DNA of 64,000 nt, taken from NCBI RefSeq assembly GCF_036669915.1, contig NC_089313.1:8836193-8900192 (forward strand), in the 5' to 3' direction. The DNA comes from Pocillopora verrucosa (Eukaryota > Cnidaria > Anthozoa > Scleractinia > Pocilloporidae). Position numbers and translations under genes: made by a program. Below the pieces are notes generated by a model that had not been told where the DNA came from, did no database searches, and worked only from the letters and a program-made list of their open reading frames with translations. This document shows, one piece after another, positions 1 through 64,000 of the stretch. Positions within the stretch are counted from its first letter, which is position 1, and the number at the start of each line of letters is the position of its first letter.

Positions 1-262
1 AACGCAAAAAAAGAGAATTGGAGAACAACTAAACTATTTTTGAAACATGTGTCCTAAACCCTTTTCATGGGCAAAAAAAAAGAAAATTTTTTTCCGACGG
101 GAAGTCGAGAGGACCGCTCTTAGCGAGAGAGCGGCACTTAAGTAAAAAAGCTCTCGACCAAAACATGCAGACAAGGAAGTACTGAAATTGAATTCAGCTT
201 TAAACTGAAAATTGAAACTTGTGTATCTGGGAAAGTATAATGCTTTTGAAATATTCCAACAG
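1..262. other. Intron-like sequence upstream of paralogue exon
   Basis: No reading frame can be supported here. The last 70-80 bases before position 263 resemble the intron sequence before 5259, including a shared stretch around 'gatgctttt' or 'aatgctttt' and 'ttccaacag'. This is therefore probably intron of a paralogue of the gene at 2556-5621, cut by the window edge. Confidence 0.5.
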
Positions 263-338
263 ACTGGAGCGGTTGAAGAAAGTCGGTGGCATGATGAAGG
301 AGCGATACGATAAAATTGAAGCCGAGGAACCTGCTAAG
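263..338 (+). CDS. Partial: one exon of a paralogue of the secreted coiled-coil gene
   Basis: This 76-base exon has an acceptor (ttccaacag) before 263 and a donor (AAG|gtacag) after 338. It has the same length and phase (1 base plus 25 codons) as exon 7 of the gene at 2556-5621. The two peptides match at most positions and share the core MKERYDKI. The upstream intron sequence is also similar, so a genomic segment was duplicated rather than an mRNA retrocopied. The rest of this paralogue lies beyond the left edge. I did not find a convincing last exon like the one at 5568-5621 between here and 2556, so this copy may be broken. What the protein does is unknown. Confidence 0.6.
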
Positions 339-1500
339 GTACAGCTTTTGTAGGACGACAGTATGCGTTCAAATGCAAAATATGTTTTCTCGTCAATATG
401 GGTTAGAAGCTTCAGTTTATAGCAAAATGAATGAAGAGTTCTGATCATGAAGAAACACAATATTAATTCAAATAACAGTAACAATAATAATAATAATAAC
501 AGTGCAGAACTGAAAAGGCGAAAACTATTACCTTCGAAAGTGACACGAGGTTTATGTAAGAAACGAGAACCTGTTTTGGTAATCAAAATTGAAATAAAAA
601 CTCTTGAAAATCTAAAAACTGATCTAAAAACCTTTACTTTCAACATGAGAAAGAATTCAAGTTAGTACTTTATCCCAATTCAAGCAAGGAAAATGTTCCT
701 TAACGACTTGCCCCAAGGGAAACAATTTTAATTAAAATTTCGTTCCCCGAAAAACTCCAAACATTTTTAAAATCGTATCATTTCAGACTTAATTATTGAA
801 TACCGAGTCGTGATATTTTGTTCCTTGAAACAGGCGTTATTGACCGCAAGGCATTATACAGGTGGAAAAGACTATCTTGGTGCTCTTGGATGAATAAAAC
901 AAATGGTAAACAAGTTGATGAAAATACTTTTAATTAGAAGAAAGTGATGGCCCCTAAATTCAGTTACATAGAGCCACTATTTATCCGTCTAGACAAATCT
1001 AGTTACCAAACAACACTCTTTTGACGTCATAAACCCTGACAGGAGGTTAAAACTCTCGTTTTGAATCGACTAAAGGCTGAAATAGAAATTATGAGAGGCT
1101 GTTTGCTCATGACATTTTCATTTGTCTTACTTTATATATTTCTCAACAGATATCTTTAGATCTGATGGCGCTTTTGCTTCTTAGCTGTGTGCAACGTTTT
1201 TGCTTCATGATCATCTTAATAAGAAATAAAATAAATTTGGAGCTTATTGCTGCTTCTGATTTCTTAATGCTTTCTACCATTACCTGAGATGCAAAAGTAA
1301 CAATTACCTTTCGGGGGAATCTCCTTAGAAAATTTACAAAAAGCAAAGAGTTGAACCTACGACCTTCCAACGTTTAGTTATTTACCAAATAAGAGGAGAT
1401 TAGATTATTGTCGAGTGGGAATCCAATAAGTGTATGCCTTCCAGGGAGTCCCGCAGCAATAAGAGTAAGCCATCAAAACCGGAATTTAGTGCATTGGTCG
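339..1500. other. Intergenic sequence without a supportable gene
   Basis: The stretch holds a short AAT/AAC microsatellite at about 476-499 and AT-rich sequence. The open frames here (for example 447-665 +, with an Asn run from the microsatellite) have no splice, domain or composition support. Confidence 0.4.
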
Positions 1501-1504
1501 CGGT

Positions 1505-1990
1505 TTTGTTATGGCATCGCTCAATATAAAAAGTTTACCCGCCCATATTGACGACCGTAAGATATTTATGAGAGGTTCAAAAATCCATATATTGTGTGTA
1601 TACAAGCGTGATAGTACATCAGTGATTCAGAAATATATCTACCGGGATTTGACGTCGTTAGAAGGGAACGTGCCGTGAACGGGAGATCTGTTGGCGGTGT
1701 ATGTATTTATTTACCAAACAACATAAATTACCATGTCCGAGAAGACTCCAGTGATGATCAACTGGAATGTCTTGTTATCGAAATCACCGCACCGCATTAC
1801 AGACCTTTTTTTAATAAATACATGATGTAGACCGCCAAGTTCCCAAAAATAAATTTTTAATCAATTTGAAAACCTGGTAGATAAAATTGATTCGGAACGC
1901 AAGGATTTATTCCTACTTACTCGGAGACCTGAATTGTGACATGTTGTAAATAGATAGATTCGGACGCTACTGTTTTTACTTAAGATTTTT
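1505..1990 (+). pseudogene. Decayed non-LTR retrotransposon endonuclease (EN) remnant
   Basis: From the ATG at 1511 the translation begins MASLNIKSLPAHID, closely resembling the start of the EN domain in the elements at 36.6 kb (MASLNITSLLKHIDE) and 13.7 kb (MASLNINQLTTHIDE). With frame changes it continues through recognisable pieces: a GFDVVRRER-like segment near 1645, a GGVCIYL segment near 1692, a LVIEI segment near 1772 and a DKIDSER segment near 1880. The order matches the EN domain of the SGNH/EN/RT family elsewhere in the window. Several frameshifts and stops make it non-functional. It is older than the 36-41 kb copies because it is far more diverged. Confidence 0.7.
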
Positions 1991-2555
1991 CATCGAGTTT
2001 CAATAAAGATACAAAGCTTAGGCATCAGATATCGACATCCCTATACTTAAAGTATGCAGGAAGTTTGTCACCATGAACCTATTTCAACAACCATTTTCAA
2101 AGAGTTCTGGAGAAACCAGGGAACATTTCAATGACAAAGAGTTGCAACGTTTTCAATTCATTCCACACCGCCACACACGTAATGAATTACACCTAAATCG
2201 AAGAGATCTATGATTGATTTGAGGTCTGTGTTTCAAATTCGCTGCATGTGTATTAGTGTTCGATTAATTTCCCCCACGATATTACAATTACTCGTCAAGG
2301 TATAATTGCACCTAATTATATCTTAAACAAAAAGAATTGCAAGGGGAAGTGTGCGTGCATGTGGAATCTAGCAATCGAATTTTTTCATCTCCAATAACCT
2401 CTTGCAAAGCTTATTTAAAAACCATCCGTTGGTCTCAGCTTTGTTGTCCAATGATTCTAAACATAGCAAATCGAATTTAACAAGTTGTCTTATTTAATGC
2501 GGGCGATCCTTTCGGCCAAAAAGTGTGTAGCTAACAGGCGTAAGAACTGAGCGTG

Positions 2556-5500
2556 ATGGTGTCCTGCACTGTGCTCCGTTGTTTTTGCCTTACCCTTATG
2601 TTTGTTCTTGTTGCGCTTGCTTCAAATGGGTAAGAATCTTCCTTTCTGTCCCTCAAAATTCAAGTTATTAGATTTACACACTGGATTTCCACTTAATTAT
2701 TTCACCGAGAATTGTATGTTCTCTTTTCCTAACCAGGTGCAAATTTCCCAGTGAACTGGAGAATAAACACAAGAGGTGAACTGAAAGAATATCACAGATT
2801 TCTAGTCTATATGAAATAAATCTAAGCTTATATAGATAACACGCGAATCCAAGGTGGATGACGCCCGCAGCCGCTCATTCTTCCAGAAATTATCGTTTGA
2901 AAGAACTTCATCTTTTATCGTCTGAAAGATCCGCTTATTTTCCTAAAGGAAATAATTGCCAGAAAATGTATATAATAGATGGTGGATACAGCCAGTTTTG
3001 GCTTTTTGCTTTAATTTTTCTCTTCCCTTGAGCTAAAATATTTTTCTCCGCCAGGGTTCAAGGAAAGGAGAGCGTAAATTTGGCCTGCGAGTTTCAGATT
3101 TTAATCATTTTCCTTTATAATGTAGGATCGAAACTAATTAAAAGAACGTCATTAGAGAAAACAGTTATCTTAAATTGCAACAAAATTGAGCTTTGGTCGC
3201 CTAAAAGATAGTTCAGTTTTTTCTCCATCAAACACTAAAAACTGAATAAAAAAGGTTTATTTGCAAAGAAAGTGGTTACTTAAAGGGAGAATAAGGTGAA
3301 GGGTTTGGCTCTGATGATGACTTTCACTAAGGTTGTCGAAGGATCAGTCACTCCCTTCGAAAACAGTGTCTCTCAAGATTGATCTCACCCGGACGATAAG
3401 GCAGGACGTTCCAGCTTTAAGAGAACGTTGACTGCACCATAATCATAATTTAACCAAAATTGTTCATCGATCTTAGCCTGAAAAGCAAGTTTAAGGAGCT
3501 TAAGGATAACTTGACGAACACCCGCTCAGCAATAAAGGCAAAGGAAAAGGAAAATCTGTTGACCAAAAAGGTTAGTACAACTTCTACCCTATTGATAAAC
3601 TTTGGTTGCTCAGATCATAAAGCAACAGGCCCAACTGTTATAGAGCTTCTCTATCCTCTGCTTGTTAATTATGTCTGTTAAGTTGTTATTGTTGTTGGTT
3701 TTTTTCCTTTTTTGGTTTTCAATTTTTTGACGATACAGATACTACTGGAAAAGATGCAGGCAATCACCACCAAGTAAGACATTGTTTTCATTTATGTTAT
3801 TTGCGATGGATTCTTTATCTCTGAATTGGTGAGATCTTCAAGGAACAGTTTGCACATCGTGAGAACAAATTACAAATATTAAGAGGGAAAACAATTTACA
3901 GATATGCTTTGCTTAGGTCTGGTTCGAATTCACACCTTTATGACTGACTGTTGATTGAGACTTAAACTTTTTAACGCCGTAGACATAGTGGGTAAGTTGT
4001 AATGCTTCTTTTTCAAGGGAGGGGAGTTAGTCTAAAAGTAAAATGTATGCATCCACCTGAAGTGACTTTCCTTTCTACCAAACACAGCATTGTGGCCTTG
4101 GAAAATGATACTCAAGATTTCATGGACAAACTGGAAAATTTCTGTGATGTCTGCCCAAAAGTATGTGATGTTTTAGAGGCCAATTTTTTAGCGAGTCGGG
4201 AAGGCCAACAAACGAGAAACACTGTTGAATAGCCTTTTTTGCATATCCCCGTGATCGCTCTGCCATGCTTCATTGCGCTCCTGGGTCAAAAATTTTGTGG
4301 TTCCATCAAAACGCGTCCGTTTTATCGTTCGGTGCTTGACCCAATGACCCAGCTTTTCTGGTCAAGATGATTAACGAGCTCAACCTTGATTTAGATACCG
4401 CCAAGATCAATATCAAGGTTTACTTTATACAAGAAAGTGTATTTTGTTTTTCGCCCGCACTGATTATGTAGTTCGCAAGTGATTGACAAGTTCTATTTAT
4501 CTCGAAGCAGCTGAAGAGACAAAATTGCGTGTGAATAATTTGACTCCCGACCATTTTTTGGTGTAATGACAGATATAAACTAACTTTTTGTTTCTGTGTG
4601 GTATGTTATAAACTTCAGTGGCGAGGTAAATATCCACAACTTTCACCGACACTAAAGTGAAAGTTGTGGATATTTACCTCGCCACTTCGCGTCCCGGTTA
4701 ATATCCACTACTATTCACTCCCAGTTCACAGAACAAGTAATGATTTTTTTCTTGCCCATTTACAGGATCGTTGCCAGTCCATTTTGAATCGAAATAATAA
4801 CCGGTAAGCGGAATCTCACTGTTCAGCACCAGAAAAGTACCATAATTATGCCGGATTCAGGCTAGTTTCAAACCATCTTTTGGTTTTAATTTCTTTGTAG
4901 TAGGCTATAATACCAAAAAAAATATTCCTCGATTGAGGTAGCTAGCAGAATAGTGCACGAGAAATTTTGATGTCGCCTCAAAACCGGTCTTAAGAAAAAC
5001 AGTGAATTCTGGTAATTATTGCTTTGAGAAAAACAAAAAAAAAAGAAGAGCGGAATAAAGGTTGGCAAGTGTTTACCAAGGAATAATGCCCATTGCCTCA
5101 CAGACCATAGCGGCCGAGCCAAACATCTAATGATATGTTTTAGGGAAAACGTTTGGTTGTTACGTGTAAACTGGGAAGTACTAAATTCAGATGCAACTTG
5201 AAACCGAAAATAGCCACTTATTTAGTATAATAATGATGCTTTTGCAAAATTCCAACAGCCTGGAGCGAATGAAGGAAGTTGGAGATATGATTAAGGAGCG
5301 ATACGACAAAATAGACGCCGAGGAGTCTGGTCAGGTATGCTAGTGAAAAGTGTTACGGGAAAATTTACTGATTTTCCTGTGTGTGTTATTCGGAACATAT
5401 TTATTCGTAAACTTTCACATTTAACCATTTCAAGTCCTTTCATTTTAATAAATCAAAAAATGCATAAAAGCCACAGTAGCTTTTGAATAGATTTTTGTTG

Positions 5501-5621
5501 TTACTCGCTTTCATCGTATGCACCTGCTTGTCGGCACTTTAGTTATTTATTACATGGTTTTTTTTAGGTAAATATAAGTGTTAATGGTCTTTCTGGAAAC
5601 ATTGGCTTTCATGGTAGATAG
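2556..5621 (+). CDS. Secreted small coiled-coil protein, eight short exons, unknown family
   Basis: Proposed exons are 2556-2629, 2737-2775, 3477-3570, 3739-3773, 4088-4160, 4766-4803, 5259-5334 and 5568-5621 (TAG). Each has AG before and GT after, all phases agree, and the sum is 483 bases, or 160 residues plus stop. Residues 1-25 form a signal peptide with a hydrophobic core (LTLMFVLVALAS). The rest is charged and helical, with heptad-like stretches at about 30-98 and 118-140. It has four cysteines after the signal (26, 100, 103, 108) and three N-glycosylation sequons (N49, N87, N145). No transmembrane segment follows, so it is probably secreted. The start is the ATG that opens the signal peptide. 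I do not recognise the family, and no function is proposed. Intron 5 holds a perfect palindrome, and a related exon lies at 263-338. The model was read by eye, so an extra or alternative exon is possible. Confidence 0.72.
4617..4686. repeat. Perfect 30-bp inverted repeat with 10-base loop (MITE-like)
   Basis: Bases 4617-4646 are the exact reverse complement of 4657-4686, separated by 10 bases. It lies in intron 5 of the secreted coiled-coil gene, well away from both splice sites. Perfect arms suggest a recently inserted foldback or MITE-type unit. A related motif (ggttaatatccac) follows at about 4697, which may be a further piece of the same repeat. Confidence 0.85.
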
Positions 5622-6061
5622 CAGCTGAGTTTATACGCGTAAATTTAATTTCTTTTCATGCGATGGTTTCCAAACCAATCTTGCATAGATAGGCAGAAAC
5701 TTTTAACTGTTTTTCCGTTTTTATCTCCTGAGCTGCGCTACTGCAATTAAGATAGGTAGTTTTCTAATTCAGAGCTGTAAAATTGCACCTAAGTTTCCTA
5801 CGTTAATGGCCTAGAGGTTGTTGCATCCGTCTTTTTAATTTTGAGATACTTTCCGTCGTAGAAACAGATGGAATAATTAAGTAGTTTTCGTTTAACTTCA
5901 AAGAGACTTTTTTCCGCTCCTTTGTGTCCTTATTCAAATATTGCGATTTGTGTAACAATAGCACTTCACACCAGTTACTTCTTAAGCAAGTACCTTGTAC
6001 AGCTTTGATGATTACAAACTAGAGTATGCTAGAGGTCATGTCGCTTGTTGGCCTGACCTAG

Positions 6062-6067
6062 AATAAA
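6062..6067 (+). promoter_or_regulatory. Candidate polyadenylation signal AATAAA
   Basis: This is the first clear AATAAA I noticed downstream of the TAG at 5619-5621. It would give the secreted coiled-coil gene a 3' UTR of about 0.45 kb. The assignment rests only on position and sequence. Confidence 0.35.
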
Positions 6068-6907
6068 AGTACTGTGGAACCAAAGATTGTCTTATCCTTG
6101 ACGTCCGTATAAGCTCGCTCGAAGTAGATCTCCGTGTACCAGGAAATCGTGACGAGTTTCCGTTCTCGCTGCCAAGTCGTCTCTACAGAGTTATTCCCCC
6201 CAGTTGTTATTGTGCCGTCCGCGAAGAGTCAGTTTTCCAGTTTAGCGAGCGAAAACTTATCGTCACAAAAGCAACAAACAATACGAAAAAATACTACATA
6301 TATGTTTTGTAAAGTAACACCGGTAAGGAGCTTTAATTAGTATAAGAAGTAATAACAGAACAACAACAACAGTAATGACATTAAAAATAATGATACTAAT
6401 AATAATAACAATTATCTAAGTGTCTATTTTTTCGATACAATAGATCTTGAATGCAATTGCCCCGGTCCAAACTATTTTTGTTCTCTCAAGTAACTGTCCA
6501 ACGAAAGGGTTTCTGTTAAAAAATCGTAATCAACCACAAGACATTGCGAGCTTAGTCCGCCATTTTCTATGTCATCTAAATTCGAGAAATTTCCAATGTG
6601 GTCTATCATCCAAGTGCATCCGAGCGATTTAGGTATATTTTAAGGTCTGAAATTCTGGTAGCAGCCTTCTGAAATTATCAGTGGTATAATCTGGATAGTT
6701 GTGTAGCAGTTTCTTGCAATTTTCTTGACAAAATTTTTGTTTGTAACTAGAAAAGTCGAAGGCATCTCGCTTCCCTACACATGGAAGACCTAAAGCCACT
6801 GCACCAAGCTTCGTACAGGACGCATAAAACAAAAAGCCAGTGACCAGTTAAAACTTGAAGTATTGACCAGCCTGCATAACACTAAAAGCTGTTGAAGGCC
6901 TTAATGT

Positions 6908-7040
6908 AATAACTGTCCTAAATGTAATAAAATCATAAATGTTATAACTTTTGGTCCCTAATGTAATAAAGTCCTACATGTTTGGTCCTAAATGTAAAAA
7001 AGTTCAAAATGTAATGTCATTTAGTCCTATATGTAATAAG
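6908..7040. repeat. Degenerate short tandem repeat (CCTAAATGTAATAAAGT-like)
   Basis: The words 'taaatgtaataa', 'cctacatg', 'cctaaatgtaa' and 'cctatatgtaataa' recur at irregular spacing of about 20-35 bases. This is a decayed tandem array without coding potential. Confidence 0.5.
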
Positions 7041-9100
7041 CCTCCAATGCAATCGTTTAACTCCGACAGTGCATTTTTGTTATAGCGACACCCACATTGA
7101 AATGTTAAAGTGACAGCTGTTGCACCAAAAAATCCTCTGACTAGTATTCATGTCACATTGCGAGCTCGCTGATATCAATCAGCGTCTTCTTATTTGCTAG
7201 ACTTAAGTCGAGAAGCATTGCTGCAAACCGTTATACTGACGAACAATTGGCATCAAATGACAGCTACCAAAATAACGAGTACGCTGACCAATACCTTTCC
7301 GTATATCACTGACTCAGACCCTAAAGTACAATAGATTTTGAAAAAATGTGATAACGTAATACTTGAGTGATCAGTGATGGAGTTAACAAGGCATAAACCA
7401 AATTACAAACTTGGATAAGGGAGTCCACTGACTTGTAGGTCAGACAATTTGGAGGCTGGGATATACATTTTTTGAACATAGGATATTGCATTTCTAGCCC
7501 TCCATGGCGTCACTCCACCTTAGTAATCAGTTCACGTACGATGTAACTATAAGTGGAAACTGTTAAGCTTTCTTTTTTCATTTATTTATTTATTTATCTA
7601 TTCATTTTCTCCCCTCACGGCGGGGTGAAGAGATGAAGACAAAAAATGAAATAAAAACTTAAGATCTACTGTGGAATATAATGATGTTCTCTCTTGACCA
7701 AGCTTATTCGGTCAAGATGGCAGGATATTAACCTCGTTCTTTTTCTGCGTTTTTATGGACCGAGACGAAGGATTCTCTGAGGCAACAGCTGTCACTTAAA
7801 CATCTCAACCTGCTACCACAACAATGCACTAACGCAGTTAAATGATTACATTGAAGACGTATTACATGACACGATTTTAAACTTCCGTTTTCATAGATTA
7901 GTTTTGACTAGAATATATTTTGATGACTTTTCTTTGCGATGTGATTTTGAATGAGGTGCCATTTCCCCGTCAGTATGTTTTCAAGGTTAGGTAAAGCCGG
8001 ATGATATTGCATTACAAAAGGCAACATTTTCTTCTGTGTGCTGTTTTCTTTGATTTTAAATGACCCTTCTCTACTGGAACACACAACTCCAGACATGTAT
8101 TTCACCAGAACTTCGTCAAGTATCCTCTATTCCCTTCTTTGGTCGTATTTCAAAGCTCTGTACGTTTTTTATTAAATGTGAATTGCGTCGGATTTGTTTT
8201 CAGGATGTTTAACGCTTCTCTCTAAGCGAATCCTTCCTTTACACCACGTAAAAAGTGTTTGCGGGCCGGCATGAGTTAATACGAACGAATTTTTCGCAGT
8301 TGTCTGTACGTTAAAAAAAAAACAGAGGAGTGGTTGACAAGGATCCTTTAAGATGCTTCATCAAAATCATTCCTCACATATTGAAGGTTTTTTTTTAATC
8401 TAAATCTTACAAAAAGCTTTGAAAAAAATCAAAACATATTTTAGTGGTTCGTTTTATACCCAAACTACTGTTTTAACTTTATTGATTTCGTTTTACTTAA
8501 GAGTCTTACGTACGTCAACATTGTTTCGTGCTTACTACATCAGAAATATAATTTTTTGGCGTTAAGAAAACCAAAAGAATTCTTGACTACGTGGCCAATG
8601 GATCCTTCTGAGAATATAGAAAATATTGGAAAACTCAAAAACTTGAGCAAGATCTTCCCTTTATTTGGGATAGCTCTTTTTATAATTTCGAATAAACACC
8701 AGATAGAGTATTTTCTCTTCTTCTTTCTGTTTAATTTATCTGTCTAAAAGTCTTTCAGCTCTGTTTCCCTCAAGTAATTCTCATTATTTACTCTGTCGGG
8801 GTTTTTTTCTTGCTAAAAAACTAAAGAAAAACAACAATTTATCATGGGCTCAAATAATCTTTTGATATGAAGCAAATACAATTATACCAAGCACAATATG
8901 TATAAATATAAATGGCTAACTTTTGTATCTAATTGGCAGAAAGGCATTTTTTATTTCTATATTTCACATGGAGGGCGTCGATAGTAACTCTCCGAAAAGA
9001 AAAAAATATAAAAAGATAAATATAAAAATGACCTTGATGTGCAAGGTAACAAGGGATCCCCGCCGACAGTCAGCGACCAGTACGTCATAGCCACCACCGT
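7041..9100. other. Intergenic, no supportable gene
   Basis: This is AT-rich sequence with a short ATTT-rich simple repeat near 7578-7604. Open frames here (such as 7908-8105 - and 8556-8747 +) lack motifs, splice support or a relationship to neighbours. Confidence 0.4.
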
Positions 9101-9149
9101 CACATCTAATTTAATTTAAACCTGTTTTTCTCATCCACTTCAAGGCCTG

Positions 9150-10745
9150 ATGAAGGGATTCACTGGCACTTCCTCCTCCAACAAGGTGTTCGTAGAATCG
9201 ACCCATCAGCTGCTCTGTCTGAAAATGCCTACACGTGGACAGAATATTCTAGATCAATTTCTTTCGAATATGGGTGAGCTATATTGTGAAGCACAACTTC
9301 TACCACCGCATGGTCGATCTGATCATCAGTGCATCCTATTCTCTCCTTTAAACCAGCAGCGGCATGGGAAAGCAATATCTAGATCTGTAAGGACGTTTAA
9401 GCCTGATAATCTACGTTCTTTAAGGCTTAAACTTAATTTGGAAAGCTGGAGTGCTGTTTACGAAGCATCTGATGTTGATGAAAAAGTTGAGGCATTCAAC
9501 AACATAATAACTAATTCTCTTGACACCTGTACTCCCCTGCGTCACGTGCGTTTGCATCCTAGTGACAAGGAGAGGATGACGCCGCATATTAAAGATCAGA
9601 TAGGTGCTAGACAAAAGGCTTGGGTTAAAGGTGACAAGGAAAGCGTGGAATGGTAGCAGCCCTTATAGTGCTAGAAGCGTAAATTTTATGAAAGGAAGGC
9701 CTGCGATATCCGTTATACGAATCCAAGCAAGTGGTTTAAATATATCTACTCGCTCTGTGGTGCCCAGCAGTTATCAAGAACCCCAACTGCGCCTAACTAG
9801 GCTGAACTACAGAAAACAGCGGACCTTCTGCTCGATGCTTTTGTTGCTCCTTGGAAGGACCGAGAGACCACCGCACTGTCAGTCAGCGAGGTTGCCAGTG
9901 AATTGGACGACAGACCTCCGCCTGTTCCAAACATTGGGCAAGTTAAAGCCATACTCAAACATGTGAATCCGAGGAAAGCAACAGGTGTTGACGGTGTGCC
10001 TGAGTGGCTCCTTAAACGGTTTCACGAAGAACTGGCACCTGTTGTACACGATATTATTTGTGCCAGTATAGTACAGTCCAAGTATCCTACTAGTTACAAG
10101 CATGCTTTGGTCAGCCCGGTACCTAAGGTTGATAATCCCACGGATATAGACGATGACTTTAGGCAGATTTCAGTTTTGCCACAAGTCGCCAAGGTACTGG
10201 AGAGGATCCAGCTTAAGCTAAACCTAAAGGACCTAAGTCTTAATGCTTCCCAACACGCTTTTACGGCGGACAGATCTACTATGACTGCGCTTGCCAGCAT
10301 CACACAAGACTGGTATAACGTTACAGATTCTGGAAGTCTATATAATGGCGTGCATGTGGTCTTTGTAGAATTCCGAAAAGCCTTCGATCTGGTGGATCAT
10401 GGCGTTCTGTTGACTAAACTCGCGGGCATGGGCATCACCATGAGCTTTTGGAAATGGACTCAGAGCTACCTATCAGGCAGAACACAGCAGGTTAAGCTCC
10501 CGGGAGTCCTCTCCAGACATGGTGAGGTGATTGCTGGTGTACCCCAGGGCGGTGTCATTTCTCCTACACTTTTTAATGTGCTTGTCAACGATATTGAGGA
10601 CTGCATCCTAAGGGGAACACCTGTATCCACTTGCAAGTACGCTGATGACTGCACCCTATACGAACTTGTTTTTAAGGACTCTGTCAGTCAAATGCAGGAT
10701 GCTGTGACTTACTTGGAAAGATGGGCTGTGCAGAATAAAATGGAG
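9150..10745 (+). pseudogene. Outer non-LTR retrotransposon, 5' part (EN end and RT core)
   Basis: The first segment (9150-9656) carries the C-terminal end of an apurinic-type endonuclease (GRSDHQCILFSP, the SDH motif). After a scrambled, frameshifted linker, the frame at 9903-10745 gives reverse transcriptase: KATGVDGVPEWLLK, AFDLVDHGVLLTKL, the GVPQGGVISPTLFNVLVNDI box and the catalytic KYADDCTLY motif near 10640. It stops after MEL at about 10745, where an opposite-strand element has inserted. The remainder resumes at about 14205. It is 5'-truncated (most of EN is missing) and frameshifted, so inactive. It belongs to the EN-RT non-LTR retrotransposons of Jockey/CR1/L2 type; the exact clade was not determined. 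Confidence 0.85.
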
Positions 10746-10894
10746 CTTTCATTTCATTTATTTCATTTCATTTTATTTTTATTTAAACACGGTCAATTCA
10801 TCAGCCTAAAAAATACATATCACATACACTAGAATATGTAAAACTCAAACTATATACTATAACACTAAAAGCTGTTTTCCGTGAGTGCCGTGCG

Positions 10895-13791
10895 TTAGAC
10901 TGAAAGAATGTCATTGATCTTACGTTTAAATACTCCCAGAGACTCTGTGTTCCTTATATCGCATGGTAGACTGTTCCATAATGTGGCGCCATTGTAGCTA
11001 AAGCTTTCGGTAATAATTAGTGCGCGGTAAGGGAACATTGAGCTTATTTTCAGAGTCCCTTAGGTCATAAGCAGAGTCACGCCACGTAAACTTTGAACAC
11101 AGATACTCTGGAGCTAGCCCGTGCAGACATCTAAACATCATGGTGGCTTTGTGGATTTCCTGCTGGCGTGTAAGATTTTTCCACCTTAAAAACTCGAGTA
11201 GCTCAGTTGCATCAGCATCATAGTTAGAGAATGTCAACACACGGGCTGCTCTATTCTGCAATTTCTGCAGTTTGTCTTGTAGCGTTTTCCCATAGTTACC
11301 CCAAACAATGTCACAATAATCAAAGTGAGGTTTTACTAAGGCTTGATAAACGAGATGTAAGGTTGATGCTGGGATCAAGTGCCTAATTCGCTTTAGGGCC
11401 CCGATACCAGAGGCGATCTTTTTGGTTAATTTTTCGATGTGACCATGCCAATCGAGTTTATCGTCTATTATTACACCAAGCGATTTCGTAGTTGTAACCT
11501 GGCTCACTTGAGTATTGTTCATTGTAATTGTTGGTGAAGCTGTGAGAGTATTCAGTCTCTGCCTCGACCCTATTAGCATGAATTCGGTTTTGGTCATGTT
11601 CAATGTAAGTTTGTTTGCTTGTAGCCAGTTGAAAACGTTTGCTAGGTCTTCATTTAGACAAAACTGAACATTCTCAAGATTACTGCCCGCATATGTAAGG
11701 TGCGTGTCGTCAGCGTACATTCTTGGTTTACAATTTGATAAGCAATTTGGAAGATCGTTAATATATAATAAGAACAATAATGGACCGAGGATGGTCCCTT
11801 GAGGGACGCCGCATGTCAGTGAGTAGCTATTGGAAAGCGACCCGTTCACAGAGCATTTTTGTGTGCGGTTTTCTAGATATGACTGAAACCATTTGAAAGA
11901 TTTGCCATGTATACCATAATAGTTTAGTTTCGATAGAAGAATCGGATGATCAACAGTGTCAAAAGCTTTCTTCAAATCCAGAAAAATCACTCCATTGATT
12001 TTCCCGTTATCAATATCATATGCCCAAGAATCTGTCGCTTCCAACAAAGCTGTTACAGTTGAATGATTAGCACGAAAACCTGACTGGTTTTGACATAGAA
12101 TATCGTGCTCTTTCAAATAGGCATATAACTGTTCATAAACTACCTTTTCAAACGCCTTCGCCACTATTGGAATCACCGATATTGGGCGGTAATTGTTTAC
12201 ATCACCGCGGTCACCCTGTTTATAAAGAGGGGAAACCCTTGCATATTTCCAGTCATCTGGGAACGTCCCTTGGTTAATAGATTGATTGAAAATATCACAT
12301 ATCGCTACACAAATAAGATCAGCACATTCCCTGACCAACCTAGCAGATATTTTGTCAAGGCCCGTTGCCTTTGACTTGTCTAGTTTATTTAAAAGTGAAA
12401 ATACTTTATTTGGATTGGTGGGTTGGAGCTTAAACCGTTTATCTGTAGCGGTAAGATATCTTTGATAGCCACCACTATCGCAATTTATCTCACTGGCAAA
12501 GTTTGGACCAATATTAGCAAAGTGGTTATTGAATTCGTTTGATAGCTCCAACGGATTAGTTATCGTTAATCCGTTCACTTTTAGTGACACCACTGACGTT
12601 TTCCCAGATTTTCGAGAGGTTAGCTCGTTTATAGTCTGCCAGGTCTTTCGGGAGTCGCTGGTGTGCTTATTAAAACTATTTTGGTAATAAACTAGCTTAG
12701 CTGAGCGTATTTGCTTATTGGTTATATTTCTTTGTTTGTTAAATAATGCCCAATCGTTAGGATCATTTGTCTTGCTAGCTTTGATTTTTAATATGTCTCT
12801 ATTATGCATAGAGTCTTTCAATTCAGAGGTAATCCATGGAGAACTCCTTGAACGAACACGCATCGTTTTCAGTGGGGCATGTTTGTCAGCAATAGCTAGA
12901 AATGTACATTTCCATTGCTGCCACATCACGTTTGGGTTGGAAGACTCATACATTATCCCAACATTGAGATAGGATGTGATAACGAAAATTTTGACGATCG
13001 AAATTTCGGAAATTTCTATATGTAATAGAATTATGTCCATTAGACATTCCGTTCTGGGCAAGTTTTCTATATACATACACCATGCTATGATCACTTATCC
13101 CGATGTGACATACTCCCGAACAAACGATCTTATCTGAGCAGTTGGTATAGATTAAATCAATTAGAGTTGAAGAGGTGGGTGTTATCCTTGTCGGTTCAGA
13201 GATGAGCTGCTCGAGTCCGTAGACATCGGCAATACTCCTTAATTTGGATACATCATTGTCATATCGAGTATTGATCATATCACAGTTCATGTCTCCCAGT
13301 ACAAAAAATTCTACATTTTCACTATCCAATTTTCCAATTAGGGATTCAAAAGGTGAAAAAATGCCAATAGGAGAGTCAGGTGGTCTGTACCAAGTAACAA
13401 TCACAAAAGGTTTTGAATTTGGCTTATGGATTTCCAAGCAAAGATTTTCTAATGCATCCATATGTAGGTCATTTCGTACAGTAAAGTTGATTGAGGTTTT
13501 TACATAGAAGCATACCCCTCCGCCGGATTTTGTAAGTCTATCGCGGCGAATTATTTCGTATCCCGAAATATGAACTTCATGATCTCGAATACTCTCGTTC
13601 AGTTTCGTTTCATTTATGGAAACAATATCGATATTGTCTGCGAATAGGATTCTTAGCTCGTCTATATGTGTTGTTAATTGATTAATATTGAGTGATGCCA
13701 TTTTAAAACCGCGCAAAGGAGGAAATAGTGAGATAGATTTTTCGGCTCTCTGGTTGCTTAATCGGTCCCGCACGGCATTGACGGAAAACAC
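10895..13791 (-). pseudogene. ORF2, EN and reverse transcriptase of the inner element
   Basis: The EN domain (13791 down to about 12960) shows INETKLNES, a GGVCFYVKT loop, VTWYRPP, GDMNCD and the catalytic SDHSMVY motif. RT follows to about 10998: KATGLDKIS, YRPISVIPIVAKAFEKVV, QSGFRANHSTVTALL, DLKKAFDTVDHPILL, CGVPQGTILGPLLFLLYINDL and the catalytic MYADDTHL. The C-terminal tail (SYNGATLWNSLP) continues in another frame to a TAA at 10895-10897. At least two frameshifts, near 12950-12970 and near 11000, disable it. It is otherwise about full length, so it is fairly young. The product would nick target DNA and reverse-transcribe its RNA in the nucleus. Confidence 0.9.
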
Positions 13792-13797
13792 ATTATC

Positions 13798-14197
13798 TCA
13801 TTCTAGGTGCGATTTAAAATTGTTATAAAACTGCTCATTACCTTTAAAATTTAAGTGCAGTCCATCTTTGTTGAGTACGCTATGAGATATGTTCTCATGA
13901 TGGGTTAATTTCCATCCATTTTGATGGCAGAACTTCTTTAGATACTTGTTGGCTGTTTTCACTGCCTGGTCAAGCTTATCTTTTCTGCATACAAGCTCCG
14001 ACAGCGTGACTATAGTATCGCAGGTGCCCTCGATCTGCCTCGCGAGATCCACAATCGATTCCGCAACAGCCTTTGGTTCCCTGGTTTTAAGATCATTAGT
14101 CCCAATGTGTAAAATCGCTTCTTTGGGCGAAGGTTCTAGATTTGGCTTGAGATAGTGATTCATGGCCGTTGTCGTAGCGCCCGAGAAAGGCTTGACT
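13798..14197 (-). pseudogene. ORF1, SGNH-hydrolase-like domain, 5'-truncated
   Basis: The frame reads FSGATTTAMNHYL, then the block III motif HIGTNDL, and ends with the Asp/His block KDGLHLN before a stop at 13798-13800. These are the SGNH (GDSL) hydrolase blocks. The first block with the catalytic Ser (GDSI in the 36-kb copy) is missing because the insertion is truncated near 14197. Esterase-like ORF1 proteins are known in CR1/L2-type elements, where they may bind RNA or lipid; the role here is inferred. ORF2 starts immediately downstream. Confidence 0.75.
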
Positions 14198-14204
14198 ATA
14201 ACCC

Positions 14205-14915
14205 TATGGCCCTAGAAAGACCAAAGATATGTGGATCACCTTCAAAAAGTCCTGTCCAATTCCTGCTCCTATTAATATCGGGCCTACTGAACTGGAGAGG
14301 GTTTCAGAGTTTAAACTACTGGGTGTATATGTACAGAACGATCTCAAGTGGAATACACATGTCTCAAGTATTGTCAGCAAAGCGTGTAAACGGATCCACT
14401 ATCTTAGGGTCTGTAGAACAGCCCATCTCCCCAGGGACATTGGCCTTACAACTCACATCTCTAGGATTAGACCTGTTTTGGAATATGTCTCGCCTGTCTG
14501 GGGAGGGCTGCCCATTTACCTCGAAGAAGATCTACGGAGAGTGCAGAATAGATGTCTAAATGTCATTGGTCTCACTAAGGATACTGTTGAGTCACTTGTA
14601 ACTAGGCGTCAGAATTTGACGAGGAAAGAATTTAAACGTATCCTAGAATCTGAAGCACATCCTTGTAAACGTTTTTTAGAAAAGCCAGTGGATCATGGCC
14701 ATAATCGAAGATCTTGTAAGACTAACCCAGCGCACCTCAGAATACCTGTATCACGCACTGTTAGGCACAAACAATCATTTGTTCCTAGAGGTGCTAAACT
14801 TAACTTGATTTGATATGTATATATAATATGTAGTGTTTTGAATTTTTATTGTAATATTACCGTAATTCTTATCGCCAAAGGTAACGAATAAAGGTTATTA
14901 TTATTATTATTTTAA
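14205..14915 (+). pseudogene. Outer non-LTR retrotransposon, 3' part
   Basis: This continues the RT of 9150-10745 after the nested insertion. It reads PRKTKDMWITF, then the thumb/connection region (FKLLGVYVQNDLKWNTHV, RPVLEYVSPVWGG, VQNRCLNVIG) and ends at a TGA near 14811-14813. A short 3' UTR and a (TTA)n tail at about 14896-14911 finish the element. The frame is intact in this part, so most of the damage in the outer element lies upstream of the insertion. Confidence 0.85.
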
Positions 14916-15335
14916 AAAAAAATAGGATTGTCGAAATGCTTAGTCAACCAAATCTCTAATGTAAGGCTACCCTTATCTTATGTTAATGTAACCAAATCAT
15001 AGTTGATGAAGCGAGAATAAATCTAGAAACATTTGTTGAACAAAGCGTTGTTGTTGTCATTCATTTAAGTACTTTGAGACTACTTGCAGTTGGAGTGACC
15101 GTTCTACTTTTAAAAAAGGAAAAGCAGATCTTGCTTGTACGAGACTTTTCTAAAAACTGTCAAAACTGAATTCTAGAAATGTTTTTAGAATGAAATACTG
15201 CTAAAAGCAAGTTTTTCGAGGTTTTCGCAGAGCGCGTTTGTTATCACTTTTTATTTGTTCCTTTTGTCTTTTACCTCGCGCGTGGCATCTAAGGAAGGTG
15301 TGATTTTTTTTTCATCGCTTTAAGATGTGAAAAGA

Positions 15336-16772
15336 GTGGGAGAGTATAGCAGGTAATTTAAGCGATTGACGAAGGGCTAACACTCGAAACGTCAACTTTT
15401 TTACTCTTTACGGTGGCCAGTTTACATTTTCAATTGAGTTGTTAACACTTAATTACCTGTTTTTAAATTTGTCTAGTGTTTTCAAAGCGCCTTAACGTTA
15501 AATTGTCACGACAGGATTTCAATTGAGTTTCTATTAGGAGGCGGTCTATAGCGCGAAAGAAAATTATGGGAGGCGATTGCGCAGCGCTTTATGCAAACTA
15601 AGAAAGTAGGATAACTTTCGTAGCGCGAAATTTGATTGCCCTAAAAATTGGTAGATGAATCTGACAACGTCAGTGACGTGATTGAATACACGTAACCTGT
15701 TGAGCAAAAAAAAAAGAAAGAAACTAGCAGAACATGACGATGCGAAAAAGGATGAATAGGTATCAATTAGATGTCGGTTTGTGTAAACACAAAAAAATTG
15801 TGGGAGGAGATTATTCAGTTTTTCTTGCTTACGACGCGCGAAATTTAAATAAACTCGGATTGAACAGTCGAGTCAAATGGGAGAAATTGACGAGCGTATG
15901 CGACTATTTCCACTCGCCATTGTTTTTTTTAACTCCTTCGTTGAATTGAAATACGGAAAGAGAATGATACCCGTAAAACTACATGAATTAACGACGCGCG
16001 AGGCTTCGAACGTTATTACCAGGTTTAAATCACACGCTAGAGGAAGGAGAATACGAACCTTTTTATGCACATCGGGAACAAAATCTCATTCACGCAGCGC
16101 GAAATTTAAATACACGCACATTAAACAATCGAGCAAATGACGATAGTCTTCTATATGATTCAACGGCGTGGTAGGCTTCGGACGTTAATACCAGGTTACA
16201 CATGCTCTCATCACCTTTGTATCGTACAGTGAGCCTCTAATTGAATATATCTTTCGCCAGTTGTAGGCAATATAAAGGTAAAAACGGTGGCACCTCTTTA
16301 CTTCAGATACGAAAGCTACAGTCGCCCCACCATCCACCCCACCGTGACTATTTGCATCCTAACAAATCTACCAGAATCACCCCCACGGGGAGGATTTGTC
16401 TTATCATCAGTTTTGCCGATGGTTTAAATCTGCCGCTCGTATGATAATCAGAAATTTTGAAAAATCCCGCGTGTATTTTAAAGCTGTTTCCGCCATTGTT
16501 CCAGAGTAGCCATATACGGTCATTGTTAATCGTTAAACAAAGCCTGCTCAACTTTAGCAGGTAATTTAGTGTTAACAACTGGGTTGAAAACGTAAATTAG
16601 CCACCGTAAAGGGTAAAAAAGCTGACGTTTCGAGCGTTAGCCCTTCGTCAGAGGGGCTAACGCTCTGACGAAGGGCTAACGCTCGAAACGTCAGCTTTTT
16701 TACCCTTTACGGTGGCTAATTTACGTTTTCAACCCAGTTGTTGACACTAAATTACCTGCTATACTCTCCCAC
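15336..16772. mobile_element. Candidate TIR element about 1.44 kb with internal foldback
   Basis: Bases 15336-15360 are exactly repeated in reverse complement at 16748-16772 (25 bp, starting gtgggagagtatagcagg). Each end continues into a related longer sequence containing 'gacgaagggctaac' and 'cgaaacgtca'. The interior holds diverged repeats, for example 'gcgcgaaatttaaata' at 15837 and 16097, and 'ttcgaacgtta' or 'ttcggacgtta' with 'taccaggt' at 16006 and 16179. No transposase is present, so it would be non-autonomous. An alternative is two independent copies of a smaller repeat flanking unrelated DNA. Confidence 0.55.
16557..16759. repeat. 94-bp inverted repeat (foldback) with 15-base spacer
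   Basis: The left arm 16557-16650 and the right arm 16666-16759 are reverse complements with one mismatch seen (gttaac versus gttgac). A single diverged arm of the same repeat occurs at 15349-15460. It would form a very stable hairpin as single-stranded DNA or RNA. Confidence 0.85.
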
Positions 16773-16984
16773 CGACGCAGCACCAGTTTCTTTAGAAACT
16801 TACCCCTTTATTCACTGCTCAACTTTAGGCTGATTCGCTTTTCTTGATACGTCTTGAACGTATTTGATAATTGATTAGTTCCTATTCTCAGTGATTTTGA
16901 TAAATACTTTTGATCACAATTTCCATTTTTCCTAATCCCAAATTCGCAGTAACAGAGTTTAATAGAGGGTCTTGATAAGATTTT

Positions 16985-17125
16985 TGTGAGCCGTAAAACG
17001 GCCAAAAAATTAGCCGTTAGGCGTAAAACTTGACAAATTTTAACCGTTAGTCGTAAAAGAGTTAAACCGTAAAAAGCATTTCTAATGGCAACAATGGAAA
17101 GATATTAATCGTTAGCCGTAAAAGC
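16985..17125. repeat. Degenerate tandem motif (TTAGCCGTAAAA-like)
   Basis: The words 'gagccgtaaaa', 'agccgttaggcgtaaaa', 'aaccgttagtcgtaaaa', 'aaaccgtaaaa' and 'cgttagccgtaaaa' recur within about 140 bases. It looks like a decayed short tandem array, with no coding capacity. Confidence 0.5.
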
Positions 17126-20100
17126 CATGCCAACACTCCTTTGCAACCCTCTTGGTACTTAGAGGAGGCATCCAAGGGGTTCATTGGGAGATTTTGCCTC
17201 CTATCACACAGTTCATGATAATAAAACATTCTGGCCGGTATGCCCTTAAATTCAAATTTGACGAAACTTAAAACCCCCCACCCCTCCCATTTGAAAAATG
17301 TTCCCAACGCCTCAGATTCTAATAAATAGAATATAATCTGTGAAATATTTATGGTGTAAACTGGATGTGATAGCAAACAATTACAGTAGAACCTTTTAAA
17401 AGTCAGTTACTTACCACTAACTTAGGACATCATATAATTCTAGAGGGTCTCAATGGGGTTAACCGATAGCCATGATTAAAGACAAGGAAGAACGTAAGCC
17501 ATATATAATTTTTATCATTCGAATCATCGCTTGGTGTTAGTGCCCTCTAGTTGCAAGTTTCTTGCGATTGTCTGAGGAAAAGAGGAAACAAAAAGGTTGA
17601 ACAGCGCGAATTGCCGTTGGGAGTTTCAGGAAAGTCCCTTCCAGATGTGCGGATCCTACAACGTAACTGTAGTCCAGTCCATTTCCCACACCTCTCTCCC
17701 CTCCTCAAAAGAAATATGAAGGACTATTAAGCATAACTATTGATTATTACTGAAAGTCAAGCTACCTCCTCATTTACTTGTTACCATATTTCAGTCACTG
17801 GATTAACGCCTTTCAAGGTAAGACCAGTGATGTGGTTATTTTTGAGCAAATTACCGACCCACTCGGTCCGTTTTCTTTTTCTTTTTCTTTTTTTAATACA
17901 TTATAACAGTTAGTATTTTTTTAATTAGATCGTGCAAATCACACTTGCAACAAAATGAAAAGTTCATCAGTGAGTACAATGGGTCAATTTTCACGCATAG
18001 ATAGCTTACTGTTTAAAGACAGAAGCTTTAGTTGTACTCATCGATCTCGTGATGTAAATCCAACCGTTCCAAAAGGGATGACGCTGAAGCTTAAAGTTTC
18101 CGGTTGAATGTGTCATTTTGGATGCTCAAATCCATAATTAGTTAGAAAAGTGCGACGTGCCAAACCGAATTACAGTCACTTAGTTTTTTTTAGTTTTTGG
18201 CTTCGATCATGCAAACCACACCCGCTAGAAAATGTACAGATTACGAAGACAATGAGTCTATTATCCCACAAATAGTGTAGATATCCTGGCGGCTGAAATT
18301 TTTTGGCCACGTTTTAGTAAGTTCCAGAAGAGAGTGCAGTTCTAGTTTGTAACGCTTGAAACTCTAAAAACCTGTGGCAGCACAAAGAGTCCCTTTTAGA
18401 GAAAACTAAGGAGAAAAATAGTCACACATCCCATACCAAAAAAATTGATTGAATTTCTCCCTTTTCATATTTAAAATTTCAATCCTTAAACGCACTTCTG
18501 ACTAAACTTGGCATGCTCCACGGATATCAGCGAATGAACATCTACATTCAAAGCTCATTTGGTGGCCACATTGAATTCCACCAACTGAATTCCAACGTAA
18601 TTTTATAAATATAAATTCGTGGATAGAAAAGCTAACGCAACAGTCTTCATTCTGATCGGCAAGCCCTTCACTGAACTGACACAGAACTTGTCCTCAGTGG
18701 TTATGAAGTTAAACAGTAAATTATTTCGATATCTCCAATTAACCTCTCTTTTCCTCGGTGAATACAACTGTTGATCGTGGAGAAAAGGTAATCAGATAGG
18801 GCTGTGGCCCTAAGTTAAAAAGCGAGTGAGGAAGGCGAAATAAAGGAGTGCAAGAAATGCACAGTTATAATCTCGAATACCAAGCAAACCACTGAGAGAT
18901 GGGTAGGGTTCAGAGGACGATGATATTTTCGTACCTTGATTTTTCTCGCATTTTGATTCCTGTTATCCTTGATTTTTTTCTAGCCAGGCATGGGAACCTT
19001 TGCAAAGGGGCTTAATGGAGGGGAACTCAACTTACATTTCCGATCATGAGAGATTTCAAGTATCCTAGGTGTTTCAAAAATTAGGGCAATACTTTAGCAA
19101 TTTGCAAATTTTGCAAACTCTTGCCTTCAATACATCACATAAATCCGATATAGGGTTTGTAAGATTTGATATCAACGCATGAAGTTTTGCTATTGGTTGG
19201 TTTTAGAGGGGTACATTATCACTATACTGTACTTGTTCCTTCTTCGGGAGGAGTGCCAAGGGCTTGTGGCGAATTCTTTCTTCTGTATGTTGAATCATTC
19301 CATTTCCATGGTATCTTTCAAGACCTCAGCTATTTATGCAATGTAATATAAACGTTTCAGTTGGCTGAGAAGAGTTTATAGGTGAACTAGCCCAGAAGAA
19401 ACTACAGCATAATGAGCTAATCGTTTGGAAATATAACATTTGATTGAAAATTCACACTTAAATAACTAATAAAATTGTTTCGGATCTGTAGTTCAGAAAT
19501 CCTCTGATCTTCGGGACAAAAATGGCAGCGATAAAAGGTTGATAAATGTTTTTTGCTCTCATCATTAGTAAAATATGTTTATGAATTCACCTCTTCGATG
19601 AATCTATGTTGAAGATACTAAGAAAGTACCTATAATCTAGATAAGGAGATGGAAATACTCAGATGTATCATAAAGTTATTATGCATGATGTGTTTTCAGG
19701 ATCGATCGCCTGGAAGAAGCTCTTGAGTCCAACATTTAACAACAATTGAACTGCAAGTAATCTTTTTAGTAATATTAATTAAGTAATTAGACTTAGGGAG
19801 GGTAAGATTTTCGAAAAAGCTTTATCTGATGCTGATTAATTCTATAAAAGAATAGTTGATGTGAATCAGTCCTTGCCAATTACCAAGTGAGTACATTTTT
19901 TTGTTCTGCTTTCACCAGTGAAAAACGTTGGTCGAAGCCGCGAGCTTACCGTCTCTCTTCATTTGGTGGCCTTTACTACTAGCCCGCCGCTAAATGTTGA
20001 TGTAGCTGCAGAATCGTAGTTAATCTGGTTTCAACCTCCTCTAGGTGCGTTCACCGCTGGGTTTCACAAGCACGCGTTGGTCGCTTGTGTTACGATATGG

Positions 20101-23100
20101 TTTAATACAACCGACTATAAAACTTTCGTGACATCCTCTATTATTGATCTTCACTCCTCCATTCTCTTTCAATTTTCCTCGTTGAAGCTCACAAGAACTC
20201 ACGTCTATTACCTATTGAAGAAGCTTTTAAAATTACTGATTGCGGTTTGACTCATGAGCATGTTTATATCATGATGTTTATTTCTATTTCCCACATTTTT
20301 ATTACTCCAGTAAAACAACTGAGCTGCCAGAGGATGAACAACGTGAACAGCCTCGTGCGATAACTGCTTCAGGAGTGGTCGTGGCAAGTGAATCGCCCAC
20401 GGTAATCTGGTCATAATTTTTTTTAATGCCAACCAACAAATTGATCTTTCATGGCAAACTGCAGCTTCATATAATAAAGGTGTTCGTTGCTCAGTTGATG
20501 ATAGCGCCCAATCAATATCTGGGAAATAAATAATACACACAAAATTAAAATATTTCTGGCGGCTTCAATGCGTATACGTTACAATTTGACTGAGTATTCA
20601 TCGTTGTCAGAGTTATTCAAATGACTAGTTAGCGCATTTGTTCTGGCCCTGTGTGTAGTGAAACTAGTTTCAGTTTAATTTGCTTGCGATCGGTCCTTTA
20701 GGTTACCCGTTAAAATCTCTACTCTTTACTTTTCGTTGTTGCTTTTAGAAGGTTTGAAAATACTGTCTTGTTTGAAGGCGACTCTTAGCATTTTCCATTT
20801 GATCAACAGACTCAAGGAACCATGTACCATCATTATGTCGGTGGGAACAACTGTTTGGATGTCCTTTCAAAGAAACAAAATACAAACACTGGCCAAACAG
20901 TAAGTACGTTATGAGGAAAGTTTTTCGTGATTTTGGGAAAGTGGAAGACGACACTCTGACTCCCAGGCCAGTTCGAGCTCTCAAACGTTGTCGCGTCCTA
21001 ATACACATTCCCCTTCATGACATCACAATCTCATGGTGTTAAACATCCACATTAAGAATATGGATGATCCACATTCTTAAAGTCTTCATAAAATATGCGT
21101 GTACCTAACTAAAGAATTCATACGAAGTTAGTAGTCGGAAATCAACGCCAGTTTTGAATCGACGTAAGGCTTACATATAGCTCGGCAGGATTCTTCTTTT
21201 TTCCGAGTTTAATTCTTCTTGCTTTCATTCGTCTATAGATGTCTTTGGAATTGGTGTTGCTTTGCCACTTCGCTGATAGCCAAGTTTACGGTACATACTT
21301 TGTAATGCAAATTGCAAATAGAGAGAATACATAGCCTGAAGTATTAATTCTTTTCCGTTCTTCAAGCTTTCTACCAATTCCTTAAAACGAACAAGTAACG
21401 ACTGTTATGACTTTTTTTGGCAATCAGAGTCCTTTGACAAAATTGAAGAGATACGTCTAATATCGGAATTTCTTTAGTAAAATTAAGCGCGTGCGCTCGA
21501 GCGGAGTGGATATGTTTTTATTTCCTTCGTTTGTAACTCATCTGAGACATGGTCAACTCAGAAAAGAAAATCAGAAATTGAGAAACGAATTTGCCGAACT
21601 GAAGAAACATTTATAAAAGTTAAGTGTGGAAATTGGTAACAGAACCAAAGAAAATGATCGAGCTACGGATAATCATGGCGACGATTCATCGCCAGAGAGC
21701 AAGGCCAAATCGGTTGAATTTGCATCTGCACAGTGCGATGAGCTCCAAGCATTCAGGAAATACACATCTGAAGAGGTATAGAAAAAGAAACTCAAGTTAA
21801 ATTCAATCTCTATATTCAAATGCTATATTTCTTCATTTCCGTTTTATTTCCGGTGTAATAAAACAAAGTTAGTTAAGAAAAAAAAATTGACCAGTCTTGA
21901 TTAGCAGTAACTATCCGCGGGTCAAAGCAATATCTTGTAAATATGTATGAAAAATATAATATGTACGTATGTATGTATGTATAAAATAAATACGTTGGAA
22001 CTTTTTTTCGCCGACAGACAGCACAGTTGTCTTTCGATGAAGGTGTACGTGATTTTGTTTGTTTGATTGGAATTGTACGTGGCAACAATTTTGTCAACAT
22101 ACAAATTCTGGATAGGAGAAAAGAACTGAAGCAGTAAAGCTATGATTACTTTTCAGGAACAAGGACATGCTCACTCGCAGTGAACGAAACTAACTCACAG
22201 TTACAATAATATGACTACGTGAGCAGCTTAATTACTTTTGATGGTATTGAATGATCAACGCGCATAAATATCCGGATTAAAGTTTGACAGTTGGATGTCA
22301 AACAAGAATTTCTAAGTGATATTAAGATGAAGGCTATATAGCCTTGGTTTAAAATATTTGGACCAGCTGTTCTACTGGGGGAGAATAAATTTGGCAGAAA
22401 TTAAGTTGCACCCAAAGTCAACTTCCTCATATCTTTGTCTATTTATGATTTTTCAAAGATTGCATCTGGATGTTCACTTAAAAACTTCAGGGTCATAAGT
22501 TCAGACACAAAAGATGCTTTTTTGTTTGCAAGAAGGTTGTCTCCGAATTAATGTTGTTTACACTATTTTTGTACGGTAAGCCCTTTTTGAAGTGATTTAA
22601 ATTTTAATATACATTCTGCCCAACCACTGGCTCTTTTACCTGGTTCATTACCTAACTCCATCAAAGACTATGCCGCAAGGGGGGTAATAACCTTTCGGCC
22701 ATGGAAAAATAATTAAGTATTTCATTTTCATCATCAGTTGATGGAAAACTCAGCTATGTTTGTTGATTTCATTTTCTTAAACATTATTACATTTGAGGAA
22801 ATATGTAATTAAGCTTTTACTGCCCAAGAGAATTAAATTTCCGTTGTACCTTTATAAAGATAAAAAGTTCCCTGAATGCCATTCAAAACTTGAGCATCGC
22901 TAACAGCGCTAAAGGTGCAGAGCGGAACTTACATTTCAGAGTAGATTGTCTCATTCGGTCAAAAAGGCTTAAATTGCTCAAACTGCTCATAAAATCCTCA
23001 AGGTCATCAAGGAATTTATTTCTCACTCCCTAACAGACACAAAGTTCGGAAAACCGTAGGTTAGGAGCTGGAAAAAATTTGGAATGCTGAATATGAAACC

Positions 23101-23458
23101 AATAAGGATTGACGAGGTCGTAGATCCAGGTGCAACAGTTATAGAAACATAATTAGGTCAAACAGCATAGCTAATAAATTCTATTACAAAATCAAAGGAT
23201 GAAAAAAAAAAAAAAAAAAAAAAAAGGATGTGAAACGTTCGACGTATGTAAGTAAAAACCAATATACAATATCTGTATTGGCTTCGCCGTGTTTATTTTA
23301 CATCGGGTTTATAGGAATCAGTCCTGTTAATACAAGGTTTTAGTTCTGGTACTTTTTGATCTTTTTTAAAATAGGTTAAAAAAGTTTCTAAATGAGCTAT
23401 ATGAAGAAGATGGTCCAGTTTTTTTCACAAATTCGCTTGTGCTTGCAGACTTTCAAAT
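17126..23458. other. Long region without a supportable gene
   Basis: Mostly AT-rich unique-looking sequence. Points of note: two loosely similar segments at about 17928-18000 and 18206-18275 (gatcgtgcaaatcacac versus gatcatgcaaaccacac); a short exon-like piece at 19700-19739 (acceptor tttttcag-like, then IDRLEEALESNI and TAA) that is coiled-coil-like but unlinked; an open segment at about 21628-21774 ending in a possible donor (GAG|gtatag), also charged and helical; a TATG simple repeat near 21965-21982; and an A-tract at about 23200-23224. None can be assembled into a gene model by eye. Confidence 0.4.
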
Positions 23459-24469
23459 TCACATAATGGATTCCACTCGATTTGAGGCGAATCGGTGACG
23501 CTTTCTAAAAAATACTCGACTCGAGCGACAACAGCAACAACAGTAACTTCGCAGGTTTTCTCGAAATTCTCGGCTGAAAAATGCATAAATTACAGGATTT
23601 ATCGAAGAACTTGACATCTGCGCTAAATAACTAATAATTTGCAATACGAAGAACTTTTCATCGAAAACTCCATACACGGTGAGCAAGTCTACAAAGAACT
23701 TTGGTCCCCAACAAAATACGAGGCCACAAACGGCAATAATCATCAAGCGAGTGGACTTCACTTTACGTTTAGCAACAGCGATGTGAATTTTACCGTTTTT
23801 GCTTCTCTTCCACAAACTAAAAGCAATCTTTGTATAGGCAAAGAAAATATAGATGAAAGGAATAACGAATGCCAGAATAAAGTATGTCGTTCTTGACAGC
23901 TTTGTTCTCCAGTCTGCAGGCATGTGACAGAAAATTATTTTTTGGCATGTTCCATTACGCGGACTGGTTCCTTTTGGGCAAAAAACTTCAGTGTATGTCC
24001 TCGCGCTAAACAAGAAAGGTAGTGACGTTACGAGTGCATAGATCCAAATGGCGGCAGTGAGTATAAGGTACACTTTGGCACTTCTTGGAGCGAGGCTCTT
24101 GAAAGGTCGCATAATGTTTCTGTACCTATCCCAGGCAATCGCAAGCATACTGTTAAATATAGCTGCGGCACAAGCGAGATCAAGACTCGTAAGAATCTTA
24201 CAAGATAAAGAGGTTCCCCTATGGCCATGAATTTTCCAAACCAACGGAATCGTTGTGTGAAATAATAAATGAGTAACAGACAAGTGGAACACCAGAAAAC
24301 AAGAAATATTTTGTCGTATTCTTCCGCCTCGAAGCAAGACATACACCACCGTGACGTTAAGAACTGCACCGCTGGTAAACAAAGCCTTGTAGAGAAACCA
24401 AATGGTGACAAGGTCTTCCCGATATTCAGCTTTGGCGATTTTTGTCAAGTTGAAGAATGTTCGATTCAT
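23459..24469 (-). CDS. Rhodopsin-class G protein-coupled receptor, single exon
   Basis: The 336-residue frame is complete from ATG to TAA-type stop. Seven hydrophobic segments lie at about 24-46, 54-78, 91-113, 131-152, 194-217, 240-262 and 273-297. Class A marks are WDRY at 113-116 at the end of TM3, FCWGP at 252-256 in TM6 and NPVIY at 291-295 in TM7. Cys90 and the extracellular-loop cysteines (164, 175 or 181) can form the usual disulphide. The N-terminus has N-glycosylation sites (N2 and N7). Five consecutive Cys at 310-314 after helix 8 suggest palmitoylation. It would sit in the plasma membrane and couple to G proteins; the ligand is unknown, though the FCWGP/NPVIY pattern is common in peptide- and amine-type receptors. 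TM2 has His67 where class A normally has the sodium-binding Asp (2.50). There is no intron, as in many expanded cnidarian GPCRs. Confidence 0.9.
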   Translation of the reverse strand: MNRTFFNLTKIAKAEYREDLVTIWFLYKALFTSGAVLNVTVVYVLLRGGRIRQNISCFLVFHLSVTHLLFHTTIPLVWKIHGHRGTSLSCKILTSLDLACAAAIFNSMLAIAWDRYRNIMRPFKSLAPRSAKVYLILTAAIWIYALVTSLPFLFSARTYTEVFCPKGTSPRNGTCQKIIFCHMPADWRTKLSRTTYFILAFVIPFIYIFFAYTKIAFSLWKRSKNGKIHIAVAKRKVKSTRLMIIAVCGLVFCWGPKFFVDLLTVYGVFDEKFFVLQIISYLAQMSSSSINPVIYAFFSREFRENLRSYCCCCCRSSRVFFRKRHRFASNRVESIM

Positions 24470-25214
24470 TTTCTTTTTGGCAAAAAATTCCTCTAAAAAA
24501 TCCCAGAAGCTCGAAGCTTCACATCAAAACTGGCTCAAAACCCACAAATTTTCACAGTGAGGCTTTTTCAGCTTTGTTGAACAGTTTCGTGATCAGCTCA
24601 CTTCTGAAAGCGGAACAAAAACTAAATAACATATAACGAGAATCAAAGGACAGAAGAAATAAACATTTGACTTAATAAAAAGCTATTTTTATAACAGTGC
24701 CGCCAATCAATTCGTAAAAAAAGTAATTTCCAAATGCATGGCCACAGGATGTTCATTTTCTCATTTGCCATAATTTTTGACAGAAGACGTTCAATAAATA
24801 TATTAAAAAGCTTTTAAAGATTGTCACATCACATCACATTACCTGTATCTCACCTCGGTTTACAAGAGTAGCTGTATAGCTAATTTCTCCGAGAAAGAAA
24901 AAAAAACAGAAAACAGAACGTCTGCTTTAAGACTCGAAGTATATTGCATTCACTGAATAGAATATTGGAAATAAAGTAACTTCAGGGTAGAATAACTAAT
25001 TTATGATGTCCGCATGTTTTTTAAATTAAAGTCTTAACTAATTATCTTTGAACAATAAAGGCTTGCCTGCAATCGACAGATGAACATGAAACTCCTAGGG
25101 AGAATACATAAAAGTTTATCCTCAATAATATTTATGAAACTCAGAAGACGGACGAAAAAAAAATCCGAATTTTGCACACCATTGTATTTCAGACACTAGA
25201 TTCACCGTGAGACT
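24470..25214. other. 5' flank of the GPCR gene, no gene seen
   Basis: AT-rich sequence that would hold the promoter of the minus-strand receptor gene. No reliable core promoter element could be picked out. Confidence 0.4.
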
Positions 25215-25810
25215 ATGTTTACGACTGGTTCACCAAAGGCTAAGAAAACCAGAGAGGCCAGACCGGTCAACGGTCAGGCAAGATGGAGGATCGATGTCTC
25301 TGAGATTTGTTGAATTTTCCTCGAAATTTTATCGAATCTTAAGTGTTAGTCTATTTGTGCCATATGCAATGCCAAACCTAACAACAGAAAAGCTCGAAAA
25401 ATTTCTTAATGACAAACTGCGTCCACTAAGTGAGTAGCTTAAACAAGCGTTGAAGTCAGTCTCTTCGCTGAATACAAAATATGAAAACATCCAAGAGACT
25501 CAGACGAAGCTTGAAAAGGATAAAGAGGCCCTATCGAAGGAAAATGGAAGCCTTAAAGCTCAGGCATTGAGTACAGCCAATTATTTAAAGTAAGTTAAAA
25601 AGAACGCCCCGAGGAAGACACTAATTACATTATGATTCAGTTAAGCGAGAAAATCGGTGTTCCAACGGAAAGGAAAGACATCTCAGTTAGCCATCAAATA
25701 CCAAGTGCAAGAAGCTCGGTGGATCCTGCTATGATTGGGGACCTTAAGATACCCCGAACGCGGCCTAGGAGGACGGCAATCGGAAAGAAGGTCACAAGGT
25801 TTTGAATTTA
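25215..25810 (+). pseudogene. Decayed retrotransposon ORF1-like coiled-coil remnant
   Basis: Broken frames read MFTTGSPKAKKTREA (from 25215), then MPNLTTEKLEKFL (from 25369) and, after a TAG, a long charged helix (KYENIQETQTKLEKDKEAL). A segment near 25665-25720 reads IGVPTERKDISVSHQIPSAR, which resembles the 'DI..SHR.P' core of coiled-coil plus RRM-like ORF1 proteins of L1/L2-type elements. There are several stops and frame changes. No EN or RT of the same element follows within the next 0.5 kb, so this is an isolated fragment. Confidence 0.5.
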
Positions 25811-26268
25811 ATTTGCATAAATGTCACGCCACTTGACGGCCTCCACCTCAGTTGCGGCGGCGACAAAGTTCATTTTGGCGGCTTCTCAGAGAGGGGAGTT
25901 TTGCTACTTTTTCCGTTAAAATAACATGATTTGCTAATTTCTAAACCTTAATATAAGGAAATAGATTCAATTTTGTTTTCATAATTAGGGTTTAGCGTGT
26001 CTATAGAGGGACAAGTCTTCAGAAAGGAATCCAAAAAGCAGGTAAATTTCCTCGCACCACAGTATTGCTCTATTTCTTATTTTAACCTTGATTTTTATCT
26101 TGTGAAACTAATCAGCGGCAGGTTAAGACCGCTCTAGAGAATGATTTTGCATTATTTGTAACGAAAATAAACGGTGAGGATTTTATACTCACCATCTTTC
26201 TTCAACTCTTGTTTCAATAAAAATGGTGCCAAAGGTTTAATTGAAATTCTACTTTTTCTTCCTTTGGT
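25811..26268. other. Spacer without a gene
   Basis: AT-rich sequence between two remnants, with no supportable feature. Confidence 0.4.
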
Positions 26269-26905
26269 GTGGTAATGGAATGGACAAACAACCACGAACT
26301 TGCTCTTCCTCGGGAGGTTTTGTTACTGGCACCGTATTGTCACAAAGCGAGGACAGCTGAAAGGGGAAAAGTGTGGCAAACAATGGCAGACAACCTTAAT
26401 TCGCACGCTACATTGAGGTTTCTTGTCACAAAGAAATGGGTAATGGAGGATCGTAAGCTTTTACTGGACAAGTATCGGACAAAAATGCAGAAGGAATGGA
26501 AAGATAGTGGAGTGGAAGTAGAGGAAACAAAGCTGGACCAAGCCCTCGAGGAGATCAACGAGAAGTGGAAAGCAGCGGATGAACAAGATATATCATTGCT
26601 GAATAACACTGTAAAAAGACAGATGAAGACAGAGTGATGGGAGAGGACGTCCAAAAAAAGGCGTGCGAAAAGCTGGGTAAAACGATGAAACAGAAAGGAG
26701 AAGGTGAGGGTTCGTCAGAGCGGAAGAAGAAAAAGGTCAAGAAAAGGTGGAAATGATACAATAGAGTTTCTGAAGGAAAAAGCAAACATTGATATGGCAA
26801 TGAAACAAGAAAAATAGAAAGCGAGAAAGGAAGAGCACGAGCGACAAGCAAGGCTTTACGAGCTAGCACTTGCCAATCAACAACTGCAGCAGCAACAGAG
26901 CACGA
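26269..26905 (+). pseudogene. Myb/SANT-like DNA-binding family gene remnant
   Basis: The frame 26269-26637 reads WTNNHELALPREVLL, then RGKVWQTMADNLN and VEDRKLLLDKYR-type helices, the pattern of the Myb/SANT-like or trihelix domain that is abundant in cnidarian genomes (W at the start of helix 1, W before helix 2). A stop at 26635-26637 is followed, in other frames, by the expected Lys/Glu-rich tail (KKKKVKKRW, NDTIEFLKEKA) and a Gln-rich end (LYELALANQQLQQQQ) near 26885. Stops in that tail make it a pseudogene. This family is often transposon-associated, but no partner transposase is adjacent. Confidence 0.5.
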
Positions 26906-26929
26906 CTTACCATTGCAGAAACTGTGCAA

Positions 26930-27770
26930 TTTTGGTATTTCTGGTGCACTTTTGAACTGGTGCCATGATTACCTCACCAACAGAGAAGAAAGAGTTGTGA
27001 TCGACGGAGTGAAGTCTTCTAGTGCTCCATTCCGTCAGGTGTACGTCAGGGCTCATTACTGGGCCCCTTGTGTTCAGTGATTTTTATGAGTGACCTGCCT
27101 GAAGTTGTTGCCCCAGGGAACTCTGTGTCATTATACGCTGATGACTGTAAAACATCAAGGGTGATTAACTGCCCAGCTGATCATTTTCTGTTTCAGACCG
27201 ATATTGATAACATTTACAGTTGGAGTCAGCAAAATTGTATGGATTTTAATGTCAAGAAATGTAAGCTTATGCGAATCTGTAAAAAAAGGTCTCCCTTTCT
27301 CTCTGACGTACATTTCAATAATAGCACTATGAAGTTAACACCTGAATTCTGTGATCTTGGACTGGTCACAAACTGCAATCTCTCTTGGAACAATCACATT
27401 AATGAGATAACAAGCAAGGCCAACAAGATCCTGAGACTCATTAAGAGAACTTGTGGAGGTCTTGCTTTAGTTAAGTCTCAACTGAAGTTTTTCTCTGTCG
27501 TGTGGTTCCCATATCAAGCAAAAACTGAAGTTGGAACGAATACAGCGTCGAGCAACTAATTTTTTTCTAAAAACCACTGATGAATACCAGAGAGAAAAGC
27601 TAAGCTTGCTATACTTAGAACAAAGGAGGTTTTTGTTTGATGTTTTATTCCTTTACAGAGCTTCAAATGGCCATATAAACATTAACTTATCCATTTACGT
27701 CCAGTTTTCACAGAATCCGATCAATACATGCTACGAATAAAAGATGACTGTACACTAAAGAAAAACTATG
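26930..27770 (+). pseudogene. Non-LTR reverse transcriptase, 3' fragment
   Basis: Starts abruptly at KLCNFGISGALLNW, runs through a damaged SVPQG-type box (about 27030-27065) to the catalytic SLYADDCKTS near 27135, and continues as SWSQQNCMDFNVKKCKLM and SWNNHINEITSKANKI. After a frame change near 27530 it reads LERIQRRATNFFLKTTDEY to about 27740. It is 5'-truncated, which is typical of non-LTR insertions, and is a different family from the SGNH/EN/RT elements here. Its start lies directly against the Gln-rich end of the Myb/SANT-like remnant, so the two probably abut by insertion. Confidence 0.8.
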
Positions 27771-27794
27771 CAAGAACTAACACAGGAAGAAATC

Positions 27795-27995
27795 ACATGT
27801 TTCCGTATTTCTGAAACGTGGCGGAAACATGCAACTCCATGTTTCCGTTATGTTTACGTCTTACGGAAACGTGAAAATTAAAGTCTACGTGTTTCCGTCA
27901 CGTTAACGGAACGGAAATGCCAAGTCACGTTTCCGTCATATTTAAGCCAGCACATTTCCGCCGTTGTTCGTTTCCGTCATGTTTCTGCAAACGGA
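27795..27995. repeat. GTTTCCG/CGGAAAC-rich dispersed repeat, copy 1
   Basis: The word GTTTCCG and its complement CGGAAAC occur many times in both orientations over 200 bases, giving short overlapping hairpins. A second copy in opposite orientation lies at 50570-50940. Both have 'acacagga.gaaat' followed by 'cgtggc.gaaacatg'. No coding capacity. Confidence 0.6.
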
Positions 27996-28039
27996 TTTGT
28001 AGTTTTTTGCTACATCTTACCAAAACACAAACGCGAGAT

Positions 28040-29730
28040 GGTTCTTTGAACAACAAGGAATCTTAATGCGACAGCTGTGTTATTTAATCCGGTTAGGCCA
28101 AATGAGACAGTTGTGTGACTTAGGTCGGTTGGTGCCAATGAGACAATTGTGTCATTTGATCTGCTTGACCCAAATGAGACGAGTTGTGTCATTTGATCTG
28201 GTTACCCAAAGAAGACAGTTGTGTGCACTGAGCTGGTTGGGCCAAACGAGACAGCCAAAATTAGACATTGTATTATTTGAGCCAGTTTAAGGCCAAATGA
28301 GACAGTTGTGTGATTTGCGCCAGCTGGGCCAAATGAGACAGTTATGTAATTTAAGTTGGTTGGGCCAAATGAGACCACTGTGTCATTTGATGTGGTTGGC
28401 CCAAGTAAGACAAGTTGGTTCTTTGAACAACAAGGAATCTTAATGCGACAGCTGTGTTATTTAATCCGGTTAGGCCAAATGAGACAGTTGTGTGACTTAG
28501 GTCGGTTGGTGCCAATGAGACAATTGTGTCATTTGATCTGCTTGACCCAAATGAGACGAGTTGTGTCATTTGATCCGGTTACCCAAAGAAGACAGTTGTG
28601 AGCACTGAGCTGGTTGGGCCAGTTGTTGTGTGATATGAGCCAGTTGGGTCAGGTGAGACAGTTGTGTGATTTAAGTCGATTGGGCCAAATGAGACTGTTG
28701 TGTCGTTTGATTTGGTTGGCTCAAATGAGACAAGTTGTGCCAAATGAGACAGTTGTGTGATTTAAGTCGATTGGGCAAAACAAGACAGTTGTGTGATTTG
28801 AGTCAGATGAGACGGTTGTGGGATTTGAGCCGGTTGGGCCAAATGAGACAGTTGTGTCACTTGATCAGATTGGGCAAAATGAGACAGTTGTGTGATTTGT
28901 GCTGGTTGGGTCAGATGAAGCGGTTGTGGTATTTGAGCCAGTTGGGCCAAATGAGACAGTTGTGTCATTTGATCTGATTGGGCCAAACGAGGCAGTTGTG
29001 TGATTTGAGCCAGTTAGGCCAAATGACACAGTTGTGTGATTTAAGTCAGTTGGCGGTTGTGGTTGGCCCAAATAAGACAAGTTGAACCGGTTGTGCCAAA
29101 TGAGACAGTTGTGTCATTTAATCTGGTTTGTCCAAATGAGACAGTTGTGTGATTTGAGCCGGTTGTATCAGATGAGACAGTTGTGTGACTCGAACCAGTT
29201 GGGCCAAGTGAGACATTTCTGGGATGTGAGCTGGTTAGGCCAAAAAGAGACAATTGTGTCATTTGAGCTGGTTAAGCCAAATGAGACATTCATGTGAGTG
29301 GAGTGGATTGGGCAAAATGAGACATTTCTGAGACAGTTCTGTGATTTGAGCCAAATGACACTGTGGTGTGATTTGAGCCTGTTAGGTCAAATGAGACAAA
29401 TGTGTTTTGAGCCAGTTGTGTCATTTGATTAAGCTGGGCCAAATGAGACAGTTGTCTGATTTGAGCCAGTTGGTCCAAATGAGACAGTTGTACAAATTGA
29501 GCCGGTTGCACCAAATGACACAGTTGTGTCACTTAATCAAGTAGGGGCAAATTAGACAGTTGTGTGATTTTAGCCGGTTGGGCCAAATGAAACAGTTGTG
29601 TGATTTGAGTAGGTTGGATTAAATGAGACAGTCGTGTCATTTAATCCGGTATTTAATCCAAATAAGACAGGTGTGCCATTTGAGCCACTGTGGCCAAATA
29701 ATATAGTTGTGTGATTGAGCCAAAAAGTTG
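28040..29730. repeat. Minisatellite, about 36-40 bp units
   Basis: About 1.7 kb of head-to-tail imperfect units built on 'gccaaatgagacagttgtg' and 'tgatttgagccggttgg'. Unit length varies. Inside it, 28040-28243 is repeated almost exactly at 28417-28620 (377-base offset, two differences seen), so a higher-order duplication exists. Open frames on both strands are by-products of the repeat. The array fades out near 29730. Confidence 0.9.
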
Positions 29731-29758
29731 TTATACCAGTTGAGGATGAGCCTACTTA

Positions 29759-29773
29759 CCCCCCCCCCCCCCC
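29759..29773 (+). repeat. Homopolymer run of 15 C
   Basis: An uninterrupted C-tract just after the minisatellite. It may be length-variable or a sequencing weak point. Confidence 0.9.
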
Positions 29774-30452
29774 GCCTTCTTAAATAAAAAAAAACAACAA
29801 CGTCAGGTACACAACTTTCTGAATTTCAGGTAGTAGACCTGTAAATTGTCTTTATTAGTTCCACCAGTCACCAACAATACAAAAAAAAAACAAAGAAATT
29901 GTCAGTAAATCTAACAGAATCAAAAGAGCAAAAACACCACTGAAAAGCCTAAGAAAGGCAAAAGCGAACGGCGAATGGCTAAGAATAAAATGTACATTTC
30001 CTTATTTGTTAACCGAAGTATAGTAAAAGGAACTCATTGATAACAACATTAATAATTAATCCCGTACAAGGCCTTATAACATTGTCAATGTTCAATGAGT
30101 GTCACACAACACCAATTACCTAACAACTCTGAACTGCCTTTGGAGGTTTGGATAATTCAAAAGTTATAAACTCCCAACTGAGTTTGGTTTGTATAACTGT
30201 CAATTTAAAAATCTGAAGTTCTGCCAATCTCCCTCATTTGTAGATGACACTAAGTGAACACGAAAAAAGTAATTTATCACTCTCAAGAGTAATGTTTCTC
30301 ATAAGTACATCATTATTGTGGTTCGGTATTATCCCTGGTTTAAATTTTCCTTTGTTTCAAACTCATCAACAGATATTATCATATCTAAACACAAAGTACA
30401 ATAAAATTTAAAGCAAGGTTAAAATTGAACCACAAAAGCCACACATAGTTAC
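29774..30452. other. AT-rich spacer
   Basis: No gene or clear repeat seen between the minisatellite and the LTR element. Confidence 0.4.
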
Positions 30453-30457
30453 CTAGC

Positions 30458-30616
30458 TGTAGTGTTTCTGACAGCTGCCAATCATAATGTTCGGAATGCA
30501 CACGCGGTCCTTATGAAGAGAAGCTATTCTGTAGTCGGGTTTCGTCTCACAGGTTGATTAAATATCGTTGTGTTTCTACCGAACGTCTCAGTGGTTATTC
30601 AGCCGTAAACACCACA
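30458..30616 (+). repeat. 5' LTR, 159 bp
   Basis: Begins TGT and ends ACA. Differs from the 3' LTR at two sites (cgcGgtcc/cgcAgtcc and ctaCcgaa/ctaTcgaa). It contains the promoter and R/U5 of the element; no individual sites can be called. Confidence 0.93.
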
Positions 30617-30634
30617 TCTGGCGACGAGGATTAT
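30617..30634 (+). promoter_or_regulatory. Presumed tRNA primer-binding site
   Basis: The sequence directly after the 5' LTR (tctggcgacgaggattat) occupies the usual primer-binding position. The tRNA was not identified. Confidence 0.4.
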
Positions 30635-30743
30635 TCATAGAACACACACACAACAAAACCAAAAGGATTTAACGGGATTTCCGAAGTGATTTTCACAGAA
30701 AAATCCAAAGCGATCTCCGAAGCATTTTTCCCGCGTAAACATC

Positions 30744-31268
30744 ATGGCCATTTCTCTACCAAACTTTCCACCGTTTGAAGTTCACCTCGATGGAAATGCA
30801 GGCCCAAGATGGAAGAAATGGTTAGGAAGATTCGAGAGACTAACTATTGGAATGGGAATCTCCGATGATACGCAGAAGAGAGCCCTTTTGCTGCATTACG
30901 GCGGTCCAGAAGTCGACGAGATCTTCGACACGCTTCAAGACATCGGTGGAGACAAAGACTACAAAAAGGCCGTCGAGAAACTAACTGCTCACTTCTCTCC
31001 GCAAGTCAACGTAACGTACGAAGTGTACAATTTCCGGCAAGCCAAGCAAAAAGACGGAGAAAACCTTGACTGTTTTCACACACGCTTGAGAAGCCTAGCG
31101 AAGACCTGCGATTTCACAAATCCAGACAAAGAAATCAAAGAACAGATTATCTTGAACTGTAAATCGAATTCCCTGCGGCGCAAAGCTCTGCGAGAAGACC
31201 TCGACTTAGCCGGCCTCATGAAAGCTGGTAGAGCCTTAGAATTAAGCGAAATACAAGCAAAGGAGTAA
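30744..31268 (+). pseudogene. gag (capsid part), interrupted
   Basis: The 174-codon frame starts with an ATG in good context and reads as a retrotransposon capsid (MAISLPNFPPFEVHLDG, then WKKWLGRFERL, YGGPEVDEIFDTL and a FRQAKQKDGENLDCFHTRLR segment resembling the capsid major homology area). A TAA at 31266-31268 cuts it. The same frame then continues (ENHEQTVNAVKFKKRG), so the stop is probably a mutation, and a frame change near 31315 leads to the zinc knuckles at 31402-31503: CRNCGGPYPHKDSC and CTSCGKLNHFARVC. The knuckles are in the pol frame. The product would package element RNA. Confidence 0.8.
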
Positions 31269-31299
31269 GAAAATCACGAACAAACCGTAAACGCGGTAA

Positions 31300-34200
31300 A
31301 GTTTAAGAAGAGAGGAATCTCGACATATCCCAAAGGGAAACAGCGCCATCACTCGCTACGAGTCACGCAATCACAGCAACTCCCGAAAAGAGAATATTAA
31401 ATGTAGGAACTGTGGCGGACCATACCCTCACAAAGACTCCTGCCCCGCGAGGAACAAGAAGTGCACCTCCTGTGGCAAACTAAACCATTTTGCTCGTGTT
31501 TGTAGAACAAATCCACCTGAGTCAGCAAAACACGTCTCACATGAAGACACGGCCGAAAATGACGAATACGTATACACTATAGGCGGTGACAAGCAACCAA
31601 CTTGCCACGTCAGGATCGATGGAAAGCAAATCGAAATGATGGTCGACTCCGGTGCATCGGTCGATCTCATAGACGAACGCACCTTCAGGGAGTTATACCA
31701 ACGGACGGTACCAGAAGCCTCCAAGCGCAGAATTTTCTCCTACGGATCATCCACACCCCTACCTGTTCTGGGAACCATCGAAGCCGAAATATTCGTCAAC
31801 GCCAGCAGCACATGGACAACCTTGCACGTCATCAAAGGTGCTTCAGGAAACCTCCTGGGTTTTAACACTGCTACGAAACTTGGTGTGCTCAAGATCATCA
31901 ATCAAGTAAAACCTGACGAGACCAGTCCCCAGCCCCCCACTAACGGAGATTTGGAGAGCCTGTTTGGTGGAATCGGCAAAGTGCGAGGGAAAGTCATCAA
32001 GCTTCACATAGACACTAACGTTGCACCCAAACAACAACCACACCGTCGGATACCCTTCCATGTCAGAAAGGATGTCGAAATGGAGTTAAAGCGATTAGAA
32101 GAGCTAGACATCATTGAGACTGTAACGGGCCCAACACCCTGGGTGAGCCCTATTGTCATAGTCCCCAAGAGCTCTGGTGAAGTGAGAATATGTGTGGACA
32201 TGCGAGAGGCCAACAAGGCTGTTAAACGAGAAAAACACCTGATGCCGACCATAGACGATCTGGTTGCTGACCTCAATGGAGCGACAGTCTTCAGCAAGTT
32301 AGACCTTTCGTCTGGATACCACCAACTGGAGCTGGCCCCAGAGAGCCGCTACATTACCACATTCAGCACACACGTCGGACTCCGAAGATACAAGCGCCTC
32401 ATGTTTGGAATTAACGCAGCATCCGAGATCTTTCAGAACGCAATCGAAGAAATACTCACAGGCCTCCCTGGATGCAAGAATATGTCCGACGACATTATCG
32501 TTTATGGAAAAACTCAGAAGAAACACGATGAGAACCTCCGTGGTGTACTGGAACGGCTGAAACAACATGGCGTACGCCTGAACAAGGAGAAATGTTCCTT
32601 TTCAAGGAGTGAGATTAAGTTCTACGGACAGATTTTCAGCAAGAATGGAGTCAAGGCAGACCCTGCCAAGATCAAAGCGATCACTGACATGAACAAGCCA
32701 GAAAGCATCGGCGAGGTGAAGTCTCTGCTGGGAATGGCTCAATATGTGTCTCGTTACATTCCAAACTACGCTACGATAACTGCTCCCCTACGACTGTTAA
32801 CCAAGAAGGACAAGTCATGGCAGTGGGCCGACGAACAGCAACGTGCATTCGACAAGCTGAAAGACAGCCTGATCAAGAATCACGTGATGTTGTACTTCAA
32901 TCCAAGACTCAAGAGTGAAGTGATAGTCGACGCGAGCCCTGTCAGACTTGGAGGATTGTTGGTACAGGATGGTAAAGTTATCAGTTACGCTAGCCGAGCA
33001 CTCAGTGACGTCGAGAGCAGATACTCTCAAACGGAGAGGGAGATGCTAGGAGTAGTCTGGGCAGTCGAACATTTTCATCTTTATTTGTATGGATCAGAGT
33101 TCACCATTGCCACAGACCACAAACCACTCCTAGGTATCTTTAACAGTCACAAGCCAACGTCAGCGTGCATCGACAGATGGAAGCTGAGGCTCATGCCTTA
33201 CAACTGCCAACTCACCTATCGACCTGGCAAGGACGCAGAGAATCCAGCCGATTTTATGAGCCGCCATCCAAGTAACATAGAAAGCAAGGAGAGCAGCATT
33301 GCAGAAGACTACGTGAACTATGTATGCAACCAGGCAGTGCCAAAAGCAATGACGCTGCAAGAAATCAAGTTAGAGTCGGAGAAGGACGTTTCGCTCCAAG
33401 CACTTATCAAGGCCATCGAGACTGACAATTGGACACATCCCGAAGTACAGGAGTACAGAAATGTGAAGGACGAACTGTCGGCCTACCAAGGAATTGTACT
33501 GAGAGGAAACAGGATTGTAGTCCCAAAAGTACTGAGAGGCAGAGCTGTAGACCTAGCACACGTTGAACACCAAGGAATGGTAAAAACAAAACGCCTCATC
33601 AGAGAGAAAGTGTGGTTTCCTGGTGTAGACAAGATGGTTAAGGAAAAAGTCGACAGCTGTTTACCATGCCAAGCAACAACTACTAGTAAGGCAGACCGAC
33701 TCGAACCTCTAAAGATGACACCGCTACCAAACGCCCCCTGGAAAGAACTTGCGATGGACTTTCTTGGACCACTCCCTTCAGGAGAGTACCTCATGGTCGT
33801 CATAGACGAGTACAGCCGTTTCCCAGAAGTTGAAATCGTCACATCCACTTCTGCTAGATCCACCATCCCAAAGCTTGACTCAATCTTCGCTCGACAAGGA
33901 ATTCCTGATGTCTTAAAGAGTGACAACGGACCCCCCTTCAATGGCGCGGAATTCAAGAACTTTGCTGAGCATCTGGGTTTTCACCACTGCAAAATCACGC
34001 CTCTCTGGCCAAGAGCTAATGGCGAAGCGGAACGTTTCATGAAGACACTAGGGAAGTGCGTGAGAGCCGCTACCGTTGAGCACAAGAGCTGGAAACAAGA
34101 ACTCTACAAGTTTCTACGACAGTATCGGGCGACACCTCATTCGACCACTGAAATTTTGCCGTGCGAAGCACTTAATCACAGGAAGCTCAAGACTACGCTA

Positions 34201-34680
34201 CCAGAAGTGACACCACCAGTTCTTGAGAAACAGAAGAGCATGACAGATAGGGATGCAGAACAGAAGTTGAAGATGAAAGCATATGCAGACCATAAGTTAG
34301 GAGTGAGAGAGAGCAAGATCAAGCTAGGAGACACAGTCCTTATTAAGCAACCAAAGCGCAACAAGCTAAGCTCCCCGTTCAGTCCAGTACCTCTCGTGGT
34401 TGAAGAAAAGAAAGGATCTATGGTTACAGCAAGCAATGGGAATAAAACTATCACGCGGAACTCATCCATGTTCAAAGTTGTCCCGAACCACATAAGGCAT
34501 GCTGAAAAGATAACACAAGGGCAGGCAGACAAAGATCTAACAGCAGAGCCTTGGCCACCAGAAGTTTCAGAACAAGACAAGTCATCAAGTTCTCCAAGCC
34601 CAATTACAGCCTTGCGGCGATCTCAGAGGCAAACAAGGCTCCCTGCAAAACTGAAAGACTTTGTCCTACTTGTGCAATAG
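31300..34680 (+). CDS. pol: pol polyprotein: protease, RT, RNase H, integrase
   Basis: Open from 31300 to TAG at 34680; the first ATG at 31636 gives 1,014 residues. Numbered from there: protease MVDSGASVDLID at about 2-13; RT with VDMREANKAV, LDLSSGYHQLEL and the catalytic MSDD at 283-286; RNase H with the first Asp at 432 (VDASP), the TEREMLG helix and ATDHKPLL; integrase zinc finger H642/H646/C675/C678; and the catalytic triad D708, D763 and E799 with the expected 35-residue D-E gap. A basic C-terminal tail follows. All catalytic residues are present and the frame is unbroken over 3.3 kb, which fits the young LTRs. How pol is expressed is unclear because the upstream gag is broken. Confidence 0.93.
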   Translation, partial: SLRREESRHIPKGNSAITRYESRNHSNSRKENIKCRNCGGPYPHKDSCPARNKKCTSCGKLNHFARVCRTNPPESAKHVSHEDTAENDEYVYTIGGDKQPTCHVRIDGKQIEMMVDSGASVDLIDERTFRELYQRTVPEASKRRIFSYGSSTPLPVLGTIEAEIFVNASSTWTTLHVIKGASGNLLGFNTATKLGVLKIINQVKPDETSPQPPTNGDLESLFGGIGKVRGKVIKLHIDTNVAPKQQPHRRIPFHVRKDVEMELKRLEELDIIETVTGPTPWVSPIVIVPKSSGEVRICVDMREANKAVKREKHLMPTIDDLVADLNGATVFSKLDLSSGYHQLELAPESRYITTFSTHVGLRRYKRLMFGINAASEIFQNAIEEILTGLPGCKNMSDDIIVYGKTQKKHDENLRGVLERLKQHGVRLNKEKCSFSRSEIKFYGQIFSKNGVKADPAKIKAITDMNKPESIGEVKSLLGMAQYVSRYIPNYATITAPLRLLTKKDKSWQWADEQQRAFDKLKDSLIKNHVMLYFNPRLKSEVIVDASPVRLGGLLVQDGKVISYASRALSDVESRYSQTEREMLGVVWAVEHFHLYLYGSEFTIATDHKPLLGIFNSHKPTSACIDRWKLRLMPYNCQLTYRPGKDAENPADFMSRHPSNIESKESSIAEDYVNYVCNQAVPKAMTLQEIKLESEKDVSLQALIKAIETDNWTHPEVQEYRNVKDELSAYQGIVLRGNRIVVPKVLRGRAVDLAHVEHQGMVKTKRLIREKVWFPGVDKMVKEKVDSCLPCQATTTSKADRLEPLKMTPLPNAPWKELAMDFLGPLPSGEYLMVVIDEYSRFPEVEIVTSTSARSTIPKLDSIFARQGIPDVLKSDNGPPFNGAEFKNFAEHLGFHHCKITPLWPRANGEAERFMKTLGKCVRAATVEHKSWKQELYKFLRQYRATPHSTTEILPCEALNHRKLKTTLPEVTPPVLEKQKSMTDRDAEQKLKMKAYADHKLGVRESKIKLGDTVLIKQPKRNKLSSPFSPVPLVVEEKKGSMVTASNGNKTITRNSSMFKVVPNHIRHAEKITQGQADKDLTAEPWPPEVSEQDKSSSSPSPITALRRSQRQTRLPAKLKDFVLLVQ

Positions 34681-34812
34681 AACCAGACACTCGAAGCTTC
34701 CAGTTGAACTTTGTGACAAGCTAAACACGTTCCAGTTTATCGTTCTTAATCATTAGAGTTCAGTTGCTTAAGTCGATCTTTTCCAGACATACATGTATTC
34801 AAGTTTACAATC

Positions 34813-34826
34813 AAGAAGGGGAGAGA
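34813..34826 (+). promoter_or_regulatory. Polypurine tract
   Basis: The purine run aagaaggggagaga lies immediately before the 3' LTR, where it would prime plus-strand DNA synthesis. Confidence 0.8.
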
Positions 34827-34985
34827 TGTAGTGTTTCTGACAGCTGCCAATCATAATGTTCGGAATGCACACGCAGTCCTTATGAAGAGAAGCTATTCTG
34901 TAGTCGGGTTTCGTCTCACAGGTTGATTAAATATCGTTGTGTTTCTATCGAACGTCTCAGTGGTTATTCAGCCGTAAACACCACA
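34827..34985 (+). repeat. 3' LTR, 159 bp
   Basis: Matches the 5' LTR except at two positions. It is followed directly by the second CTAGC of the target duplication. Confidence 0.93.
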
Positions 34986-34990
34986 CTAGC

Positions 34991-35494
34991 TAAACCTTAC
35001 AAAGGTGCTTAGATGTACTCTAAACACACCTGCATGTATCAGAAACAAAAGCATATAATAAATTTGGTAAATTATATAAAGTACCTTATTATATGGCCGT
35101 GTCTCACAAGGACTGGAAACTATTCCTGAATTTGATTGGCTAAAATCAATACTGACCTTGGTCTAGATTTTCCAAACTATACCGGCATTCAAACCACATT
35201 TTAGTGTAAATTAAGGGTACAACTTAAGGGTAGAGGGTAAAACTTGGAAACAAAAACAAAAAATATTGACGACATTTTCTTCTAGGGAGAAATATTAAAT
35301 GGAAGCGCAAAAAGAGAGGACTAGCAAACTTTGAAAAATTTAAGTTCAGCTTGTCACCATGCACAAGCAAAATGTCAGCTAGTACAAAACACTTACATTA
35401 CATGTAAACAAACAAAATTCTTCTTTTTGTCTGGCCATATAATAACATCTTATCAATCCCTTTTCAAACTCCCCCCCCCCTGTTTGTAAGTTAG
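34991..35494. other. AT-rich spacer
   Basis: No gene seen. It could be 3' UTR of the minus-strand transposase remnant, since it lies directly after its stop at 35495. Confidence 0.4.
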
Positions 35495-35980
35495 TTACAA
35501 CAAAATTCTCCTGGAGATGGGAGACACGATCAAGTATTTCTGTCCTGACAAAAGTTTTTCAGCTGACAAATACTTTGAGTGAATCCTCTGGACAGGTCGA
35601 TATACAGATGGCCCTGAAGTCTCGTAGCCTCTTCCATGCCAAACTGATAGTGGGTTCTTAAGGCCAAAGTCTTGTTCGGAAGGTTTCAGCCAGTTCACAA
35701 CTGCAAAAACACGAACATATTGCTTTCTTTGAATTTCCAGACTATGGACTATGTAATAACATACAATTCCTGGCCTCAACAAGCCAGGGTCAATGCATCC
35801 ATTTTCAGCGCATCATGATGCTGTTACACGGGCATATGGACATAGTCTTGAGGCTAATGTGGAACCATATCTCTCGCCAGCAACTGTTAGAGATGAGTAC
35901 TTCTTGTACAAAGTAGCCATGTCGAGTACTTCACGTCATGGCGGATGGACACACTGACACGAGCTCCGCCTTTCTGACTT
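35495..35980 (-). pseudogene. tnp2/EnSpm-like transposase, C-terminal part
   Basis: Minus-strand reading from the ATG-like codon at 35920 gives MATLYKKYSSLTVAGERYGS, then SRLCPYARVTAS, a TGA at a position where relatives would have Trp, then GCIDPGLLRPGIV and the tail VQRIHSKYLSAEK ... ISRRILL ending at 35495. I recognise this as the conserved C-terminal segment of large transposase-like proteins of the tnp2/EnSpm (CACTA) type that are common in cnidarian and mollusc genomes. It lacks the catalytic DDE core. The N-terminal exons of the same type lie at 41.1-43.0 kb on the same strand. The two retroelements at 36.0-41.1 kb sit between the parts. The middle of the protein is not present in the window. 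Confidence 0.65.
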
Positions 35981-36049
35981 GTCCTCTAATTTTCACTACG
36001 AAGGTAATTCTTTTGATTTTGAACAATATTTATCATACAACGCTGATAA

Positions 36050-36571
36050 AGAAAAGGGGAGCAAAGACCTAATGAAGGCACAATCATTGTTGGAGATTCG
36101 ATTGTCAAAGGATTACGCAGGGACTTATTAAGTCGGGCAGCTAAACAGCGCGTAACTGTGAGAAGTTTCCCTGGTGCTACAACCGCAGACATGGAGCATT
36201 ATCTACAACCAAGCTTGGCTAAAAAACTGAAGGCAATAATCCTCCACGTGGGAACAAATGATCTGAAAACTTCATCCTCTGCTCGGAATGTGGCGGAGAA
36301 AATTGTCGACCTCGGGAATATAATTGCTACAAACTCTCCTAACACTAGTGTAACCATTTCTGCAATCACACAAAGATCAGATGAAGAATCGCTCAAGATC
36401 AAAGTAAAGGACTGCAACAAAGTTTTAAGAACATTTTGTAATCAGAATGGTTGGGGCTTTGTCGAACACTTGAACATTGACGAAACATGTCTGAACAATT
36501 ACAAACTCCACCTTAACAAGAAAGGTATTGCTATTTTAGCGAGTAATTTTGTAAATAATATAGTTCATTGA
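36050..36571 (+). CDS. ORF1 of copy B1, SGNH-hydrolase-like
   Basis: The frame is open from 36050 and reads GTIIVGDSIVKGL (block I, Ser codon at 36098), then FPGATTADMEHYL, HVGTNDL (block III) and ITQRSDEESLKIK. It ends NYKLHLNKKG and a stop at 36569-36571. Compared with the copy at 13.8 kb (KDGLHLN), the catalytic Asp before the His is Tyr here, so hydrolase activity is doubtful. An upstream open stretch in another frame (about 35940-36056) may be the missing N-terminus after a frameshift. It is followed 12 bases later by the EN frame. Confidence 0.75.
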   Translation, partial: RKGEQRPNEGTIIVGDSIVKGLRRDLLSRAAKQRVTVRSFPGATTADMEHYLQPSLAKKLKAIILHVGTNDLKTSSSARNVAEKIVDLGNIIATNSPNTSVTISAITQRSDEESLKIKVKDCNKVLRTFCNQNGWGFVEHLNIDETCLNNYKLHLNKKGIAILASNFVNNIVH

Positions 36572-36583
36572 TATGATTCTTAC

Positions 36584-37315
36584 TTGACTACTGTGGCGAC
36601 AGCTAACCTCACTGCCACCTCTAGCGCCCGGATCAAGTCAACTCTAATGCCGAAGTGTTGTGGATTTAAAATGGCTAGTTTGAATATCACCAGTCTTTTG
36701 AAACATATTGACGAACTTCGCGTTTTTCTAAATGATCAAAACATCGATGTTCTAGCCATAAATGAGACCAGGCTAAATGATAGTATTTTTGACCAGGAGG
36801 TAAAAGTCCAGGGTTATGATATAATACGCCGTGACAGGTCAACAAATGGCAGATTTGGTGGTGGTGTATGCTTTTACATTTGTTCAAACATAAGCTATTC
36901 TGTACGCACAGATTTGGACAGTGAGCTCCTGGAAATAATATCAATTGAAATTCGAAAACACAACTCAAAACCGTTTGTTATTACTTCATGGTACAGACCC
37001 CCAAATTCACTCCATGAACTTTTCACGCACATCAATACATTATTAGGCAAATTAGATTCTGAAAACGTAGAACATTTTCTCATGGGGGATCTAAATTGTG
37101 ACTTGCAATCCAAAGACAATGGAAATGTAAGAGCTCTTCTGAACATAACAGACATTTATGGATTGGAACAACTCATTAACGAACCTACTCGAATTACACC
37201 TTCTACAAGTACTTTAATTGATCTGATTTTCACAAATCGGCCAGAGAATGTGTATCGTTCGGGGGTGTCTCATGTCGCCATAAGTGACATTTCATTTGGT
37301 TTATTTTTGCAATAA
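36584..37315 (+). pseudogene. EN domain of copy B1, fused to unrelated tail
   Basis: From the first ATG (36647) the EN domain reads MASLNITSLLKHID, INETRLNDS, RRDRSTNGRFGGGVCFY, TSWYRPPNS, GDLNCD and DLIFTNRPENV, but it breaks at SDI instead of the catalytic SDHSLVY motif. The His of that motif is lost and only eight unrelated residues follow before TAA. This region appears identical base for base to 38012-38716. Confidence 0.85.
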
Positions 37316-37664
37316 TTATGTTTCTATAATTAATTCATCTCAGTTCACTGTAAATGTTTTTGATTTAGTAAGATTATTGTTAATGTTAAGTGATCTATTG
37401 TCAATCTTTGTGTAGCCATACTTTTGTAGGCTTTTAATAACTTTAGTCTTTTCAGTTTATTCCTGTTAGTTTTTGACAACCTATTGTCAAAAGCTTACCA
37501 ACGATTTAAATTAAGAGTCTTTTGTTCTCTCCATACACCTCGCCTCTACTAGCATGTACTATATGCGAGTTTTGTCTGTACTTTATTTGTAACTATAGAA
37601 ATAATAATAATAATGTTTGTTCATTTGTATTGAAAATTGTTTGTCATATTATTTCTCATGTAAC

Positions 37665-37999
37665 TAATCCTCCACGTGGGAACAAATGATCTGAAAACTT
37701 CATCCTCTGCTCGGAATGTGGCGGAGAAAATTGTCGACCTCGGGAATATAATTGCTACAAACTCTCCTAACACTAGTGTAACCATTTCTGCAATCACACA
37801 AAGATCAGATGAAGAATCGCTCAAGATCAAAGTAAAGGACTGCAACAAAGTTTTAAGAACATTTTGTAATCAGAATGGTTGGGGCTTTGTCGAACACTTG
37901 AACATTGACGAAACATGTCTGAACAATTACAAACTCCACCTTAACAAGAAAGGTATTGCTATTTTAGCGAGTAATTTTGTAAATAATATAGTTCATTGA
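37665..37999 (+). pseudogene. Truncated ORF1 (SGNH-like) of copy B2
   Basis: Same sequence as the end of ORF1 in copy B1, starting within the block III motif (GTNDLKTSSSARNVAEKI) and ending at the stop 37997-37999. It lacks block I with the catalytic Ser. Confidence 0.8.
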
Positions 38000-38011
38000 T
38001 ATGATTCTTAC

Positions 38012-40902
38012 TTGACTACTGTGGCGACAGCTAACCTCACTGCCACCTCTAGCGCCCGGATCAAGTCAACTCTAATGCCGAAGTGTTGTGGATTTAAAAT
38101 GGCTAGTTTGAATATCACCAGTCTTTTGAAACATATTGACGAACTTCGCGTTTTTCTAAATGATCAAAACATCGATGTTCTAGCCATAAATGAGACCAGG
38201 CTAAATGATAGTATTTTTGACCAGGAGGTAAAAGTCCAGGGTTATGATATAATACGCCGTGACAGGTCAACAAATGGCAGATTTGGTGGTGGTGTATGCT
38301 TTTACATTTGTTCAAACATAAGCTATTCTGTACGCACAGATTTGGACAGTGAGCTCCTGGAAATAATATCAATTGAAATTCGAAAACACAACTCAAAACC
38401 GTTTGTTATTACTTCATGGTACAGACCCCCAAATTCACTCCATGAACTTTTCACGCACATCAATACATTATTAGGCAAATTAGATTCTGAAAACGTAGAA
38501 CATTTTCTCATGGGGGATCTAAATTGTGACTTGCAATCCAAAGACAATGGAAATGTAAGAGCTCTTCTGAACATAACAGACATTTATGGATTGGAACAAC
38601 TCATTAACGAACCTACTCGAATTACACCTTCTACAAGTACTTTAATTGATCTGATTTTCACAAATCGGCCAGAGAATGTGTATCGTTCGGGGGTGTCTCA
38701 TGTCGCCATAAGTGACCACAGTTTAGTTTATGCATATCGAAAAATTTCAATTCCGACTTTCTCCAAAGGAGTTAACTTGATAACATATAGACAGTTTAAA
38801 CATTTTAATAGCGCAAATTTTTACGCGGACATTCTAGCTCAACCTTAGGATGAAATAAAGCAATTATATGATCCTAATGATATGTGGAGGAGGTGGAAAG
38901 AATTATTCCTGAATGTATGTGAAAAGCACGCACCGACGAAGACCAAACGGACACGAGATTCTAAATCCCCATGGATAACCGCTATTCTGAAAAAGCGGAT
39001 GAATTTCAGAGACCACCTCAAAAGAAAGGCTATTAAGACAAAGGATCCAGTTATTTGGGACCAATTTCGAATAGTTAAAAATCAAGTTAATTAATAGTGC
39101 GAAAAAAGCTTATTATGAAAATGCCTTCAACAATTGTTGTGGAGATCAAAGGAAAACATGGAAAACAATCAATGAACTGACCTCACGAAAGTCCACTAAA
39201 ACTGTTATTAATGAGATGGTATATAATGGGGTAAATTCTGGAGATCAAACGGATAAACTCCTTTTTCACAGAAATTGGGCCAGGCCTTAATGGAGACGTG
39301 TCAGAAGTTGATAAATCCTTCGAAGAATTTCTTATTGAAACTGATAAAAATTTTGTTTTTGAAAAAACAACACCAACACATGTCTTTGCACTACTATCAA
39401 AGCTTTGCAAGTCAAAGGCAACTGGATTAGATAATATCTCAGCAAAACTTCTAAGGGAATGTCCCGATGTTCTAGCGGAATCTCTTACTCATCTATTCAA
39501 TCAATCCATAATGACTGGCATCTTTCCCGATGAGTGGAAATCTGCCAGAGTCACTCCATTGTATAAAAATACTGGGAAGCGCTCTGATCCGACTAATTAT
39601 CAACCAATATCAATAATTCCAGTTGTGGCCAAAGTCTTTGAACGGATAATTTACGATCAGCTTTATTGTTATTTAACTAACAACAACTTTCTCTCGTGCC
39701 ATCAATCTGGTTTTCGGTCTTTGCATTCCACGCTCACAGCACTTATCGAAGCTACAGATAGTTGGGCAATGGATATAGACCGTGGTCTTGTTAATGCCGT
39801 AGTGTTTTTAGACCTCAAAAAGGCATTTGATACAGTAGATCACAATATTTTGCTACGAAAATTGCAATACTATGGGATTTGTTGGACCAGTCATCAATGG
39901 TTTGCTTCTTATTTAGATAATCGAACACAGATTTGCCATGTAAATTCTTGTAAGTCAACTCCGAAATATCTAAGATGTGGTGTTCCCCAGGGAACAATTT
40001 TGGGACCCCTTCTGTTTTTAATATATATTAATGACTTACCACATTGTCTGACATATTCGGAACCCAGAATGTACGCAGATGATACCAGCCTGACGCTTAC
40101 CAGTACTGACTTTGATCATATAAATTATTGCCTTAATTACGACCTGAGTAATGTGTACGAATGGCTGAGTGCTAACAAGCTTACCCTAAATATGACAAAA
40201 ACTGAGTTTATGCTTATTGCATCAAGGCAGAAGTTATCACAATATACGGAAAGTCCTTCTCTTACTATAAACGAAATCGCAATAGAACAAGTAACCTCCG
40301 CTAAGTCCCTTGGAGTTTATGTCGATCAAAATATCAACTGGGAGTGTCATATTGAAAACATCTCTAAGAAGATAGCTTGTGCCATTGGTGCAATTAAACG
40401 AATTCGGCACCTCACTCCATTTAATGTTCTAATTAAAGTTTATAATAGCCTTGTTCAACCACATTTTGATTATTGTAATGTAGTGTGGGGAAACTGTAAC
40501 AAGGGCCTTTCTGAAAAACTGCAAAGGCTTCAAAATCGGGCAGCTCGCATCCTAATGTCTGCGAGCTATGATAGAAATTTAGATGATTTGTTCCGGGCAC
40601 TAGGGTGGCGAAGACTCTACTACCAAAGATTGGAACAAAAATCTATCTTAATGTATAAAACTTTACATGGTATGACACCAGATTATCTGAGATCAAGATT
40701 TGTATATCGTGACAATATAAGTGCTTATCGTTTAAGGAATACGGAAAACAAATTAGTTCTTCCACAACCTCGAACTGATTATCTTAAGAGAAGTTTTTTG
40801 TACAGTGGAGCTCACTTGTGGAACGACTTACCCTTAGACCTAAGACAAGCGTCCTCACTGACCAATTTCAAATCTAAATTAAGTCGCCACAGTTTAAAGT
40901 AA
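38012..40902 (+). pseudogene. ORF2 of copy B2: EN and reverse transcriptase
   Basis: EN is complete here, including SDHSLVYAYRK. A TAG at 38846-38848 stands where the related 13-kb element has Trp. The frame continues at 38882-39094 (WRRWKELFLNVCEKHAP), shifts near 39087 (NSAKKAYYENAFNN) and again near 39255, and then RT is open at 39298-40902: KATGLDNISAKLL, YQPISIIPVVAKVFERII, QSGFRSLHSTLTALI, DLKKAFDTVDHNILL, CGVPQGTILGPLLFLIYI, the catalytic MYADDTSL near 40070 and the C-terminal end SGAHLWNDLP. One nonsense codon and two frameshifts disable an otherwise well-preserved gene. Confidence 0.92.
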
Positions 40903-41089
40903 TATCTTAATTTTAAGTAAATTTTAGACACGGCCTTCATGAAAAGCAGATTTTTTATTTGTTTCTTTTATTTGAATTGTTATTATTAGATTTTATTATA
41001 GTTAGGAAGATAGATATACCTTTATAGATAATTAACAACTGATGGAAATACCGTGTATAAATAAAGTTATCTTATCTTATCTTATCTAT

Positions 41090-41282
41090 GTTTCGGCCAA
41101 TGTTGGATACAGGGTATAATAAACTACACGCAGTGCTGCTAGTTCATCCCGATCCAGGCTGGCCAGCTTGTAAGGGCTTCCAAACTTAATTGATGATAAA
41201 TCTACCCATAAAGATTCTTTACCAATTAATGATCCAGTGGAGGCCATCATAAGCTGTGGCAGTTCTGCAATGTTTTCTAAGA
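41090..41282 (-). pseudogene. tnp2-like transposase, exon 3 (broken by retroelement)
   Basis: After an acceptor (cacttag|TC at 41283-41284 on this strand) the frame reads LENIAELPQLMMASTGSLIG, SLWVDLSSIKFG and LDRDELAALRVVYYTLYP. It ends against the (TTATC)n tail of copy B2 at about 41088. The two leading bases complete the codon left by exon 2, so the phase is right. The next part of the protein is absent; the C-terminal piece reappears at 35980. Confidence 0.6.
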
Positions 41283-41364
41283 CTAAGTGTCTGACTCAAG
41301 TCAACAATATTTTTTCTCAAAGAAATAAATAAAAATTAAATACACACAGGTAAGGAGTCCTTAC

Positions 41365-41430
41365 CGGAATCACTCCCAGAAAGATCTTCTACATGTACAG
41401 ATGGCTCATAGGATGAATCCATGTTTCCAT
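41365..41430 (-). CDS. tnp2-like transposase, exon 2 (acidic linker)
   Basis: A 66-base exon with acceptor (tgtaaaatag) and donor (G|gtaagg). It reads NMDSSYEPSVHVEDLSGSDS. Phase matches exon 1 (G plus AT gives Asp) and exon 3. It continues the Ser/Asp/Glu-rich linker begun in exon 1. Confidence 0.6.
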
Positions 41431-42782
41431 CTATTTTACAAGATACATTATATAGTTCAGTTATTAATTTATACATGTATTTTCTACCCTAAATTACACC
41501 AAAAAGCCATTGATATACAGACAGCTGTAACTATAAATGTTTTCCTTTGTTTCTAACAGTTTGAGTCATTTTTTCAGTAGATTATAGAAATTTCCACAAA
41601 TTTAAAATAATTATTATATAAGCCAATTAGGTTCATTTAATGACCTACATTGTAAGAATGATCAGTATTTCTTTTCATCTACAACCAACAGCATCAATTA
41701 TTGTGAAAGCAGAAAAGTTTGAGGATAATACGAATTGGCATTGCTGCACTGAGTTGGATTCCTGGCTACTCATGTGCAGTCTGTATGCTTCTTAAACACA
41801 TTTAATTTAACAATTCACCAAGTTAAAACAAAGAAAATCATAACTGCGAAGGAAGTTTGGATACCCAGGTCTTAATTATTTTGCTGTCAAACACTCCAAA
41901 CGGTGTTTCATTGCCTATCCAAACACTTGGTATTTCGTCAAAAATACCCCGCCACGCATCACATTTTTAACTCTCTTCTCTTTATTTAGATATCTTGATG
42001 AAACACTGTCTCTGGTGTTTGATGTATTATTATTACATGAAAAAACTCAATTTTGCTGTGTGGCAAACTTTAACATTGTGTTCATCTTGCTGGTATACAC
42101 ACAAACAAACAAACAACTAAACAAAAATTTGGCTGTGAAGCAGAAATGCAGAAGATAAGGAAACCAGAAGTGAAATTGCACAGATTGCATGACAATTATT
42201 GAGCTTGGTGAGGAGGAACGGGGTAGCAGGCCCTTAACCATGCAGCAGGAAACACTTATCCTGAAAGACCAGACAGGACTTCTTTAAGCCTTGTTTCCAG
42301 TAGACAAACAAACACATAATGCACTGCATGAAAACCATGTTATTTTGGTCTGAATTTTATTTGTTTGGAATACCAATCAGTCAGAATCAATTTGCTTGTA
42401 AGCCATTAAATGAAACAAACCTGGCATAAAAAGAATAATTATGTATTTCTTACAATAACTATGTGTTTACATGTACTCTACCATCCTTCAACTCTCACAT
42501 GACTCTCATTCTTGTTTGGCCTATACAAAATTGAATAGAAATTCAAAATAAAAAGGAACCTGACGTGCATGTCAAGGATGGACCTGATTAATTTTGGGGT
42601 CGTTTGCTAATCAAAGATCTTACAGGTTTTTATTACAATTTTTTTGACAAATACGCCGTTGTTTTCACATGTAAATGACAAGAGTCATTAACATGTGAAA
42701 TCAAAACACACACCAAGACTTTTTTTAATAGCTTAGCTTTGAATGCTTTGAATGCACGCAGTCACATGTACCTATAGCTTAC
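41431..42782 (-). other. Intron 1 of the tnp2-like gene
   Basis: AT-rich non-coding sequence between exons 1 and 2. No internal exon or repeat could be supported. Confidence 0.45.
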
Positions 42783-43014
42783 CTTCGCTATCACTTGAGC
42801 TTGATCCAGGGACATCTGGTATAGGCATAGATACTTTAACTATCGTTAGATCGGCCACGGTTTTCCATTCTTTGAGTACTGGATTGAAGTACCGTTTACG
42901 ATGCTCGTGGTACTGTGAATTGCTAAGTAACTGCTGACAGTGAGGACATCGTTGTCTACATCTTGATCGCCTCTTTTTACCACTTGTTTCGCCGTGTAAA
43001 CCTTTTCTTTTCAT
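42783..43014 (-). CDS. tnp2-like transposase, first exon with Cys/His finger
   Basis: Starts at the ATG at 43014-43012 and ends at a good donor (GAAG|gtaagc). It encodes a basic N-terminus (GKKRRSRCRQR), a short zinc-finger-like motif CPHCQQLLSNSQYHEHRKRY, a FNPVLKEW segment and a Ser/Asp-rich end (GSSSSDSE). The same layout (Cys-X2-Cys...His finger, F-N-P...W, acidic Ser tract) is what I know from the first exons of tnp2/EnSpm-like genes of cnidarians. It lies head-to-head with the gene at 43322, with 307 bases between the two start codons. Confidence 0.6.
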
Positions 43015-43321
43015 TCTTTGCGATACTCCTGCGTTCTATAACCTAATATACCAATATAAATAACCAAAACCTTGACGAAAACTCTCTCCTCAAACGTGTG
43101 AATTCTCGTAAATCTATCTCTTTTTGGCGACGCATGCCGCTGCGGGCTCAGCAAACAGGTTTGTTGCAATTGACGACAATTTTCTGGTGACTGCGTCAAA
43201 CTGGAGACGAGGCGGGAAATTTGCATTGTCTGGGCATTTGTCAAGTTGCGCGTGATTTCCAGTTGTAGTTCTACTGTGTATTTCCAATTTTTTCTCAGTT
43301 TTACTCCAACTCAGCAAAACC
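43015..43321. promoter_or_regulatory. Intergenic space between divergent starts (candidate bidirectional promoter)
   Basis: The 307 bases separate the ATG of the minus-strand tnp2-like gene and the ATG of the plus-strand partner gene. Both would have to be transcribed from here. No clear TATA element or repeated operator was picked out. Confidence 0.4.
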
Positions 43322-46300
43322 ATGGAATCAGCCAATGCAGAAATGGAAGACAGGACAGTGCTTAGTGAAGAAACCCCGAGAGCTGCCCTGGAAGATCGAG
43401 ATCTCTTGAGGCGATTGCTGGCCGAAGTTTCGGTGATCCGCAAAGAAAATCAGCAACTGTAAAGTCAAGTAACGAATCTTACGACAAAAACGAGAAGGCA
43501 ACTCTTTGAGAAGTCCAAAGACAAAGATCCTGAGTGTTCGGTAAGTAATTTTGTCTTCTTTCTGGCTAAGCAACTTCGAAGTTATGGTCAAGGATGAGCG
43601 TCAGGAATCACAAGACGGTTTACCATGTGTTGAAAATAGGTGTGAAGTTTGTGTTATGTAAGCTGACGGTAAGCTTAATAATTCCTTCATTGGTTAGCTG
43701 AAATCTTATCGTTAAAAGCAAATCAATCATTTTAAAAATTGGTCCAAGAAATAGTCACAAATTTGGTCAGCAAAGTGCGGCTGATCGAAGAGACTCAGAG
43801 TGACAGTGTTGTAAACGTTTGCCAAATTGCCCCACTTGTTGGCGACACGCGCGAGCGAACAGCGAACACCGTCGTGCGCGGTGAGGCGGAAAAAAGTTGA
43901 TCCACATTCAAATTTTTCCGCAGACGTATGTCGTCGATGCGTTTGCTTTATTTTACTTTACGCACGTAAAGCCAGGTTACACGCATTAATGTACTTAAAA
44001 CTATGTGACAGTGAAAATCCAGACTCATTCACCTCGTACCGACGGGTTATGTGACCTACGTTCACGGACATGAAATTGGCTGGCTTTACATGTGTAAAAT
44101 AAATAGCCGATTGTCGGCTAGTGTGCAACAAGTTGTCTTAATCCACCGCACAGTAGCCAACAACTAGGCCCGACAAGACATTTTCCAAACTTTGCTCTGA
44201 TCCGAGGAGGAAGTTACGTTAAAAGCGACAGCTTTTTAAAAGTCTCAATTCGCTACGGCATTTTTTAAATTAATTTTGCTTTTATGAACTTCCAGCTAAT
44301 AATAAACTTGCTGTTTTTAGTTTGTTTTGACATTGTTTTTTTTTATTTATTTTACAAAAATACAAGAATGCTGTCAGAAAAGTGTGCAAGGAACTAACAA
44401 AGGGTGAAGGACAAGAAGAGGATTAGGAGAATCAGCTTAACTTTGATTTGAGCGTCAGGTAAAACAAAACGGAGCTAATGTATAGTTACAGCTGAGGTGT
44501 AGTAGGCAAGCTACAATAGCTATTCGCTTTTTCCTCGACTTCAAAAAGAGTTGACCTGTTGTGTGGCGACGATGGAGGAGCTTTTAGTTATTGTTAAACA
44601 AGATCTTAGGCCATGCTAGCTTGCAACGTAAAAATAACTGAGTGAATTTTATACTTGTGGGCAACACATAGTGTAGGTAGTGCATGCATGCAATTAAGCA
44701 AGGACATTACGAGTGTGCTCTCCTTCCTTGGGTTATTATAAAATAAACAAAATTTCTCGACAGGGAAACAATAGGCTCGCCATGGTCTAAAGCAAAACAA
44801 ACAACAATCGGATAAATAATTCGAAAACTTATCTCATTGGCTGTTTGATTGTTGCACTAAATTACCTGCAGTTATGATTGGCTATACAGTATGTGATCGC
44901 TTCTATTTAGTTTTGCTCTCACACCTTTAATTTAGCTGAGTAAAATTCTTAAATTGATATCTTATACCTTTTTCAGTTTTAATAGCCCAGAAAATAAGAC
45001 TATGGCTAGGAGAGTGCTAAAAGAAGTCCGCTCAGTGTACGGCAAGGACAAGTGGACAAAGGCTGTCATTAAGAGTAAGTTGGTTTTTTTAGCACAAGCA
45101 AGTAATACCCGTTGGTTTCCTTTTTTTCGCTTTTTGCAATACTACTCTACGTTTAGGGTTAGCGTATATTAGCACAGTAAACTGACTTGAGTGCGTTTAT
45201 TTGGGATGATCCGAGATTACTCGGATCATGGTCAAATCCACTCTGAACAAGGATTCACCAGTTCCTTTGATGCACAGTGATCCTAATGGTCTCGGATCAC
45301 CAATCTTGATCCGGATCATCCCATAGAAACGATTGAACTAACTGTATAGCTACTTAAATGAAATACGTATTTTACCAGTAAAGATAGAGAACGCCTTCAG
45401 AACTGCAAGAGCATGCTTGCTGCTGTTTAAACTTTTTGTCGTTCTGCGCTAGTTAAATGAAACGGTCATGCTCTTAGTTATTTTTGATGGGACGTGACAG
45501 TAATGAACAGCACTGTTTCATTTTTAGGCGCGGTTCATCAATACTGGAAATCTCTTCAGGATGACAGAACAAGAAAAACAAATAAAAAGTTTGAAGAACA
45601 TCGAAGTCAAATGAAGCAACAAAATCGATTAAAGAGAGTAAGTATCAGATTGAGAACCATATAAGCAAATGTTCAGGAATGTTGAGCTTGATCCTAGCTA
45701 TGCAACATCGCGTTACAACTATTTCTAATAAATGAATCCCTGTATTCGAGCTCTTTTCTATGGTTTAACACGATAAATACATATTTTGTCCTTGATAACA
45801 TGTCATTTAATTAATTGTGTTGCTTTGTCAAAGAAACTTATCAATTTTTATATATACTCTTTGTTTTGTATAATACTCACAATTTAAGTTGAAAAAGAAA
45901 AGTGTAATCTTTACCAGAGGGAAGTACATGTATATCTTATAACAGCAAGGTGTCATTGGTGATAGCCAAAATGCTCCTTGCGCATTTTTTGACACTTCTG
46001 TTCTCTGTTTATATCGTTTAGAAACTATGAAGACGCCTTTCAAGCTTAGAGAAGGCTATCTTATCGGACAACGACAAAGAAAAGGCAAGAGAAATTTTCT
46101 GTTCGCCAAATGAATTTCATGTCATCGGAAGAAAGCGACAACGATGATCCTGCTTCATCTAGGGGTCCGAAACCAAGGAAAGTACGTAAACTGGTGTGGG
46201 AGAAAAGTAAACTGAAGAATTTGAAAGCAAAACTGGACGAGGCCTATTTGGAAGGACTTAGCGAAAAGCAGCGTCGTGCAAGTGCACGTTTGACCAGAAC

Positions 46301-46364
46301 CAAAGAGCCATCTGTACGGCCTTGCCCCACCAATGGCCCTCGTTGGGCAATTCGTACCAAATAA
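43322..46364 (+). pseudogene. Five-exon gene of unknown function, two in-frame stops; possible transposon partner gene
   Basis: Exons 43322-43540, 44367-44458, 44977-45074, 45528-45637 and 46050-46364 all have AG/GT borders and phases that agree, totalling 834 bases (278 codons including the final TAA). The frame is broken by TAA at 43460-43462 and TAG at 44424-44426, each with matching sequence continuing after it. The protein is hydrophilic: a coiled-coil-like N-terminus (ALEDRDLLRRLLAEVSVIRK), a central NKTMARRVLKEVRSVYGKDK and HQYWKSLQDDRTRKTNKKFEE region that looks helical and DNA-binding, a Ser/Asp stretch (MSSEESDNDDPASS) and a basic C-terminus ending PTNGPRWAIRTK. I do not recognise a named family. 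The divergent position next to the tnp2-like first exon suggests an accessory protein of the same transposon. It could instead be a degrading host gene. Confidence 0.6.
45195..45330. repeat. 136-bp MITE-like element in intron 3 of the partner gene
   Basis: The ends 45195-45212 (gttta.ttgggatgatcc-like) and 45313-45330 are inverted copies matching at 16 of 18 positions. The interior is rich in GGATCA/TGATCC words. It lies between exons 3 and 4 of the gene at 43322-46364. No coding capacity. Confidence 0.65.
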
Positions 46365-46689
46365 TTGGACTGAGAGGTTCCTAAGAATAGACATTATTTT
46401 AGAAAACACTATAAAGACGTTCATTGTTCTTGGCAAACTTTATGCCTGTTTTCATTTATAGTGCTCAGAACAGCCATTGTAACATTTGTTCAAAAGTAAT
46501 TTGGAATGCGATTTGTTAAATGGTGAAAAGTTTTCTTTCCCAGTCTGACATAGAGACCAAAGTAGATGTATATACTACAAGTATTTTGCGAATAGTAGGC
46601 TCTGTAATGAATTGAAGCTCTATTTAACTCCAACCTTATCTTATGGAAGAAAAATAAATGACGCTTTGGCAAAATAAAAAAATACAGGC

Positions 46690-47223
46690 ATGCAAATGAG
46701 GTGCAGGCACGCAAAAACCACCAACGTGTTTGTGGTCTTTTTAATACTTACTGCTGCCTTCCCTCTGAAATACGACCACGAGGGTATATGTGTAAGACCT
46801 CACACTTTCTACTGGCCGGGTTTGGAGTTGCTTACGCATTTCACTGGCTGGAATATTAGGATATTTGGTTGTTTCTCGTCTTCAGTGAACTGTTGGACTG
46901 AGAGCCCTATTTGCATAAGGAACAATGCCACGTTATTGGCTGGAGTCGAAATATTGTTTCACTCTTCATGGAACAGTGATCTCTCTAATGGTGTTGTTCT
47001 CACCAATCTGTTTAATGGCTCTGCTTGTATTACATTCTTCCGACGTCCATGGATCAGCTACTACGTTCCACCCGAGTTCCTGGGAATTTTGAATATGCTT
47101 GATTTCTCATGTCGGTTACGCCTACGTAGGCACAGGTGTCCAACAGCCTACTATGCAAATTAATGTGCCTCATTCCATCAAGTGCTAATTGGCGATCTGG
47201 TCTTCAAACTTAATCCTGGTCCT
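46690..47223 (+). pseudogene. N-terminal leader region ending in a 2A-like NPGP motif
   Basis: Begins with a hydrophobic, signal-like segment (TNVFVVFLILTAAFPL) and continues through a Cys- and aromatic-rich region of about 150 residues. A TAA at 47161-47163 interrupts it. The same frame then reads QVLIGDLVFKLNPGP, with NPGP at 47212-47223. NPGP at this place, just before EN, is known as a 2A-like ribosome-skipping or signal motif in several CR1/L2-type elements. The upstream part of the motif here (DLVFKL) differs from the usual D-V/I-E-x, so activity is uncertain. Confidence 0.6.
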
Positions 47224-50200
47224 GAGGGATGCGGTATATCAACAATTGTGAAATCACGCCATCAAAATAATGGAACTTTACGTGTGCCTCAATCACGTTC
47301 TTCATTGTCTAAATCAACAACTAGGAATGTCTCAAACTTTACTAAAGTGCATTGTTTGTCTGCCAACTACGTAAATGGGGTCTTTTTGTCATTTTGTCAC
47401 ATGAACGCCCAGTTGGTGCGCAACAAGACAGCCGATTTTGTAGATTGCGTCTGTGAACGTAGATATGACTTGGTTGTGATTACCGAGACGTGGCTCCAGC
47501 CCCATGATGATGCGCTAAGAATAGAACTGTGTCCTCCTGGTTACAAGTGTATTGACTTTCCACGACAAGAACGGACAGGTGGAGGCATTGGACTACTGTA
47601 CAAGGATTCACTTCGTGTTAGCACGACTCGAGATGGAATTCAAGAGTCGCTTGAATTTTGCGAGCTGTTGGTCCAAACGTCGACTTCCCGCAAGATACGG
47701 CTTGTGATCATCTACCGTCCACAGAATTGTGATGACCACCGCAGGGTTCCCATTAACACTTTTCTGATGGAGTTTTCTGACCTGATGGAGTCCACTATTC
47801 TATCCAAAGAGCCTTTGATTGTCGTTGGTGATTACAACATACATGTGGATGTTCCTAATGACACTGATGCACTTAAGTTTTTAGATCTGCTTGAGTCTCT
47901 CGGTTTGGAGCAGCATGTGACAGACCCAACGCACATACGTGGTCACACCCTGGATCTTGTTATAACAAGAAAGATTGAGGATATTCTGGCGAGTCCACCA
48001 CGCGCCTGTCGCTATTTCTCCGATCATGCAGCTGTACATTGTCATGTTGCCATAAGTAAGCCTTCATTTCAGACTAGGATAATAAAGTTTAGGAAAACTA
48101 AATCCTTGGACGCTGAGAGCCTATCGAACGACGTAGTACTTACAGGGCTATGTGATCGAGGTAATAGCGATCCCATCACCCCACTGGACTTGGATGTACT
48201 TGTAGAGGATTGCACTACCACACTCTCTCAAGTTCTTGATCGTCACGCACCTTTAAAAACCAAAACAGTGCGGGCTAGGCCCAAGGTACCCTGGTATACC
48301 AGTGAGATAGCCGAGGCAAAAAGGCGACGCCGGAAAGCAGAACGGAGATGGTGAAGAACACGATTACAGGAAGATTTGTTGGCATTCAAGAAACTCAAGA
48401 ACCACGTTACTTATTTAAGTACACGGGCTAAGCGTGCTTTCTACTCAGACTTTGTGAACGACAATAGTGAAAACCAAGGAAAGCTATTCAGGGCCACTCG
48501 ATCATTGTTACTTCCTAGGAATGAGTTGTGTTTTCCAGAATACACGGACAACTCAATCTTAGCCAACGATATCGGGTGGTTTTTCGACCGTAAGATTGCA
48601 AAGATTCGGGCAGAGCTTGATGCGTGTACTCTTCATCCTGGGGCGGTGGCTGAGGATAAAGTGTTTACAGGCGATAGGAAACTTGATCATTTCAATACGT
48701 ATTCTGTGGAAGATATAAGGAAGCTGGTCAGTAGATCATCGAAGAAAAGCTGTCAACTTGATCCTATGCCGACCAATTTAGTAGTCGGCATGTCCGATAT
48801 GCTTCTCCCCATCATCACTAATGTCGTGAATTCTTCACTTTCCTTGGGACACTTTCCATCTGATTGGAAAACGGCCCTTGTGGATCCAAGACTGAAGAAG
48901 ACCAAGCAAGGGACTTCCTTATCCAATTTAAGACCTGTGAGTAATCTGCAATACCTCTCTAAATTGGTTGAAAGTGCAGTTTATGATCAGACAACCGATC
49001 ACGTTACTCAGTCAGGTTTGTATCCCATCCTCCAGTCAGCCTATCGACTTGGTCATAGCACAGAGACTGCCCTATTGAAGATACAGAATGACATACTAGC
49101 TACAATGGACAATCAACGAGTTACTCTTTTGGTATTGCTAGACCTGAGTGCAGCATTTGACACGATTGACCACCAAGTGTTGTTGAATCGCCTGTGCGTG
49201 ACGTATGGAATTACAGGTACTGCTCTTAAATGGTTTCACTCGTATTTATCAAACAGGAAACAGCGAATCCTGATTAACAGGAGCTATTTGAGTGACTTTG
49301 ATCTGCCTCAAGGGGTACCTCAAGGATCATGTCTTGGTCCCTTGCTCTTCACGTTGTACGCAAGTAAGCTCTTCGATGTTGTTGAATCCCATCTCCCTAA
49401 CGTTCACGCATACGCTGATGATACGCAGCTCTATATCTCATTTAAGCCGGATGGTTCTGCTTCTGAGACGGATGCTGTTGATGCTCTACAAGCTTGCATC
49501 AGGGACATAAGAACCTGGATGGTCCAAGACAAACTTCGGCTGAACGATGCTAAGACCGAGTTTCTTATTATAGGTACACGCGCACAGTTAAATAAGGTTA
49601 TGATAAGTGACTTGCAAGTAGGTAAGGTAAAGGTTTCTGCGGTTTACTCTGTTAGAAACCTGGGTGCTTGGTTTGATGCAAACATGAATATGACCACACA
49701 TATTAACAGCATATGTCAGAATATTTGTTACCATCTACATAACATCCGGCGTATTAGAAAGTATTTATCATATGATAATAGGAAGTCCATTGTACAGGCT
49801 ATTATAATGTCACGATTAGACTATTGTAACGGTCTATTATATGGTACGCCCGCTGGTCATCTTGGTAAGCTGCAACGCCTGCAGAACGCGGGTGCTCGGC
49901 TGGTATGTACTATATCTAGGTATGATCCTATCACACCATCCCTGATCAACCTGCACTGGCTTCCAGTTACCCACAGAATAGAATTCAAGATAGCAATGCT
50001 AGTTCACAAATGTATCTACGGCGTCGCACCACAATATCTTTCAGACTTGATAAAAATCAAAGAGAGCTCGCAGTATCAGTTGAGATCATACCGGGGCATA
50101 CTCCTAATGGACAATACCTATAGAACAAAAAAGACACTCGGGGATAGGGCGTTTGAAAATGCTGCGCCTAAAGTATGGAATCGACTCCCTTTAGAAATTA

Positions 50201-50271
50201 GACAATGTCAATCATTGAACATTTTTAAAGTTTTACTAAAGACACATCTTTTTAAATTAGCTTTTTATTAG
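47224..50271 (+). pseudogene. EN and reverse transcriptase of the NPGP element
   Basis: EN: HMNAQLVRNKTADF, VVITETWLQP, GGGIGLLYKD, LVIIYRPQN, VVGDYNIHVD and FSDHAAVHCHV. A TGA at 48352-48354 follows RRKAERRW; a CGA codon would restore an Arg-rich continuation, so it is probably a C-to-T change. RT: SCQLDPMPTNLV, LRPVSNLQYLSKLVE, QSAYRLGHSTETALL, DLSAAFDTIDHQVLL, GVPQGSCLGPLLFTLY, the catalytic AYADDTQLY near 49410, and the C-terminal WLPVTHRIEFKIAMLVHKC and PKVWNRLPLEIR. RT is open for 631 codons after the TGA. It nicks and copies DNA by target-primed reverse transcription in intact relatives. Confidence 0.92.
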
Positions 50272-50569
50272 TTCTTTTATTAACTCATATTCTACTTTTA
50301 TTGTTTTCCGAAAATTGTAAATTATTATTATTATTATCATTATTTGGACTAGCCATTTATTACTTTAAGATTTTAGTGTTGTAATGCGCACTCGATCATA
50401 TCTTTATCGCATGCTAGACTGCGCAATATAAGAAATAAACAGTATTATTATTATTATTATTAAATATAGCTGTAGTATTTCTTTGACTGAAGGGGAAAAC
50501 GCCATAAAAGGTGTTCTGTAAATTAATTAATAAGACTTTCCACCTACCATGAGCATTATAAGGGTGCAT

Positions 50570-50940
50570 TTCGGAAAGAAAGAGGGAAAAAAAGGTTTAC
50601 CAAAGCTAGAAAGTTTCCGCAAGGGTAAGATAAATTTGAATTAACACGTTTCCGAGACATAAGCTGTAGCGGAAACATGAAATAGACCTCAGTTTCCGGA
50701 ACGGTTTCTTGTGCTTCCGCAGGTTCCATCACCCATTCAGTAGCCCGGAATACGTCAACGGAAACATGGAAAAGACATGTTTCCGCAACGTTTTCTTGTG
50801 TTTCCGCAAATGTAAACCCGAAATTACGAAAAAAAAACGTCACGAAACCGGTAACGGAAACACAGGTTATCCGTCGTGTTTCCGGAACGGTTTAACATGT
50901 TTCTGCCACGTTTCCGTTTACGGATTATTGCAATTTCGTC
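50570..50940. repeat. GTTTCCG/CGGAAAC-rich dispersed repeat, copy 2
   Basis: Same word composition as 27795-27995 but in the opposite orientation. The reverse complement of 50880-50950 starts acacaggacgaaatt and contains cgtggcagaaacatg, matching the order in copy 1. Many short hairpins are possible. Confidence 0.6.
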
Positions 50941-51157
50941 CTGTGTAATAATTGCCCCCGCAAGGTTTTTGGCCCCAGAAAGTAAACAGTAGTCAAAGAA
51001 AGGAAATTACTGATTGTAACTAGGGATTTGACTTTTGATTATTTTCAGAGTGATACTTACTACAATCGACGTGTTCAAGAGGTACGAAAACGCTGTATGA
51101 TCATTACGAGGGTGAGTGTCACATGTTTCCTCAGTTGGAACAAAGAAACGTTAAGTC

Positions 51158-52189
51158 ATGTGGAAACGAAAAAGCCACTTTATGAATTCAGTTTCAAGTA
51201 CCCCAGGAACTTATTCTCGTGCGTTGGATAGTTTCCTTGAGATATCATCCCATCTATTTTTATCCTATTTGTCAACACTAACTGCGCGAAATGAATTCAC
51301 AGAACTCCTTTTCATCACATGTAAAAGATACATTGAGTCACAAGGAAATGATAGAATGTTGAGAGAAATAAGGAAACCAATTTGGGTATATTTACAGCAA
51401 CAGTGCCCCTCGTTTTTGGCAAGGGATTCTATTGCATGCTTCAGTCAGATTTTCGAGGAACGAACCTTTGGTGATCTTTCTTCAGAGGAAATGAATATAT
51501 TTTCATCTCAGAGAATCTTTGAATCATTTTGTAAGACCTGCCATGACAATGTAGCTCTCAAAAGCTCTATTTTGGTTAACTATGTGGCAAGATCAGCATT
51601 ACAAAAATGTAAATTGGATCACAATTCTTGGCCACATTTTATCTCTGCTATTCAAACTGAACCAGGAAAGTTGAATTGTCCTAATTGTGAAACCCCTACA
51701 GATGACCCAGTTTTAACCTATAGTTCACAGGCAAAATTTGTCTTTATTGAATTCTCTCCGGAACTTATGGATTTGATACATTTGTGTGAAAATATGCATG
51801 TAGGCTCAAGTGAATATAAGTTAAAGGAGATGGTACGTTGTTATAATGGACATTTTACCTGCGCAGTTCTTACTCAAGGGAAATGGACCTACATTGATGA
51901 TCTTTGTGTAGGTGTTAAAGAATTCTGTACTTTAGCTGCTCTAAAAAGGCAGTTTTCAAAAGGGTGGTTCTTTGCAATTTATGAAGATAGCAACATGGTT
52001 TCCAAACCCGAATCATGTGGAATAGTTAATAAACAAATGAAATCCAATATAGATTTCATTGAGATACCCATTAAGAGAAGATGCTTTAAATCTAACATCA
52101 ATTTTCAAACACCAGTTACGACTCTTATGAGGTGCTTACTGAAGAAAGTCATGCCATGCGCATGTATCCTAATTCCAAAACTGAAATAA
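51158..52189 (+). CDS. Ubiquitin-specific-protease-like ORF (tentative)
   Basis: The 343-codon frame contains a CPNCETPTDD Cys pair, a FVFIEFSPEL strand, and a C-terminal segment YNGHFTCAVLTQGKWTYIDDL followed by GWFFAIYED. That pattern (His-containing HFTC box, W-Y-x-D-D, then aromatic-rich Y/F-A-x-Y-E-D) resembles the His-box end of USP/UCH-type (C19) cysteine proteases. A canonical Cys box (N-x-G-N-x-C) is not visible, so it may be in an unrecognised upstream exon, diverged, or lost. Cysteine proteases of OTU or other types are known passengers or domains of Helitrons. A stop at 52187-52189 separates it from the linker. The family call is uncertain. Confidence 0.45.
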   Translation: MWKRKSHFMNSVSSTPGTYSRALDSFLEISSHLFLSYLSTLTARNEFTELLFITCKRYIESQGNDRMLREIRKPIWVYLQQQCPSFLARDSIACFSQIFEERTFGDLSSEEMNIFSSQRIFESFCKTCHDNVALKSSILVNYVARSALQKCKLDHNSWPHFISAIQTEPGKLNCPNCETPTDDPVLTYSSQAKFVFIEFSPELMDLIHLCENMHVGSSEYKLKEMVRCYNGHFTCAVLTQGKWTYIDDLCVGVKEFCTLAALKRQFSKGWFFAIYEDSNMVSKPESCGIVNKQMKSNIDFIEIPIKRRCFKSNINFQTPVTTLMRCLLKKVMPCACILIPKLK

Positions 52190-52831
52190 AGCAGTCTAAG
52201 CAACAAAATATCTTTAAAACAAAGGAGGCAAAGAAACGAAAAATTAAACGTTCAAAACTAGAAAAAAGAAAAAGGCAAAGTTAGACTCAACAGTGGAAAA
52301 AGCAATTGCAACAGTACAATAAAAACGCCCGCAAATGTCTCAAGTACAACTGAGCAATCTGCCTCAACCAATAGTTTCCCTTCATACAAAGTTGCAACAG
52401 AAAATGGCGAGTTGTCAAACAGTCAAATTACGCATTTTGCCTTGCCAAACATGCCTTTGAATAATGATAATAACCTGGATAATTTCTCTGTTGTAGTTGA
52501 CAAAACTCTTCTAATAATTATGAACAAGTGAAAAAAGTGAAGTTAACCTGTAGAGATAATTGCAAGACTGCAAGACGGAATAAAATAGGTGGAAGCCTAA
52601 CTGAACAATCTGTCTTGGCCAATGATGCTCCTTTACACGAAAGCACAATAGTAAATGACAAGCTATCTACCAATCCTATCAAGCAATCTGTTTCATCAGA
52701 GTTACCTTTGAATAATAAAAAAAATCAGATAACTTCTCAGTATTCCATGACAAAAGCAACAATTCATCTTATTTCAATAACACAATGCAAGGTGGTAAAG
52801 AATTTCATTCCCAACCATTTGCAGTTAAAAT

Positions 52832-53760
52832 ATGAGGAAATTTCACAACAGTATAAAATACATTGTTTATCATTGTAGCATTTGCCAAGAAGCTTGGCCT
52901 TTGAAGGCAAAACCCAAAAATTATCCTAACTATACTTGTTCACGTTGCACAAGAGACAAAAGTACTCCAAAAAAGTTTTCAACTGAAAATTCTATGATCC
53001 CATCGCTAGTGCCCAAAGAATTGGAAGGTTTAACACAGTTTGAAGAAATGTTGATTGCACGAGCTTTTCCTGTTATGCATGTGTATACCAAACTAAGAGG
53101 TGGTCAAAAGGCATACAAAGGTCATGTTATAACTTTGCCCCAAGATGTGCAACAGCTTGCAGATGTTTTGCCACGATGTCCTAAGGACCTTCCTGTCATT
53201 GTGTTTACTGTAAATGGTAAAAACAATTGTTCTGAGGATTTTATTGTCAGGCTTAAAAAAGTATCTGATGCTCTATACTGGCTAACAGGTGTAGAAAAAC
53301 ATGGAGAGCCTAATAATTTCTTATACAAAGATGTCAGAATCAGTAAAGAAAACCTGACACAACTTCCAGAAAATGGAGTTCTTTCAAATGTACTAAAGGT
53401 AGAATGTCAAGTCGAGAACAATGGTGCAACAAGTTCACATATTAAAGTCGATAGTGGTCCAGTTGAATATGATGACAATGAAAGAGTTTACAATTCAGAT
53501 AGTAAAATGGGTAGTTTTATTCCTTCAAATGTCAGTACTAAAAAAAGAAAAACAAATTGTTGAAGATGCCTTCATTAAGCAACCACAATCTCATGATTGG
53601 ACTATTGGCAGTGAGCCTTGAAATGAATTCAATGTGCAGTTCTTAGCATCATTGGGATTTCCAACTCTTTTTACCCGATGGAAAAGGTGACCCGACTAAT
53701 AGTGCGGTTGTTTCTGATATATCAAATAATGAAACTCAATCACTTGCTGAAAAGCTCAAG
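52832..53760 (+). pseudogene. Helitron N-terminal domain (DUF6570-like)
   Basis: Reads HCSICQEAWPLKAKP, then CSRCTRDK (zinc-ribbon-like), LEGLTQFEEMLIARAFPVMH, YKGHVITLPQDVQQLADVLP and LPVIVFTVNG. This is the conserved block that precedes Rep in animal Helitrons. The frame shifts near 53540 and again near 53670, and a TGA occurs at about 53619-53621 before FLASLGFPTLF. Part of the same ancestral protein as the Rep segment. Confidence 0.8.
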
Positions 53761-55793
53761 CATTTGATAAAATTTGCAGAACAGAAAGATGGACAATGGG
53801 TTTACAGATTTGCATCTCACCCTAGATTTGCTTATTGGGCTTACAATATCCTTTATAGAAAAAGAATCTTGGGGCAAAGTAATTTCTTCCTGAAACAAAA
53901 TCCATCAGAAGCAAATCTATCAATTCATGACTCAAAGCAAATGATTTTGTCTAACTCCTATGAATCACTTATATCTAAACTCATGCACTATGCTAAGAAT
54001 ATTTCTGGCACACATGCATACTGGAATCGTGCAAAAGATGATTTGAAAGCTATAATAACACAAGTTGGCGCTCCCACCATTTTTTGGACTTTGTCTTGTG
54101 CTGAATTTCATTGGCCAGAATTTCATGAACTCTTTAACAATAGCAGTGAACTGACAGATTCTCAGAGGCGAGATAATGTGATAAATAACCCTCGTTTGCT
54201 TGACTGGTTTTTCACTGAAAGAACTGAACAATTTGTAAAACATTGGCTCAAAAATACACTAGATGTAACATGGCATTGGTTTAGGTATGAATTTTCTGTA
54301 CAGAGAGGATCTATTCACTGCCATGGAATAGCAAAACTTGAAAGTGACCCTGGCTTATGTGAGCTGTCTCAAACAGCACTTAAAGGTCATATTGCAAATC
54401 AGTCTGTAAATGATGGTAACCTTTCTCCAGAACTATTGTTAGAGAAGATAGAAGAAATTAATAAGGGCAAAGAAGCTGAAACCATTATTTGTGACTATGT
54501 AGATTATCTAATGTCAACACAAAATCCAGCTAACCCAGATGATGGAAGTTGGGTGAAGCCAGCAAATCACCCATGTAAACTTCGATTTGAAGATATTCAA
54601 AATGATTGGGACAATGATTATGAAAATCTCGTAAATACAGTGCAAAGACATACCAATTGCTCTACAGCACATTGTTTGCGAAAGAAAGGAGAAAATGATG
54701 AAGTAAGTTGTAGATTCAATTTTCCAAAAGAACTTTGTGAAAATACCCATTTGGAGTATGAGACTTTTTAATCTAAAGATGGTAGGGTCCACTATAAGGT
54801 TAAGGTAGTGACAAAAAGAATGATAGTCGCTTAAACAACAACCGGCAATTGCAGTTACAGGGATGGAGAGGAAAATGTGATATTCAGGTCATTATAGATT
54901 ATCACTCTTGCTTAGAATACATTGCAAAGTATGCCTCAAAGGGTGAAAAAATGTCACAAGTCGCAAAAGATGCCTTAACGTCTGTTTTGATTAACTCTCA
55001 AAATGAAGATAATAGTCATAAAGCTATAAGAAAAATAATCATGAGAGCTGTAGGACAAAGGGATATGAGCATTCAAGAAGAAATGCATCAGTTACTTTCA
55101 CTAAAGCTTGTTAGTTTAACATTCCAAGTTATTTCGTCATCACTTGATGGTTCCCGTAAAGTATCTTTATCAGAAAATGATACATTGGACACTGAAAAAT
55201 CATTGTTAGATTTGTATGCGAAAAGAAATATGTTTGAAGCTGATCATCCTGGAATTTCTAAATGTAATTTTGTACAATTCGCTTCAAATTACTTCAAGGC
55301 CAAATTAGGTACAGCGAAACGCACTAATCCAGTTGTTTTGAAAGCATTTCCTAATTATTCGTCTAACACCAAGGGTCCAAATTACGATTTGCTTTGTCGA
55401 TATCTATTACTAAAGTATAAGCCATGGTGCAATGTTCTTGATGACGCTTGGTGCAATGAGAAAGCTTCTGATTCTGTTTACATTAACCAATGGCACATAT
55501 ACTTACAAACGCCTGATGCCCAATTTTTTGTTCCAAACTGGTCACAGCAAATCAATTCTATTTCAGAATATGTGCAACAACTGGTAAATAACGATGACTA
55601 CATTGAATCTGACACTGGTGAAAGAGAGGAATGGATGATAATTGCAGATATGAAATTGCAAAGTGATAATGGCAACAAACTTAGTCTGAATTGTCCTTCT
55701 GATTTCTATGCACAGGATAGGTTAAAATACACTGCTCAGGAAATTGGATATATGCCCCACTGGATTACTATGCAAAAAAAGGCGACAACTTGA
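53682..55793 (+). pseudogene. Helitron Rep (rolling-circle initiator)
   Basis: The first part (53682-54771) contains the Helitron_like_N region (RFASHPRFAYWAYNILYRKR, TIFWTLSCAEFHWPE) and the metal-binding motif HCH at 54316-54324 (RGSIHCHGIAKL). It ends at a TAA, and after a frame change the second part (54849-55793) carries the catalytic Tyr pair in EYIAKYASK: Tyr codons at 54918-54920 and 54930-54932, spaced Y-x2-K-Y. Both catalytic motifs are therefore kept, but on separate frames. In active elements Rep nicks DNA and joins its 5' end to tyrosine to start rolling-circle transposition. Confidence 0.9.
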
Positions 55794-55896
55794 GAAAGGA
55801 AACAACTCCAATGCGGGTTAATATCAAAAAATTCAATGATGCCCAAAGGATTGCTTATAAGATCACTTTATTTCTGAAAACAAGGAACCACTATTA

Positions 55897-57282
55897 ATGA
55901 TGATTACTGGACTAGGAGGTTCTAGTAAAAGCTTTGTAATTCAAGCCTTAAGTCAACTTCTGCACACAAAGTGCAGAGTTTGTGCATTCTTTGGAATCGC
56001 AGCCTTTTATATCAAAGGAAAAACTTTACACTCGCTTTTGCAGCTTCCCATCAAAGGAAAGAAAAATGGGCCACTAAAATCATCAGCATTGGCAAAACTT
56101 CAGCATGATCTTGAGGATGTTAACTATCTCATCATTGATGAATTTTCAGTTATTAAATATGTTTGGCTGGATAAATAGACGCTGTAAGCAGGCAACTGGT
56201 ATTTCTACAGTTCCCTTTGGTGGTATGTCTATTATATTAGTTGGGGATATTGCACAGTTACCCCCAATCACAGACCAGGTTTTGTACCACACCAAACCCA
56301 AAAGTAAGTTGGCAGTCGAAGGATACTGCACGTATAAAAAATTTGAGACAGTTGTGAAGTTTGAAATTAACGAAAGAGCTAGGGGCGCTGATAACGAACA
56401 ACAGCGATTTAGAGGTCTTCAAATAAGAGCCAGGGATAGTAATTCAACATTTGAAGAATGGAATTTGCTTTTATCAAGGCAACCACACAATGTCACTGAT
56501 AAAACAAACTTTCAGAATACGGCTGTCAGATTATCCTTTAGTAATGAAAAGTTGCTAAAGACAACTATGAAAGGTTAGAGCAACTCCAAGAAACTGTTGT
56601 GCAAATAAATGCCCATCACAGCAACCCAAGAGCAAAATCCTTAAGTTCTGAAGAAATGGGTGGACTAGAACCAATAATTTATCTATCAAAAAAAGCTAGA
56701 GTAAAGCTTACCCGTAACCTTTGGACAGAGGCAGGACTTTGTAATGGTACTATGGGAACTATCAAAGATATAATATTTTCAGAAAGTCACAAGGCTACTA
56801 TGCTACCCATTGCCATAATTGTACAGTTTGATGATGACTATCTGGGACCAAGTTTTTGTAAAGACACACCTAATTGTGTGCCTATATTCCCTGTCACAAG
56901 TTCCTCTAACACTCTTGGCAATAACTTCGAAAGAGTACAGTTCCCATTAAAACTCGCATGGTCAATGACAATCCACAAGTCACAAGGCTTAACTCTCAAA
57001 AAGTGCTGGATTGACCTAGGATCAACTGAAAAGGTTGCAGGTTTAACATATGTTGCATTATCAAGAGTTCGTAAACTCTCCAACACTGTAATTGAACCAC
57101 TTACTTTTGAAAGACTACATGCATTAAAAAAAACATCTAATCATAAATATAGACTTCTGGAAGAATCCAGGTTAGAACAATTGGCACAACATACATTGCA
57201 AAATAAAAGAGAAAATGTGACATATTTTTATGCATCTCTTACAGTGAAATGGATAACTACGAAAGTCCAAAAAAGAAAATGA
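55897..57282 (+). pseudogene. Helitron Pif1-family helicase
   Basis: Three overlapping or adjacent frames. 55897-56178: Walker A GLGGSSKSF (55909-55935; usually GTGKS) and Walker B NYLIIDEFS. 56105-56578: motif III ILVGDIAQLPPITD near 56243 and FEINERARG. 56599-57282: ARVKLTRNLWTEAGLCNGT, LAWSMTIHKSQGLTL (motif V) and TYVALSRVRKL (motif VI). Two frameshifts split it. It belongs to the same ancestral polypeptide as Rep and would unwind the donor strand. Its 3' end overlaps the start codon of the next gene by 34 bases. Confidence 0.9.
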
Positions 57283-58304
57283 AGTTTGGGATGTCATCTC
57301 CTCCCTCCTCTCCAACCTCTTCATCCTCTGCAAGTGAGTACACTAAAGAAATCTTAACATGATTCCAGGGTCAGTGCTTACTGGGCTTACTGTGGCCCTG
57401 GCCAATTGTTTTTAACCACAACATATTTCTTTCTTTTTTTTTCAAGATATTTATTGAACTCCAAAAACTTTCTTTGGCTTTCACTGTTTCATCTTGGGCC
57501 AGGCAAAAAAACAGGCCGTAACTTCACATACATGAATTTGCTAATATGCAACATATGATGCAATGATTGCATAATACTTATAAGAGGAGATTCAAAATTT
57601 ACCAGCTGCCTTCAATCAATCCAAACAAAGAATTATTTTGAGCAAATAATATACCTGATATTAAGCAAAGTTTACATAGAAAATGTTTCTAGCATTTTCA
57701 TAAATAAGTTAACAAAATATAAAATAAACATTTTTTTTTCAGGCTTTACTAGATATGTACAAAGAGTAGACCGAAATCGAAAAAGCCAGCAAGGATTTAC
57801 ATATTACTTCGACATCATTCTACAGACGGCAGTACAGAAACCATCATAAAGCCAGCCGAGAAGCAAAATATTACCAACGTAAATACAGATGCAACTGCTA
57901 TCAAGCCTCAAATCTGCTGCCCAGAAATACAAAATGTCATCATTGACACTAATGCAATGTGCAACACCAAAGGATGTAAAAGCAAAATCACAGGAAACAC
58001 AGAATCTAAAGTTATGGTTAGTTGCACAGCCTGCAACAGAGCAATGCTCGTTAAAAACTGTTACGTTGACATGAGCACAACCTTTCAACTGGAAAAGGAA
58101 GAGAAGCAATTCAACGTTGTGGCAAACTATGCCACACTCAGCGTCTACCTAAACGAGGACATTTTCCAATACCGAAACAACATAGATGAACTAACAGAAA
58201 AACTTCTGTTGCTGGAAAATGTCGACTTCACATTGTCAAAAAACGGTAAATTTATTACCGAGATAGTAAATCACCAACTGCAGCCACCAACGCAAGAAAA
58301 ATAA
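57249..58304 (+). pseudogene. RPA-like single-strand DNA-binding gene, two exons, one frameshift
   Basis: Exon 1 (57249-57333) starts MDNYESPKKKMKFGMSS, a nuclear-localisation-like and Ser/Pro-rich leader, and ends A|gtgagt. Exon 2 starts at 57743 after tttttttttcag, and the split codon gives Ser. It reads RYVQRVDRNRKSQQGFTYYF, an OB-fold-like strand pattern, then TAA at 57847-57849. A neighbouring frame continues to 58304 with a zinc-ribbon-like pair (CNTKGCKS and CTACNRAM), as in RPA70-type OB domains. I know RPA-like proteins as frequent cargo of Helitrons in plants and animals. The AATAAA at 58315-58320 may be its poly(A) signal. The frameshift near 57800-57850 inactivates it. Confidence 0.65.
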
Positions 58305-58320
58305 AAAAACGAGTAATAAA

Positions 58321-59241
58321 ACCAAACATTGTTTCACGTTGGTGACCATCATATTTGGACACTGTACAATCTTGACATTTAAGGATAACTTCAAAAGTTC
58401 AAACAAAAATACTTTATTTTTAATTATTTTTTATATCAATGTTGTTCCACATTGAAATTTTATTCATACCACTTTACTTAATATCAGAGTTAAAAACACA
58501 ATCGTCACTTAAAATAGATTTTGAAAAATATGTTGTATATATAGCTTCGTTCAAATTTCATACTTTTCTCTTTTTTCCACTTTTTATAAGCCAAATATAT
58601 TGTACATACATGTAGTTCCATTAATTTTTTTCCATTTTGATACCACATCACAATAGTTATATTGACAAAAAGCTCTAATCAATCAAAAAAGATCAATTAT
58701 TATAAAAATATATTGTTAGTTCCAGTTATAATTCATCCACTTATCGTTTTTACAGTTTATAATAATAGAACGTTCTATTCAACAGACCAATTTTTGAATG
58801 CCTTTCAAACAAATTCTATTTAAAATTGCCCTCTTAAGGTATAATTTTGTGTCTAATACCTGGTCAATTATGGGCAAAATGTCAGGTTTAAATATAATAA
58901 TAAATTGTTCTTCAATGCTGTCTATAAATTGCTCTACAATGCCACCTATAACATTCCAATGTTAAAACTCACCCAAGTCCCTACATTCTGCTTCTTCTTG
59001 ATCATGAAGAACAAACAAATCCTAAGTTAAACCACACATCAAAAAAACAACATCCCAAGCACTTCCCAAAACTACATTTTGTACACTTGTAGTATTTTGA
59101 GATCCAAAATTACTAAAACCAAAGTACTGAGCCGCAATTCCGTAACAACATAACAGAAAAATTACACAACTGTGAACAACAAGCCCAACTCAAAAAAAAA
59201 AAAAAAAGAAAAAGAAAATGGTACTGTTGGGCGGGGCAGCT
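58321..59241. other. AT-rich sequence, no gene
   Basis: Nothing beyond simple AT-rich stretches and an A-rich tract near 59193-59218. It may contain the unrecognised 3' end of the Helitron. Confidence 0.4.
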
Positions 59242-59367
59242 CTAGTGAGAACTATAACTAGTTTTAAATATAGCTATTTTAACAGGATTGTAGACATATG
59301 GAATTCCCTGCCATACACAGTTCGTCAGGTACTTTGTATTAGCATTTTTAAGAGGAGTGATACTTAG
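59242..59367 (+). pseudogene. Fragment: C-terminal end of a non-LTR RT
   Basis: A 40-codon stretch reads TSFKYSYFNRIVDIWNSLP, then SIFKRSDT and TAG at 59365-59367. 'S-F-K-x-S-F/Y-F-x-R...W-N-S-L-P' is the typical C-terminal end of non-LTR reverse transcriptases. The rest of that element is not present upstream. Confidence 0.6.
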
Positions 59368-59394
59368 CTTTCTCCTGGGATTTTGGCGATGGTG

Positions 59395-60230
59395 TTGTGA
59401 AGTGTTTTCTGTTCACAGTTTTACCTTTTGGGTTGTCATCCGCACCGTATTTGTTCACCAAATTATCAAAGCCTATTCTTACTTCAAGGAGGTGCAAAGG
59501 GGGTGGTACCAATTCTATCATGGCCAAAATCAACAGTTTGACAGTTCGCACTGATTTGACTAGGTACGGCTTTGTTATCAACGAAGAGAAGTCCCTTTAG
59601 GAGCCTGTTCAAGTTATTACCTGCCTCGGAACTGTTTTTGATACTTATCAAGGTCTTATTTCGGTTACCGAGCGAAGGGTTTCAAAGCTCAAGAGTAGCA
59701 TTGATCTCTTACGTAAGGATAACTGTAAAATTTTAAAAGTTAGAGATGAAGCATCTGTGGTGGGCCAAGTCATCCCGCTCACTCCTTGTGTTGGAAGCGT
59801 AGCCAAAATCATGACACGTGCTCAGTACACCGTTGTAAATCAGAAACAGTCATGGGACTCTCAGGTTGAGTTGTCGAAAGAAGCTTTTGATGAATTGACG
59901 TTTTGGATAGACAACGTCAATTCTCTTAATTTTCGTTGCCTTTCCAACCGCCTGCTAGATTTGTCTATCCTAACGCATCAGATTACGCTTGTAGTTCTTT
60001 TACTGAAAAAGAATAGTACCTCGTGCGTTGTTGCTAGAGAAGGAGTTAATGCAAGAGAGTTATCTGCGAAGTTAATTACTGCGTTCATTTGCGACTTCTT
60101 TTCAGGCGTAAAGAGAGGACAATCGGTAAGCGTGTTTTTCTCTCCCCTTGTTGTTTTCGTTTTATTATTTGATCGATTATTGTTAGGCTTTTGTGCGCTC
60201 GTCTTTTTTTGTGTTGTTATGTAATAATCA
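59395..60230 (+). pseudogene. DIRS/Ngaro-type reverse transcriptase/RNase H remnant
   Basis: Frame 59397-59600 reads VLPFGLSSAPYLFTKLSKP, the conserved RT box of the DIRS order, and RTDLTRYGFVINEEKSL. After a TAG the next frames read GTVFDTYQGLISVTERR and VVGQVIPLTPCVGSVAKIM, then QSWDSQVELSKEAFDELTFW. The expected Y-x-D-D box between the first two segments is deleted. Stops and frame changes are frequent. The tyrosine recombinase of the same element follows at 60.9 kb. Confidence 0.75.
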
Positions 60231-60403
60231 TTTTTATTAGCTTACCTCTTTGTAATATCGCTTAGATTCGGTTTTTTGGCTTGTATTTTAGTTTGACGTG
60301 TTTGACATCAGATTATTACTCTACAATAAATCGCATTGGAATCACGGTTATACGTGTCTGGTGTCAAATTTTTGTGCATCGACGTCCTTAGGACAACTTT
60401 GAA

Positions 60404-60697
60404 TTGCGACATCCCTACGCTGTAAACGCCTACATTTATAAGGCTGTAGGAACTTTAGTTATTCCTATGTGGAAGTCTTCCTGTTTTTGGATTTTACGAT
60501 GTGACGATGGAAAGCACTGGAACACGTTTGTACACGATTGCGTGATTCTTCCCAAGTTTGAGCATCTTTTTATTAGAGGTAAAGCCAAGAATCACGTTTT
60601 TGGCTCGAAGGATTTGTCCTTTAGTGTAGTAGCTCTGCATCTAATTTTTGTACAACCGAAAGACAATTGCTCCCTTTGTAATAGATTTTATAATTAG
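60404..60697 (+). pseudogene. DIRS/Ngaro element, RNase H to recombinase linker
   Basis: The open segment reads GTLVIPMWKSSCFWILRCDD, VHDCVILPKFEHLFIRGKAK and NCSLCNRFYN. I recognise this as the region after RNase H in cnidarian Ngaro-like elements. The preceding 170 bases (60231-60403) are AT-rich with no readable domain, so part of RNase H is lost. Confidence 0.6.
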
Positions 60698-60895
60698 GGT
60701 CTTTGGTACCCACCTCTGGAGAAGTCTTTGGGTACTTCCTTTATTAGGAGCGTCGTTTTTGAGCTGGTTCATGCGTTTGCCCGCTCTCGTGACTGGAGTT
60801 TTCCTTTATTTATGATATTATTACTGGTTTGTCAGCTACCTTTTGATTCATCATTTTCAAGTGGTAGATTTTATTTTTCTTGATTTGCATTTATT

Positions 60896-61675
60896 ATGCA
60901 CACTTCAATGAGCCTGTTTAAGAATACCTTCAGGCAGAGGTGTTATAAAATTGAAATGACTTCACTGTTGCACATGCATTCTTGTAGTGCCGGCATGGCG
61001 TCTCCTACTGATAATCAGGTGGTTTCTAGAGTTCGGGAAGCTGCTAAAAGAATTTTAGGGGCTGGGAGACTCAATAGGAAAGAGCCTTTATCAGTTGAAG
61101 TCCTCAAAGATATTGTAGAAGGAGCTGATTTGTCCAATGTTCTGCAGCTTAGAAACGCGTGTTTGTACATGTTATCCTATGCGGGTTTTTTCAGATCTGA
61201 GGAGGTTCTTAATATTAGAATGAGTCATACTCCTTTTTATGAAGGGTTCATGATTATCAAAGTAGACAAAAGCAAGACTGACCAGCTTAGGCAAGGTGAC
61301 GAAGTGGTTATCGTTCAATCCGAGGGAAATGTTTGCCCGGTTTTCTTACTCAAAGAGTCCTTGAAGAAATTAGATATCAGCCCTGACTCTAGTAAATTTA
61401 TTTTCTGACCGCTTGTTAAAACCAAGTCGTCCTACAAATTGGTTCGAGTTGATAGGCATATCTTGTATGCAACCTTCAGGGGCCAGTTAACTAAAAGTCT
61501 GCAGAACATAGTTCCTGATCCCTCTGTATTTGGGACTCACTCTTTCCGGTCTGGAGGACCGTTGAGGGCTGCCAACAGCGGGGTTAGTGATAGAGTTTTT
61601 CAGAGGCATGGCAGATAGAAAAGTGTCGTAGCTAAGGATGGTTACATAAAGGACGACATGTCTTCACGTCTTGTA
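60896..61675 (+). pseudogene. Tyrosine recombinase of the DIRS/Ngaro element
   Basis: The frame opens before 60994 and reads SRVREAAKRILGAGR, then SYAGFFRSEEVLNIR (first catalytic Arg), KVDKSKTDQLRQGD (Lys region), HSFRSG (His codon 61538-61540, Arg 61547-61549) and AKDGYIKDD (nucleophile Tyr 61643-61645). Stops are TGA at 61406-61408 and TAG at 61616-61618; the latter is where the family has Trp. The catalytic R-K-HxxR-Y set is still recognisable. The intact enzyme would integrate circular element DNA without target duplication. Confidence 0.82.
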
Positions 61676-62076
61676 GTCTCGAAATCTTTAGGAATTGTTT
61701 CTTTTCTTTTCGGGGTTTCATTCAAGCCCTGTACTTTTTTTTCTAGGTTGTTGTATAACGAATTGTTATATGTGCGGTGCTCGGCCAATACAGCCATAAT
61801 AAACCTAATGTTTTTTCTAATTCAAGTTGTACTGCGTAGTGGAGCCGAAATTGCACGTTTTCCGCGCTTCTCAATTTGTTAATACTTTGAGGAATGCTAT
61901 GTATAAACATTTTAAATCAAGACAGCTTAGGGATAAGATTTTTACTCTCCTTTTTTAGATCATTTTTGCTTAGATCGCATGACACGAGCAATAGCCCTTT
62001 CCCAAGATATTTCAAACGCAAAGTCGACCAGGAAACCTTAGCTCCAGAGCGAGGCTATGGTAAGTACACATCCAGT

Positions 62077-62565
62077 ATGGTGGCTAAGGAGACAGTTCCT
62101 TGGCGAGCGATTTATTGTTGTGTGCCACTTTGCCATAGTTATAGTGGCAAAGTCGTCAATGGAAAGGCGGTAAAACTTCACAGACTTCCAAAGGAGACTA
62201 AAGCTAGAAGGATTTGGATTTCTAGGGTCAGTAATGTGCATCAAAGTTTTTCTGCAAAGTCTGGAACTCGAGCTTACAGCTTGCATTTTAAAGGCGAAGA
62301 AGGCCCGAAGCCGTGGTGTCAGTTTCCATCTTTGTTCCCCTCGAAGCCAGTCCAGGAATCCTTACTTCGACGGAATAGACCCTTGCCTAACAGATTGAGG
62401 GGATCAAAGACATCTTCGAAAGTGCAAACTTGTCAAGAGCTGGCTGAATACTCATCAAGCACCAAACAAGCAGTGTGCAATGGAAACAACTTCCATCACT
62501 GTTTCCACGACTATATTTCAACCACTTCATGCAATTTTGACTTCCAGGGATGGATCAAGAGATAA
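62077..62565 (+). pseudogene. THAP zinc-finger part of a THAP+DDE transposase
   Basis: From the ATG at 62077 the frame reads YCCVPLCHSYSG, FLHRLPKE-like VKLHRLPKETKARRIWISRV, SGTRAYSLHF and FPSLFPSKP. These are the THAP-domain marks: first Cys pair, the invariant Trp, the C/S-x-L-H-F end and the closing Pro. The third zinc ligand, normally Cys before SLHF, is Tyr, so the finger is probably impaired. Upstream, a donor-like CTATG|gtaagt at 62055-62064 hints at an earlier exon. The frame ends at 62563-62565; the DDE part follows in another frame. Confidence 0.7.
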
Positions 62566-62620
62566 AGGTATTTAGTTTTGTTCCAATTCTACTAACAGTG
62601 GTGTTCAAGCTACAGTTGAA

Positions 62621-63598
62621 ATGAAAGATTTTGGAGTTCAAGTGAATCTTCCTCTGCTCACAGCAGAGGACCTGAAAGGAGATGACCTGAAAACCAGATT
62701 TTACACCGGATTCGTCAATTTTGGGACTTTCATGGTAATTTTTAACAGCTTATCACTAATAACTGGAAAGCTAAATTACTGGAATGGAAAGGATTCACTA
62801 AAGGAAAAGGAATATTTGGAAAATGATGTTAAACAAAAGCCAGGCCTTAAAAGGAAAATGAGACTTTTGGATGAGTTTTTGTTGGTCTTCATGAGGCTAC
62901 GTCTTGGACTACTGGAGCAGGATCTAGCACAGAGGTTTTGTGTTTCAGTCAGTACTGTTTCACGAGTTCTAATTACTTGGTACAATGTGCTTGCTGCAAA
63001 TCTGAAACATTTAATTGTGTGGCCTAGCAAAGAAGTTATTGCAACCAATATGCCTGATTGTTTCAAGAAATTTCACAATACATCGATAATACTAGACTGT
63101 ACTGAATTTTTCATAGAGATACCTTCATCCCTAGTTAACCAGACATTAACATACTCTAGTTATAAGTCACACAATACATTTAAGCTTCTAGTGGGTATCA
63201 GCCCTACAGGGAGTAGTCACGTTCTTATCAAAGTTATGGGGGGTAATGCTTCTGATATGCAGATTGTTAAGGAAAGTGGTCTGCTTGACCTCCTTGAAAA
63301 AGGAGACAGTGTAATGGCTGATAAGAGGTTTCTAATTCAAGACCTACTAGATCCACTAGGTGTTACCCTGAATATGCCCCCAAAACGAGACTCAAATAGG
63401 CAGCTGTCAAGACAAGAGGTTGAGCAAACAAGGAGAATTGCTGCAGTGAGAATTCATGTTGAACGGAAAATGGAGCAGATAAAGAATTTTAGGATTTTGC
63501 AAGGTGTCATCCCAGCAACAGAATGGCATAATGCAAACAATATTGTGCTAATTTGTGCAGCTCTTTCAAATCTTGAACCACCCCTTGTAACTTTTTAG
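62621..63598 (+). CDS. DDE_Tnp_4-type transposase domain
   Basis: The 325-codon frame begins MKDFGVQVNLPLLTAEDLKG, contains a helix-turn-helix-like LEQDLAQRFCVSVSTVSRVL and the DDE core: first Asp in SIILDCTEFFIEIP, second Asp in GDSVMADKRFLIQDLL and Glu in AVRIHVERKMEQIKNF. The frame is open to TAG at 63596-63598 with all three catalytic residues. THAP plus DDE_Tnp_4 is the architecture of IS4EU/ISL2EU-type (Harbinger-related) transposons of cnidarians and fish. The link to the THAP frame needs either a small intron or a frameshift between 62540 and 62621 (a gacttccag acceptor-like site lies at 62539-62547). Terminal repeats and the usual YqaJ-nuclease partner are not visible. Confidence 0.82.
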   Translation: MKDFGVQVNLPLLTAEDLKGDDLKTRFYTGFVNFGTFMVIFNSLSLITGKLNYWNGKDSLKEKEYLENDVKQKPGLKRKMRLLDEFLLVFMRLRLGLLEQDLAQRFCVSVSTVSRVLITWYNVLAANLKHLIVWPSKEVIATNMPDCFKKFHNTSIILDCTEFFIEIPSSLVNQTLTYSSYKSHNTFKLLVGISPTGSSHVLIKVMGGNASDMQIVKESGLLDLLEKGDSVMADKRFLIQDLLDPLGVTLNMPPKRDSNRQLSRQEVEQTRRIAAVRIHVERKMEQIKNFRILQGVIPATEWHNANNIVLICAALSNLEPPLVTF

Positions 63599-64000
63599 AA
63601 GTGGTTTTCGGAAAAAATTTGTTTACCCCTCCATCATTTTCAACAGAGAATTGTCATGTGGTCCTTAAACCTGGGCTGAAAATGTTTTGCAATTCCCCTC
63701 AATTCTCCAACGTTTGTTTATTTCCATCACTCTGTTTTACACTTTGATGTTCTCAAAGAATGTTTTCTGCAACAAAATTTAAGAATTATTTTTTAGATCT
63801 TGCAACATGTAGTGGAAACTATTCAGTTACGTTAAAAGGGTTAAGTCATTATTCCAGTACTGTTCTGTTGTTTGGCAATCAACGTGTTGACCACTCATTG
63901 TTTAGTTTTTGTGATTCTGTTCAGTTTTAATGGTGTTTGTATTTGAATTTAAAAACAATTAAATATCACTTGTTTATGAAAGAGTTCTCAAGTTGTGAAC
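63599..64000. other. 3' flank of the transposase, no gene
   Basis: AT-rich, non-coding sequence that probably includes the 3' UTR and perhaps the right end of the THAP+DDE element. No terminal repeat was identified. Confidence 0.4.

Follow-up and report, generated by a model that had tools for sequence, protein, structure and literature searches.

The question raised by this locus is whether eight short segments, spread over positions 2556 to 5621 of the window (the whole stretch of 64,000 nucleotides of Pocillopora verrucosa DNA analyzed here, C2:8836193-8900192 of a 353-Mb genome), form a real gene, where that gene ends, and what kind of protein it may encode. The original prediction had joined them into an unrecognised gene for a secreted coiled-coil protein. 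As proposed, the segments measure 74, 39, 94, 35, 73, 38, 76, and 54 bases, with GT and AG at the ends of all seven introns (phases 2, 2, 0, 2, 0, 2, and 0), and when joined they gave 161 codons including the stop, corresponding to a protein of 160 residues.

The gene, referred to here as A3, turned out to have a public model already. Protein searches returned P0001, an "uncharacterized protein [Pocillopora verrucosa]" of 173 aa, to which residues 1 to 143 of A3 are identical. P0001 is placed on a contig of 20,182,140 bases, equal in length to C2, the contig of the window. These residues are encoded by exons 1 to 7 (429 bases, 143 codons), all on the forward strand and without a stop, frameshift, or lost splice site. 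Exon 1 (2556 to 2629) carries the start codon and a signal-peptide-like segment and has the same length in the sister copies A1, A2, B1, and B2 described below. Exon 2 (2737 to 2775, 39 bases) encodes Cys26 and is followed by exon 3 (3477 to 3570, 94 bases). Exon 4 (3739 to 3773) is a microexon of 35 bases, equal in length in B1 and B2. Exon 5 (4088 to 4160, 73 bases) encodes Cys100 and Cys103, exon 6 (4766 to 4803, 38 bases) encodes Cys108, and exon 7 (5259 to 5334) contributes 76 bases. After exon 7 the two models part, as P0001 takes its last exon from 6751 to 6843 on the forward strand and not from the eighth exon of the original prediction. The P0001 model may have RNA support. A separate observation concerns intron 5, which contains at 4617 to 4686 an imperfect palindrome of 70 bases (86% by self-comparison) that is common to all three A copies and is perhaps a small hairpin element.

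To place A3 among its relatives, P0001 was searched against the genome, with 28 of 28 candidates scored. This yielded 22 matches, 20 of them in C2:8772561-8843032 at E values below 0.02 and two elsewhere at E values of 8 to 9, and this protein search detected no further copy outside the array. A scan across 153,892 bases of this contig resolved six tandem copies on one strand in the order B1-A1-B2-A2-B3-A3, the gene in the window being the last. B1 (C2:8771430-8778042, with exons 1 to 7 from 8771430 and the terminal exon at 8777983) is apparently intact. A1 begins at C2:8779720 and A2 at C2:8811049, with terminal exons at 8782792 and 8814196, respectively. Two B copies look broken: in B2 (C2:8804929-8809366), exon 7 was not found, and the terminal exon at 8809310 was recognized by peptide match only; in B3 (C2:8834135-8837082), exons 5 to 7 were found, exons 1 to 3 were not, and the terminal exon lies at 8837026. 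B3 extends into the window as the upstream paralogue of A3, with its exon 7 at 263 to 338 on the forward strand.

The array revealed how the coding sequence of the family ends. A terminal coding exon is present in A1, A2, B1, B2 (again by peptide match only), and B3 and is absent in A3. In A1, A2, and B1 it is in frame with exon 7, follows an AG acceptor, and is of equal length. A nearer block of about 120 bases after exon 7, is common to A1, A2, B1, and B3 at 70 to 75% identity. The peptide that it encodes is VGWSEYHYTGGNDYLFALG-stop in A1 and VGWIQHHYPGGNYYLLALG-stop in A2, and both B1 and B3 have ALLTARHYTGGKDYLGALG-stop; the A1 protein ends in ...HYTGGNDYLFALG-stop. A farther block of about 100 bases, which A1 shares with B1 and B3 at 70 to 75% identity, starts after CAACAG, contains AATAAA, and is likely a 3'-UTR exon. 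Both exons can be located for B3 within the window on the forward strand: the terminal coding exon at 834 to 905 (ALLTARHYTGGKDYLGALG-stop followed by GTAAAC, conserved with A1, A2, and B1) and the likely 3'-UTR exon at 1150 to 1235 (end approximate), which contains AATAAA in a block conserved in A1, A2, and B1. In A3, alignment with its sisters placed a gap junction at 6419/6420, where A1 has 1628 and A2 has 1743 further bases, and this additional stretch holds both the terminal coding exon and the likely 3'-UTR exon. The terminal exon was apparently lost from A3 by deletion; loss is the simpler reading because the B type also has this exon.

A second change at the 3' end of A3 is an insertion. 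After exon 7, an element of 917 bases occupies 5351 to 6267 on the forward strand, starts with TGTTACGG, ends with TCGTCACA (TG...CA), and is flanked on the left (5347 to 5350) and on the right (6268 to 6271) by the target-site duplication AAAG. Among the three A copies it is present only in A3, A1 and A2 having the empty site. At least 39 copies matching at 93 to 96%, most near full length, were found elsewhere among the best 40 of 335 candidates scored. Some of these form same-strand pairs with a spacing of about 5.8 kb (on C4, C12, and C13); the C4 pair has ATTG on its outer sides and a second LTR that appears shortened. TG...CA ends, a target duplication, and dispersed and paired copies are the features of solo LTRs of LTR retrotransposons, and we read the element as such a solo LTR, left by a retrotransposon with many copies.

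What has become of A3 after these events can be read in two ways. It may be a living gene with a new C terminus, its splicing having moved to 6751 to 6843 once the ancestral terminal exon had gone. P0001 is drawn in just this way, as exons 1 to 7 plus this exon, and the frame of exons 1 to 7 is intact. A crude acceptor score also ranks position 6751 (4.4, 14th of 102 AGs) well above position 5568 (-1.3, 62nd of 102), the acceptor of the originally predicted eighth exon; this toy matrix is given little weight because it was built from only six acceptors, those of exons 2 to 7. However, no counterpart of the last exon of P0001 was found after B exon 7, and its alignment with A1 and A2 covers the first 48 bases before a 91-base length difference, such that the exon end differs in those copies. 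In A1, moreover, about 1.4 kb separates the matching sequence from the likely 3'-UTR exon upstream of it. Residues 144 to 173 of P0001 occupy the place that in A1, A2, and B1 is held by the conserved tail. Both candidate last exons of A3 were also compared with window positions 339 to 2555, downstream of B3 exon 7, where no convincing counterpart of either was found (40 and 70 of 200 shuffles reached the scores). We would give the living gene with a new end somewhat less than an even chance.

Alternatively, A3 may be turning into a pseudogene, with a 3' end destroyed by deletion and LTR insertion and with little or no transcription. The missing terminal and UTR exons and the presence of the LTR suggest this, as do the broken appearance of B2 and B3 and the pattern of change among the recent A copies. 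In exons 1 to 7, these copies differ from one another by 5, 7, and 8 bases per 429, with 4, 6, and 6 residue changes, and their introns 1 to 6 differ by 1.7%. The exons are not significantly more conserved than the introns (Fisher p of 0.53, 1.0, and 0.69), and the recent copies may therefore be evolving almost freely, a result that speaks against strong present constraint. On the other hand, exons 1 to 7 of A3 show no stop, frameshift, or lost splice site, and a public protein model exists. We regard decay as a real contender that falls a little short of an even likelihood.

The eighth exon of the original prediction (5568 to 5621, forward strand) lies inside the solo LTR. Window positions 5350 to 5621, bases 2795 to 3066 of the proposed gene, matched the high-copy repeat, and the segment is absent from the sister copies A1 and A2 and contains no conserved part of the gene. 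It was therefore rejected as an exon. The eight-exon, 161-codon structure thus stands for exons 1 to 7 but fails at its end, which falls in a transposon LTR, while A3 lacks the terminal exon that the family conserves. The LTR could in principle have provided A3 with another last exon, perhaps together with a polyA signal, since an AG follows a poly-T stretch there, the resulting end of 17 codons is in phase, and AATAAA occurs at 6062 within the LTR. Against this, the segment belongs to a high-copy repeat, two of the three A copies lack it, and the protein searches returned no protein covering that end. We consider the 161-codon form very unlikely.

Comparison of A3 with the divergent copy B1 provided further evidence on exons 1 to 7. 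The two proteins are identical at 96 of 143 residues (67%), with no indel in 429 bases, and each of the seven exons, the microexon of 35 bases among them, has the same length, phase, and splice dinucleotides in both. Third positions account for 41 of the 96 base differences, and dN and dS were estimated as 0.20 and 0.59 (NG86), 0.24 and 0.37 (YN00), and 0.22 and 0.45 (ML). The conserved structure, the third-position differences, and the dN/dS figures are good evidence of past coding constraint. That exons 1 to 7 are a chance chain of splice-like sites and no gene at all, a suspicion that short exons and the failure to reach the cut-off of any Pfam family might raise, can hardly be entertained when a public model is identical over all seven and their lengths and phases are kept at this degree of divergence. 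On these comparisons, exons 1 to 7 belong to a real multi-exon cnidarian gene, as had been proposed.

We then considered the encoded protein. The first exon is signal-peptide-like as judged by eye, with a hydrophobic run followed by ALASNG|C. The proposed 160-residue protein contains seven cysteines, three in the signal-like segment and four after it; the latter (Cys26, Cys100, Cys103, and Cys108) are conserved. Both the secretion-type first exon and the four mature cysteines of the original prediction are thus seen in the joined segments. The three glycosylation sequons that it listed are also present, at residues 49, 87, and 145, but they are no more numerous than expected by chance (1.43 expected, with 15% of 5000 shuffles reaching 3) and are not conserved between copies: in exons 1 to 7, A1 has those at 49 and 87, A2 has only that at 87, and B1 has none.

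The predicted coiled coil fared unevenly. By a home-made heptad measure, residues 29 to 60 scored above shuffled sequences (47 of 3000 reached the observed value), but residues 29 to 138 did not (2490 of 3000). A fold model computed from the single sequence of P0001, without an alignment and including its non-family tail, is a three-helix bundle (mean pLDDT 73.3, pTM 0.57) with helices at residues 30 to 60, 65 to 100, and 105 to 155 and ten-residue block means of 70 to 91 over residues 31 to 140. Coiled coils, too, can take the form of a three-helix bundle. Foldseek comparison with the PDB and with viral structures gave no match at an E value of 0.001.

The exons had further been suggested to be duplicated pairs. 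Phase and length do alternate along these exons, and, as a description, each pair corresponds roughly to a single predicted helix (exons 2 and 3 helix 1, exons 4 and 5 helix 2, exons 6 and 7 helix 3), although a crude control with random junctions did as well in 8% of cases. No sequence similarity between the pairs was found, however. In pairwise alignments, 1056, 68, and 635 of 2000 shuffles scored at least as high as observed, the nominally low 68, for the first against the third pair, being one of three tests. Alignments anchored at the introns were reached by 364, 2982, and 1964 of 5000 shuffles, and three-sequence profiles aligned over at most five columns.

The tail encoded by the terminal exon showed a different pattern of change. 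Between A1 and A2, 6 of its 57 bases differ, and each difference changes a residue (6 of 19). This exceeds the divergence of the introns (38 of 2278 aligned bases, Fisher p of 0.0006) and of exons 1 to 7 (8 of 429, p of 0.003), an excess noticed post hoc and with p values uncorrected for multiple comparisons. B allowed two of the six to be polarised (T to P and D to Y), each of which was assigned to A2; a loss of constraint on that copy is therefore an equally good reading, and the divergence would fit either that or a diversifying binding tail.

Taken together, we think it probable that A3 is the last of six tandem genes for small secreted proteins, each with a predicted three-helix scaffold and a putative partner-binding tail, and that A3 has lost its tail. 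Exon 1 would serve as the signal peptide, and the mature chain would fold as an up-down-up bundle in which Cys26, Cys100, Cys103, and Cys108 would lie at the same end and may pair as two disulfides. The bundle would then form a rigid extracellular scaffold carrying the C-terminal tail (HYTGGNDYLFALG in A1, HYTGGKDYLGALG in B1), the tail being the putative part that contacts a partner. As a function, an extracellular scaffold with a partner-binding tail is a guess. Lacking the tail, A3 would be either in decay or in the course of gaining a new end from a downstream exon, the arrangement drawn in P0001. A bolder version, which we think unlikely, holds that this Pocillopora-confined family is a disulfide-stapled extracellular three-helix scaffold that arose when a two-exon unit was anciently triplicated, a short and a long exon encoding each helix. 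Between tandem copies the tail would diversify like a recognition ligand, and in other copies it would be lost and replaced by a new end. Reading the letters of the window alone gave seven of eight exons correctly and was misled at the end by a transposon, an error that sister copies in the same genome expose. The same comparison suggests that the public model ends in an exon that has no B counterpart and is only partly shared with A1 and A2, the conserved end of the family being kept in the neighbours.

Apart from P0001, the protein searches (5.8 billion proteins) matched only P0002 and P0003, two fragments that align with this array; the searches depend on shared 5-residue words, and one of them scored the best 7991 candidates by shared words. 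P0002 and P0003 read through introns of the array, TGA being translated as W. Over residues 2 to 143, P0003 and A1 match at 98.6%, and the best matches of P0002 are A3 and A2. Compared with A3, the two fragments differ at 0 of 55 exon codons and at 9 of 247 intron codons, one of the nine being a start codon read as M and three residues at the P0003 frame change being left out. This contrast offers weak support, weaker still because P0003 is nearer to A1 than to A3. No B-type protein was returned from the 5.8 billion, again with one search limited to its best 7991 candidates, and the B gene may therefore be unannotated in that collection. Searches of Pfam, NCBIfam, and PDB sequences gave weak matches only, none at a curated cut-off, in agreement with the earlier statement that no known family comes to mind. 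Rfam gave no match at the gathering score, a phage search gave none, a 30-base DNA pattern from exon 7 had none in the genome-contig and viral-contig collections, and a literature search found no paper tied to this gene. Relatives were met only in Pocillopora-type DNA, the genome searched by exon being that of P. verrucosa itself, and the family is probably lineage restricted.

The remainder of the window contains a single-exon rhodopsin-family receptor ORF of 336 aa on the reverse strand (23459 to 24469; Pfam 7tm_1, E value of 1.6e-32) and a long run of degenerate tandem repeats (28065 to 29646) with a unit of 36 bases and higher orders of 72 and 108 bases. Mobile-element sequences include an LTR-retrotransposon-type ORF with reverse transcriptase, RNase H, and integrase domains (31636 to 34680), two reverse transcriptase ORFs (RVT_1; 39298 to 40902 and 48376 to 50271) that are LINE-like by eye, Helitron-like ORFs in pieces (53764 to 57282, with Helitron_like_N at 53764 to 54771 and a PIF1 helicase at 56105 to 56578), and a DDE transposase ORF (DDE_Tnp_4 plus HTH_Tnp_4; 62621 to 63598), which we take to be Harbinger-like. 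The translations of two further ORFs, at 36158 to 37315 and 37676 to 38848, repeat each other.

Among known proteins, the predicted bundle resembles spectrin repeats, BAG domains, and syntaxin N-terminal domains in fold only, with no sequence match and no match at a Pfam cut-off. Those families are intracellular, whereas the A3 protein differs from them in having a signal-like segment and four conserved cysteines. At the level of the genome, a study of tandemly duplicated genes in coral genomes gives 32.6% of the genes of Pocillopora cf. effusa as tandem duplicates (PMC10236652). These are likewise local copies on one contig; the present array differs from them in alternating two divergent types and in including broken copies. 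A further coral study describes "dark" gene families that are often lineage specific, have no ascribable function, and have arisen by duplication (PMC13044578), and the array family resembles these in its probable lineage specificity, its lack of an ascribable function, and its origin by duplication.
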